Positions 1-64,000 of a DNA stretch of 64,000 bases are shown one piece after another. Position 1 is the first letter of the stretch, and each line of letters starts with the position of its first letter. The DNA is taken from the NCBI GenBank assembly GCA_036785705.1, contig JAWUZG010000007.1:434001-498000 (forward strand). The letters are read 5' to 3'. The stretch is from Acanthornis magna (lineage: Eukaryota > Chordata > Aves > Passeriformes > Acanthizidae). The notes below the pieces were generated by a model. The model saw only the letters and a program-made list of their open reading frames with translations. It did no database searches and was not told the DNA's origin. Made by a program: the position numbers and the translations under genes.

Positions 1-3000
1 AAGTGAAAACCTATGTAAAATATAAACAAAGGAGAAATGGCAGCATAAATGAAAGTATTAGGTGGTTAATGAAATTGTTAACTTAGATGTTCAGAGTTTT
101 AAAAAAACCAAAAATCTGGTCCAACAGGGATAGGCAAAGCAGTAGCAATTAAAGTTAATAGAAAAGTGTGTGTGTGTTCAGTCCTGGGTTCTGAGACTGC
201 TAACTGCAAATCAGCAGTCTAGAATTGTAGCAGTTTTTTTAAAAGCTCTGCAATATGTAGAGTGCAATTGATTATGAATGTTCTGGATGGTGATCTATTA
301 AAATGCCAGAAATATAAAAGCCCTGTTGGGTAGACAAGCAGTTTTGTAGAGCTTCTCTGTCATGCTTCTTTTTACAGTTTATTGATCTGGGAAACAAAGA
401 GACTGGATAATAAGTCCTTCATAACAGCTTGATCTACACTTTGCTCGCCATGTAAAACAATCAAAATCCAATTTAATTTATATACCTTCAGCCACATCCC
501 AGACGACAGAACATTTCAGCGAAAGTATTCTAGAAGATATCCATAATTTGCCTTTATGAAGATTTATTTAAAACAGAATTTTGCAGTATGAGTGGGACAG
601 ATAATTTGAAGTTCCACATTTCCTCCTTTCTGTGTGTATCTGTATATATTTGCAATATGTGCTCTGGCAATGTTAGTAGCTACTTCAAAAAATGCAAATC
701 AGATGATTGAAAAAGGCTTTTCAGGTATGATCACTGGCATGAAGGAGTATTCTTTGAATAAAACAAGGCTGTCCCAAAATGAACACATTTATCTAATGTC
801 TTTGTATTCTCCATAATATAAATTGTCTCCCAGATGATTTTTTATGACAATTAGTGGCCTCAGAAAGCCATATAACCTCTTTCCATTTAAGAGCCATAAA
901 ACACACTCAGTGAAGATGCTGTTATTTATTGAGTTATATCTGTTGTCAAGTGAGAATGGTGAAATAAATTAATTTAGCATCTTATATGCATAGTGCTGTA
1001 TCAGCTGTGTACAAAGTATGAACAAATCCTAATGTTGAACCTCAGGGTATTTGTTTGTCTGAATTCTCATTCTGTTGGCCAACAGGAAATCATTACAGCT
1101 GCCCTCTGGAGATGCAGTTGCCTTAGAGAGGGAAGGTGGCACCGATTTTCTTTGCAAACCTCCCCCCAGAGTGCTAATTTTTAATTTGACCATATTTTTT
1201 CTCAATTCTGCTTCTACTATTCGTTTCATTTCTAAGAGCAGACATACAACCCAATATACCTACTTATGAAAATACATGTAGCTCTTAGATACAGTTTTTA
1301 GATTTAGATTGAGAGAATAAACATTTTTTCCTTCTAAGAGACCTGCATGAATACTGACGTCATAAGACCACACAACCATTGCATCATTGCATGCCATTTA
1401 GTACACAGTTAAAAAAAGAGAAAATAAAAAATACACTTGTTAATCAAGAGAACAATCTCAGACTTGTAATAAAGAGACCTAAGTAGGATGAGATGGAGCC
1501 TGGCATATATAGTATAAAAAGGAAGAGGAGTCAAGAACTTGTCTTTATACTGATCTTTTTCCAGAAACAAAGTAATTGTCCATGAGATGTTTTCTTTGGC
1601 AAAGCATTGGACAGGAGAAGTTGCAGAATTTGACCATCTGCTGATATTCTCCAAAGTTCCTCAAGTATGGCATTTTAGAAGAGGTGTTCCATGAACCTCA
1701 ACATCCGATTGTATTCTGGTGCAGTTAGCCAAGTAAAGCAGGAGAAAGCAAAACAGTGTCATATTTTACCCTCTAATGCTTCTTCAGTACAGAATGGGCT
1801 GTAAATTTTACTTAAGTAGAAGTTTGATGCAAGTTGTAGGCATGGGAGGGTACTTTTAATCATTGATTAGTTCAAAACTGTTTTGAGAGAACCCTTTAAA
1901 TAAATTTGCAAGCAGTGGAACCACTCAATTGCAATTTATTTAACAGTTATTAGTAATTTTAAAGCAAGTTAACTAAAGCTTATATTTTACTAATAATTTG
2001 CTCTTCTTTTTAATTGCCACTGTCTAAATTTGGAAATATTTTTGTTCTTTATTTGATCTAGCAAAGAATTTCATTATCCTAACTGAAATAATTTTCTCAT
2101 TTAGAAATGTCAGCAAAATGAAACAAACAACCAAATGAAGAACATCCACCCTATTTGTTAGTCTTGCCTTGCTGAAAAATTCCTTGTGGATTAATAGTAG
2201 AAGCACAAAACACATCATAATGAAAGAGTAAATGCTTATTTGAGAAATCTGCTGGCAAATTGGTACCTATGGCCTTCTACACATGGAACCATGGAGGACA
2301 TTAGGAAACATTAATATAAAAGTACTTACTATCAGAGGTAGTATCAGTGATAAAAAGGGGGATTCAAAGTAGGTGGTATTTTATTTGCAAAACTAATTTA
2401 TGTAGGTATTATTCCAGCTAACAGCTTTTGAAAGGAGTGAGTGAAAGAAAGGTTTTTGCTTGAGCTGGCCTTCTCAGTTATAAACTAAAGCCAGTGCCTA
2501 GTCTTTTTGCAGTAGGCTTGACTGCTTCTGCTAGTTTAATTTTCCTTCGGTTGGGCCTTAGTTTTGAGAGAAAAGTGTCACCAAAAATTATCAATTTAAT
2601 TTTAACAAAATTTCAAAAACTTCACAATTTTAGAAAGTGTCTAAAAAATTGCCTTTTTGGGGTTTTTTAGGGGATTTTTTTTTTTTTTTTAAAGAATTCT
2701 TTAGAGTCCTCCCTGTTTCGGGGCACAGTTAACTAGCATAAAGGTTCACATGTCCAGCAATAATAGCATGACACTTCTGTGTTTTTACCTAGCTGGAGTG
2801 GCAGCTAATCCAGTTCTAGTCTAAGAATAACTCTGTCACTCTTCTGGTTCCTTGTGGCCTGTCATCCACTCTCCAGTTGATTCCCTGTGGAACAGCCAAA
2901 CTTGACCTGTATGGATTGAAACCTGCGCTTGGATGTCAAGTGATTTCATTCCAAGGCCTGCTATGGAAACTGGTTTGAATAGGATGGGGCTGAAGAGATT

Positions 3001-4046
3001 TCTTCGCACAACAGAGCAATTTATTTAGGTAGCTGAGAAAAAAACTACCGTGCTATTTGACCTTCAAGCTCGTAAAAAATAAATGATCAGGCAGAAAAGA
3101 AAATCTCGTATTTTTTAATGGGAAGCGAAAAATAAAGGTAAACTAAATAAAAAGACAAGCTGGTTAATAGGGTCTACCTGTGCGTTCTTCAGCATCTTCC
3201 CACAAGGCCTGCAAGGAACATATTAATGCCATGACCACAGAGAGGCAATATTGGCCTATCACTTCTGCTGCAGTGATTAAGCATGTCAACAGTGCACAGA
3301 CAATGCTGAATGTGGAACAGGATGTTCACAGTTATTTCTGTTAAAAAATCTGAGTTACAAAAGAAAACACTGAAATCCAGCTGCAAACTTGTTTATCACA
3401 AAAAGACAGTAATTCACTGTGTGTATGGTGAGACCAGGACTCTGGAACATCTGAAAGCTGATGAGCCCTTTTCAAGGATGCTGCTACAAATAATGCCATT
3501 GAAAAGCTGCAGTAAAGCCTCTTTCCAAAGCACGGTCACTGCTTTCTAAAATCTGAGGTCAGGCCAGACCCATAAGGGACCTATTGGCTGTTGAGCACAC
3601 AGCATAAATCACTTTAATGTGAACAAGAGTTACAGGCACCCTGATGACTGTGCTATCATTCAAGCACTCTGATACTTTGTGAAGCCAATTACAGAAGTGA
3701 GTCTTTCAAGCCCTCCTTTGCACAGACCTTCCCATTCACACAAGTGAACGTGTAAATAAGGGCTTGTGACAGAAGGAAAACATTTGCCGCACCTGTACAA
3801 ATTTCTTCTCTTCCCTTTCACTCCACCAGCTATTTGAAAAGCAGAAAGCCATGCTCCTACAGGTACAGTGTTTCTTCTGTAATGATCTTTTGGAAATATG
3901 TATCACATTTAGGAGCCATCAGCAAGAGAGATTTTTCATTCAGAATAATTAGTTGTGTAATTGGCTTTTTAAAAATGACAAGCAATTGGCTGTCATACAC
4001 GTCTGGCTTTCAAGACTTACACTCCTAAAAGTTATTTCTTTTTTCT

Positions 4047-4081
<35 letters not shown>

Positions 4082-7000
4082 TTGGTTTGGGTTTGCATTA
4101 CAAATTGAGATTTTACATACTCATAACATTAATTACAACTGGTATTTATTAAAATATAATTTTTTCATTAAAACACCATTTAGAAGGGGTTAGTGACTGA
4201 ATTATTGCTCATTTCATGCTCACTAGATTATTTTCTCCATTTTTGGTTCAAATTCCTCTGTGAATATGGAAGGACCTAAATTCCTATTACGATAAATGAG
4301 GGAAAGCATCAGTTTTTATTTCTTATCTTTCTTATCTGCTAACATAAGTCTCACTGTAGTTTGCATCTTGAGAGGCAAACGCTTATGTGGTAAAGTCTTT
4401 ACAATCAGTTTGAATATGGAATCTATTTTCTATCTTATTTTAGAGTAAACTTGATAGTTAAACTTGAGATCCAGTCTTGAGATTCAAGCCTCTTCTTCCA
4501 CTCAGAATGGAACAATGTCTACCACTATTCAGCGCCTCTTATTGATAAAAAGATAAACAATAAAATACGTTTTTCATTATTGAAAGTCATAGAAAAGCTA
4601 CTGAAATTTCTGCTATCTTTGGGCTTAAATTCTTATGAAGTTCAAATGGATTTATTTATCTTCATCTGCTAGTAAGCCTGACCTAGAAACAAACAAATTT
4701 TTATCTTGCATTTTCCCTGCCTTTCCCAACTGCCATTGTAGCTTTGCCCACTGTCATTTCTGGCATGTGCAGCTGTAAAAAATATAAATACATCCCTTTA
4801 AACTAAAAACATTGGTGACAGTCCCATAAAAAGAGATATTTGGCCTGATATTTCAACTTCCTAAGAAATGTTTTATTCTGAATCTTCACGTTCCTTTTAT
4901 TTTAAGAAACAGAACTCAACCTTTCACCTTTGCTCTTTTCACTCTTTAAAAAAATCTGATGTTAACTAAATTCATTCTAAAATCATGTAGAATTGTGAAG
5001 AAAACACAGGAAAAGGCAATTTACTAATGCAAGCAATCATCCCAGCAATTACATAGTAAAAATATGATGATTAAAAATACAAAATTCTTCCTTACAGAGA
5101 CAGAGATTTGAATTCCGAGTGGCAGAAATTTTCATGTGACAAAATAACTTTGGCTAAGCAGACACCTGTTCCTTCCAGTAAAATGCTTTTTTCACCTTGT
5201 GACAGTTCAAAACTGAATTGTAGCATGTTGAATGACAAGCCCACTTTGCCTCATTTTTCAAACCAGCACTATTGTTTTACTGGTTAGTTTGCATTTTGTT
5301 TTCAGGAAGATGGTCTGCTTTTTATCTTCTTTAAAAATGGCATTTTGATGGGGAAAGTGTCAGACTATTGAATACAAAATGCATGTGCTATCCCTAAGGG
5401 AAAAACAACTAAACAGGTCAAAAAATGTCTGAAGAAAAAAAACCACTTAAATTGATGAACCTCTCATAAATTTAAATGTCAGGAAAAATTCACAACATTA
5501 GTTCAAATATCCACGATTCTAAAAAGACAGCTCATAGTGAAAAATTACCTACCTTTCTTGTGAAGGATTCTCTATAGTTCTGAGGTCTATACCAAACATT
5601 TTTGTCACCAGAGGTTTTCAAAATTATTAGAAATTTTTAATTTCTGGTATTAAATTGTGATTTCTGATGTTCTTTTCTCTCTAACAACAGAATTCACCAG
5701 AAGATGTCACACCATGATGTGACACCATGTGTCACAGGAATGAGTCTGCATTTGACACTGGCATTTGTTTGTATCCAGAATCTGCTGCAGCGTTTTTCCA
5801 GTGGCTTTGCAGACTGAGGTAATTCTTTCAGTAGCTCAAGAAGGACATCATTTGGGATATAAAATACTTTCTGATGCAGCCCAGGATGATTTTACTCAGT
5901 GTGATGAATTCCACAATGACAGGCCTTTGCTTCCTCTTACTTAACCTTTATGACATGCCTCAAAATGTCTCATGCTTTTTGGGAGCCTGCATTTTTGTGA
6001 AGAAATGTCTTATCTCAAAGCTTAGCACGTTTTCTGAACACACTGTCATCTTAGTGCGTGTCTAAAGCATTTTATTTAGATTAAAGCAAGAAACAGTTGA
6101 AGAGATAGGTAATTGGACATGTTTCATTCTGAATCAATAAATATTTGATTTCAATCTTACTTAAGGAATAGTTCAGTTTATAAGTTTCAGATTTAATTTA
6201 TCCCAAACTGCTTCTGTTTCTGAAAATAAAGGTGGAAAACCCCTCAAACATTGCATCATACACCTTGTTTGAGGTCAATTATTATCAGTACAAGTTACTC
6301 TAACATCATATTTTTAATGTGACTATGTTGCCAACCTAAACTCTGTAATTTTCTCACAGAAAATATTTAGACAGGAACATTACAATGTATACTTTCTGTA
6401 TCTATTTTTTTTCCCAGCAACTCATTTGCTAGAACAGTCACAGAAACTGAACAAACGATGCACAGTCATATCCTAAATAGATTTTATTTTCTATTCACAT
6501 GAATATTCATAAGGGAAATGTAAAGAGTTTGGACAACCTTAATTGATTTTCCTTCTGGTAGTTCAATATTCTTTTCCTGGTACTGGCAGAAATCAGAAAA
6601 CCAAAAAGTATCACGCAAAGGTCAAAAGAAAAAAAAATTAAAAAAGGAGCAACCCAAAATCTCTTCCACCTTTAAATACAGGGTTTTTTACATGGGCTAT
6701 GCAAACACTCACTGTATGGGAAAATCGAGTTGTGCAGGATGAGAAGAAAGAGAAGAGTAAACAGAAAAGACTGTGATAAGAAGAGTTTGCGTACAATGAA
6801 TTTTTTTCAAAAAGAACATGCATAAACCCAATTTTATTTTTCCTTCTACTACTTACACTTTTTGCTTAGTGTGAGAACTTCTAAGAGATGAACATAAAGC
6901 AGTTCATGCCAAGGCATTTTAGTCAGATTCCAAAACTTTTACTCAGAGCCCCTAATTTAGCATTGCTTATGGTCCTCATAAATAAAAACTTATGGCTGTA

Positions 7001-9390
7001 CTTCATTTAAAAAAAAAAATCACCCTGATAGATAAATTGCCTTGCCTTATGTACAATATTAAGAAGAAATAAGATAGGTTGCTGCTATGGGTGTTGGAAC
7101 CAATTTTTTAGGAACAGAATTCAAGAAGGAAAACAGCTAACTGAATATTCTTTCCTTTTGAATGAGCACTCAGATTTCTGGAGCCCAAATGTCTGAAATG
7201 TATTGTGATACTAGTTCAGTTTTCATCCACAAAGCGTGCAGTTAATCCTATGACACACATACAGAACTAAATAATGTGCAAAATTAGAAGAAAAGAATTC
7301 CCAGTTAAAAACAGGTTACAAGCCATAACTTGTTGAACAGATTCTTGTTAACCAACCGTAGCAGGATCACTAAATTCAACATTAAGTCTTTTTTTAAAAT
7401 GTCTCCATATTTCAGATAGCTTATAGGCATTAATTCCTACTTGGTATAACATTCTAAAGTCAATTGAAGATTGAAACATCATGCAAATGATTTAGAATAA
7501 ACCTATTTTCTATGGATTTTCCTCTTCTTGACTATAAGTTGCAAATTTTGCATCACTGCAGCAAGGTTAGAATACATCCCATTGGAATTCACTGGTAATT
7601 CTTCTCATGGAGAAATTTACATTTTCTCTTCAATATCATACGGAAAGATTAAAACAATAATTTAAAAGATACTGTGTATGAGCAATGTACAAAAACAACC
7701 ACTGATTCACTCTGTATTAAAACAAAAACAGTGAGAACAAAAAATGCTGATATTTGTTAGACTAGCTAAACACTCATCCCTATTCTCAATTTATTAAGTA
7801 GTTAAAAACACATTAGAAATTAAGCATACCAGCACTGATTAAGCATACCAGAAGAACTTTACAAGAGGAAGTAACTCAAAAAAATAGCCTTGATTTAGAA
7901 TTTTGAGTTGAGGAACTACTCCTCTGTATTAAAAAAAAACAAAGCAAACTTTTTTTTTGCATTCTGCCAGTCAGCTGAAGGTTTATAGGGTATACAATTA
8001 ATCTCCCCCTATAACTGGAAGAGAAAGATACATTTTCATCTCTCAATATATATTTATGTTTAGACAATATTTGTTTAGATACTAAGTACCAAATTAGGGC
8101 AATTTAAAAATGTGCAAGATAGGTGTAAAACAAGGCAGTCACAACACACCTTAGAAAAAGTGTCTATGACTGAAGTGGTTAAAATAAGTTTGAAAAAAGT
8201 CACCTTTATTAGTACTGTATTTTTGTATTTTAACATGTTTGCATGAAAGATGTCAATAAATTAAATTCTTCCTTATACTCTCACAAAAATATCCCACACC
8301 TCAAAATCAACTGCCCCCCCCACTTAATCTCCACTCTTAATCTAGACATAGAACAGTATTCCACCAAAATACAGTAAGAAACAATGTCATGTAAGATTAA
8401 CTATCATCCACTAATCTAATTAATTTATCTAATTAATGCAAAAGCAATTACCAAAGACAACAGTTTTACAAGGGACATTCAAGTAAGAAATCCAAAGCTG
8501 GCAGAATATTTTGTCATCTCTCCCATGTATTAAAAATAAAAAAGGAAAAAAACGGAAGAAATTATAAAGAAAGTCAAGTGGTCAAGACAGCCTAGAGAAG
8601 GCAGTGTTTCTTGAAAATATCCACAATATTTCATTCCTGAATTATTTTATTTGTACGTAGGCAATCTGAGTACTTATGGACTAAGTGAGCATGGTGCACA
8701 CAAATAGGTGTATTAAACTGAATGGAGAGGAAATTTTGTCCAATCACCTCTTTCATACTCAGGACAGGGCTAATTTTTGGGTTTATGCACACACATAATA
8801 GGATTCTAGGTTACTTCTTCCATGTGTTTTGGAACATGTTTTAAAAAAAGTACAGGATGATACATAGACATCTATTTATGTCATATAATCTTGCACATGT
8901 AGATTGTAAATCACAGGGGAAAGAAAAGGTAAGTACAGTAATACTCTGAGACAGAGGGTTTCCTAAAGGCATGCTCAAAGCTAATGAATTAGAAATAAAA
9001 GTAAGAAACCTGGCACTGGACTTCAGAGTCCCCGTGGAGCTCATGCTGAGCCCAACATCACAGCTCAGTGCAGTGCTGAAACACTACTGTGCTTCTTACA
9101 CCAGCTTTGAACACTGACAGGCACTGACCCATTCTGAGAATTTTTTTTTTTTGGTTAGTCTGTCTGTTAAGTCCCTGTGTGAATAAAAAAATTGGTGTGT
9201 CTGGAAGCCACCTGTTCCAAAGTGCTTCTTTAGGAGGCAGACTGACATTCTGTGAAGAAAAAATAAATTCTGAATGACAATGACTTTCAGTAACAGATTT
9301 TCCGTAGTATTTTGCATCCTAATTTAGAGAAAAATAAGGGTAAATTGTATTTACCCATAATGAAAAAAAAAAATCAGATTAATTATACTA
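1..9390. other. AT-rich intergenic DNA, no gene seen
   Basis: I see no coding exon, RNA gene or clear mobile element here. Open frames are short (under 85 codons), lack paired splice sites and look random. The stretch holds homopolymer tracts (poly-T near 2,677 and 4,049) and scattered A-rich runs, as expected for old bird intergenic DNA. Conserved regulatory elements could be present but cannot be recognised without alignment. Confidence 0.6.
4046..4077. repeat. poly-T tract
   Basis: A run of about 28 T follows a CT-rich lead-in. It may be the A-tail of an old minus-strand retroposed sequence or a simple repeat; no recognisable element body lies next to it. Confidence 0.7.
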
Positions 9391-9399
9391 TGGTTCTGG

Positions 9400-10476
9400 A
9401 AAAAATGTCCAGTGCACAGCTAGATAAATCCATGGTCTCATGGGTGAACAACATGCTGAGAGATTGGGCACAAAAGGGTTATAGCAAACGGAGTGCCATC
9501 AGGCTGGAGACTGATCTGCAGTGGGGATCCACAGGGCTCCATCCTCAGCCCTGTGCTCTTCAACATCTCCAAAAACTACTAGGATGCAGGACTCACTAAT
9601 GATGGTTATACAGTAGACAGATATCAGGTATATAACAATACTGTATTGGAGGAGCTGTTGACACAGTTGGAGGCAAAGAGGCTCTGCATGGAGACCTCAA
9701 AAGTCAGAGGACTGGACAAACAACTCTGTGGAATTGAACAAAGATAAATGCTGGATTCTGCACCTGGGACAGGACAGCCTGGGATGTACAGACAGACTGG
9801 GGAATGAGAGCCTGGAGAGCAGCACCACAGAAAGGGAGCTGGGGGTCCTGATCTATGGCAAGCTGAATTTGAGTCAGCAGTGCCTTGGCTGCCAGGAGGG
9901 CCAACCCTGTCCTGGGGGCATCAGGCACAGCATCGCCAGCTGGGCAAGGGAGGGGATTGTCCCACTCTGCTCCAGTCCTGGGGGCAGTTTTGGGTGCCAC
10001 AATATAAGGAGGATCTAAAGTTGTTAGAGACTATTCGAAGTAGGGCCATGAGTATCGTGAAGGTTCTGGAGGAGAAGCCGAGTGAGGAGTGGCTGAGGGC
10101 ACTTGGTCTGTTCAGCCTGGAGAGGAGACAGAGGGGAGACCTCACTGCAATTACAGCTTCCTTGTGAGGAGAAGAGGAGGGGCAGGCACTGATCTCTGCT
10201 CTGTGTTGACCAGTGACAGGACCTGAAGTTGTGCCAGGGAATGTTTAGTTTGGATACTAGAAAAAGATTCTTCACCCCGAGCATGTTTGGGCACTGGAAC
10301 AGCTCCCCAGGGCAGTGCTCACAGCACCAAGCCTGACAGAGCTCAAGGAGAGCTTGCACAATGTCCTCAGGCACATGGTGGGATTCTTAGGGTGTTCTGT
10401 GCAGGACAAGGAGATGGACTGTGATGATCCTTGTGCACTCCTCCCAGATCAGTTTATTCCACGATTCTGTGATTCT
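9400..10476 (+). mobile_element. CR1 LINE fragment, reverse-transcriptase end to 3' tail
   Basis: This is a 5'-truncated CR1 non-LTR retrotransposon. One frame near 9,520 reads [13 protein letters not shown], the reverse-transcriptase motif just before the catalytic YxDD region. Further 3' come CR1-typical stretches (the LNKDKCWILHLG segment near 9,730, then the segment reading LFSLERRQRGDL near 10,110) in shifting frames. It ends in the CR1 tail repeat near 10,461 (GATTCTGTGATTCT). Many frameshifts and stops, plus internal gaps, make it inactive. Sense strand is +. Confidence 0.9.
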
Positions 10477-13400
10477 AACAACTCCAAACCAAAGTTGATT
10501 TGATGTCACTACATGACTATAGTTTATACATTTCTTGCTTTTATGTCATTAAGGTAGCTTTGGCTCTTTTTCATGTCAATATTTTAAGGAAGTTAATGAA
10601 ACAGTTATCTGAAGGAGAAGGAAGGACTGCTCTTTTTCACTCTGTGTACAATATCTTATTACGTGGATAGCCAAGACTGCTATCCACAATGTTAAAACTA
10701 ATCAATATTAACTGCTGAGTGTTGTTTTTCTGTCAGAACCTCTGTCATGTGCCACTATTAAATAAAAAACTGTCACATGGAGACAACTTTACTATCCTGG
10801 TTATATTTGGGTTTTAATTAAACGATATTACTGCCATTCACTGCAAAACCACTCTTTGTGATAGCTTTTCCTCATTCTTCAACTTAGAAACTTTGTGTTT
10901 CTAATTGCTTTGGTACACCAAACATAATTTGATTTTACACAGTTTAGGTTTAATCATAGGATTTTAAATTGCACTTTAATCTCTTCCTCAGGTCTTCAGT
11001 ACAAATAACAGCAAGAGGCAATATTTAAATAGCAGTCTCTGTAAGAGAATTATTTTCAATCAATTATATGTCAGTTTATTTTTCTAGGCAAAGATTTTTT
11101 TTTTACTCTAATCCATGACCCTTTCCAATGACCTTGACATTGTACTAGATATCACTCCTCTCTTCATGACCACACAGCTGATTATGAAACTATATGATAA
11201 GGCAGCTGTACTAATCCTTTTTAATATATTTATCTATGAGAGAAACAAGAAAAATGTTGCTAAATTTTACTGAAGTCTATGCAGTTGACACCTTTGTGTT
11301 CTTTAGTTGCACAAATACATTGAAAAAAAAGGATTTGATTAGTTCTTTCTAAGTCTATGTTGTTTACTGCTTTTGGTTGAATCCATTGTATTTGATTCCA
11401 TATGTGTGAAAGATATTTGAGTCCTGGTAGCCTGATTTAGGAGTTTACTGATTTTCCTGGCCCAATTTGCAAATACATCAATCCTAGTATCATTTCTAGA
11501 ATCTGTGATTTTTTCCTACAATGCTTAGGCTTAAACTAGAATTGAAGGATGAACAGAGCAGCACAAATGGAAACTCCAGTCCTAGTGATGTTTTACTTTC
11601 ACAGTCATTTTTAGTAGCTCTAGGATGAGCAGTTGAATGATTAATTAGCTGAGATCATGTAAAAACCATTAGTGAAATTAATACAGAGCCTCTTCCAATA
11701 AAAATAGCTTGAGACATTTCTACTACTTATCTGTCTTCAGAGTAAGGACAAGAATTAACTATGTAATGATATCCTCTGAACTTTTCTGGTCTTTTTTTAA
11801 TGGAATTGTGATTCAGACTTAGCGGAACAACCCCCACTTACTATAATGAATTTTCTTTTTAATTGATAATTCTTCTCTAGGATTATATCACCTTCTGGGA
11901 ATGACTAAAAACTGTGGTGTGTGCTTAAAAACTCCCCTGAGGTTCCCTGGCCAGGGCACAGCAAGGCAAGATGTTACCTGCACACTTCTTAAAGATGAAA
12001 AAGTAGTGGGAAAGAAGAGAAAGCTTTCGAAATACATTGGTTCAGGTGCTCCCTGCCCCCTCTTATTTCCACAGGGACTAGGGAGATTAAATCTCTGCCA
12101 CTGTATTTTCTTATTCTGCAATGCATCAATAGGAAAATAGCTGGCAGTGTTTTGCCTTTGGTAAGGAGCATAATGACCAGATCAAGACTAAAACTGCCAA
12201 TAAAGAAACATCTCAAGAGAAGAAGTGTGTTATAATTCAATTCACAGTTTGCCTCAGGGACAAGAGAAGATTACAAATTGTGGTTTTCTCTTCACTGAAG
12301 AACTGATATTCAATACTTGGCATTATTCACCAGCATACATGCAGATTATGCTAATTAAATATTCTGCTGCTTTTTGCCACAGTTTCAGATACATTGATCT
12401 CACATAGCCACTGCTACTATGAAATATAATCTTGAAATGAGAGTCTGAATAATACATTACATGTGTGACATGGGAAATAGCGTAACTCTGTGGAAAGACT
12501 GCAGTGCATAACTGGACATTTTGTTCACATAGTTGCCTCAGCAAGTTATTCAATAATTCTATTAATTTAGAATGTCATATTACACTAGGTTCAGTATAAC
12601 CAGTTTCTCTAATTCCCAAATTACAGAATTCATACTCTCATAACACCATAATTCTCTATAAAATTAATGAAATAGTAAAAAAACCCAGCTGATTCCTAGA
12701 CCAGAAACATAAATCTACCTTCACTATCAACTTTCAGTTATGTCTAGATTTGGGGTTTATTATTTTCTATCCAGAAACATTATTACTTAACCTCTATCCT
12801 CTTTCTTCAGTTTTTTCTGTATGAATCTTTTTTTTTTTCCCCTCATGTCTACAGGGGCTGGATAAGACATTTCGTCTTTAGTACTTATTTAGTACTTTCA
12901 AGGATAGAACTCATGTTAGGGACAGATGTTGATATTTAGAACCCCATAACCAAATCCTATTTGACTGTGAAGTGCGGGACATAAGGGTCCTGGCTCCCTG
13001 AGGTAGGCACGTTAGGGGAAATCCTCTTGAGAATGTGACCATCTGGCATACATTTTGATGACATTTCAGCAGCCTGGCAGGGCTTCTGAAAAAGATTTCA
13101 GATGTTTCAGTAGGAAGAGACAAAATGAATATCTGTGTTATCAGGATACTGAATTTTCCCTGCTTACATAAGCAAGAAATAGGTCCAGATCTTATTCTTT
13201 TCGGAGTCAATTTAGAGTTGACTTCAGTAGAAAGAATTAATCCTACAACAGGACAGGAATTGTTCCTGCTATAACTACCAGAATGTGATAAATATATAAA
13301 GAGCAAGTATCCTGAAGGGATAAGGGATCTTTAGAATAAAGTGCTAAGAGAAAACAATTCCCTGAATGGTTGGAATTATATAGATTCAAAAGCCAATTTA

Positions 13401-16400
13401 GGAGAAAAATAGAGATAGGATCCAGATATTTCATAGTTTGCCTCAATTGATTGTATTGGTGAAGAGGGACAGGAATTTGTGCCTTCTGTAGTATTTATTG
13501 ATGGAGCCCTACTAATGTGACTCAGTGGAGCTCATGCAGGTTGACTTATACAAATTTATAGCTCTACACTTATCCAGTTCCTTCCTCCCCTAAGTGTCTG
13601 GCTGTATTCAGGATATTTAGACCACTCACTGCTACTTCAGCAGCAAGAGTAATTCTGTATCTCCACCCTGCTATTAGGCCTGAAAAAAGTAGAGTATTAT
13701 TCCAATATCTTCTGTTGCACTATAAAAGTCTCTTAAGTGCTCTGTCCTAATTCCCTAAGTAACTTTCAAATCTGTAAAATCAGTACCCTGCCATCTTTTA
13801 AGTAATCAGCACTAGTTTGCTCATTCCAGTTCAAACTTGTCCTTTACATACTGTTTAAGTGTTTAAAATTCTGAACTCCCTCACATTTTCATTTGCTTTT
13901 AAGAATAATTTTTCTACTCTTATAGAAAAAGTGTGGAGAAAGCAAACTGTAAAATTTTCCTCTAAGACAAGAAGCATTGCTCAAATTGCAGTTATTGACA
14001 GAGACTTTGTTCTCAAAATTAATCATTAACCTCAAGACCCTTCCCTTTCCCTCCTCCAATAACCTTTTCTGATTCTAGGCCCAGCTGTGATTTAAAGGTT
14101 CTCCTTGTCACCCTTCAGGAGCCACATGTCCCCAGCACCTGTCTCCAATTCCTGCTGGATGATTTCTGTCAGAGACACTACTTCATTTCAGTGAAGCAAG
14201 CTGCTGCAAACTCTCAGGGCTCTTTGGATTAGAGTACCTTGCTGAAAAAAGTTAACAACTTATCTCGATCACAGGCACCCAACCCGGTACACGCATTCCA
14301 GAATCAATAATGCTTTTGACTGGCTTGCAACACACTGATATGTGTGCTGAACTCAGACTAAGGAGTGAGGAGGAGATAAAAAGGAGACAGGCAGACGTCA
14401 GCTCTCTGCCTTTTCAAACCTCTGGCTCTGAGTTAGGCTTCCTCTAAAGATAAAACAGTTGGAGGGCAGAAAGGCTTCTAGCACTAGGCAGGTGCTGAGG
14501 GCTATGTGTTAGAAGTCTTTGTCTCTTATTTCTGAATCTCTCATGTGCTGTGGTTGTTTTAACACAGCACTCTAAATGCAGACCTTAGTCACAATACACA
14601 GAGTTATGGAAAGTGCAGTTAGGGAGGAAGTCTAATCATCTCTTTTAGGAGAGACTGAAGAGGTTTGACATCTCATAGGTTTGGGTTTTTTGTTTTTGTT
14701 TTTTAATACCTACCTAATAAAGGACTCTATTACTGATCTCTGTTTTAGGGAATAGTCTGTACCAATAGCCTGAAAAGAGAGAAGGGGAGAATATAACTCT
14801 TTTCAGCAATGACCACAATTCCAGAGGAGTAGCACTCTTATTCCACTCTTTGCTCAAGTAAATGCATTACATAAATTGTAACTGAAATAACATAAAAGCC
14901 AGCATACTTCATATCATTACACAGTTACTCAAGATCTTTTACTTTTCAGCAATTCTGTAGCTCAGTATTTATTCCAAAGAGGCAGTGAGCTTCCCCTGGG
15001 CTGCTATGCACGGAAAGGATGGACAGGTTCCAAGTACTCTATCAAAACAGGGAACACCTGTCAAAGGATGAGTAATTTTGAGCAGCCCAGAAACAGTCCT
15101 TTACACCATGGGGAATTTTATCAGCAAAAAGATGGATTCCTGCATAGTTTGTATCTGAATTTTCATTGTTGATACCCATATACATAACTCATTTGGATGA
15201 AGAAAAGTTACCCATTTCCTAATAAATCTTCTTCTACAAACCTTAATTTCTTCTTGGTGCTGAGATTTACTACTGAGGTTGTATTTATGAGGTATTAAGG
15301 CATTTTAGGACACAGATGGATACTTAGGGAAGCTTGTCCTGTTCAAAAGCTCCTAGTTACCAAACTTCTAATGTAATTACATTTCTCAAGCTTGCTTTTT
15401 CTTCAACTGAACTTTTATTGAGCTTCATTTAAAAGATACACCTTTTTTTTTTTTTTTCCTGCTCTGGTTATAGTAAAGATCATTATACTGCAAACAATAC
15501 TTTTCTGACAACCATTCCAGGAAATGAAAAATAATATATGCAACATTACGTACGCAGCTGAGCTTGTACAATTCTTATTTTGGAAAGAGAAAACTAGCAT
15601 TATTTTCTTTAAAAATGGGCTCTTGTCATTTTTGCACTCTTACAGAAAATGGCTTTACCAGTTTATGACTCCTTCTGCCTGAAAGTGAAGTAGGAGGAAG
15701 CATAATTTTATATTTATGAATACTCCTGTAACTATCACTATAACACCCACAGAATTTGATTCAGTTATTTAAGGTTTTCTTGCCACTGTTTTACTTATTC
15801 AATGGTTATTTGTGCAGGTAAATTCCATTGTATATCAAAAATAGAATCTATTATAATTTTGAGTTGTTTGGGAGTTAACAAACTAAAATCTGAGAGCTGA
15901 AAAAAGTTAGGAGATGATATTCTGATTTTTATTAAAGATTAAACCTATTTGCAAATATAGCTTCCCTTCAAGTAATGATGATTAGTTTCTTTTTTGTGTT
16001 TTACATAAATCTGAAAGAATCAATCACCTTTAAGCAGTTTGCATTTAGGGACATCAGCTCTCAACCTTTTACATTTTACAATGTTTTTACATTAAAACTT
16101 CATATATTGTTTTAAAAATCTGACTTTCACAATACAAGATTCATTGTAATAGCATGATTTCAATGGCATTGTAGAGTCCAATATAAAGGCAGGACATGCC
16201 AGCACTGACTAGTAATCTACCCGAATTTGCAGAAAGCATTCTTCACCATGTAAACTGAAAAAATATTTTCCTAAAGAGTTTTCTTTTCAGTCTTGACAAG
16301 CATCTCTTTGCATGTTTCACCAGCATAATTGAAAAGAACTCTGTTAATAATCTGTGCTTGATATTGCTTTTATTTGATGCTTTAACTCTGCGATAGAAGC

Positions 16401-17430
16401 AGAGACATCACGAGAGAAGTGACACTCTCTAAGCATATTTACATCACGTTGCAGCTGGCAGTGTGGAAAGAAGATAACCTTATTCTTATCCTGTCAGACT
16501 ACAGACACTGCTCAAGAAAGGAGAAATGTTTCTCCCTTCTGTTATTGTTGCTTTTATTGTATCAAGCTTCAAACCTAAAGACATAGTTCTGGCAGACTGG
16601 TAGTCCACCCCTGTTCTCTGAAACCATGGACAAGATGTTTTTCAAATTCTGAAAAGAATTTAATTTAGTCAAGAGGTCAGTGAAAACAGATGGAAACATG
16701 AAAACCCTGATAAGGAAACTTGTATCTAAGAGCTGAATATTTCTTTCAGCATCTAAGTATGGACATAAATTCTTTTTTATAGCTATTATATCTAATTAGG
16801 CAAGCATATTTGACAAAGTTTATTACAAATCTACCTACTAATTTACCTGATGAAAATGTTCTTAATGCCTTTATTTAATTTCATTACATAGCCAGCTTGT
16901 CTCCTGGCCAAGCAAACTAATATGTTTGTATTGTGAGCTATGTTTTTGAAGCCTTTCCAAAAAGAGTTCAGTATCAGCCTAAGCAAGTCTTGCTTCCATC
17001 CAGAAACTGAAGAACTACACCTAGGGATTTATTTATTTTTCAAAGTCTGCTCTTTTCTAATTACAAACAGATGCCAGTTCTCACAAATTTGGTCATTACT
17101 CAGAATTTAATGTTTGTGGTTTTTGACCACTCTAGTCCTACACCATTTGTTGCAACAGTAAAATCTACTTTGGCAGCAGTGGAACATGGCCAGCTCTAAA
17201 GTAAAAGTGATGTGTATGAAAGGCGGCTCAGACTGCTCACTGAAGTGTTGGAAGTTGGTCATCCTCCAACACCCTACCTCAGTCAGGTGATTGTTTCTGT
17301 GGATTGATTGAAAGGGGGTAAGTATTACACAGGAAGGATATACAGGAAGGTGCAAACCAGCTTTTTGTTTAGTTTTTTGGTCGGTTGGTTTTTGTTTTGT
17401 TTTTTGGGTTGGGGTCTTTAAAAAAAAAGA
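10477..17430. other. AT-rich intergenic DNA, no gene seen
   Basis: No exon or RNA gene is recognisable. Open frames, including the 131-codon one at 12,911-13,306 on the minus strand, show no domain, no codon bias and no supporting splice signals. The right end (17,360-17,420) is a T/G-rich simple stretch followed by A-rich DNA. Confidence 0.6.
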
Positions 17431-17439
17431 GGAAAAAGT

Positions 17440-19625
17440 TATTTATTTCTCATCCAGAGTCTGAGGTCCTCATTTGAGGACTGGGTGTGTTACCCTTGAG
17501 GCAACTGAGGTTGCTCTTAATAAATCCCTTTGGGTAACTAGAGTGAAACGGCACTGAATGAGTGGTGTATTGGAGGTCTCCGGACCTCCCTTACTCTGCT
17601 AGCATCAGTCCATGGTTTGGTGGTTGGATTGGTGGCACTGGGAATTCCCAGTTGTCGCTCAGAGCTAAGTCCTGGGTTGTTGCGGTGGCTGAAACCATCT
17701 CGGAGAAGCTGAGAGATTCCCAGACTGGTCACACACTGCTGGGACAACTCTGAGGCAGGAAACACCCCCTGAGTGTTTATTGGATGGTCTGTCACTAGAT
17801 ATGTTAATCCTCCTATGTTGATTGGTTGCTGTTGTATCACTGACTCCTCCCTTCCCTTCTTCCCATTGGTTGTTGTATCACTTCCTCTGCCCCTCCCTTC
17901 TTCCCATTGGTTGTTGTTTTATCTCCCCTCCTTCTCCCCAACCCTATTGGCCCTAGACCTCTATATGAATGGCCACTCACAGCCATTTTTCCTCTTTTGC
18001 TGTTTGACCCCTTTGAGAATAAACCTTCTCAGAACTCCACGCGACTGAGCTCTCTGGTTCTTTGTCCCTGGTAACGCACGAGCCATCAAAGCTCTGGGGT
18101 GTGTGTGTGTGACTGTGCCGTCCACCAGCACGGGTGAGAGAAAGGGTCTGCTTGCACGGTGTCGAATGCACCGGCTGAGTGTCTCTGAGCAATAGAGACA
18201 CTTTTGGAACATGCAGAGGACCTATGCCACCCCACCACCGTCCCGTGTTACTGGGCTACTTGCAGGTGAGTCAATGCACGTGCAGTCTGGTTCTGGGATC
18301 TGGGAACTGATTTTATTCACTCTTGTAAGCGTTTGGTGTGAATTTTCAGTGTGTCAGGCAAAGCCTGATTAAAAGTGGAAATCCAAGATGATCAGCTTCC
18401 ATTTCCATAGGAGGGCTACCTTGAGCCTTCCACAGCTGTGTATGCATTAACTGGAAACATGCCACCTTCTGCATACTCTACAATGCATGACCAACTGTGG
18501 GGCTTTCAGGTGCATGGCATTCTCTCCACTCCATAGGATCCAAGCCTCCTGACCAGTATGCTGCCCTCTGGGTTAGGATCATGGCCCTTAGTTATCACCC
18601 ATGGTCAGCAAGACTCCTGGTCCCCAATATCCCCTTGCTTCTGTTTCACTCAACAAGATCCAGTCTCCCCCAGTAAGAGATACCCTCTAAACATATTTGG
18701 TTTCTGTCTCATTTCTAAGGTACTGCTCCTGTATTTGAGCAAGGGCTTCACCTCTGTAAGGGGCTGTGTGTGTTGTAGTTTGCTGAGCTCCACCCTGAAC
18801 ATATCTAAAGTTTCAGTTTTAATGAGGGGGCACAGTTTTACTTCATCATCGTTCCCCAAGTAATATACTTGGTATTTCTCCAATTTCTCAAGAGGGTATG
18901 GGGACTTGACATTTGAAATCATCCAAGATTTCCCTGTATCATTAGTACATGACTGCCATTCTCTAGTTTCTGGTTCCCTCCTGAGGGTTTCCTCTCCTTC
19001 CAATGACTTTTGTAGGGCTGACAAGAGTAACTTACTCATTTCCTTTTCTCTTCTTGTTGCCATTTGTTCTGCAGCAACCTGGGAGATCTCTCTCCCCAAT
19101 TGTTCTTGCAAAGATTTTACCAAATCTTGCATAGATTGCATAGTTTTACTCTCTTTGTTTTGAGCAGCTAATCATTCTTCCTGCACAGCTACCAGAGATG
19201 CACCCAGAATGGCACAGACAGCTGCCTTTCCTTTTAGAGGTTTTTATTTATTTGTCTCTTAGAATGGCATTTTGACCAGACACAACTTTTGAGTCATGCC
19301 AATTATGTGCCCAAATCCTAGCCAGGAGGATAAGTTTTATAGTTTTCTAATCTTATTAATAAGGGACTGTCCCCATTTGGATTGCCCTGGGTGATCATGT
19401 TTTTAAATTCAGTCATTTTTGCTCTCTGAGAGCTAATGTCCTTCTCTGCGCTTTCCTCTGAGGACAGGTGAAGTTTCCTCTGGGAGGAAGATCTTGTAAA
19501 AGTCTGGGCACTGTTGGTTAGTTGACCAAAGGATCCTGTCCATGATGTCAGTGAAATGTTGAAACCTGCCTCTGAGGCAAAGATAAAGTTTAACTGCACG
19601 GCCCAAGTAGTTTAGGAAAAGGTAC
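17440..19625 (-). pseudogene. Decayed endogenous retrovirus gag-like fragment, split by a solo LTR
   Basis: On the minus strand a 163-codon open segment (18,650-19,141) contains a glutamine/glutamate-rich helix followed by LEKYQVYYLGNDDEVKL. A second segment (19,318-19,599) ends in RLENYKTYPPG. Both resemble the N-terminal gag region of bird endogenous retroviruses. The frames are interrupted by stops and shifts, no pol or env follows, and no flanking LTR pair is attached. A solo LTR at 17,678-18,250 interrupts it. I recognise the family by look only. It is a dead remnant with no complete gene. Confidence 0.5.
17678..18250 (+). mobile_element. Solo LTR, type B, ERVK-like, 6-bp target duplication
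   Basis: It begins TGTTGCGG and ends GTGTTA. It is flanked by CTGGGT (17,672-17,677) and CTGGGC (18,251-18,256), a 6-bp target duplication with one mismatch, the size usual for ERVK/class II elements. Inside are repeated CCAAT-type blocks (CCCATTGGTTGTTGT), a TATA-like TATATGAA near 17,962 and an AATAAA signal at 18,018. A second copy in reverse orientation lies at 26,678-27,260 and fixes the ends. It sits inside the older minus-strand gag fragment. Confidence 0.85.
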
Positions 19626-19629
19626 AAGA

Positions 19630-20785
19630 TGCATAAGTAGAGTCATAGATTTTAAAAACCGTGTGACTTTGCTTTGAAGCAAAGGAAATAATCTAAATGC
19701 CATCTAAGTGACAACAGTGTAATATGAAAATATAGTTGGACTGGAAGAATATTTAATTAAGTTTTTCTTATCTTAAAATATATTATAATGTAATGTAACA
19801 TAGCATAATAAACATAACATACAGCATATTTACGATATTATAATAATTAATGGAATATAAATATGAAAACCCTTAAAACTGGTGGGTGAGTGTATTTTTA
19901 GAGTCTGAAATTGTGAACAATCTATTTTTTTAATCCATATAATACATGAGTAATAGGATGACACCACAAAGAACCAGCAGTAATCACAAATACCCTAGTT
20001 TCAGAAAGTTTTCTAGGAATGATTGAAACCGGGATAAATACAAAAAGGAAGTGAAAACCCAGATGTGTATATTTTTATTTTCTGTTTTTCAGGCTCCTTT
20101 ACCTAAAAATTAATTGCATTACATATGTCATGTACTATATTCATATGCATTTTAAAGCTTTTTGAAATTAAGCATCATAATAACTTTTAGTTAGGGGAAC
20201 AAGTGCTTGTACATGGAACTTTTGAGTTATTCTAAATTTTTTATTGATGATGAGTACTCATGATGGAGAAACAAAGCACTGCTCACAGAACACAAAAGAT
20301 TAAGAAGTCTACCAAAAGACATCGATACTTTTGGGAAAAATCAATGGGGTTGAAAAGAAATGTCAATTGTAAATCAACCCCAATGAGATTTTCAGATGTT
20401 TTCTAGAAAGTTTTTTTACTTCTTGAGTTCAAATATCAATATGCTTTTAAGATTTATTTTAGAATACACGTTTCAGAGCTACTCAGCTCACAATCTGGAC
20501 AGTCTTGATGAAGAATTTACCACCCATTTTAATGAGACAGATGTCCTCTGACATAGTAGGGAGGATTTGATCATTTGTTGGTCAGAAAAATATATTTTAA
20601 CACTGTCCAAGTATTCTGTTGACCACTTACATATTTTACAATATGTAAAATATGTTTTAGTAAAATCAGTAAAATCAGTAAAATCAGTTTTAATCATCCT
20701 ATGAACTATTATTTTCTTTGTAAAGTGGATTGGAAGATAAGCTTTCAAAGACTTTTGTGACTACAAATGCAAAAGTCCTTCCTAC
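19630..20785. other. AT-rich intergenic DNA with a short 9-bp tandem repeat
   Basis: No gene seen. Near 20,657-20,687 a 9-bp unit (AGTAAAATC) is repeated about three times in tandem. Confidence 0.55.
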
Positions 20786-20788
20786 TGA

Positions 20789-21010
20789 TCACAGAATTAT
20801 AGAATATAATCAGAAAATCATCTAGGTTGGAAAGACCTCTAAGGTCATTGAGTTCACCCTAACCTAACATTGCCAAGTCCACCACTAAACAATGCTCATA
20901 AGCTCCACTTCTACACATCTGTTAAATATCTCTAGGAATGGTGGCTCGACCATTTCCCTGGACAGCCTGTTTCACTGTTTTGGTGAAGAAATTTTCCTTT
21001 ATCTAATATC
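20789..21010 (-). mobile_element. CR1 LINE 3' end fragment
   Basis: The + strand opens with ACAGAATTATAGAAT, the complement of the CR1 tail. It continues with the CR1 3' region (GGTTGGAAAGACCTCTAAGGT and the following block on splitting old and new neighbours), so the element is on the minus strand and 5'-truncated. It is moderately diverged. Confidence 0.9.
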
Positions 21011-24000
21011 TTTCCTTTTTCTCTTTTGTTGTTGTTGTTGTTGCAGTGTTCAGGAACCCACGACACAGTTGACAAATCCCCTGAAAAAGCACACTCAGCC
21101 TCCTCTTCTAATTGCAGTTCAGCAGAACAAGGGGACGTCCTTAAATTAAGTTCCCTGTAAGTTCTTGCTTACAGGGGAATTCTGCCACAGAATATGACAA
21201 AACAGGTTCCATAAACACAAAGTGGTACCTGAACAGTACCACTCACTCTCTGCACACAGTAACTTCATCCTTCAACTTTCTTAAAGTTCTGACATCATTT
21301 GTCAGAGGCAAATGCCACATGTGCAGGGAAACGCTTTAGCAAAAATCATATTAGTTGAAAAGTTCTTTTCTCCTTTTACAAAAAAATGAGTTTGCCAGTT
21401 TCTTTACAGCATCTGATTAATAGTTTGTCCTAATTAGTATTGAAACAAACAGTATTTTTAGAAGTTTCAATGCACGAAATTTCAATTTTTTTTTTTATAT
21501 CTAGGCAGTACAAGTCTTCCTGATTGGTATAGCTAAGTCTGAAATATTTCTCTCACATTTTACAAATCCTTTCAGTTTGGCCTACTTTTTAGAAGGAACG
21601 ACGTCTTACCAGGTAGCATGTCTTTTGCACATTATTTTAGAATAAAAAGAGTTTCAGAACCTGTTCTAGACAGCCATTGAACTGACTGGGGTAAAAGAAT
21701 GAGAGTAATGACACTGAAAGATGGAACATTTCTTAGACTTGTGGTCAAACTAACAAGCAAAAAGCATATAAACTTCAAAATCAAGAGAACTCAGTGAGTT
21801 CAGGTCACAAATATCATCCATTTGAAAAGCAACTCCACAGTCTCAATAAAATGGATGTAATTGAACATGATTTCTTATTTCTGGATGAAATTTATGAAAC
21901 ATACGTATGTTTATGCCCTGTCACACCTTGCCCAGCCTCTTCCCAATAACAGAAATGTCCCTTGAGGCACATTTTAAATTTTAACCAATAATACTGTATT
22001 GCACTGATATTTAACAGTGGTATTTTAGCTTCCTGCTAATTAGGACAGCTAAAACTTTGCTTGGCTACAGCAAGAAGAAATATAAAAAAAAGAAATATTT
22101 CAGAACAAACAATGTCCAATCCATTACAAACAGATAACGCACAATCTTTTTCCTTTTTCTTTCCTCAGGCTCCACGCGTGTACAGAACACTTCAGAGGGG
22201 TTTGCTCTGTGTTAACAGTGCCGTCTAACAAGTCACATTTCCTCTGCTGAGAATGCTCATTCTCTTTCCATGCAGAGCTGAAGGCAGTGTCTCCCACAGG
22301 GGCTAGTAAAAATGTTGGCAGAATTATGATGTGTGTTTTGTACACATCAGCTCACAGAACTGGAAAGATGCACCCCTGAGATCAGCTTGTATTTTTCTGC
22401 AATCCACTTGAAAGTTTCAAGAAATTGTTGCTCTCTCTCCATTTCTTCTCCGTCTCTCCCCTTAGCAATAACTTCATGGATGCACATGTATATTTAGTCT
22501 CTGTAACTGTGAATTAATGTCACTTCTTAATAAAACTAATTGGCGTTATTCCTATGGCCTTTACTAGCATCAGATAAATGCAAAGGACAAGATTTTGAAA
22601 CACAATTAGGCACCAAAGGAATTACTTATTTTCCTCTTCACCCAATCATTAAAATCAGTGAAGAACAGCAAATTTGATAGAGTAAAACTGCGCAAATGAT
22701 AGACAACAGTGGTTGAATTATTAGAAGAGAAGGATCTTTAGCAATACTTTATTTCCCCATACCAAATGGGACAAAAAGGGAGCAGCACATGAAAAGAAAC
22801 CACTAAGGCATTACTCCAAAAAGTATCACTGGAGTGAAAATCTGTCCCTAGGATCTCTGCTGCCACTGCTAGAAATTGAAAGCATAATAGTATCACGTGG
22901 TTGGTTTTATGAGTTACTTGGAAGAGAAATAATAGTCACCGAGGCAGGGGGGTTTGTGGCATTTTTTGGGGGGCAGGTGGTTGTGTTGGTTTTGTTGGGT
23001 TGTTTTTTTTTTGTTTGTTTTTGGTGGTTTGGTTTTTGTTTGCTTTGTTTTGTTTGGGGTTTTTTTTTTGTTTTTGTTTTTGTGGGGTTTTGGGGGGTTT
23101 TTTGTTGTTGTTTTGGGGTTTTGTTGTTTGGTTTTGTTTTCTTTTGTTTGGGTTTTTGGTTTTTTGTTTGCTTGTTTTGTTTTGTTTTGAAATTTGTTTG
23201 CATATGAGGTTTTTTTTGGTTTTTTTCTTTGCATCTCAGTGACGCTGTTTCTGGTAAGCAGAAGTCAGAAAAACCATCCTCTGAGTTTTTTTCATTCCGA
23301 AAAAACAAATAAAATTTTTAAGGAAAAATACAGCTTTTTGAGCAGATTGAAAAGTAGAGAAGAAATTTGCAATTTTCTTCCTAAAGCTACATAGTCACTT
23401 TCCAGAAGGAAGAGTAATATTCTAAATAGACAAACATGAGAGAATAGATCAATGCATTTTTAAGAACTGGAAAAGATTGCACGTTGTCTGTGTGTGGAAA
23501 AAGCCAAGATTACCTGGTAGGATTTTGAGAAAGTTCTTTTGAGAAAGTTCAATATGACATAAGTCTTTTTTATTTCTGGAATCCCTCAGGTTTTTTCCTC
23601 AGAAGTAAAAGTTACAAAAGACAAAATAAGTTGAAAAGTAGCACTGTGTTCAGTCTGTAGGTCATTTACATTTATAATGTACTATTTGCATAGTAGAATA
23701 CAATTTAGTAATTGTTGAGACTGTCAGGATTCAGTTATTAAGAGTTCATGGAATCTGAAATATAATTGCAAATTTTGTGTACTCTGTGGTCTGAAAATTA
23801 GTTACTAAATGATTAAGAGTCCAGATTGTAGAAAACAGAGCAGTTACATGTCTCCAAGAAACAAACAAAATACCCCGTATTTAACATTTTAGAAAAAAGT
23901 GATTAAGCCAATTTCCTCAATTAAAAGCTGTCTTTATAGATGCATGAACATGAATTATGTATGTGTTTATAAAACTCACTGTAAGGTGTGATATGGATGA

Positions 24001-25275
24001 CAAAGTCAATACACAGAAAAATACAGCTTTTCTATTAAAAAAAATGTTTAACCTCTTAAAAGCAAGTTTTGAAGCCAAAATACTTTTTTATACTAATTTA
24101 AATATTATCCACATGGTTATTATGGCAAAATGTGGTGCATCAATGGTTTTGAAGGTAAGTGCACTACTTTCTTTCTCATACAATGTTATTTCAGTACTAT
24201 GGAAAACTGAAGATCTGAAAAGCTGAAGAAGAATACAACAAAACCTTGTATGTTTTAAGAGAAATCTGAATACTTCCTGTTGCTCTTTGACCCACAGATC
24301 TAATGCCACAAAGGGACCGCCATCTGTTAGAGGTTTAATGGGAGTTTGTACAGACCTACTTCAATTAACCACCCTGCAATAGCTTCTTAGTTCTCTGGTA
24401 AAACACAGAATCATGCGATGCAGATCGGGCTGCTGGCACATGTATTGGTCTGTGCCTACGCTCTTAACTCCTGCCTCCCTCTGAGATGTGGGAGGCCACG
24501 GCTTGTCCCTTCTCCAGTTTTATCTTGGGAGACAATGACTGCAATTAAACTCACACAAGAGACAGAAACTTTCTTCCTTCCACTTGTGCTGTGCTGCATC
24601 AGTCACAGGAAGCAAATTTCTCAAATCCGAAAACTAAATGGGATGGACTCTCAGCACAGGCTGCACGTGGTTAAGCAAAAGCAACTTCTGGGCAGTTTGT
24701 TTTACATGTGTGATAATTGATATTTGCTAGCAGCAGCCTCTGTCACAATCAGAAAGTGTTCTGTAATAATTAACAAGATGATAACACACATATCTGTGAC
24801 ACCATTATATTTCCTGTGGATTTTGAGAATGCAATGATTTGAATCAAATAAATGAAATTATATCTTTTTCTGTCACTGGGAATTTAACAACTTTACAAAG
24901 CCCTTTCACTTGTAGGAACAAAGAACTTTGTCATATGTATAAACATGCATGCATGCATGATAATTTAACTAGAATACAAGTTCCAATTTGAGTTAAGTTT
25001 GTACTTTATACCAAATGTGAACTGTTCTGCTTGCAGGAGTTTTAAAGGCCTGAAAGTGAACAGCAGTCAAAAATCAAAGCATCAGTCTATTTATAGTTTA
25101 CTTTTTTTCTAACAAGATATCATTTACTTCAGTGCAATATGCTTGGTTTTCTAGTAAATTGCATGCACTCTTTTCATGAAACTTTCTTTGTTCCACTTTT
25201 AGAAATAATTTCCACAACTAAACTTCACTAGTGTAAGTGATTAAGATGGAAACTATTCTTAGACATTTTGCTGAA
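21011..25275. other. AT-rich intergenic DNA
   Basis: Apart from the G/T-rich block listed separately, I see no gene or element. The 100-codon frame at 24,418-24,720 starts with a hydrophobic stretch but has no recognisable domain and no promoter or splice context, so it is not called. Confidence 0.55.
22945..23228. repeat. G/T-rich low-complexity block, strongly strand-asymmetric
   Basis: For nearly 280 bases the + strand is almost only G and T, with runs of G up to six and runs of T up to eleven. C and A appear only a few times. The open frames this produces on either strand (Phe/Gly/Val-rich or Lys/Pro/Thr-rich) are artefacts of composition. It is not a clean microsatellite; GTTTT and GGTTT units drift. 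Confidence 0.9.
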
Positions 25276-25280
25276 AATGT

Positions 25281-25408
25281 CACAGATTCACAGAATATTC
25301 AGTTGGAAAGGATCCACAAGGATCATCAAGTCTAACTCTTAAGTAAATGGCCCATACAGGGGTAGAACTCACAATCATGGTGTTATTAGCACAATGCTCT
25401 CAGAAATG
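25281..25408 (-). mobile_element. CR1 LINE 3' end fragment
   Basis: The + strand carries CACAGATTCACAGAATATTC, then a CR1-type GTTGGAAAGGATCCACAAGG block and a short old 3' region. It is minus-strand and heavily truncated. Confidence 0.75.
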
Positions 25409-25817
25409 CTTGTCACTTTTAAAAAAATCTTTTTAGCCTATGGGAGAGACACCAATCTGATTTTCATTTATGCCTCAAAACACGCTATACATTAGGTGAA
25501 CAATTCCTTTAGGGCGGAATACACGCCGGGAGCTCTCTGCCCCGGGAGGCTTCGCCTGGCCCCGGTCAGGGCACAGAAAGCCTTCCCCGGCCGGGCTGGA
25601 AGCGACCCTCCCTTGCCGGGGGCACATCCCCGGATGCCCGGGAAAAAATGCTCGGGAAATCGAGCTAGGGAGGAGGCTGAGCGCAGAGCAGCACTGAGCT
25701 CCACACAGCCGCCGCCATTTTCTCGGGCCCTGTGAGGGAGCAGCTTTCGCCTCCAGGCTCAGCTCGGCTTCCCTCCCTCGCTCGCCTTTTTCTCCCGGCA
25801 GGCGGTACTGCTTCTTC

Positions 25818-26320
25818 TGATTCGCCCCAAGCAGGCCCAGAGACACTTCAGAGACAAAGTCAAAGAAGTGGGTATTTTCTTTATTCGGCGCACCGAGTGT
25901 GGGTGATTCACTCCTCCAAACACACACACACCCCAGCACTTCCAACACACAGTATTATGAGTAGCATTCATGAATTCATTACATTCGCTGGAATAGGAGT
26001 GGTTATACAAATTATTTCTCGGAAATCATTAATATCATTAGTGTGTGTGCCAACACATGCGCTGTGTGTCCTGGTGGTCTTTGGGGGTCTTCTCGTGATG
26101 AAGATCTGGTAGTCTTCATCACAGTGCACTTTTCACCTTGCTCTCTGGAGCATGCATAGTCCTTGGTGGGTGATTCAGCAGGTTCTGTGCTGGCCTTAAG
26201 CAGATGCTTGTCCCTCTGATCTTGAAAAGATAAAGGGAATCCTGGTTTTCTAGGTCTAGAATTCACATATTCTGTCTCTCAATAGTTAACTTGAGTTACC
26301 TATTGACCAACCCTTTCTCA
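25818..26320 (-). mobile_element. Solo LTR, type C, nested, ERV1-like, 4-bp target duplication
   Basis: It runs TGATTCG...TTTCTCA on the + strand, between CTTC copies at 25,814-25,817 and 26,321-26,324. The empty site in the related element near 63,890 reads continuously across this point, so both ends are exact. A 4-bp duplication is usual for ERV1/class I. The AATAAA signal is on the minus strand (complement at 25,880-25,885), setting orientation. It contains an AC-rich stretch near 25,920. Confidence 0.85.
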
Positions 26321-26677
26321 CTTCCCGGGCTGTGTTCCCTGTCCGCCCCTGTCCTGCACTGCTTTGCCGTTTCCCCGAGGCAGCTCCGTGGCCGCCACAG
26401 CCTCGTGCTCTGCTGTTTCCCCGGCGGAGCAGCCGCCGCTGCCGCTGCCAAGAGCCGCGCCCCGAGCCTGCCAGCCGCAGCTGCTCCCCGAGTGTGCCCG
26501 TGGCCGCGGCAGGCTGTTCTTCACCCACGGCAGGGACACGCAGCTGCTGCTGGTGGCAAATGGCGCCCAACCCACCAAGGGAACGACGCAGACTCCTCAC
26601 AGCTCGCAGCGCACACGCTCCCTCTGCCAAACTCCCACCGATGGGCGCCCAGGCTACAGCAGTAATGATCTGTCTGG

Positions 26678-27260
26678 TAACCCAGGGTGGTGGTGGGGTG
26701 AGATATATCCTCTGCGTGTTCCGAAAGTGTCCTGATCGCCCAGACAGACACTCCTGGCCAGTGCATTCCACACCGTGCAAGGAAGACCTTCTCTCTCAGC
26801 CATGCTGGTGGATGGCACAATCACATACACACACCCAGAGCCTTTGATTAGCTCAATGCATTTACCTGAGACAAAGAACTCAGAGGGCCCAGGTGCGTGG
26901 AGTTCTGAAGGCGTTTCCTTTCGAAGGGGTCCAGCAGCAAAAGAGAGAGAAAGGCTGTGAGTCGCTATGGATATAGGGGTCCAGGACCAATAGGGTTGGG
27001 GAGAAGGCAGGGAAATACAATGACAACCAATGGGAAGAAGGGAGGAGTGGAGTAAATGATACACTGAGAACCAATGGGGAGAAGGGGAGGGCGGAGTCAG
27101 GGATACAACAATAACCAATCAACATAGGAGGATTAGCATAACTAGGAAGAGACCACCCAACCAACCTCAGAGGTTATTTCATACCTCAGGGTTGACTCAC
27201 CAGCATGCTGCTGCTTTTTGACCTCTCGGCTCCTCCGAGAAGGTTTCAGATACCACAACA
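26678..27260 (-). mobile_element. Solo LTR, type B, nested, ERVK-like, 6-bp target duplication
   Basis: Reverse-oriented relative of the LTR at 17,678-18,250, with the same CCAAT-type blocks (CCAATGGG on the + strand), the same TATA area and the same TGTTG...GGGTTA ends. It is flanked by perfect GTCTGG copies (26,672-26,677 and 27,261-27,266), and the related type A element at 63.5 kb has the uninterrupted site. The poly-A motif seen in the other copy is mutated here. Confidence 0.87.
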
Positions 27261-27459
27261 GTCTGGTATTCTCTTTCTCTCTCCATCTCTCTTTTCCCCT
27301 CTTTGTTCCTTTTTCTATCACCCTTTGCTACGCACACTAACCTTTTTTTTATCAATAAACAGTTTTCAGATATAATATTGCCATGTTTGCGCTTTAATTT
27401 TAGCCTGAGAAATCTATTAAAAAGAATCTTTCCGACTCCCCCTTTTTAATGTGAGAATT

Positions 27460-30400
27460 TACATTCTCTCAATGAGGTGAGTAGCAAAACCTATTTATCC
27501 AAGGTCATAAGCGTAAATATGCATGCAAACTGTGCTTTCTGCAGAGACTGATTTAAAAAGACTCTGTTTATAGCAGGGGTTTAAAAGGCGATCAAAAGCC
27601 AAAAGCAGTGGTTTGAGCAAATCAGATTTTAAACAAGTTAAAAGTAACAAAAGAATGCCATTTTAAATGGTCTGAAGTAAATAAAAATGCAGTTTCTAGT
27701 ACTAATTAAGTAGGCAGTGTTTCAAATGGAAGAGAGTGTCTTAGCATTTACCTGTACTCAGTTGATATATCAACATGTGGCTTTTGCTGTGTGACGTGAA
27801 TAAGCTATGTACTCCCCAGGTATATAACAACAAAACATATGGGCATACAATAAATTGTTTCTTTTGTATTTTGACAGATTGTACCACTTTTGCAATAATC
27901 AAATTATCTGGTTTTAAGCTTAGTTATAAAAGCAAAACAAAACCAAACAGTCTTTAAGGATGAAACCTCACCTTCCAACTTGACACACAAAGTAAAATTT
28001 TACAGCTGAATCAAAAAGTTATGAAAATAGGAGGGTTATAATTAAATTGGTGACATAGCCTTAATTATTTAAATACTAGAAGTTTATAGGCATGATACAA
28101 AATACCCTGAAGAAAACACTAAAAAAAACCTCAAACAAAAAAACCAGCCCTCCCCCTCAAAAAACTCCAGCCAAACTTGAAACAAAAAGCCCCAGGACTC
28201 AGCAGTCCCAGAAAGAAAACCTTAATATTTTGGGATTTGTTCTTCATGAAAGGGAAAAAATATTATTCTCTATACAACAGGGAAAACATTAGAAACAAAA
28301 CCATAAAGTTACTTAAAAAAAATGTTTCAGTCATTCCTTCCACATTAGTTAATGAGACATGTGGCCGATGAAGAGCTCTGCTGTTACAAAACTGCTGTGT
28401 AAAGATTTTCTCAAAGGGACATCTTAGGAACTCGAATGAAAGAGTGTAATAAGAAATTTGCTATAAAATAAAGCTTAAAATTGTTCTCAATTCAATCCCT
28501 TGATCTTATTCTCAAACTCTAAGGAATAAGAATAAAGATAACCATCAGAAGCATGTTGGGTTTAATGATCTTGACACTCAGCAAAAAAAAAAAAAAAATG
28601 CATGCTTTCCTTATTTTTTCCCTTAATTTTATGTCATTAATTTGGCAGGATTTTTATCACAGACAAATACTGACTCAAGTTTGATGACTGTTTTGGTGTG
28701 CATATTTCCTAAAAAGGAATACAGTGAGCACTATTTTCCCCAAGACAGAAGAACTGCTCCAGAAATGAGACATCTGAACACTAAATTTACTTTCAGAATA
28801 TTTTCCTTCCAATTTATTTTTCTGTGCTTCTGGGCTTTCAGAAACAGTGATACAATCTAATTATATGATTAAAAAAAAAAAAAAATCCAATTTCATTGAT
28901 CTTGCAATTCCACCAAACCTTTTTCCTTTGAGGATCTACTCTCTTACAGTCTTATGGAAATATGTCAGGTTGCTAAAATTAATAATGTATTCTACAGGGA
29001 GTCTGTATTCCTGGTTGAAAATTTAGAGTCTTGACACCATTGAACACTTTTTATAGGCGAAGAAAGCATTATCTCATCATTTCCTGAGATACATACAAGA
29101 GTTATTTTTCCCTTGATGTCAGAGCTGAGCACACAGTTTTTCAGTAACTTGACAAATGAAATTACTAGAAAGTCTGACTGCAGAACATACCCTGGCTGTT
29201 CTGTTGTTAGACTCTATAACATATTTCTATCATACAAGAACAGAATACACAAGAAATGCCAGCAGAAAATCTGTATCAGTAACAGAAAAGGTAAATAGAA
29301 GAGAACCATTTCAACTTTAATATTAAAGTAAACTTTCAGAGTGATCGAGGTGGAATGGATAGGAAAGATAAATTTGCCTAATGTAGAACTAGAGAGGAAA
29401 TCAAATCTATCTAGAGAGGTCTGGTCAGTTAATTTTGTAGAATTCTTTAAAAATAATAGAAGCAAATAAAGGAACCACGTAGAATGTTAATAACTGCTCT
29501 CCTCATCATATTATGTTTAAAGTTTCAAGTAAAATGTATTTGGGTGCTATTAATATGATAATGCTATACTTGCTATAATAAAAGGGACCCCTGAATACTG
29601 ACTTCCTGCTTATGTGACTTATTTTAACTGATTTTAATTAAACCATATATTTACACACCCATACACACACCCACACACACACCCACACACAGCTCCATAT
29701 ATGTGTCCATATGTATGAATAATACAGGTTACAAATTGTTCTATAATAGTTACAGTTGATGAGACAACTCTTAAATGTTTTTTCCCAATTTGAACAGAAT
29801 TGTCAGGAGAAAACCCCCAAACCCTAAACTGGAGGTTAGAGAAAGACAGCAATAAAAAATGGCAAGGAAATGTGACATGTTGAAGAAACTGAGTTTGACC
29901 TAAGTAAAAAGGAGAAAGTAAACTAATCAGCCACATTGACTTCACAGGAGACTTGGCATATAAACCTGAAAAACAAGCTATATTACCATAATTTATCCAG
30001 TAAAAGTATTTACAGTAGTTGTTTTACGGTAAGTATCAATTACACCATGACAATCATTCTGAAATTCCATTCAGAGCAATAGTAGCTAGATATCTTCAAG
30101 TGGAAGTTCTATTTTTATTCACTCTCCCTTTCTTTCTTTCTTGTCATGGCTAAATTCAGCCATTGAAAGAATCCATTCCTAATTTTAATTTTAGAGGGCT
30201 GATCTAAATTATCAAGATTGTATTATGCCTCACAGATAGGCAAAACTGTTTATGAGGATGAGATATCTCGGAGAGAATTAGCAAATAATAGAGGGGATAT
30301 ACCAAGTTGAATAAAAGAAATGCAATGAGTCATAATCTCTGTAAGTCGATCAACTTTGCAGTAAAGAAGCTTGACAAAGTCAAATGATTTGAAAATATTT

Positions 30401-33150
30401 AGTTTGCTTTCTCCCCTAAAGACCTACTATGAAGATATTTATGTTAGAGGTCAAGCCTGTTCAAGTAAGCAGTTACAATCCCAGGTACTTGTATGGTTAA
30501 TTTAATAGTGTATTGATAGTCTTCACATTTATTTCCAAACAAAATAATTGGAATTTTGATTATAGAAAGCAACATCAAGTGTTAAAATACATCACTGTTA
30601 ATAATTTTTTCCACAGGAAAAGGTGTTTCTAGGTTTGGGTTTTTTTAACAACTGCTTCACAGAAAAAAATTGGATTGATAATATGTAAGTAATTTTTCCA
30701 TCTGAACATGTAATACATATCCCTTCTTCATTTCTACTGTGAAATTACTCTCCAATATATCTGTCACTTCTGGAAGTCAGTTAGACATACAAGTAACACA
30801 TTTGTATAGAAATACGACTTTCAAGCTTCAGATATGTCAACTTCACAATATTCTTTGTCCCTCAAATCTTTACTCAGGTACTTACTTTAGGCAAGTAGTC
30901 CTCAATTTAATATTTCCCAAGCTTTCTAAAATGTTTCTCGAGCTTACTTTTTTTTGTTTCCTCTATCGAATATTTTTCTCTGTCAGATTTACCATTTCAC
31001 TCTGTTTACAACCAAAGAAATTGTATCATTCAGCAAAGCTAAGCTCTAATTCAAATCTCTTTACTGACTTCAGGTAATTATTTACTTAGTCCAAGGTTTT
31101 TTTATCTAATCTCCAAAGGAGCTGATGGAGTTATATTCCATTAAACTCACTGCACTGACGTTGTTTTGATGTCACCTATTTTTTCTGTTTGCATCTGACT
31201 AACCTGATTGCTTTCAACTCTAGCCAAGATTCCATCTTCCTCAGCAACATATCACAGCATAAGAAAACACAGTTCTCTACATCTCAGTGATTTTGTGCAC
31301 AGAGACAGAAGTATCCCAGAATTGTCTAAGAAGTAGAATTTTCCTGCAGTCTACAACTGACTTCAGCAGAGCTAGTGTCTCACTCAATATAATTTTAAAA
31401 ATACATTATTTTAATCTGAAATGCAGTATTTAACATGTCTTAGTAATATTTTTGAAAATTCCTTTGTTGGAAGCATATACATCCCTTGACTGCCCAGATT
31501 ATAGTTCTAAAGTATAAGTGAGCAATAATCCCATTTTTCTACTATTTCTGGTTTTGATCTCTAAAACCATACTGAAGCATTTTAACACCACAGCAGCATT
31601 ACTTACCTGTATGCTCACTCTGTATGCTTTTACGCATAATACTTCAAAAAATACAATCTAAAAGAATCTCAGACAGACATAATTTTAAAGAGCTACAATG
31701 AGTGGGAAGTACAACATTTTTCTGTTTATAGAGGCCCTGCAGTATCCCAGGATGCCTTTGGTCAATTTATTTACATGTCTCATTAGCAATAGCTTTAGAT
31801 TTCAAGCTGTATTACTCATTCTAATAGTTTCAAAGTGTTGTCTCTTCTCTGTAATGCTCTTTTATAATGTAAATTATAGTTTATAAGCAATATGTCCTTT
31901 TCATGATATATTTACTCTATTGCTTTCCTATTAGACTTTTTATAGCTTTTATAACACAAGTTAGAATATTTTAATGGTCACAAATCTTTGTAGTAGCGGG
32001 CAACACAGAAAATATTTCTCTACCTTTCAGTGACTGACATAAATGCATTAACTTATATATTACAAGAGAATTAAAACCAAGGTCTGGACTAGAATATTGT
32101 AAGAGAGCATCTAATGAGCGAAAAGGAGACTTCAGCAATTCCATTACACATTCTACTATAAATTTCTCTTAGATACCATCTAAACGACCATGAATTTAGA
32201 TATGTCAGATATTATTCTGGCTGTTTTTTTATCCCAATCCTAAGGACAAAATGCTTCTTTTGTGACCCTAGGTATTTAATTATTGCAGTAATTAATTCCT
32301 GCATATTCATTGCATCAGACTGCAAAAAGTTACTCGTGCAGTGCAAGACCCATGCCTATGTTAACTTAACAGTTATGCCAAAGAAGAACTAGCAACACAG
32401 GAAAATAAACTGAAAACAGGATTTGAAACTGGTTTTGTGTGAACATTTGAGATAAAGGAAATGTCGATTCATAGAATCAAATGTCTCTAGGGCATATGAA
32501 TTACCTTGCAAGAATAGTGCATGCAACTGAAGATTGTAACTCTTTTATGCTAGATATTTTAACATTCAGAAATGAATAGGAATTATGCTTACTCAATATA
32601 AAATAAAAATGATTCCTTGCCAATGAGGTGTATTATTCTAGTTCACTATTCATTCAAAATGCTGATAAAACCTATAAGCCCAGGGGATTGAAAGAGTTCA
32701 AGAAATTGGTATTGGTAAAAAGAAAATAAAATTGAAGATAAAGAAACTCATTTTTGCTTGTAGTTCAACAAGAAATTGTACTGCTTTCAAATGAACCTAA
32801 GAGAACAAGGTGATTTCACCTTCAGGAGATAAGTGTGGATTTTGGAGCTTCCTGAAATCATGCTCACCATGCAAACCACTTTCCCTATTGTGTAACAAAG
32901 AATTCAAGTTTGTTTTTACTATCCGTAAGCGTTGCTACTGAGACGTCCGTTTAGTCTAATATCTCCTCATTTATAAATAACAGGGGTACTTTGCATGCAC
33001 ATTTAAAGAGCCTGGGTAGTTTAGCTTACTCTTTTATGTAAGTACCTCTGCAAAGAAGTTAATGCTACTTCTAAACTACTTAAAGGACAAACCATGATAA
33101 TTTATTTTATTGTGAATGATGTGCTAACAGTTTACCAAGTTATGCTTTTA
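27460..33150. other. AT-rich intergenic DNA, no gene seen
   Basis: No exon, RNA gene or clear mobile element. It contains an A/C-rich stretch at 28,100-28,200, poly-A runs near 28,583 and 28,869, and a CA-rich stretch at 29,652-29,692. Open frames are short and unsupported. Confidence 0.55.
29652..29692. repeat. Imperfect CA/CCA-type microsatellite
   Basis: ACACCC and ACACAC units alternate for about 40 bases. Confidence 0.8.
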
Positions 33151-33155
33151 ATACA

Positions 33156-34262
33156 AGTTGTGGCTTAGAACGCTGGCCAAATGCCAGGCATCCAGGACAG
33201 CTTCTCACACACTCTCCCCTACCACTGCTGGCCAGAGGAGAGGAAAAAACTAACACAAGGGTTCATGAGTTAAGGACTGGGAGAAAACACTGCAAAGGCA
33301 AAACAGGCTTAACTTAGTTGCAAGGTGAATTTATTACTAACAGAGTCAGAGGAGGATAACGAGAAGTAAAATAAACACTTAAAGACACTGTTCCTGCCCC
33401 CAGCACCTCCCTCCTTCCCACTAACAGCACAGGGGGACAGGGTGTGGGGGTTTGGGTCAGTTCATCACCAAGGTCTTTCTTCTGCTGCTCAGGGAGAGGA
33501 GTCCTTCCCCTGCTGTGCTGTGGGGTCCCTCCCACGGGAGACAGTTCTCCATGGACACCTCCAGCGTGGGTCCATCTCACGAGCAGCAGCACACACACAC
33601 ACACACACACACTGCTGCAATGTGAGCTCCTCCCAAGGGCAGACAGTCCTCCCAAAACTGCTGCCACGTGGGTCCCTCGTCCATGGGGTCCAGACCTCCG
33701 AGGCCAGGCTGTTCCATTTCAGGAGCAAGGCCTCTCTCCACCAGGTCTCCCACTGGATCACAGCCTCCTCCAGGCATCACCTGCTCTGGCGTGGGCACCT
33801 CCCCACGGGCTGGGGGTGGATCTCTGCATCCCCTGGACCCCATGGGCTGCAGGGGCACAGCTGCTCCACCATGGTCCTCACCACACCCAGCAGAGGACTC
33901 TTGGCTCCAGTGCATGGAGCAACTCTTCCCTTCCTTCTCCACTGACCTTGGTGTCTCCATGTTGTTTCCCTCACCTGTTCTCACCTCCTCCTCCTTTTCT
34001 GGCTAAAAAGACCTAAGTGCCCCCATTGTTTTGATTTCTTCTTAAATATGTTATCACAGAGGCAGTACCACCATCTCTAATTGGCCCAGACTTGGCCAGC
34101 AGCATGTCCATCATCTTCAGAGCCATCCGAGATTGGCTCTGCTGGACATGGTGAAAACTTCCAGAGGCTTCTCAGAGGAGCTGTCTTCGTGGGCACCCCC
34201 CCCCACCGCCCCCAAAAAAAACCCAACCAAACAAAAAACCTGGGCCAAGCAAAACTAACACA
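33156..34262 (-). mobile_element. Long solo LTR (about 1.1 kb) with candidate 5-bp target duplication
   Basis: A sharply GC-richer block inside AT-rich DNA. On the minus strand it begins TGTGTTAGTTTTGC and carries an AATAAA signal (complement at 33,330-33,335) about 175 bases before its end. ATACA occurs immediately outside both ends (33,151-33,155 and 34,263-34,267), consistent with a 5-bp duplication of ERVL-type. The frames of up to 190 codons inside are compositional. A CA microsatellite lies at 33,590-33,612. The minus-strand 3' end reads ACAACT rather than the usual CA, so the left edge may be off by a few bases. Confidence 0.65.
33590..33612. repeat. (CA)n microsatellite inside the LTR
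   Basis: About eleven CA units, following a run of CAG units. Confidence 0.9.
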
Positions 34263-34267
34263 ATACA

Positions 34268-35866
34268 TCAGTGTAAAAGTAATAAATGCATTAAATTCTT
34301 CATGGAATTGGACTGGGATTTAAGGGGAGCACACAGTTGCTTCTCTCTCAAGACAAACCTTTCCAGTTCAATTCAGGAATTTAACATTTCTGTTATATTC
34401 CTAGTTTTTCTACTAGATGAACAGCTGGGCTCTCACACATTTTGTGTGGACAATTCTTGTCCATTCACAGCTGAGGCATCCAGTCATAGGGCTGTTTTTG
34501 TACATGTGCCATTTCAAAAATTGAGATTGTAATGGCATTACAGTTTTGGGAGGGGATAAAAAGTTTTATGGCAAATCTGGAAATAGGAAGTCATCTAGAT
34601 TATGTAAGTTTGCACTTCCAAGATGAAAGTACATGGGTTTTTCCATATATGCCTAAGGGAGTTGAGTATGTGAGCTAGTTAATTAGGAAAGATTATTTCT
34701 TGATCTGAAACACTCCTTAATATTTTCAGTCAAATGTCCCATTTCTAGTTACCTGTGCTAATTTTGTTCTTGTGGGAATTCTATTTTCATTAAAAGAATT
34801 TCCTCTACATTACACCAATGTGACTTGAGAAAAAATATTACCTTTATAGAGATGTAGAGAGAGATTTATTTAATGTATAGGGCTATGATTTTGTTTTCTT
34901 GCAAAAGATAGACAAATAAAGATAAAACAAGACTTTCACTTTTACGTAAAATTTCAATAATGCCAAGTAGTCTTCCCTTGGATGTCTTGTGCCTAGGAAG
35001 CAGCAAGAGGTAACTACTTACTTGACATCTGAATTTCTGTTAGGTTTTCTTTGCTCAAGAACAATTTATTGCTCAGAATTTATGCTGAAGACAGCCTTTT
35101 TTCTTGGAAAGATGAGATATTAGAGTAAATTCTTTTGTCTGTTGAAAAGGAAATATTCTGTGTTATCATCTGATTTTGTAACTGAGGAACATTTAAGTTT
35201 GGACTGTTTTCTGGTCCAACTGATGTTTAAAAAGTGAAGACAAGAGATGCTAAGGGCATTTGATTAAAGGAGCATAGGCATAATATTTCTGTTTATCAGA
35301 CACAGACATTTAAAAACATTTGCTCTACCACTTTGCAGTTTATTATGAAACTGAGATATGGCACAATGCACAAATTTTAAAACACGCTCTTTCTCTAAAA
35401 AGAATTGGTTTCAAGGTTCCTGTTGTCTTCCAAAGTACAGGTCTTTGTGCAAGTTTTATAAACATTATTTAGAACATCTACCAAGAAAGCTGCAGTGTCA
35501 ATTGAGTGTGTGCTGTGTGTGAAATTGCTCACTCTAACTCACTAGAATGCCTGAGACAACCCAGAGACAATTATAGATGAAAGGGCATCTACTCAATAAT
35601 GGTAATTTTGTGTCTTATTTTATTTGCATTAGGAAGCGTTGTATGAGTAAAGACAGTCCTCTTTTTTCATGCTTAGCTTGAGTTGTTCTGTTCGGGGTTT
35701 TTCTGTTTGCTGGGAGACTTTTACTGACAACAGATTTGACTAGGCTGAGCACATGCCTAGGCTGAAATATGTGCTACTGAGAAATAGCTTTGGTGTCTTA
35801 GATTTACTCAATTACTTTGGTCAACAGCCAAGCTAAAATAAATAAATAAATAAATAAATAAATACA

Positions 35867-35899
<33 letters not shown>

Positions 35900-38800
35900 G
35901 CACATACATACATACATACATACATGCATACATATATATATACACAAATCCAAGTAAACGAGTTCTGAATTCCTATTCACATTATTCTATTCCTGATTTT
36001 TACTATTAAATACTATCCATTAATTCAAAACACTATTTTAAATCTTTCTGGAAAAATATGAAAATTATATTATTGTATTTTAGGTAGGATTTTTTTTTTC
36101 TGAACCAGTAACTTATTCCTCCACAGAGTATTAAATGGAAATAAAGACTGAAATTGTACACAGTAAAATGAAGCAATGGAAGAAATGTGTTTTGGAAATA
36201 AGAAAATTAGTAAACACTTAGGGAAATATTTTGATTATATTTAACAATACTGAAAAGTCAAACACATTTCCACCTTTAGAGCTGTTCACAGATATCTATT
36301 ACTTCTACTAGATAAAAGAGAAGGTTGCAATGTAGAAAAACAGAATAATCAGCCCCTCAACTTCTTATTCAGGTCTAGACTGGAAGGTTGGAATGAGCAT
36401 GAACAAATCCATTTATTTGGATCCATGCTTTCTATTACTCATTACAAGCTTTCCTGATCACACACACTACACTTCTTTTGTTGAATCTGCAGCTATCTGA
36501 TTTTTCTTAATCTTGATCTCTCTGTTCTGCCCCTGCCTGTCACGTGTATTTGTTCAGCTCCTTGTCAAGAGTCAGGTTTTGTTTGAATCATCCCTCTCTC
36601 CCTCTCCCTGCCTTGATCCCATACCACTTGTTCCAGCACAACCTATGCTGGATGTGAAAAACCTATCTTGGATAGAAAACTTCTATTTTTCAAGTTTCTT
36701 CTTCTGTTTTGCATCTACAAATCTTTAATTCAATGGGATTTTTTATACTTTTTCTGCAACACAGTAGCAGGGTCTATGTAAATGCCTCACACATACCAGC
36801 TACTGCAGTGTTAATTTTTTTAAAAATTTGTACCACTCCCTCTGTACTCTGGAGTATCTTTGATGTTTCTGTTTAATATCTTCCTTCTATTTGCCTAACA
36901 TGTTCTGATTGGTAGATTGAGTGGGGGTGAACAGCTAAGACACTATTTCACTGGCTGACAAAATTATATCAGACCTCCAGCAACAAACTGCCTGCAGATT
37001 TCCAAGAGCTTCCGGTGGGATCAAATGTTCCCATAATTGTTCAACTATAAGAATGAAATTACTCTATAGCATTTTTTTCTGAAATATCCCTGATGAAAGG
37101 ACCATTTCAAAAGGCAACAGCAATTGGACTAAAGATCTAAGAGTAATCAATTTGTTTGTTCACTTGTTTATTTGTTTAAATGAATGGGCACTGCAAGAAT
37201 AGGAGGATGAGCATAAACAAATCACAGAGGGAAATAAGGACTATGGTGTGTGGATGCTTAGGAAGAAAACCTTAGATTTTGTAGATTTGCTTGAGATTGG
37301 ATAAGGCCTTCATCTGTTTTGAGGCTCGGCCTCCTGAACATGGTTGAATATTGTGAGGACAAGCACATAATAATGCAACATTAGAAGATGAGACTGAGTT
37401 CCATTGTAAATTGTTTTAGGAGGACAGTTATGTGAAGATAACATCACAGTTGAAGAAATTGAAATTATAAGAGCTGTATAAACAGGAGGTGAGTTCAGCC
37501 CCAAAGTTGAAGCCAAAGGAAGGCAGAAATGAGGCAGGTGCACTTCAATATGTTTGCATTGTTCAGTAGGAATTTTGCTATTTCTTAGGCATTCATGTTG
37601 GAGAATATGAGGAAGAAAATTTCCATAAGAAGACAATAAGAGAAGTAAAACAAGCTGGATGTATAACAGAATTCATTCTTCAGAGATGTGGAACAAAAGT
37701 TGTAACAGTGTTTTAAACTGTAATTAGATAACATGAACAAAGGTCCTTATGATGTGATATGTGTGCTAGCAAAGGGGAAGAAGCTTTCTCTTCTGAAGGA
37801 GTTGTCCTCCACAATGATAGCACTTTTCTTGGCCTCTAACACACTGAATGTGTCTTAAAAGCCATTTGAAGGCCTTTTGCACTGAAAGGCCTGTTCAAAA
37901 GGGATGTGGCCATATTGACACTTTTTTCTTTGAAAAACTTATACAATTTTACAGGGAAGGGTCTGGATGACATTAGCATTTTATCTCATGTTGAAACTAC
38001 ACTTGTCTATTAAATTATGGCAATCACAACACTACCTAAAAAAGGGTAAAGGATTTTGAAAATGTGATGCTTGCTTTGAAAGATTGACTGGACTCAGTCA
38101 CATTTACTAGCATTCTACTGGGTCAAGGAAACATTTCTACAGATTACACTGGAAACTTCATAGCTACCTACTTGCTTTCTTCCTGTCAGCTGTAGGCTTT
38201 TTCTTAATTACACTAGAATATGGAGTAAAAATGAGTAGCAGCATTGCAAAACCTAATGCATTATAATATATGTAAACATTTTATGTAGCATATTAACTAC
38301 ACACTACAGATCCATGTTTTGAAACAAATGTTATGCAAACAAATTAATTACTCTTTATACTTTCTGTTGAAAAACCTCTTGATCAGTAGAAGCACTGACA
38401 TTAATGAATAAGCTAACATTCTTTGCTTTGCTGAGCATTGCTAATGCTGTGGTTGCAGGCCATAGTTAATGTCACCTCAATAATTTCTCTGGTGCTCTGA
38501 TTTAAATGTAACACAGAAGAAGAAATGGCAGTAATTCTTAAGGATTAGGTCTTCTCAAGAGGCCAAATATCTGTGTATCGCAACCCTTGGTCATGTCAAT
38601 ATGGAATCAGTGACTGGAAGCAACTTAATGTGATTAAACTGATCCCTCTCAGGTCGAACCTGTGCCCCTTGTGATTCACTGCATGTGAGGGGAGGAAGAT
38701 TAAAGAGGAGCAGTGGCACAGTCTGAATGACAGGTGAAAATGCTGGCAGCCTGGAGCTATGTTATCAGTCAGGTGAAGGAAAGTAAAGTTATATCAGGAG

Positions 38801-41800
38801 GAGCAGTTGTGTTTATTTTTCACTACTGTAGCAATGCCTTGCTTCATCAACTACGAACTTTAAGAGTATGACAAGACAGAAGAGAATTTTCCTAAAATAC
38901 ATTTTTTTTTACTTTTGTAGGCAGAACAACAAATGTTCAGCATTATTCTCACACTGACATTTCTTCTTTATTCTGCTGCTGTGGGTATGACTTGATTCCA
39001 ACTAATACTGATGGGTTTACTGCTTATTTTTAAAATGACATATTGACTTTTGTTTTATGCAATTCTTCAGTTATTTTAGTAGATACGAGAATGTAAATCA
39101 ACAAAGTCCATCTTGGTTTTGTTTTCATAATACAGTATAAACTCAGTAGAAAAGAAAGAAAGAAAAGAAAAAGGGAGTATGCCATTATGACACAGCCATG
39201 GTTTTCTATCAGCTTGGCATTGCTCTGATATGTAATATTACATTTATTTTGGCTCCTAAAATTATTTATCAAAGAAAGTGAAATAAAGCCTGGCAAACCT
39301 TATTAGACTTGCCTTGAGCAATGCCAAAAGTAAGCACAGTTGCTTATATTTACAGACCAGTATATATAAGGCAGTAAGAGTCTCATTGATAATTTCAAAA
39401 CCCATATGCTCCACGTTAGTGTATAATAAATGTATCTGAAATGTAACTTATGAATAAAGCTTCCTTCTCTTTCTTTATTATGTATTTTATAATGTATTCT
39501 AGAGTTTCTCAGAAGCAGAACATTTAAGATTTTATTGGAATATCCTGCTATATCTTATTAAAAAAATACCTTAGGACTACATTTTAACTGAATTATAATT
39601 CACTTTAACCTAAGGAAAAGCTGGCTTGCCGGGAGTCAATTAAAGCCATTGCATGTATATTTATACATGTTCATCTGTATGTATACAAATTCAAAATCCT
39701 AACGGCTGCACATTAATGTGCATGTATAGGCTCTGAACTTAGGAGCAGACAGAAATATGCAGGTGGTTTGAAATTTCAGTTTTCCTTTGCTAAGCAAGAA
39801 AACCCTGTGCACAGCATAGCACGTTTGAGGACAGAACCAGATAATGACACATTTACATACAGATTCACCAGGTCAGCAAGCTTACCAGCATTATTACAAC
39901 TTCAGCAGAAGCAAGTAACCTTTTATGTTATCTGAGAACATGGCTCATTACTGGGCTGAAGTCTGTGATGTGTGAATATAGGGAGACATAAATAGGAATC
40001 CCTCCCAAAAAACTTAATTTCTGAAAGTATATTTGACAAACAGCATGCATGCTGAATCCATGTCTGACTACCCTGCAGAGCAGAATGAACTCTGAACCTT
40101 TAGGCCATTCAGAGTCTTCAAGATTCTGAATGCCAGATCTGCCTCTAAAATGACTGAAATGTCTTATTTTTACAAGACTAACAAAAACTAGTGTCAAATA
40201 TAGCATATATCAAATGTTGCACGATACAGGGAGGGTTAAAATGTGGTATTTTTGCCCTTGTTACAGTGAATTATAGTAAACTGCCAGATTTCTCAGCACA
40301 TCCATGAAGCATCATTCTGAAGATAGCATAGCAGAAGGATTATAGAGGCAGACATTAATCTGTTTGAAGAATAGGCCATTACAAACGCATTAATTTTAAG
40401 TGTGTATTAAATAAAGCAAATAAAATGATTGTGGTGTGAACATTCATTAACTGTAGTTTTGCTTTGATATTTGTTATGAATATATTATAGATATGTACAT
40501 ACAATAATCTTAAAAGATTTAATTATATGTTTGATAAATAGAAAATTTGCACTACAATTATTTATGTAACTTTAGGATAAAGTGAGATAAATAATAATTT
40601 TCTGTGTTCATGACAATCACATGTCCCACAATTAAACGCTTGTTTTCACCTTGAAATTGAGTAAAATAGCACAAAACAATTTGATACATAAAACAAACCC
40701 AGCTACCTGGAGAATTTTCCACTAAGCAGATACCAAGTAATGCAATGAGGTACAGTACTGCAAAAACAAACATCATTCAAAAATGTTTGTAAGAGAACTG
40801 GAAATGGCACAGGTACTAAGTGGAATGCTGGACTACACTTAAAAGCCTTACTGAATGATAAAGACTGCTGCTGAGAACAGCTCTATCGTAAGGATCAAGC
40901 CAACAATTTTTTTTCTAGTTTTGCATTGTTATTTGTGCATTTGGAGATGGCAATGCGACTTGTTCCCCTGGCTTTGCACTTCACTGTGTTGCATATATGC
41001 ATGCCACAGTTTATATCAGATCAATAATCTTGTTTACTTGTGCTACAGAGGAAAAACTGGTATTATCATGATATTCATAAGGTACCTGATATTTAAAGTT
41101 TCAGTGTATCACTCTACAAATTCAGGCCTGTGAACATTTCATAAGCCCTTGTCTAACACACCCCCAAGGCTCTGAAAGGGCTCCTACTGGTGATTAGAAC
41201 AGAGTGGAATTTTGATTCTGTATTTCTGTCTGTACCCCATATACACAAAAATTTCTTTCTTTCTTTCACTGGGATGTGCTTTGTAAGTTGTACCAGGCTG
41301 GACACTGTAGAAAGAAATTATCTGGTCTCTACTTTCTACCCCTCATGTGCACTGTGATACTTTCTCACCAAAAGGGTCAATTATTTATATGACACATTAA
41401 AAGATTCCTCTAACACATACATATTTAATGAACAATATCACACAAATGTTTATAAAGACAACCTTTACTGACATTTTGATTTGTAGAATGGTAGCCACAT
41501 TAGATTGTCATCCTGATGCTGGTCAAATAAAGGCAAAATCAATTTCTGATCTCTTTAGTTAGCCAAAGCCTTTAAGTGCCCCGGAATGTTTGGGAGAATA
41601 TCACTATTAATCATTAGATTTTTAATTGCTACATTGAAGAGAATCTGCAAGTAGGTGAAGTGAATTATCCACCCATGCAAATCTCACCTGAAGACATGAA
41701 CATTCTACTTCATGTAAAAATCAGAGGGGGAAACTTTTGGACAGGAGAGGGTCATTCAGTTGCATGTAGTGAATGAAGAGTTCAGCAAGACTGAAAAACT

Positions 41801-41880
41801 GAGCATGATGATGGCACAGTTCATTTGTGAATTAACTATTCCTCAAGCATAAACTCAGATGAATCCAGTTTACCCAGTTA
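34268..41880. other. AT-rich intergenic DNA, no gene seen
   Basis: No exon or RNA gene is recognisable. It contains the AAAT/ACAT microsatellite at 35.84-35.95 kb, GAAA-type runs near 39,150 and a TTTC run near 41,256. Some stretches are only moderately AT-rich (38.5-38.8 kb), but no domain or splice pairing supports a gene. Confidence 0.55.
35835..35945. repeat. Compound microsatellite (AAAT)n then (ACAT)n
   Basis: About seven AAAT units pass into some twenty ACAT/ATAC units with a few substitutions, ending in TA repeats. Confidence 0.95.
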
Positions 41881-42159
41881 AAGTTACAGAATCATTTATG
41901 ACGGAAGAGACCATTTTTTCCACAGGTTTACAGTTGCATTTGAGAGACAGTGAAAAACAAAAATACCCCAAACTCTATTAATATAATTGGATTGGACTGT
42001 CATGTGAGGGGCAGGAAACTTAGATGGTAAAGGTATAATTGCCCAGTGACTTCTTTGTTTAGGTTCCCTCCCCGGAAGCACACATCTCGAGCTGTATATT
42101 GCCACTGTATGAAAAAAACAAATCGAATTCTGCTGGAGAGTCTGCTCATGGAAACCTAG

Positions 42160-42400
42160 GGTGGAGAATCTTCTTTAAGAGATGGCCTTGACATGCTCCA
42201 GCACACCAATGTCTTTGTTGTAGCGAGGGGCCCAAAAGTGAACACAGAATTGGAGGTGTGACCTCACCAATGCCCAATACAGAGGAAGAATAACTTTGCT
42301 GGTCCTGCTGGCCACACTATTGCTGATCCAGGCCAGGATCCCATTGGCCTTCTTGGCCACCTGGGCACACACTGACTCATGTTCAGTGGCTGAAAATGCA
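42160..42400 (-). mobile_element. CR1 LINE fragment, C-terminal ORF2
   Basis: The minus-strand frame 42,175-42,372 reads [19 protein letters not shown] followed by [20 protein letters not shown], the conserved CR1 ORF2 C-terminal segment. It is truncated at both ends and does not reach the 3' tail. Confidence 0.85.
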
Positions 42401-43330
42401 CAATCCCATGTCCTTTTCTGCCAGGCAGCTTTACAGCCACTCTACACCAGCCATGAGAATAACATTCTTTTTCCAATAAGAAATTTTTGATACCACTTTT
42501 GGGTAAATGTTTCCAATTGTGACTGTATTCCAAGTACGTGTTTCTTGAAACAACAAAAAAAAAATGTATTAGGCAAAAATGTTTCAGTTTGTTTCTGTGA
42601 CATTTGGAATAGTCAGAACATGGCCTCCCTGCTATGAGAGTGATAAATGTCATACCATTTTCATTACACTTGTTCTTCACTGACTTCAGAGACAGAAGTA
42701 ACAGGACTTAGGAAAGAATTTTGGAACTCTTTACTTCCATGTACTGGTGTTGGATTAACACTAATGATGATACTAACAAGAGAAAACTGGGTCAGCAATC
42801 CAAAAAATAAAAGCCATTCAGAGGAACTTGTCTCTAAATATCTGTGCACAGCATTCAGTTTTGAAATGAACCAGACTGACAATCACTCATTGCTTCTTCT
42901 CCATTAGATTGAAGAATTAGATTAATCAGATTACTGTAGCTCAGGAGGTTTCTATAGGCTGTGATTGTGTCCCTCTTAACCTTTTCCTTGATAAGCTAAA
43001 CAGAGTGAACTCCTTTGAAGTCTGTCATTATGTGTATGACAAAAGGGGAAGAGTTGCTCGTCATGAGGATAAGTTAGAGAGTAGGAATTAGGGTTCGAAG
43101 GGAATAAACAGGAAATGTACAAATCTACATTGATGTCCATATAGATAATTATGTGACAGGAATTCTACGAACAGATAGTTCGGGAAGACTTACCAGAATT
43201 TCCAGTCTCGGATAACACCTTTGACTTTTCTTCGGCCTTGAGATTTTTCATATTTTTGGGGGAAAAAAAGTGAAAAAAACCTGTAACTGGACTAATATTC
43301 CTGTCACATCCATGTAAAACCCATATAGAT

Positions 43331-43384
43331 ATATAGATTTATATAGATTTATATAGATTTATATAGATTTATATAGATTTATAT
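43331..43384. repeat. 10-bp tandem repeat, unit ATATAGATTT
   Basis: Five near-perfect tandem copies of the 10-base unit, with a diverged copy on the left. Confidence 0.95.
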
Positions 43385-43542
43385 CAATATAGATGTAGAT
43401 AACACAGAAGTAATAAAAATTCTACTTCAATTAGAATATTTCCCCATGAAAAAGGTATCATTCATCCATTCATTCACTCCCAGTCAAAGTTTTGGCCACA
43501 ATGATACACATATTTACTACACATTTTACTTCAATAATTATA

Positions 43543-43638
43543 ACTTTTTTTGTTTTTGTTGGGGTTTTTTTGGTTTGTTTTGGTTTGGTTTTTTTGTTTT
43601 TGTTTTTTGATTTTTGTTTGTTTTTGTTTTTTTGCTTT
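43543..43638. repeat. G/T-rich low-complexity tract next to a CR1 5' end
   Basis: A T-rich strand with G runs, like the block at 22.95 kb but shorter. It abuts the truncated 5' end of the CR1 at 43,641. Confidence 0.85.
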
Positions 43639-43640
43639 CT

Positions 43641-44255
43641 GTCAGAATCATGACAGCAGCACTGAGAAGAAAGTCTTGGGAGTGTCTGCTTTTGAGAGGC
43701 TGGACAGGAGCAAGTGGTGTGTGCTTGAAGCCACAAATGACAACCTCGTCCTGGCATGCGCAGAAGGTCGAGGGAGGGGATTCTGCCCTGAGATCCCACC
43801 TGGGGTACTCCATCCAGCTCTGGGTCCTCAGCACAAGAAGGACATGGACCTGCTTTGAAGGGTCTGAAGGAGGGCCACAAACACGATCCAAGGGCTGGAG
43901 CACTTCTGATATAAGACAGGCTGAGAGAGTCAGGATTGCTCAGCCTGGAGAAGACTCCAGGAGACCTTACAGGAGCCTGCCAGAACCGAATGGGACCTAA
44001 AGAGAGCTCAAGAGTGAGCTTTTACAAAAGCATGTAGTGACAAGGGCTAATGACCTCAATCTGAAAAAGAGTACATTTAGATTAGATATTAGGAAGAAAT
44101 ACTTTACTGTGAGTGTGGTTGAAGCATTGGAACAGGTTATCCAGAGAAGCTGTGGATGTCCCATCCCTGGAAGTGTTCAAGGAAAAGTTCAACTGGACTT
44201 TGAGGCACCTTGTTTTTAAGGTCTCTTCCAATCCAAACAGCTCTGTAATTCTTCA
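43641..44255 (+). mobile_element. CR1 LINE 3' fragment
   Basis: Sense-strand CR1 3' region. It has the CTGGAGAAGACTCCAGGAGAC-type block near 43,945, the TTAGATTAGATATTAGGAAG block near 44,080, and the CATCCCTGGAAGTGTTCAAG and GGTCTCTTCCAATCCAAACA blocks, ending at a tail like CTGTAATTCTT. It is 5'-truncated and diverged, with no intact frame. Confidence 0.92.
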
Positions 44256-44689
44256 TATTGCTACCATGTGCTACATTTTAACGCTTGACTAATTTACTTT
44301 ACATCTATTATATTGTAACTCAGTTTAGAAGTGACTCTGTTAATGTTAGTAATCATTATTTATAATTTAATGAATCAGTATTTATTACGTAAAAGTTTTC
44401 CAGTAAAAATTTTATTAACGCTTTTTTATTAGTGGTGGACCAAGAAGCAATCTTCCCAAGTTCTTCAAGACACACTGCAAGCCAGACTTTATTCCACATA
44501 ATATATCACGGAAAGGATTTTGTATTTTTCAACTCACTGCATCAAAATGGAATTATTCAAAGTCAGAGACTGAGTGCAATGTCCCAATTTGCCATTGTAT
44601 TCAAAGGAGATACTAAGTTGGAGTGATTAGACTTAGATTTCATAAGTACATGTTAATTGACATTAATTATATTAACTCCTCATAATTCT

Positions 44690-44795
44690 TTTTTAATCAA
44701 ATCCTGTACCAGCTGCTCCATTATTTTCTTCACGATCGATAGCAGGCTGACAGGCCTATAATTAACCATATCTATTCCCAGTTTAATTTACCCTT
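44690..44795 (-). mobile_element. Old CR1-like reverse-transcriptase remnant
   Basis: One minus-strand frame reads NYRPVSLLSIVKKIMEQL, the conserved reverse-transcriptase block of CR1-type LINEs. Only about 35 codons are recognisable, and flanking sequence has decayed. It may be an older subfamily than the neighbouring CR1 copies. Confidence 0.75.
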
Positions 44796-45401
44796 TCTAA
44801 ATATTGACATAGCATTAGCTTTCTACTAGTATTAAGAATTTTCACAGTCTTCCAAAAGTTACATAAAACTGGTATAAATAAGTGTGCCAATTTAAAAATA
44901 CTACATGCTAATAAGTGTCACTTAATGTGCTTGAGAGTTAGCAGCACAATTAGAGTGTTTATTGTCATTATCATGTATATATACTGCATCTAACTATTCC
45001 TGAAATACAGACATACTAGCTGAACACTTTTGCCTTCTTTGCTGCCAGCACTGTTGCTGGCAATGCTAGGATGTCCTTCTGTGAGTGTTCAGTGTCATGC
45101 CGATGATTCTTTAGTGCATGTCAACATGTCAATGAAGGCCAGAGACTTGCACTTGAACATGCAAATTTATATGGCAAGAAGTGTGTAAATTTGCAATATT
45201 GAGTCTAGAAGCCATGTGTTACTATTTCATTATCACTTTGTTTTACCTGGGCGTTAGTAGTAAGGAGTAGTGAAGTTAAAACACAAGTACAAATTTTGAT
45301 AGTACAGACTATGCTGTGAAAGGAAATTAAACTGTCTTCTGAACCTGAAGTAAGTATTTGTCTTTGCCCTTCACCACTGAAGGCAAGGCTTATTAGCTAA
45401 C

Positions 45402-45475
45402 AAATCATAGAATCATAGACTATCCTGAGCTGGAAGGGACCCAAAAGGATCATCGAGTTCAAATCCTGGAGGTCT
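45402..45475 (-). mobile_element. CR1 LINE 3' tip
   Basis: Tail repeat complement (AATCATAGAATCATAGA) followed by the first bases of a CR1 3' region. Only about 70 bases remain. Confidence 0.88.
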
Positions 45476-45558
45476 GTAGTTTCTGTATTCAGGCTGACAT
45501 GTGACTAAGCACACAGACCACAGTGGAATTTATTCCTCTTTAACATTGTGAGCAGTTG

Positions 45559-45560
<2 letters not shown>

Positions 45561-45604
<44 letters not shown>
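45561..45604. repeat. (GT)22 microsatellite
   Basis: Perfect dinucleotide run of 44 bases, likely polymorphic. Confidence 0.98.
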
Positions 45605-45605
<1 letters not shown>

Positions 45606-48227
45606 CATTAGATATTTGTTTTACTTATGAATTTCTACAATTCACATTCTATCATCACTATCAATTTTTCCTTCCCATCACTTGCTATATTGTAGGGATT
45701 TGCTTTTGCTTTTTGGTGGATGCTTTTATTTCAGTTTAAAGAATTTTTAGAAATATTACTTAATTACTTTTTCACTTCTGGAATCTTGTAAAATTTGTAT
45801 TCATTAATTGGACTATTTATGGTCCTACCTGCTTCTGTACAAAGTTGTTTCTAAGTCTGGCCATACTTTTTAAGTATCAGTTATGTTGTTTTAGTAGCTG
45901 GGATTTCAAACACAGTCCATCTAATCAGGTGGGTTTTATTCCTGTGATCATACTATCTTTTTGTGTCACAATATCTAATGTCACATTCCCACATGTCAGA
46001 AACAATGGTGTGGTAGAAAACTGAAGATAACTTTCAGAAACAGCAGTACCATTCTAGAGTTACCTTATCTGGTACTTGTGTATTATAAAATGACAGTGTA
46101 GTTATCCAACATTGTTTACTTCAGAGTTTTCAATGCCTCAGAATCAATTAGTACAACATTTCAGATGGAAAATCCATCCTTCTCCTCTTTTGTTCATTTA
46201 ATCTATATTGATTTTAACAGTGCAGTAATGTGAATTCCACAAGTTTCAGTACTACCAATTAAGGCAAATTTATGCTCACAAACATGCAGTTCTAATTCTT
46301 CCTGTTTATCACCTACACTCTAGGCACAGGGATATGGACAATAAAATTTCCTTCAAGCCTCTTGGTGGCCTGAATAATTTTATTCTTGACAACTTGATTT
46401 TATACTAAGTTTACTCTCCTTTATTCACCTTCACCATTAGCTTTATATGTCTCTGAGTAATTAATTTAACTTTTCTTCTAGTTGGTTATCACACTACTCA
46501 AAAATATGTCTGTGAGGTTCTTCTCATGAGCAAAAAGGCATCAGCCTACCGCAAGACAAAGAGTTCCTATTTGACGGGACAGCAGGAGATTAATGTATTA
46601 AAAACGTAAATTGAAAACTATGATTGTGAGGAATTACAAAGAGAGAAAAGTTGCTCAAACATTTAAGGAAAGCAATAAATTTCTGATTTCTATGTATAAC
46701 TAATTATATGTGCAAATACTTTCATAATGTCTGGACTCTGTAGGTATTGTTATTGTAGTAAAGAAAGAGAAGAGGTGATGTTATGCAGAATGTCCTACTA
46801 GTTCTAAACCAACAGAGAATTCTGAAGTTGTATTTTTAATGCAATCAATTCCATTAGCCTTAATGTTCTATAGGACACACACTCCAAAGTGCAATGTACA
46901 GTTGGATGGTTCAGATCTTAACTGGAAGATGCTACTATTCCAATTAAAAACAACTAATAAAAAATATTTCAGTTTCCTCTGAAAAAACCTACTTGTCAAT
47001 GTCGAGTTTTGGTAGTGTGAAATGTTTTAGTTGGACATATAAGGAACATATTTATTTTTGCTGATTGATAAGTATTTATCCTCAGATTTATGTATCCAAT
47101 TAAAATATTAATAAATGCAAATTTTAGTGCTGATCTGTTCAAGTCTTTTGCCATAACTGCTGTTGAGTTTTTTTTCATTATACATTTCATCAGGCATAGT
47201 TAAACTCTATGAATTTGAAAACAAATTATTTCAATTCTTTTGACTAAATATGGCTCAAGTGTTTTAAAATGTTCACTCAACTCAAACCATAATCTTAAAA
47301 AAAATCTACAAATAAATTATTTTACTGCCTTGTTTATTATTGTCTTTCAATTTATCAGGCACAAGAATCAAACCACAGGTTTCTTTTACTTCCTCTTGTT
47401 TTCTTTTCCCCGAGATGAGAACATTTCAGCAAAGCTGAGGTACTGACTTGAGCTACCACTACAGGGCAGAGTTGCATCCCTGCTTGTATGCCTTTTTGTT
47501 TTTTCTTTTTCTTTTCCACTTTTGGAAACACCTTACAACATACAAATTGCCCAGGTTTGGCAGCATTCCAGCAACATCCATGTTCTCCCAACAGCTTTTT
47601 GTGTCAGCAGACAGGATTGATTTTCCAGCTATGACAAAGGGCCATTAGCATTCATGGCTGTATATTGCTTTCTGATGGAATCCTGTGCCAAAACATCCCT
47701 GACTGCAGCAGCGGAACTTCCTTCTGTCAACCCTGCCACTTCTATTGCTTTCCTTACAAAGCAACACAACTTTGAGGAGAAAACACAGGTTGTGATGGGT
47801 TAATATATTCATGGAGCTTTGTCGGAGATGAAAAATTACTTGTATAAACTGACCTTAGTAGCTACTGTAAAACAGTCTAATTATTGCACTTAGAGTGACT
47901 ATAATTAATGCAATCTCCAAAGCACAAAGATATTAATATTTCAGCTTGCAGATTGTCTGTAAATTTGCTGCACAACCTGGTGGTTTATGTGCAGGCTGTG
48001 CCATAATTCACTGCTAATCTTTCAATACTGCGTCTTTAAAGCACCAGTTTGTAATAAATCGCAGCTGTAAAACTCTAGGTTTGAACTTAGCTTTAGTTGA
48101 AGACTGGAAATTTAAAACCAGAAGTAATCAATACAATAAAAAAAATTAAAACAAAACAAACAAACAAAAGTAGACACCATCTCTAATGGCAGCAATTATA
48201 AACAAGAACAAAGTATTATTAACCAGG
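45605..48227. other. AT-rich intergenic DNA, no gene seen
   Basis: No gene or clear element. Near 48,001-48,030 a 30-base segment matches 27/30 to 63,194-63,223, just 3' of the FBF1-like gene. The last part (48,135-48,170) is A-rich. Confidence 0.5.
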
Positions 48228-48232
48228 ACTAG

Positions 48233-49005
48233 TGTCACGGTCCACTCATACGTGGACGCGTGATGGTTCGTTTCAGCTATGATCTTAGAGTGCAAAAAAA
48301 TAAAGTACAACAAGTCAAGGGAGTCAAATTTCAATCTAAACTGGAACTTTATTAATTGTGCCCGTAAAGCGGCTTGCGATAGAAAGAGAGAGAGAGAATA
48401 ATGGGAAAGATAGGGAGGAAAGGCAGGAAAAGGGGGTTTATAGCTACCACCACGGGTCCACAGACGTCCGGCGTCTCTGGAAGGTCCCGGTCCAGACGGT
48501 GTTCCTCTGCTTCTCTTTTTGATCGATGTGATTTCATGGTGGGGAAGATCGTCAGAGTTCAGCGGTTCCAGAGCTGTCTTTTATGCTAGTCAATACACCT
48601 GGTCCCTCCTAGTGACCCGCCTTTGCTCCCCCTTAATTCTTGTGGAGATATGCCAAACTCCACCTGGCAGGCCACACATGCCAAGAGAGGAGTGTCTGAG
48701 GCACGGTCGGCTTTGGAGGCAGAGAGTTTGTGGTCTCGTCATGCTGCATGGATCTTTCACAATAGTAGGGACTTGGAGACAGGTGCAAAGCCTTCATTGC
48801 GTACCAGCTTCAGCAGGCACAGAGCAGTTGTTCCATACCAGCTTCAGCAGGGACAGAGCACTCATTCCGTACCAGCTTCAGCAGGCACAGAGCAGTCGCT
48901 CCTTACCAGCTCTAGTAGGTACAGCATTCTTCGTGTAAGTCCTGCACCTGTGGTTTCTGATGAGAAACGTTGAGACAGAACTCGATTCTTTGACCAACTC
49001 TTACA
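48233..49005 (-). mobile_element. Solo LTR, type D, ERVL-like, 5-bp target duplication
   Basis: It runs TGTCACGG...CTCTTACA on the + strand between perfect ACTAG copies (48,228-48,232 and 49,006-49,010). On the minus strand a TATA-like CATAAAAG (complement at 48,578-48,585) precedes an AATAAA signal (complement at 48,348-48,353), fixing orientation. The U3 part holds a 34-bp tandem repeat. No internal retroviral sequence is attached, so it is a solo LTR. Confidence 0.88.
48808..48930. repeat. 34-bp tandem repeat in LTR U3
   Basis: Four copies of a 34-base unit starting TACCAGCTTCAGCAGG; the last is diverged. Such arrays in U3 often carry enhancer sites, but I see no specific factor motif. 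Confidence 0.92.
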
Positions 49006-49189
49006 ACTAGACATTAAACAAGTTGATTTATTGTTTCCATTTTTATACAGACCTTCAAAATCTCAACCGTGTATCAACGGAATTTAAAGAAACAGAGAAC
49101 ATAATGTTAATATTTCTTAATTGAGTATTATATAATTTCTAAAGTGGGAAAGTCTAATAAAATATAAATTGCTATAAATTTACATAGCC

Positions 49190-49255
49190 TTTCCTCTATC
49201 TTTGCAAGGCGTGTGGTGCAGGCCACTTTGTCAAAGAATGTGTGCTAACCTTGAA
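49190..49255 (+). other. Possible zinc-knuckle-like remnant
   Basis: One frame reads CKACGAGHFVKEC, close to the CX2CX4HX4C zinc knuckle of retroelement nucleocapsid proteins but one residue short between the second Cys and His. A stop follows within about 15 codons. It may be a decayed retroelement piece or chance. Confidence 0.2.
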
Positions 49256-49429
49256 CTACCTGATACAGTCCAGGCAGAGTTGACTGAGCTACAGAAGAGA
49301 TTAACATGCATTTGTGTTGGAAGGGATTTGTGCTGCAAATGAATCTCCTTCCTTGAGTTGGACCTCGTCTGCTTAAAGATTTTGAAGAATTCTTTGAAGA
49401 ATTTTAATAGAAGTCTTTCCTGTAAATAT

Positions 49430-49552
49430 ATTGTCTAAGATTTTAAGGCACAGATTGAATGGGACTTGGCAAGGGATATGAAAAATAATAAGGCATTCTG
49501 TAAGTACATAGTTCAGAAAAGAAAGGCTGAGGAGACTGTCCCTCCCTGAAAA
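49430..49552 (+). mobile_element. CR1 LINE ORF2 fragment (endonuclease-RT linker)
   Basis: One frame reads QIEWDLARDMKNNKAFCKYI and then VQKRKAEETVPP, the conserved linker segment of CR1 ORF2. It ends directly against the truncated FBF1-like copy, so the junction is a rearrangement or insertion point. Confidence 0.8.
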
Positions 49553-50230
49553 ACAAGAAGGGAGCAACAGAAGTGGCAGCAGGAGGAGAGGCTGCAGCAG
49601 GAGAAGCAGTGGGCAGCTCAGCTCTGGTGGCAGAGCCAGGACATGGCCCTGGCCCAGCAGCATCCCAAGTGTCCCAGGAGGAGGACAAGCAGCTCTAGCA
49701 TACGTTTCATCAAAGTGGGATTCATTCCAATGGGACCTACAGGTACTGCCTCTAGAACATTCGACAAGCCTGTACAGCGTAGATCCTCACCTCTGCTAAT
49801 GAGTTCTTTGGAGAAAGTCAGCCCAGCCAAGGCTGGCAAAGCCTTGCTTGCCTTGGTCACTCAGTATCCTTGGGTTAGCACTTTGCTGGAGGAGCAGAAT
49901 TCGGTGCTGCAGAAGTGCTTGTTGGAGTGAGGGAAGCTGACAGCTCAGTGAATTCCACAGCCAAGAGTAGTTGATGGAGGAATGTCTGAAACACAAGATG
50001 GAGCAATCGCAAAAAATGGACTTCATCACGATGAGACTGGCCAAGGTACCAGAGCAGAGCTCCTTCCTGTAGCCTCCAGCACCACTTGGGATGCTCCAAG
50101 GATGGGTCCTGCCCACAGGGGAGACATTCAGTGCTGCCTCCAGGTGTAAAGCCAGAGATATCACGCAGAGTGGGGAGAACCAGGCTGCTCCAAGCACAGC
50201 CTCCACCAATGTGTCTTAGATGTACCACAC
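49553..50230 (+). pseudogene. Truncated FBF1-like paralog (copy A), coiled-coil exons
   Basis: This matches the downstream gene in two blocks. Bases 49,553-49,860 match 57,985-58,252 plus 58,751-58,790 (exon QQEERLQQEK... and its 3' intron). Bases 49,880-50,225 match 59,860-60,180 (exon and intron). About 1 kb carrying two exons of the other copy is missing between them. Frame damage includes a 2-base insertion near 49,665, a 5-base deletion near 49,940 that yields TGA, and a CAG-to-TAG change near 49,965. It still keeps the ancestral reading of the second exon's 3' half (MEQSQKMDFITMRLAK) up to AAG|GTACCA. It cannot make the protein. Confidence 0.85.
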
Positions 50231-51470
50231 GACAGCAAGCACTTTTAGCTACTTCATGTTCCCACATCTCCTTTCTAGTCTCAGACAAAGTAAACCCAAA
50301 CTGCATTAACCTTAAAGGGCTTCCTGTGCTTGTTCTACATCTTCTTCCTGCTATTTGCAGTCTTAAAACCCAGAGTCCTCCATCTCCATTTTCATTAACT
50401 CTTTGGACTGTCCTGAAATCTCACTTCTTCACTCATGGTCTTTTGGGTTAGGAATGTGCCTTCAGGATTCCTTCCACCATTGTGCACTCTGGCAGGATTC
50501 AGTGATCACCAATAACACAGATGTGTAGAGTATTTGGTATATACTGCACTCAGCACCCCTCTGGGGATATTAGCTTTAGATTCAGTTGTCACAACCATTT
50601 CAGTTCTTGTGTTCCACACTGAGAAGTGCAACTCTGAGAAAATCTGCAGAAGAGTTCATTAATAGTTCAGCCCAACAGGCAGTGTAATACATTAAAATGT
50701 TCTATTTCTCTGACCATTAAAGCTTAATTTACACTTTTGAAAGCAATTAGACTCGTATTTTAAAACCTTTTTTAGAGTGGCACCATTTAAGCTGGTTGTC
50801 CTGCTCTGCTGTGTTACCTTTTGTAAGAAGAATGAAATTTCTTTGCTGGATTGCAAATGATTGTGTAGATAAAAGAATTTGTGATAAAATAGACCAAGAA
50901 AGTGTAGAATTTACAAGTCCTCTATTAAGACTTGAAATTTGTTCCTCATATTTTCTAAAATGAAAGGGAATTGCCTGAAATGAACAGACATCACTTGGCC
51001 ATAGAAATGAACAAGACTGAAGGTAAAAAATGCAAAAGAGAAAAAGATGTAGAAACAAAGGTTTTCTTATATTCGGTGGGCTTAACTAAAGAGTCACCTT
51101 CCTTTCAGTTCATAATTGTCATAGTTTATTTGTAACTTGTAATTTCCCAACCTTAAAAATACCTCAGAAATGATACGGGAAAACACGAATATAGAAATTA
51201 GTTATGTTAGTATTTGCCTACATGATTTTCATCAAGAGCTCAGAAATATTCTTTCACATAAGCATCTTCAGAGATGCAGATTCTTCTTTTCCTGATGTGA
51301 GAAATTTCACAGTGTATGCCCCACAAAACCTATTCAAATGTTTCTGCAACAAGGATTTTTCTCTTTCTAATAAGACAGGTTAAAATGAAGATGTTAGCAA
51401 CAAGAAAATGTTTCTTCAGAAAAATGTAAAGAGTTTTGCCTTCTGCATGACTACCATTTATTTTACATTA
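50231..51470. other. Unassigned DNA inside the broken duplicate
   Basis: No match to the introns or exons of the intact copy was seen by eye, and no element was recognised. It replaces what should be the 60.2-62.5 kb part of the paralog. Confidence 0.4.
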
Positions 51471-51519
51471 GCTCAATGTTTATGAAGTAATTTAAATATC
51501 ATTTGAGCCCAACTAGCCC

Positions 51520-52400
51520 TATATTCTAATCCTGCTCTGGGGGGAATGGAGCTCACAGGTTGGGGCTGTAGCACCAGGGGCAGCAAAGGAGCAAGAGCAG
51601 AAGCAAGGACAGATGGCTCCTCACAGCTTGTCTCAAGTCCATAGATAACATCCTTAGCTGGCTGGGGTTGTCCCTCTCCTGCATGGGAGAAGCCAGCTCT
51701 GCTAGATTGTGGCTTCATGATGTCCCCATCCTCTCCGATCAGCCCTGCTTCCCTGATGTGCCCTTGCGAAAGAAATAAGAGAGTGTTTACAAACAAACTG
51801 CTGATAAGGTAAGGCCCATACTGAGAGACAGAAGAAACAAGGGGAAGGATTTCCATAGGAATTCCACTGATTGACTCCCCCAAGACTGTGTTAACAAATT
51901 ACAGGAACAGAGACATAAGAAAAAGAAGAAAGAGGGGTTCATATTGAGGGTGTCTGCATTAGGGGTGATGTGTATTACTTGTGTCTGCATTAAGCGTTCC
52001 AGGAAGTCTGTACCTCTCGAGTACCTCAGCCAGTGCGGAAAACAGAGAGGGAACCTGTGGCCAGAAAATTAGGATAAAAAGAGGCTGCATGCTCTAGCAA
52101 TTCGAGAAACCCCATGAGAAATGGCCATGACCTCTCCCTTTATTCATGAATAAAGTTACAGGACTCTTCTGTCTCCTTTTTGGACTTAAACTTCTGGCGT
52201 TTGTGGATTACTTTTTCCTGACACTTGCACAGGCAGGGATGCTCTTGGCGGCTTCATCTGTGGGTCCCACTCAGAGTGTGAGGTCACGGGCTTTAGGGGC
52301 CCCCATGCACCCCAAAGGGTACCACGGATGAGTGCCAGCCCAGAGCTCTCTGAAGCCCATCCTTCCCTGAAGGACAGCTTGGGACACTTCCCTCTGGGAC
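51520..52400 (+). pseudogene. Copy A, last-intron remnant of the FBF1-like paralog
   Basis: Bases 51,520-51,753 and about 52,245-52,395 match consecutively to 62,560-62,900, the last intron of the intact gene. Shared strings include ATGGCTCCTCACAG, AACATCCTTAGCTGGCTGGG, GATGTCCCCATCCTCTCC and GGTACCAC(A/G)GATGAGTGCC. The match is interrupted by an LTR at 51,754 and stops before the final exon, right where the CpG-rich block begins. Confidence 0.8.
51754..52240 (+). mobile_element. Solo LTR, type E, inserted in copy A, upstream of the FBF1-like promoter
   Basis: The paralogous stretch near 62,775 is continuous, so about 480 bases beginning TGATGTGCCC are an insertion here. It carries a TATA-like GGATAAAAAG near 52,072 and an AATAAA signal at 52,149 in the + orientation, the order of a sense LTR. 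The right edge is approximate (between 52,223 and 52,245) because the flank is diverged, and I could not assign a target duplication. Confidence 0.7.
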
Positions 52401-52680
52401 GCCATCCCGCCGGGGGTCCCGGGGCTGGCACAGAGCCCGTGGCACAGGGGCTGTGGACACGTTCCAGACGGGACAGACGCTGGGAGGGGCAGCCCAAGCG
52501 CTATGGCAACCCGGAACATCGGGAGCCTGCGGCACTGGCGGCGGCACCGGCGGCAGCTCCGAGCTCCGGGGCCCTCCGAGCTCCTCCCCTGCCCTCCCTC
52601 GGGCCTCCGGGGCCATCGGAAGATTCTGGGTTTCTGGGTCCGGGGAAGGGGGGGAGTCACCCCCATGGTGAGCGTGATGA
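52270..52680 (+). promoter_or_regulatory. CpG-rich putative promoter of the FBF1-like gene
   Basis: About 300 bases (52,390-52,680) are GC-rich with frequent CpG, unlike the surroundings, and lie at the 5' side of the gene. A good splice donor (CCATG|GTGAGC at 52,667/52,668) sits at its 3' edge, so it may hold exon 1. An X-box half-site lies within it. No transcription start is visible from sequence. Confidence 0.55.
52497..52510 (+). promoter_or_regulatory. RFX X-box half-site (ATGGCAAC)
   Basis: GCGCTATGGCAAC contains a perfect right half (RGCAAC) of the X-box bound by RFX factors, which drive many cilium genes; the left half is degenerate. Its place in the CpG-rich block fits a ciliary gene such as FBF1. 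An 8-base match can occur by chance. Confidence 0.4.
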
Positions 52681-53000
52681 GCCCCAAGGCAGGACTGCCA
52701 GCTCCAAAGTGGATGCACAGGGATCTCTGTTGGGAGGCTCTGCATGGTCAGAGCTCAGGAGGGGCTGTTCTCACTGCTGTCCCTAAAGTGGGAAATATCT
52801 CTGTGGTTCCTCTGCATTTCGTGCGCCAATTCCCAAAGAGCATGAGCAGGAGGAGGGCTGTGCTGTTGTTTATGGGGTGCTCTTGAGAAACTGCCTCTGG
52901 CCTTAGTGTTTCGGGAAGCTGCAAGCCAGAGATGCTTTGTGTTTTAATGAAGGAATTTGTCTTTCTCCCTAGGAAGCAAATGGCAGGAAGATTGCAACAG
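52503..53000 (+). CDS. Candidate 5' exons of the FBF1-like gene (uncertain)
   Basis: The first ATG after the X-box half-site opens a 55-codon frame ending at a donor (52,667). A 28-base candidate exon (52,973-53,000, between CCCTAG and GTGTGT) could add EANGRKIAT. Phases fit: 165 bases leave phase 0, 28 leave one base, and the next solid exon (54,180) begins with two bases of a split codon. The encoded start is arginine-rich and I do not recognise it as FBF1, so the coding start may be elsewhere or the 5' exons may be non-coding or lost. Confidence 0.25.
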
Positions 53001-54179
53001 GTGTGTACACTCATGTGCTTTCCTTCTGTGTATGTAAATGCTTTGATACCCTGGAGCTGCATGGGACAGAGGAGGGGGACACTGAGCAGAGGTGGCAGCC
53101 CTGGCTGTTGCAATCCTTGTCTGAAATCTGCAGTGGAGTGCACTGTGTCCTTCCTGAACTAGAGATGCTCACCTGCCTCTCTCATCAAAGGGAATTGTTT
53201 ATTGAGGTCCTATGTTCCTTTCCTGGGGTCTTTCCCAAGCCTAGGAGGAATCTATTCATTTATTTAATTTCTCCTCTCCTAATCCATAACTGCTTATTTG
53301 AAGGCCTCTTGCAGCCCTGATGCTGAAGCAATGCTTTTGGGGTTGCCCAGGAGCTCTGAGACACTGCGGTGCAAGAGCTCACATACAGACCAAATGCTTC
53401 TTGTGGCCACGAACTAACTGAATATGAATCATCTGGCTTACTTGGTAAAGATATCCCATTGCTGGCTAAGTGAAGCTTAATCTTTAATTCTCCAAATAGT
53501 AGTTCAAGTCCTGGAAGTTCTCTCTAACCTGGCAAGGAAGGTGTTAGCTGATGAAGCTGGAGATCAAATCTTTCTTCTTTGGGGATTTCAAAAGAGCGAG
53601 GCTTATTGGGATTGGGAGTTTTTCTACCCATGCTTTGTGAGCTTGGCAGCTGCAAGAACAGCATCCTGATGGACCAAGCAAGAGAGAGCACAGGGAGTTA
53701 GAAATGTATTGGAAGTACTAAGAGCAGCCAGTCAGCCCAGCCAGGGATGCTGAGAATGTTGGCAGAGGTGACAGCAATAGCTTGGGAGAGAGAGATTGAT
53801 TTCTAACGCCCTTGCAGAGGAAATGTCATGTCTGTAGTGGTGCCTAGGGCTGTGAATGGGCTCTCTGTCAATGAGGACTAGAAGGTGGCTGATGCCAAAG
53901 TGTCATACTCTGCCCTCGAGGCAGCCTGGGAGTATCTGCACTCTAGCCATGACTCAGTTGCCTTCGGACATGGGCTGATTCCCAACAAAGACACTGTTCC
54001 CAGACACAGTTTGGAGGCATGTTGCTCAAGGTTTTCAAGGGTAGATGTTTCCAGCTGTGTTTTCCCAAAGACAGCCATCCCAGTGGGAACTGCAGGAAAG
54101 AAGGAGGAGGAGGAGGTCTAGTGTCTTTACAGACAACTGCTCCTCTGGGCACTGATTTAAAGCTGTTCTCTAAACACAG
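53001..54179. other. Intron or 5' region with no recognised exon
   Basis: Moderate G+C, and several open frames of 60-170 codons on both strands, but none has paired splice sites in a consistent phase. The N-terminal acidic region expected of full-length FBF1 is not recognisable here. Confidence 0.45.
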
Positions 54180-54780
54180 AAGGAAGACGGTCACGACAAA
54201 AAAAACTTGTCTTTGGAGAGTACGAGCCCTGTTGGTCCGATGACCAGCTGACAAAGTGGCAGCTTGAAAGGTATTGTGCGCTTTGTGTGTCTGTAACTCC
54301 AGCTGCCAGCCCTGCTGCCCCTGCAGTGGGGAGAACAGGGTCCCCTTGCGTGCAGTGTCCCCTTGCAGGTGGGTATGTGACTGCTTCTCCTTGCAGAAGA
54401 TGTGGATCTCAGAACAGTGACAAACTGAAAGCAGACCCTTGGTCCAAACCTCCTCCTTCAGCAAGGCACCGCTTTGCGAGTGAGACCAGGAGGACTAAGG
54501 ATGACTGGCTGACACTGGAAGATGAGGAGCTTCTGGATTTGGAGCAATTGTTTCCAACAAAGTCCAGCCCTGCTGCAGACAAGAAGCACATCCCTGTGAG
54601 CCAACTCCCAGCCAAAGAGGAGGCAGCAGCTAAAGCTGACCCACTGAAGGAGGAGGAGGAGGACTGGCTGAGTGCTGCCTTGGCTCGCAAAAAAGCTCAG
54701 GCGCAGACAGAAGTTCAGGAGAGAAAGGTCCAGCCTTTGGAGGCCCCAGGCAAAGGGCTGGATCCCTATTCTCCTGTCAG
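54180..54780 (+). CDS. FBF1: FBF1-like exons with FGEYEP and paired DWL motifs
   Basis: The exon 54,180-54,270 reads RRSRQKKLVFGEYEPCWSDD and ends AG|GTATTG. The exon 54,397-54,780 follows TTGCAG, completing the split codon to Arg, and ends TCAG|GTAAAG. It contains KDDWLTLEDEELLDLEQLF and EEEEDWLSAALARKKAQAQ, short acidic-hydrophobic repeats typical of the disordered N-terminal half of FBF1, followed by a Lys/Glu-rich region. This is the longest exon (127 full codons) and the strongest evidence for coding in this half. Confidence 0.85.
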
Positions 54781-57700
54781 GTAAAGGCATGGTCAATGGC
54801 TCTAGGTCTCCCATCTGCTCCACTCGTAGCTGCTCCAGGACGACTCCTCAGAAATCTTCGGTTTAGATACAGGAAATTAATTATAAGCCCTGTTCTCTTT
54901 CAGGCTGGGGTTGTAATGAAGGGCTTTCTGCCACTGTCCCATCACAGCTCTGAGCTCTCCTACTATTTGCACATGTGGTTCTGGATCCTATGGATCTGGT
55001 CTGGATCAGCACACTCTCACAAGCTTCCCCATCCTCCTTGTTCCTGCCTCCATTCCCCTTCATTCAGTCGAGTTGCAGACAAAGCACCACCTGTGGTTGA
55101 ATTCACATGGACACAGGTTCAGGCTTGTGCCATCCAAATGGGACTCGGCAGTGAATTTCGGACAAAGTGCTGTGTGTGTCGTGGGCAAAGGTGCATTAGC
55201 TGGGGCTGCTGCTGCCCAGGGGCAGGAGATTGATACAGCAACAAGGAATACCAGTGATGGAGGTTTTGAGGTGTCTGTGCTCCCTCTGAAGCAAAAAAGC
55301 TGAATCCTGCCTCAGCCAAGGGGGCAGGCTGTCAGCTGTCAGGCAGGAGTGGGTTTTGGGGGCAAGGGTCTCGTCTTTCATCCCCTCCTTCACTCTTTCC
55401 CATTGGATGCTTTTCACTTGAAGCCAGACAGCTGCCTTCACAGGAGCACCACAGCAGGCAGCTGTCCCAAAAGACAAGGCAGCAAGCACCAATGGCTCAA
55501 GGTAAGGCCACCCTCACCTTGCAGGCATCTCCCAAGGGAGAGGTGTCCTGCAGAAAGCAGCTACATATGTGAGGAGATGGGGAACGGGGAGGGTAGGTGG
55601 CTTCCAGTGATCCCTTTGGAATGGAACCTCTTTAAGTGAAAGGGAAGGCAACTCTGAGGTACCATCAGGCTCTTGTCTATTTGATCCCAGGGGGAGAGTC
55701 AAGATGTAAATGGAAAGAAATGCCAACTAAGTGAATGCCTCTGCACCTCTCCCTGAGCTGTGATGCTGCTGAGCATCTCTCATGTCTCTGTGCCCATGCA
55801 GGCAGCCGGACCCTCAGTTCAGCACTGCGAAAGAATCCTCAGAAAAAACACTGCTACCTGCAAAGACAGATCGCTTCCAAGAGACAAGACCCCCAGGTGC
55901 GTGTCATGTGATTGTACAGTTTGGGCAGCCAGGGAGGGTCCCCTTGCACTGCAGAAAGAACCCAACAAAAGGCAGGAGCCACAGCATCTCCCTTGACCAT
56001 GGGAATGCTGTCCAGGCTGTGATCAGCCATCCTTGGAGAAAGCTTCCTAGCTGCAGGATCACACCATTCCCATTTTGTGGTGTGGTGGGGATATGGTGCT
56101 GGGGTGCACTGAGCTCAGGAGGGGTCCATCAGGATAGAGATTACCCTTTGGAGACACTAAGTCCGGATGTCCATGGCCATCATCCCAATCGCTTCCTGTC
56201 TGGTTTCCAGATGATCCTGTTAAACCTGCCAGAGCTTCCCAGCCAGCTGCAAGCAGCACTTTGAGAGGCCAGTGCCCCTGCTCACAGGCCGGCAAGAAGT
56301 GAGTGTCTTTCAGACATGGCATCTCTCTCCTGGGGATCTCTCTGTGCTCCCTAAGTTCTTCTCACCTGCCTTTCCTTGGCTTCTCCCCCTCACTCCCTGC
56401 CACAACAGCACTTGTCTAGGAAGGCAGGTAACCTGCGATGTCTTTGGGAATTTGGGTCCCAGGGCCTGAAGCTTTCCAAGCAAGAGCTGGGTGCCCCTGA
56501 GCTCTGTACATCTTCTGTGAATATCCCTTGTAAAAACAGGTGCTTGCTAACTAGAGCAATCCCACACTGCTATCTTTTATCCCAGGGCTATTTTCTCTTC
56601 ATTTTTCTGTGTTGTATGATGTGGCTTCTGTGCTATGCCTGTCTAGTCCCCTCCACCTCCCTCTGTCTGGTCTGGCCGCCCCAAGGTATCCTTGCTTAGC
56701 TCATGTGTGGTGCTGCTAACCCCTGGACTTATGTCACAGGTCTGTCCCAAAGAATGACTTCTTCAGCAAACTCTTTGAGGAGGGCATTGAATTTGTAGAG
56801 GTGAGGCCGAATTTCAGGAGACAGCCTGAGTGTCTCAAGGGCTGGGGCTGAGGTAGACCAAGGTTTCTCCTGGTCTCACATCATTCAACTCAGCATTGCT
56901 GACCAGGGATGAGCTGTGAAGTTGTTTCTAGACAACTGAAGGGGAATTAGAGCTTTAACAGCAATGGCAGCTTTTGCTTGGTCTTGGAAATTTCCATTTC
57001 TCATCCAGTTGGGTCTCCTTGCCCTGCCCTGGTGGCAGGATGCACTGTCTCCCAGAGCACTCCAGAGCCTTCCCCTCGAGCCTGGCCCTTGAGAAGACAG
57101 ACCAGCGGGCTTATGCCTGGGATAGGGGTTGCTCCTGGGGAGAAGGGATCCAGATGAGCCGTGGGGTTGGGCAGGAGAAGGGTGGAGAGGAGGCTGCAGT
57201 AGGCTGAGTGTTTCAGGGTGAGGAGGAAATGTGCTTTACCTCCCTGAAATCATTCCTGCATCCCCTCAGTTTGCCACAGCTGAGGCGCATCTCCAGAATT
57301 CAAAAGGATGTTTGGCATCACTGCTCCAACTCCAGACCCTTGTGTCACAGCTGGATAGACAGGTGAGCCCATTGCCTGCTGGCTGGGGAACCATGGGTGA
57401 CCAAGTAAGAGGAGAAGGGACCATTTCTGCTCAAAAAGGTTTCAGGGTGACAGGGCAGATTGAAGAAACCTTGCTGTCCAGAGATGCCTATGCCCCCTAA
57501 GTGCTGCTTTAGGACCTCTGTCCCTAGGGTGGCACAAGGACCTCCTCTGTGTGTTTGTGGCAGGTCCAGACAATGGAAGTGCAGCAGACAAAGCAAGAAC
57601 AGTTATTGGATTTGCTCCAGCGGCGGCACCAGGAGGACCTGGGCCTCATCACAGATGGCCACAGGTGGCAGCCTCTGGCCTGTGCTCCCCTCCTCTGTCA

Positions 57701-60700
57701 GGTCCTTGCCTACAGCCCTGTCCATCTCCCCTGGGGTGAGAACGCTGGGGCACTTCCCAGTGCATCCCTGAAAGGGAGCACAGAGCCACATCAGTGTGAG
57801 CCTGGTGGCTGCAGAGAGCAGCCCCACGGGTCAGCCAAGGTGGGGGCTTACTTTACCAACACAGCAGTAGGTGACAAGAAGGAGGGGCCAATCCCACTGC
57901 CAGCATGTCCCCAGTGTGCTGGGTATGGCCAAGAAAGCAACACTTTTTCCTTGCTGTCACCTCTTGGGCAGGAGCCAGAAGGATGTGGTGGAGAACGAAG
58001 ACAGGCAGCAGCAGGAGAGGCTCGAGCCAGAGAAGGAACAACTGACAGCTCAGTTCCCATTGGAGAGCCAGGACACAGCCCCAGCACAGCAGAATCCCAA
58101 GTCCCAGGAGCAGGACAAACTGCCCAAGGGTATGTTTTGTTGAAGTAGGCTTCATTCCAATGAGACCTAAAGGTAAAACCTCTGGAACATTGGAAAAGTA
58201 CAGTGTAGACCATACCTCTCCTAATGACTTCACTGAAGAAAGTCAGTCCAGGTGTTAACCAAAATTGGTAGAATAAACTTAACACCAATTTTGCATTAAG
58301 AAGCAGGCATTCTTTATTCAGCGCTGGATGTGATTGGGATATTTCTACCTTTCATGCATATCGAGTAAGAAAAACTCCTGTTTATTTACTATATTTTACT
58401 CATATATTCATTGGTTTTCCCAGAAGAAACTTACATTTGATAATAATTTCCACAAATCCAATAATGTATTTTCCTTCCCATTAGTGCATGTCCTCCTATC
58501 TTAGGGGTCCCTTGGGTGGTCTTTTATGGTCACCAACCCCAAAGCTGTAGCTGACTGCTCGATGAACTCGATGTTACTTCCCAAATGCAGAGATGAGTTG
58601 GTATAACTAGTCCGGTTCTTTGTTTTTGAGACACTTGGTCAACTGAGTGTACTTTCTTGTTCCTTCTCCTGGTTATGTTTAACATGATTTTTGAGAATAA
58701 GCACTGTATTTTCCATAAGTTAAGCAAATAGTTCTTCATCTGGTGACACAGTCGAGGCTGGCAAAGCCTTACTTGCCTTGGTCACTCAGCATCTCAGGGT
58801 CTACCCTTTACAAAATACAGTCCTGGGGATGTGCAGAGGACAAGAAAAAGCAGTTTTGCCATGAATATTGTGTGGATGTAGTGAGGGTATCTCAGCTCCT
58901 GCTTCTTATGGTCCTGCTGCTGCCTCTTCCCAGAGCTCCAGAACACGCCATCACAGCAGCAGAGGGACATGGAGGAGGAACGGAGGCAGTTCCAGGAGAC
59001 GATTGGTAAACTGGAGGCCAAGCTGACGGAGCAGACTCAGCTGCTGGAGCAGGTGAGTCCAGCCTGTGTCTGCTGCCAAGGTCAGCCCTCCCGTGTGGGT
59101 ATGGGGCATGTCTTGCTCCCTGGAGGTCCCTGGCCTGGGGCCTGGGAGTGGCACATGCCTCTCGTCTGTGTCCAAACCCAGGAGCGCTGGAAGGCAATGG
59201 TAGAAAAAGACAGAGCAGAATTGCTGCAGCGCTCACTGGAGGAGCAGCAAAAATTCATGATGCAGCAGCTCTCCACAGCACGAGAAGAGATGGAGAAGGC
59301 GAAGGTGAGGCCAGGCAAACACCTCCGAGTGTTTTTCCCATGTGCCATCAGTCTGTGCAGCGCTGCACTGCAGTGTGGGGTGGAGGACAGCTCTGGGGGC
59401 TGGGCTGCAGCCTCCTTCACCTGCCCTCAACCTTCCTGCAATTTCAGGTAGGAGCTGCAGTCACAGGTAGGAGCTGCAATCATAGGTAGGACAAGAGGGA
59501 ATTCTTGAGGCTCGGCACCCTGGTGGTGAAGGAGACCATGGGAATACTCGTTCTTCCAAACTGTTTCCCACAATGAGTCTATCTTCTTCCTGTCACACCT
59601 GGCTGCATGGGGAATCGTGCTCTGATCAACCCTCCAGCATGCAAATGCCAGAGGCTGCTGTGTGCCTGCGCTGTGCCTGCTGACTTTTGAGAACAGAGCC
59701 AGAGACCTCCTTGCAAAATTCTGGCCAAACACCATGGGCTGGAATCAGCCTTTCAATGTTGTGTGTAGTTTAGGGGCCGCAGTGGGTTAAAGGGGGTGTG
59801 GCAGATGTGACTTTAGGGCTACATCTCTCCCTGTCTTGCCATGGTCTCCAGAAAGCTTGGCTGGAGGAGAAGATTTTGTTGCTGCAGAAGTGCTCAGAAG
59901 AGCAAGGGAAGCTGACAGCTCAGTGGGCTGTATTCCACAACCAAGAGCAGCTGGTGAGTGTCTGGAGCACAACATGGCACAATCGCAGAAAAGGGACTTC
60001 ACCATGATGAGACTGGCCAAGGTACCAGAGCAGAGCTCCTTCCTGTAGCCTCCTCACCTGGGGGTTCCAAGGATGGATCCTGCCCACAGGGGAGACATTC
60101 AGTGCTGCCTCCAGGTGTAAAGTCAGAGATATCTACACTCAGGGTGGTGAGAACCAGGCTGTTCCAGGCACTGCACCTATCAGCATGTCTGGACATCAAC
60201 AAAAGCATCAGTCGCCTCTGACTCTCTCCTGTGCCTGTGAGGAGTTTGGCAGTCAGAGCAGAAGCGGCTGTCTCCATTTTAAGTCAGCCGAGAGGAAATG
60301 TCCCTGTTCCATGGGGATGTGTCCACAGTCACTTCTGCTTCTGCCTCGGGCTGCCAGAGGGAATATGTGATACAGACAGTGCAGCAGAACTCCTTTTTTA
60401 AGGGCTACTGAGGTGAAGAATAACCATTCAGGATGAGTCTTTCCACTTCTGACAAACTGCTGAGCCTTGAGCACACCTTACATTGTCCTAATGTAGCGAT
60501 GATTTTTGCCTTTTTTTCTTTAACATATGTGTAGCCTTCACAGTACTTTTCCCTACCCTTTTCCCCAGCTAGGAAGACCCAACACATTCCAGACCTCCAA
60601 GCCCCAGGGGGAACAAGGCCCCTATCCTATCTTGGTTCTTCCTGGGAACCAGGGTTGAGAACAAGGTCTTCAAGACACAGTTTCATAAACAAATACAGCT

Positions 60701-63064
60701 TGTTTATGAAAAGGGTGGGGGGCTCTAGAGAAGGGCCTTGACCTGGGGGGAATTGCATCACCATTTGTCCTCCTAACTGGTGCTTTTTATCAACTATGCT
60801 AATTTCCTAAAACCTGTAAAACTGTATTCACCCCTGTGGGGGTGGGCTTTTGTGGCTATTCTTCCAGAACTGCCCCTGAAGATACAATAAAGATCCACTT
60901 TTCTATTACCTCCTCTACTAAAATTAACCTGAGTTTCATTTCCAGATTGAAAAAGGCTTCAATCCAACATGATGAGGGGGTTCCATCCTTTCTGGGGAAA
61001 GGGTGTGGGTGTGTCTGTACAATCCCAGTTCTGCCAGCCCTGGCCCCCAAAGGTGAATGACTGAGGGCACTGCTCAAGTATTTGGTGGTGTTTCTTTGCA
61101 CCCCAAACTGGCCTGCAGAAGTTCAGCAAGAGCAGATTTCCCTCATCTACTTAGGAAGTCACGAGACGGTGTCCAGAACAGGACAGGTAAGGCTTTGGTT
61201 TCCCCTGTGCCCATCCTAGGAGCAGTCAGACCTCAAGTTACAGGGCCAGAATCTGAGAGCCAAGGAGGAGCAGCTGGAAAGGGACAAGGACCAGCTGGAG
61301 CGGAACAAGAAGCAGGTGGAGAGGGACAAGGAGCAGCTGGAAAAGTCCTGGCAGGAGCTTTACCTGAAGAAGGAGAAGGTGAAGAGGGCCAAACAACACA
61401 TCCAGCACAGGGAGAGGGAGCTCAAACGCATGGCTGAGGTAAGCATAGCATCTGTGCTGCAATTCACAGCTGTACAGAAGCCGGGAGCAAGGCTGGGGCT
61501 TCACATTCCTCATGAAGACATGAATCCTAATCCTGAGCTGGGAATAAGGATATGTGCAAACTGGGCAGTGACGGTCTCTGTTCCCAGTCTCCCCAGCTGC
61601 TCTGCCTTGCAGCACTCATGCCAGAAGTATAAGGAAGGGGAGCGAGCCTTGTGGGAGGTGCACTGGATAGAGTTCGAACATCAGGAGAGGCTCAGGGCTG
61701 TGCAGAGACAGATGGAGCAGCTGAGGCAGCACCAAGAGCTTCTGCACCAGGCAAGTACCCCCTCACTTTCCATTCTCAGCCTGCAGCCCGTGTGCCAAGG
61801 GCCTGAACCCTTGCCAACAGCTTCTCTTTCTCCTGGGGGTGGGGCAGGATCGGCTGAGCATGGCTCAGCAGAGGAGGCAGCTTGAACAACTGCGCAATGA
61901 GCTCTCACGCAATAACCAGAAGATGCTGCCGAGTGAAGACCAGGGTTTATGTGCTCCTGTGGATGGTGTCTCCTGCCCACAGTGTAAGACTTCTCATGTG
62001 CTGCTGATGGGAAGGGATGTATGGGAGGGAGATGTATTCTCCTTTTCAAGAGAGATGTTTCCTGGGGGCTGTTTTAGGTCACCTATGTAAAAAGCTAGCT
62101 GTGAGTTTGCCTCCTCACCTTGTACAGGAGCTCGTCTAAGCTCTCTGAGCCAGGCCAGTGCTCTGAGGGTGTAGGAACGGAGAAGTTGATGGGTTAAAGC
62201 CCATTTGCACTGGAAGTTTGGGGAGGGCTCTGCTGCCCATACACATGGGCAACAAAAAAAAGGGGTTGCTCTGTTGTCTCCATCTGCGACCCCTCCAACA
62301 GCAATGGCATCACCCAGTCAGGTGTCTTTTGCAGGCGGGATGTGCCCTCAGCACAGTCTGTGGGGAAGCAGGGACAACACAGCCAGCTCCACTGCACTCA
62401 CTGCTATGCTGCAGATGCTGAAACACAAAGCCCAGACGGTGAGGTGGTGGGATGCAGGGGCTGGAATGCACTTGGAAACAGCTGGTGGGAGCAGGGCTGG
62501 GTGAGGTGTGACTTGAGCCTGATACACACAGGCTGGGGTGTTTCCTAAAGTCATTCTGGAGCTGCTGGGATGGGCAGGCTTACAGAATCTGTGAGCAGTT
62601 AGAGGAGTGATAAGAGAAGCAAGTAGAGATGGCTCCTCACAGTTTGCATTGCATTCATGAGTAACATCCTTAGCTGGCTGGGGCTGTCCCTCTCCCACCC
62701 CATCCCTGGGTAGGAGAAGTCAGCTCTGCCTGATTCTGGCTTTGTGATGTCCCCATCCTCTCCTATCAGTCCCTGCTTCCTTGCTGACATCTGTGGGTCC
62801 CAGTCACAGCATGAGGTTATGGGCTTCAGGGAGGCCATCATGCACCCCACAGGGTACCACAGATGAGTGCCAGCCCACTGCTCCCTGCATGAGGGACCGT
62901 TTGGGACACTTCCCTCAGTCATGAGCACCATCCTGGCCAGTGTCCCTGTTTGTGTCATTCTCTCATACCCAAACCTTCCATCCCTCTCTTCTCAGGACCA
63001 TGATTTCTTGGAAAATGAGCGCATCTTCCTGGATTCCCTGAAGAAAGTGCCCCACCATCCATGA
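54180..63064 (+). CDS. FBF1: Fas-binding factor 1-like (FBF1/Albatross), multi-exon gene
   Basis: FBF1 is a centriole distal-appendage (transition-fibre) protein needed for ciliary gating, also reported at epithelial junctions with keratin and as a Fas partner. Exons read here: 54180-54270, 54397-54780, 55068-55150, 55444-55501, 55802-55896, 56211-56298, 56740-56800, 57270-57362, 57564-57664, 57972-58129, 58934-59052, 59182-59304, 59852-59953, 61220-61438, 61613-61750, 61848-61983, 62335-62438, 62996-63064. All phases agree and no in-frame stop occurs, giving about 739 residues to a TGA at 63,062. The N-terminal half has two DWL-type motifs, the C-terminal half is coiled coil, and the tail reads DHDFLENERIFLDSLKK as in FBF1. 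It is shorter than mammalian FBF1 (about 1,130 residues), with the N-terminus and part of the coil missing or unseen. One exon depends on a new splice donor and one intron is GC-AG. The duplicated upstream fragment suggests a multicopy locus, so it may be an FBF1 paralog rather than the ortholog, or a decaying copy. Confidence 0.85.
55068..56800 (+). CDS. FBF1: FBF1-like linker exons (five short exons)
   Basis: The exons at 55,444 (APQQAAVPKDKAASTNGS), 55,802 (QPDPQFSTAKESSEKTLLPA...), 56,211 (DPVKPARASQPAASS...) and 56,740 (NDFFSKLFEEGIEFVE) join in phase with consensus acceptors and donors. They encode a low-complexity Pro/Ser/Ala/Lys linker. The first, 55,068-55,150, is the weakest. It has a good pyrimidine-rich acceptor (ATTCAG) and the length needed to keep phase, but its donor (GCA|GTGAAT) is only moderate, and a longer open reading continues to 55,190. 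Confidence 0.65.
57270..58129 (+). CDS. FBF1: FBF1-like exons starting the coiled coil
   Basis: The exon 57,270-57,362 (SLLQLQTLVSQLDRQ) and the exon 57,564-57,664 (QTKQEQLLDLLQRRHQEDLG) form a leucine-heptad helix; the HQEDLGLI..HR segment is recognisable from FBF1. The exon 57,972-58,129 (DRQQQERLEPEKEQLTAQ...) follows in phase (AG|G gives Arg). The donor after 57,664 (CACAG|GTGGCA) is weak. In mammalian FBF1 more coiled-coil exons lie between these segments; I do not see them here. The last exon has a broken counterpart in copy A. Confidence 0.8.
58253..58750 (-). mobile_element. Solo LTR, type F, in an FBF1-like intron
   Basis: It runs TGTTAACC...GGTGACACA on the + strand. On the minus strand a CATAAAAGAC TATA-like site (near 58,520) precedes an AATAAA signal (complement near 58,312), so it lies antisense to the gene. 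The paralogous copy A is continuous at the same place (49,810-49,835), proving insertion after or outside the duplicated copy. The flanks show GTCCAGG and GTCGAGG, but the empty-site comparison does not make this an exact duplication. Confidence 0.8.
58934..59304 (+). CDS. FBF1: FBF1-like coiled-coil exons (two)
   Basis: The exon 58,934-59,052 reads QQQRDMEEERRQFQETIGKL and on to LTEQTQLLEQ. The exon 59,182-59,304 reads AELLQRSLEEQQKFMMQQLS and on. Both are charged leucine-heptad helices of the FBF1 C-terminal half, joined at phase 0 with GTGAGT and GTGAGG donors. The corresponding DNA is missing from copy A. Confidence 0.88.
59446..59490. repeat. 19-bp tandem repeat in intron
   Basis: AGGTAGGAGCTGCAGTCAC and one close copy, then a partial third. 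It lies directly after a pyrimidine-rich CAG that looks like an acceptor, so each unit begins with a spurious AG|GTAGGA donor-like string. Confidence 0.85.
59852..59953 (+). CDS. FBF1: FBF1-like exon ending at a deletion-born splice donor
   Basis: The exon reads ILLLQKCSEEQGKLTAQWAV and on to NQEQL, matching the FBF1 segment after the previous helix. In copy A the same exon runs on for about 24 codons to AAG|GTACCA. Here 4 bases are missing just after the CTG (Leu) codon. That would shift the frame and stop at 60,005, but it also makes CTG|GTGAGT, a strong donor at a codon boundary. Splicing there joins in frame to the exon at 61,220 (EQSDLKLQ...). The old donor survives at 60,022. Confidence 0.75.
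60530..60957 (+). mobile_element. Probable solo LTR, type G, in an FBF1-like intron
   Basis: A stretch of different composition with a TATA-like CTTTTTATCA near 60,784, AATAAA at 60,886 and an end near GAGTTTCA (about 60,941-60,950) looks like a sense-oriented LTR. The 5' edge is uncertain and I found no target duplication. It would place a poly-A signal inside the intron in the same direction as the gene. Confidence 0.45.
61220..61983 (+). CDS. FBF1: FBF1-like C-terminal coiled coil (three exons, heptad repeat, GC-AG intron)
   Basis: The exon 61,220-61,438 contains LRAKEEQLERDKDQLERNKK and four tandem 7-residue units (61,268-61,351). The exon 61,613-61,750 reads QKYKEGERALWEVHWIEFEH and on to QRQMEQLRQHQELLHQ. 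The exon 61,848-61,983 reads LSMAQQRRQLEQLRNELSRN and on. The K(Y)xEGERAL and LSxAQQRxQL segments are the clearest FBF1 signatures. The intron after 61,750 begins GCAAGT (AG|GCAAGT), the classic GC-AG donor, since no GT keeps the frame. Confidence 0.92.
62335..63064 (+). CDS. FBF1: FBF1-like final exons with conserved tail
   Basis: The exon 62,335-62,438 begins with two bases of a split Cys codon and reads GMCPQHSLWGSRDNTASS, then LTAMLQMLKHKAQT. The last exon, 62,996-63,064, reads DHDFLENERIFLDSLKKVPH and stops at TGA. The DFLENExxFLxxLKK tail is the conserved end of FBF1. The intron between them is the segment duplicated in copy A. Confidence 0.92.
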
Positions 63065-63132
63065 CGCCAGCCCCATGCACTGCCAGGGGAGGTGCCATCC
63101 CCTGAAAACTACCAAGGGATGATGTGCCCTCC

Positions 63133-63138
63133 AATAAA
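63133..63138 (+). terminator. Poly-A signal of the FBF1-like gene
   Basis: AATAAA 69 bases after the stop codon, giving a short 3' UTR. Confidence 0.8.
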
Positions 63139-63223
63139 GGGAAGAAAATATTCTCGGTTCTCAGCTTCTCTTTCCAAACACTGTCAGAGTGTTCCATAAT
63201 TCACTGTTAATCACTCAATACTG

Positions 63224-63340
63224 TACAGATGGACCTGGACAAGATTGAGAAGTCACACAGGAAACATCACGAGGTTTAACAAGGCCAAGTGATGGTGCTG
63301 CACCTAGGTCAGGGCAACCCCTGGTGACAAATGTTCCATC
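63224..63340 (+). mobile_element. CR1 LINE ORF2 fragment
   Basis: One frame reads DLDKIEKSHRKHHEV, stop, then GQVMVLHLGQGNP, the CR1 segment also seen at 9,725-9,770 in another copy. It is short and truncated at both ends, and lies just after the gene's 3' end. Confidence 0.75.
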
Positions 63341-63344
63341 CTGC

Positions 63345-64000
63345 CAGTAAAAAAGGGAGTCGGGAAGGATTCTTTTTAACAGATTACTTGGACAAAAAAA
63401 TAAAGCGCAAACAGGGCAACATTATATCTGAGAAGTCTTTATTGATAAAAAAGGGTAAGTGCTCCTACCAAAGGGCGATAGAAGAAAGAACAAAGAAGGA
63501 AAAAGAGAGATTGAGAGAGAAAGAGAACACCAGACAGATCGTTCCCGCTGTAGCCGCGGCGCCCCTTGGTGTCTGCGGGGCAGAGCAGCGTTCGTGCAGA
63601 GCTGCGCTGAGCCCGCGCGGCTCTTGGCAGCGGCTGGGCGCCATTTGCCACCAGCAGCAGCTGCGTGTCCCTGCCGTGGGTGAAGAACAGCCTGCCGCGG
63701 CCACGGGCACACTCGGGGAGCAGCTGCGGCTGGCAGGCTCGGGGCGCGGCTCTTGGCAGCGGCAGCGGCGGCTGCTCCGCCGGGGAAACAGCAGAGCACG
63801 AGGCTGTGGCGGCCACGGAGCTGCCTCGGGGAAACGGCAAAGCAGTGCAGGACAGGGGCGGACAGGGAACACAGCCCGGGAAGAAGCAGCACCGCCCGCA
63901 GGCAGAAAAAGGCGAGCGAGGGAAGGAGGGAGCGAGGGAGGGAGGGGAGCCGAGCCGAGCCTGGAGGCTGTGAAAAACGAAGTTCACTCTCCTGTTGAAA
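63345..64000 (-). mobile_element. GC-rich LTR, type A, second copy, runs off the window
   Basis: The reverse complement of the split element at 25.5-27.45 kb but uninterrupted. It has a U5-like end at 63,345, an AATAAA signal on the minus strand (complement at 63,438-63,443), a CT-rich part, then the CpG-rich part (63,545-63,960). It is convergent with the FBF1-like gene. The window ends inside it, so its 5' end and any attached ERV body are not visible. Confidence 0.75.

What the first reader, a model, noticed from the sequence alone, without database searches (positions are those of the whole stretch)
59940..60023. A 4-base deletion appears to have created its own splice-donor rescue in the FBF1-like gene
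Seen: compared with the broken copy at 49,960-50,045, the gene lacks 4 bases right after the Leu codon ending at 59,953. Reading on would stop at 60,005. The same change forms CTG|GTGAGT, stronger than the old donor AAG|GTACCA at 60,022, and it lies at phase 0, as does the next exon at 61,220. Inference: the reading frame is restored by shortening the exon by about two dozen coiled-coil residues. If real, a disabling and a compensating change arose in one mutation.
Basis: partly seen in the sequence, partly recalled or inferred. Interest (0 to 1): 0.75.

Follow-up and report, generated by a model that had tools for sequence, protein, structure and literature searches.

The report
One-base deletion makes its splice site
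In a multi-copy songbird gene related to FBF1, losing a single DNA letter scrambles the protein code but also creates a strong new splicing signal at the same spot that could skip the damage; no RNA data were available to show that it does.

Summary
The difference is real, but it is not one 4-base deletion. A sister copy on contig C141 lies between the two states: compared with copy A and other passerine proteins it has lost one codon, and the window's gene then lacks one further G. That G alone breaks the frame (stop at 60,005) and turns CTG|GTGGAG into CTG|GTGAGT at 59,953/59,954.

The surroundings fit a rescue. A 17-exon chain (54,180-63,064) stays open for 718 residues if the new donor is used; with the old donor it frameshifts. 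Manakin proteins, and Corvus in the parts it has, share its rearranged FBF1 exon order. The new donor scores well above the old one. Only 8 of 2,159 possible one-base deletions would make an equally good in-phase donor.

Against function: the gene lies in a unit of about 67 kb or more found at least seven times. All seven copies carry the deletion but vary as neutral DNA would (14 amino-acid-changing to 5 silent sites). Exon skipping would also keep the frame. No transcript evidence was available.

Verdict: anatomy confirmed in corrected form; splicing use likely if transcribed; functional rescue unproven.

The parts
54180..54270 (+). exon e1 of the FBF1-like chain (5' end and start codon not found upstream)
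   Evidence: open frame, AG/GT boundaries and phase fit; similarity to bird FBF1
54397..54780 (+). exon e2
   Evidence: tblastn to bird FBF1; phase fit
55424..55501 (+). exon e3
   Evidence: tblastn; phase fit
55802..55896 (+). exon e4
   Evidence: no tblastn match; phase fit and alignment with manakin proteins
56211..56298 (+). exon e5 (matches residues about 20-55 of canonical FBF1, out of canonical order)
   Evidence: same order in manakin proteins
56740..56800 (+). exon e6
57270..57362 (+). exon e7
57564..57664 (+). exon e8
57972..58129 (+). exon e9
58934..59052 (+). exon e10
59182..59304 (+). exon e11
59852..59953 (+). exon e12 in its predicted short form (34 codons, phase 0 at both ends)
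59954..59959 (+). new donor GTGAGT; one G fewer here than in the C141 copy (GTGGAGT), the missing base adjacent to 59,956
   Evidence: alignment with C141 and six other copies; scores
59954..60021 (+). former 3' part of e12 (23 codons in C141), now out of frame; first stop at 60,005
60022..60027 (+). old donor GTACCA, still present
61220..61438 (+). exon e13, phase 0; carries a 14-residue insertion relative to Corvus, manakins and canonical FBF1
61613..61750 (+). exon e14 (followed by a GC-AG intron)
61848..61983 (+). exon e15
62335..62438 (+). exon e16
62996..63064 (+). exon e17 with the stop codon
49575..50200 (+). copy A: decayed partial duplicate of the e9-e12 part, keeping the ancestral extra codon
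   Evidence: self-comparison, translation

Best explanation
An FBF1-like gene of the rearranged passerine form first lost one codon in exon 12. In the lineage that was then amplified to at least seven copies it lost one G (GTGGAG to GTGAG). That loss shifts the frame and, at the same place, makes a near-consensus phase-0 splice donor 68 bases upstream of the weak old one. The likely outcome in any transcript is splicing from 59,953 to 61,220. That removes 23 coiled-coil residues (against C141) and leaves a 718-residue open frame, in place of a stop at 60,005 and probable decay of the mRNA. Shown: the deletion, the donor, the phases and the open chain. Inferred: use of the donor. Not shown: transcription, protein, function.
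For: One-G difference from C141, shared by 7 of 7 window-type copies. Donor score 91.0 and U1 pairing -8.9 kcal/mol against 68.7 and -5.6 for the old donor and 62.4 and -4.6 for the C141 sequence. All 16 junctions of the 17-exon chain fit in phase; one open frame with short e12, 10 stops with full e12. Same exon order in manakin proteins, and in Corvus for the parts it has. Eight of 2,159 possible one-base deletions would do this. No other stop or frameshift in e1-e17 in 7 of 7 copies. C7 against C141: 20 amino-acid-changing, 14 silent, 0 nonsense differences against 36.1, 13.8 and 2.4 expected from the non-coding spectrum; one-sided binomial p 0.043.
Against: No RNA evidence of any kind. Among the seven deletion-bearing copies, 14 of 19 exonic variable sites change the amino acid, which is the neutral share (0.74). 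Exons are if anything more variable than non-coding sequence (19 of 2,227 against 35 of 7,073, Fisher p 0.056). The sign of constraint between C7 and C141 is weak, one-sided and absent for e1-e11 alone (12:6, p 0.37). The e12-e13 stretch fits the FBF1 profile less well in the short C7 form (34.0 bits, under the cut-off of 45) than in the full C141 form (49.8). The start codon was not found. The scoring matrix is recalled, not fetched, and its cut-off was set after the fact. With only two lineages, a +1 insertion in C141 after a 4-base loss is as parsimonious by count.
Confidence: 0.5

Rival explanations
1. The seven copies are non-functional passengers of a large amplified segment. The deletion is an ordinary first step of decay, and the donor it made is a coincidence or is used without consequence.
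For: 14 changing to 5 silent variable sites among the seven copies, the neutral ratio, and no lower variability in exons than outside. The unit is repeated as a block: samples match from window about 2,000 to about 69,000. A neighbouring relic, copy A, is already dead. A version with the full exon in frame survives on C141.
Against: No further stop or frameshift in 7 of 7 copies; only 0.37% of one-base deletions would be self-rescuing; some constraint between C7 and C141, p 0.043. The divergence is too small for any of these to be decisive.
Confidence: 0.4
2. Exon 12 is skipped altogether (e11 to e13), which keeps the frame because both its boundaries are phase 0. The new donor is irrelevant.
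For: The full exon has 171 bases in C141. Chiroxiphia lanceolata isoform X3 (P0131) and two Strix uralensis FBF1 homologue isoforms (P0003, P0004) lack exactly this exon in their annotation. Indels in symmetric exons can cause skipping (PMC6731291, abstract and passages seen).
Against: The deletion strengthens rather than weakens the exon's definition: a 102-base exon with a strong donor. Of the 11 passerine protein rows, 9 include the whole exon, 1 lacks it (P0131) and 1 is a partial record that ends inside it (P0143).
Confidence: 0.12
3. The old donor at 60,022 is still used. The product is truncated at 60,005 and the mRNA is mostly degraded, so the seven copies are knocked out.
For: The old donor is unchanged, and the relatives' proteins contain the residues it encloses.
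Against: By position score it is below all 16 donors of the model, though e5 and e15 pair slightly less well with U1; the new donor is 68 bases upstream with clearly better score and pairing.
Confidence: 0.12
4. Reverse polarity: the common ancestor had already lost all 4 bases and spliced at the new donor; C141 later gained a G and returned to the full exon.
For: Two events either way; no third, independent B-type copy to settle it (one search found only the seven and C141).
Against: It needs the gene to pass through a frameshifted state before C141 regained exactly the ancestral frame; relatives with the full exon fit the simpler order.
Confidence: 0.1

Closest known systems
Fas-binding factor 1 (FBF1, Pfam PF21007), passerine form as annotated in Corvus hawaiiensis (P0124) and manakins (P0125-P0129)
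   Same: same rearranged exon order; 72% identity to Corvus over 60% of the query, 51-54% to P0125-P0129 over 99%
   Different: 1-base deletion and predicted short exon 12 in the window-type copies; 14-residue insertion in e13; at least seven near-identical copies. The Corvus model lacks e3-e5 and differs after e15
Canonical bird FBF1 (for example Mycteria americana P0019, 1151 aa)
   Same: exon-by-exon similarity; PF21007 match of 196.5 bits for the joined C-terminal exons
   Different: exon order differs, the block matching canonical residues about 692-793 is absent, no matching N-terminal start found
Indels that still give a product through altered splicing, as described for CRISPR-edited cells (PMC6731291, abstract and passages seen)
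   Same: a frameshifting indel in a symmetric exon can still give an in-frame product
   Different: there the passages describe exon skipping by loss of enhancers; the words 'splice site' and 'cryptic' do not occur in its main text. Here the indel itself builds a donor, it is natural, and it is shared by seven copies

Membership tests
FBF1 family (PF21007) | profile match above the curated cut-off (45 bits) | tested here: met
   267-residue joined exons score 196.5 bits
FBF1 family (PF21007) | canonical order of segments from start to end | tested here: not met
   segments run about 300-527, 20-75, 589-691, 794-end of the reference; the order is shared with manakin proteins, so it looks like a lineage form and not an assembly fault
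FBF1 family (PF21007) | complete coding frame with a start codon | tested here: inconclusive
   open from e1 to the stop in e17 with short e12; no start found upstream
FBF1 family (PF21007) | role at ciliary transition fibres (recalled) | not testable with these tools
   needs protein localisation
Self-rescuing frameshift (indel that creates its own donor) | one mutation both breaks the frame and creates the donor | tested here: met
   one G between C141 and 7 of 7 window-type copies
Self-rescuing frameshift (indel that creates its own donor) | new donor is in phase and stronger than the old one | tested here: met
Self-rescuing frameshift (indel that creates its own donor) | new donor is used in mRNA | not testable with these tools
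   no transcript data on hand
Self-rescuing frameshift (indel that creates its own donor) | rescued product kept by selection | tested here: inconclusive
   20:14 changing to silent between C7 and C141 (one-sided p 0.043) but 14:5 among the seven copies, the neutral ratio

The most novel reading that the evidence does not exclude
A single-base deletion knocked out and rescued the gene in one step, and the rescued, shortened FBF1 form was then amplified to at least seven expressed copies, so that a self-rescued allele became the majority form in this genome.
Probability: 0.2. Interest if true: 0.6.

Novelty: new member of a known kind. Interest (0 to 1): 0.4.

Why it matters
If the donor is used, this is a clean natural case, with both states in one genome, of a frameshift that carries its own remedy. 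Simple annotation would call seven gene copies dead (stop at 60,005) when they may be open. The in-genome pair C7 and C141 makes the claim directly testable by RNA reads. If the copies prove silent, it is a caution against reading a rescue into a pretty splice site.

Tried and rejected
Rejected: the 4-base deletion as one event (C141 shows 3 + 1). Rejected: insertion in copy A (relatives keep the codon). Rejected: simple assembly error in the G run, because 7 of 7 places on 6 contigs agree. Superseded: a first count of changing and silent differences (19:14, binomial p 0.0046) that ignored the substitution pattern; one search replaces it with p 0.043. Considered and left open: linkage of the copies to Z, W or a germline-restricted chromosome. 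In 4 of 7 passerine species among the closest hits the protein lies on a contig of 72.6-79.8 Mb, which suggests Z, but that is inference; the other three lie on short contigs.

Literature: no paper in the library held FBF1 with passerine, with songbird or with germline-restricted chromosome, nor fas-binding factor 1 with birds and W chromosome. Four searches for frame-restoring splice changes gave three off-topic listings and none. One search listed one FBF1 paper, not opened. One search found 48 papers, 5 listed; only PMC6731291 was opened, as passages.

PDB sequences held no relative (2 hits up to E 1, best E 0.7). Rfam: no match at the gathering threshold. Two other ORFs in the window had no Pfam match. 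Whether a canonical FBF1 exists elsewhere in this genome is unresolved: the PF21007 search gave 26 exon matches, 24 in the eight known copies and 2 below the cut-off on C618; the search with a stork FBF1 did not complete.

Dropped rows and limits: four of the seven copies were joined from two fetched pieces with one base missing between them; that base was set to N and ignored (one such N falls in e10 of C11b). Of 20 amino-acid differences between C7 and C141, 7 are derived in C7, 7 in C141 and 6 could not be polarised. Homologue statements use only the 120 rows listed out of 1,086 and 302. The tblastn survey used 59 of the 123 proteins then held.

Full report
What was checked. The finding says that the FBF1-like gene lacks 4 bases after 59,953 compared with a broken copy at 49,960-50,045, and that this makes a splice donor that saves the frame. 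The sequence was read and compared with the rest of the genome. The window lies on contig C7 (434,001-498,000) of a 1.48-Gb assembly. The stretch 59,840-60,080 occurs seven times at 100% identity (C7, C80, C717, C303, C722 and twice on C11) and once at 97% (C141). Each of the eight has an A-type exon-12 match about 10 kb away. These counts are lower bounds by the tool's own statement.

The four bases are two events. The C141 copy is the key. Copy A reads TTGATGGAGGAATGT, C141 reads CTGGTGGAGTGT, and the window and six other copies read CTGGTGAGTGT. One codon is missing from both B types. One further G is missing from the window type only, in 7 of 7 copies. In C141 the exon is 171 bases, in frame, and ends at the old donor AAG|GTACCA. 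The proteins of Corvus (QLMEECLEHKMEQSQKMDFTMMRLAK) and of manakins and a flycatcher (KLREEW...) keep the codon: 9 of 9 passerine rows that contain the whole exon. So the longer state is ancestral and the losses happened in the B lineage. The direction of the single G rests on parsimony and frame.

The gene around it. With 16 junctions chosen on AG/GT (one GC) boundaries, 17 exons from 54,180 to 63,064 join in phase into one open frame of 718 residues, if exon 12 ends at 59,953. With the old donor the window copy frameshifts (10 stops in the remaining frame), while C141 stays open at 741 residues. The order of segments differs from canonical bird FBF1, but the manakin proteins have the same order, so the chain is unlikely to be an artefact of joining. 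Corvus agrees in the parts it has, though its annotated protein lacks e3-e5 and differs after e15. The joined C-terminal exons match Pfam FBF1 at 196.5 bits, cut-off 45. The e12-e13 stretch alone scores 34.0 bits in the short C7 form and 49.8 in the full C141 form. No start codon was found upstream.

The donor. By a position table (recalled from the literature) the new donor scores 91.0, the old one 68.7 and the C141 sequence 62.4. U1 pairing energies are -8.9, -5.6 and -4.6 kcal/mol. On the + strand between 52,000 and 63,990 only nine sites reach 91, and seven of them are donors of the model. Deleting each base of e1-e16 of C141 in turn gives 8 of 2,159 deletions that create an equally strong donor in the right phase; 12 of 2,159 do at a cut-off of 75; 3 of 8,636 one-base insertions do at 91. 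Two of the eight are this very event. The cut-off was chosen after seeing the site, and the finding was picked because it is striking, so the 0.4% is a guide and not a p-value.

Signs of function. Between C7 and C141, 20 amino-acid-changing, 14 silent and 0 nonsense differences stand against 36.1, 13.8 and 2.4 expected from the non-coding substitution pattern (one-sided binomial p 0.043; for e13-e17 alone 5:7, p 0.011; for e1-e11 12:6, p 0.37; uncorrected for several tests). That is mild evidence of constraint somewhere on the two branches. Among the seven deletion-bearing copies the picture is different: 19 exonic variable sites, 14 changing and 5 silent, the neutral share, with exons no less variable than the rest (19 of 2,227 against 35 of 7,073). 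None of the seven has a second stop or frameshift in e1-e17, but so few changes have accumulated that this says little. The reading 'kept by selection after the deletion' is therefore not supported, nor excluded.

Other ways out. Exon 12 is symmetric, so skipping it also keeps the frame. An annotated isoform of Chiroxiphia lanceolata (P0131) lacks exactly this exon, and FBF1 homologue isoforms of Strix uralensis (P0003, P0004) lack it too; in Bubo scandiacus (P0002) the matching stretch is read out of frame. These are annotations; their RNA support was not seen. The exon seems easily lost in birds. This makes a shortened product plausible and the specific rescue less necessary.

Setting. The six other young copies are 99.49-99.98% identical to C7 over 14 kb. 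Five of the six were sampled near the left edge of the window and match at 99.3-99.8% (window about 2,000-5,100). All six match past its right edge as far as was fetched, to window position about 69,000. So a unit of about 67 kb or more is repeated, judged from samples and not from its whole length; two copies lie 873 kb apart on C11. The C141 relationship begins near window 25,965, runs at 97.3-97.7% through the window and on to about 68,000.

Verdict. The corrected event, one base that breaks a frame and makes a donor, is cleaner than the one proposed. Use of the donor is the most likely outcome if the copies are transcribed. Function of the product is open and the copy-to-copy variation speaks mildly against it.

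Noticed in passing
49,575-50,200 and 51,599-52,394: Decayed pieces of a second FBF1-like copy (e9/e12 region and the last intron), upstream of the gene and in the same order; its exon-12 part is present beside all eight copies.
   Followed up: partly
61,220-61,438: Exon 13 carries 14 extra residues in a stretch of a 21-base repeat (ERDKEQL-like units), absent from Corvus, manakin and canonical FBF1.
   Followed up: partly
61,750/61,751: The intron after exon 14 starts with GC (CAG|GCAAGT) in both C7 and C141.
   Followed up: no
55,423/55,424: The acceptor of exon 3 reads AAG in the window copy and CAG in C141.
   Followed up: no
61,186/61,187: A strong unused donor-like site (CAG|GTAAGG, score 95.4) inside intron 12, 33 bases before the next acceptor.
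   Followed up: no
59,436-59,491: Short tandem repeat in intron 11 that repeats CAGGTAGGAG, a donor-like motif.
   Followed up: no
window about 2,000 to about 69,000; contigs C7, C11 (two), C80, C303, C717, C722: At least seven near-identical copies of a unit of about 67 kb or more, judged from samples; chromosome not identified.
   Followed up: partly
26,321-26,678 and 63,529-63,883; 17,678-18,251 and 26,677-27,260: Inverted repeats (90% and 79% alike) inside the window.
   Followed up: no
protein hits P0002, P0003, P0004 (owls): Owl FBF1 homologues on contigs of 89-103 Mb lack or misread the same exon in their annotation, apparently an independent loss.
   Followed up: partly
G000:C618:101798-103522: Two weak, sub-threshold FBF1-profile matches in long open frames; probably another coiled-coil gene.
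   Followed up: no
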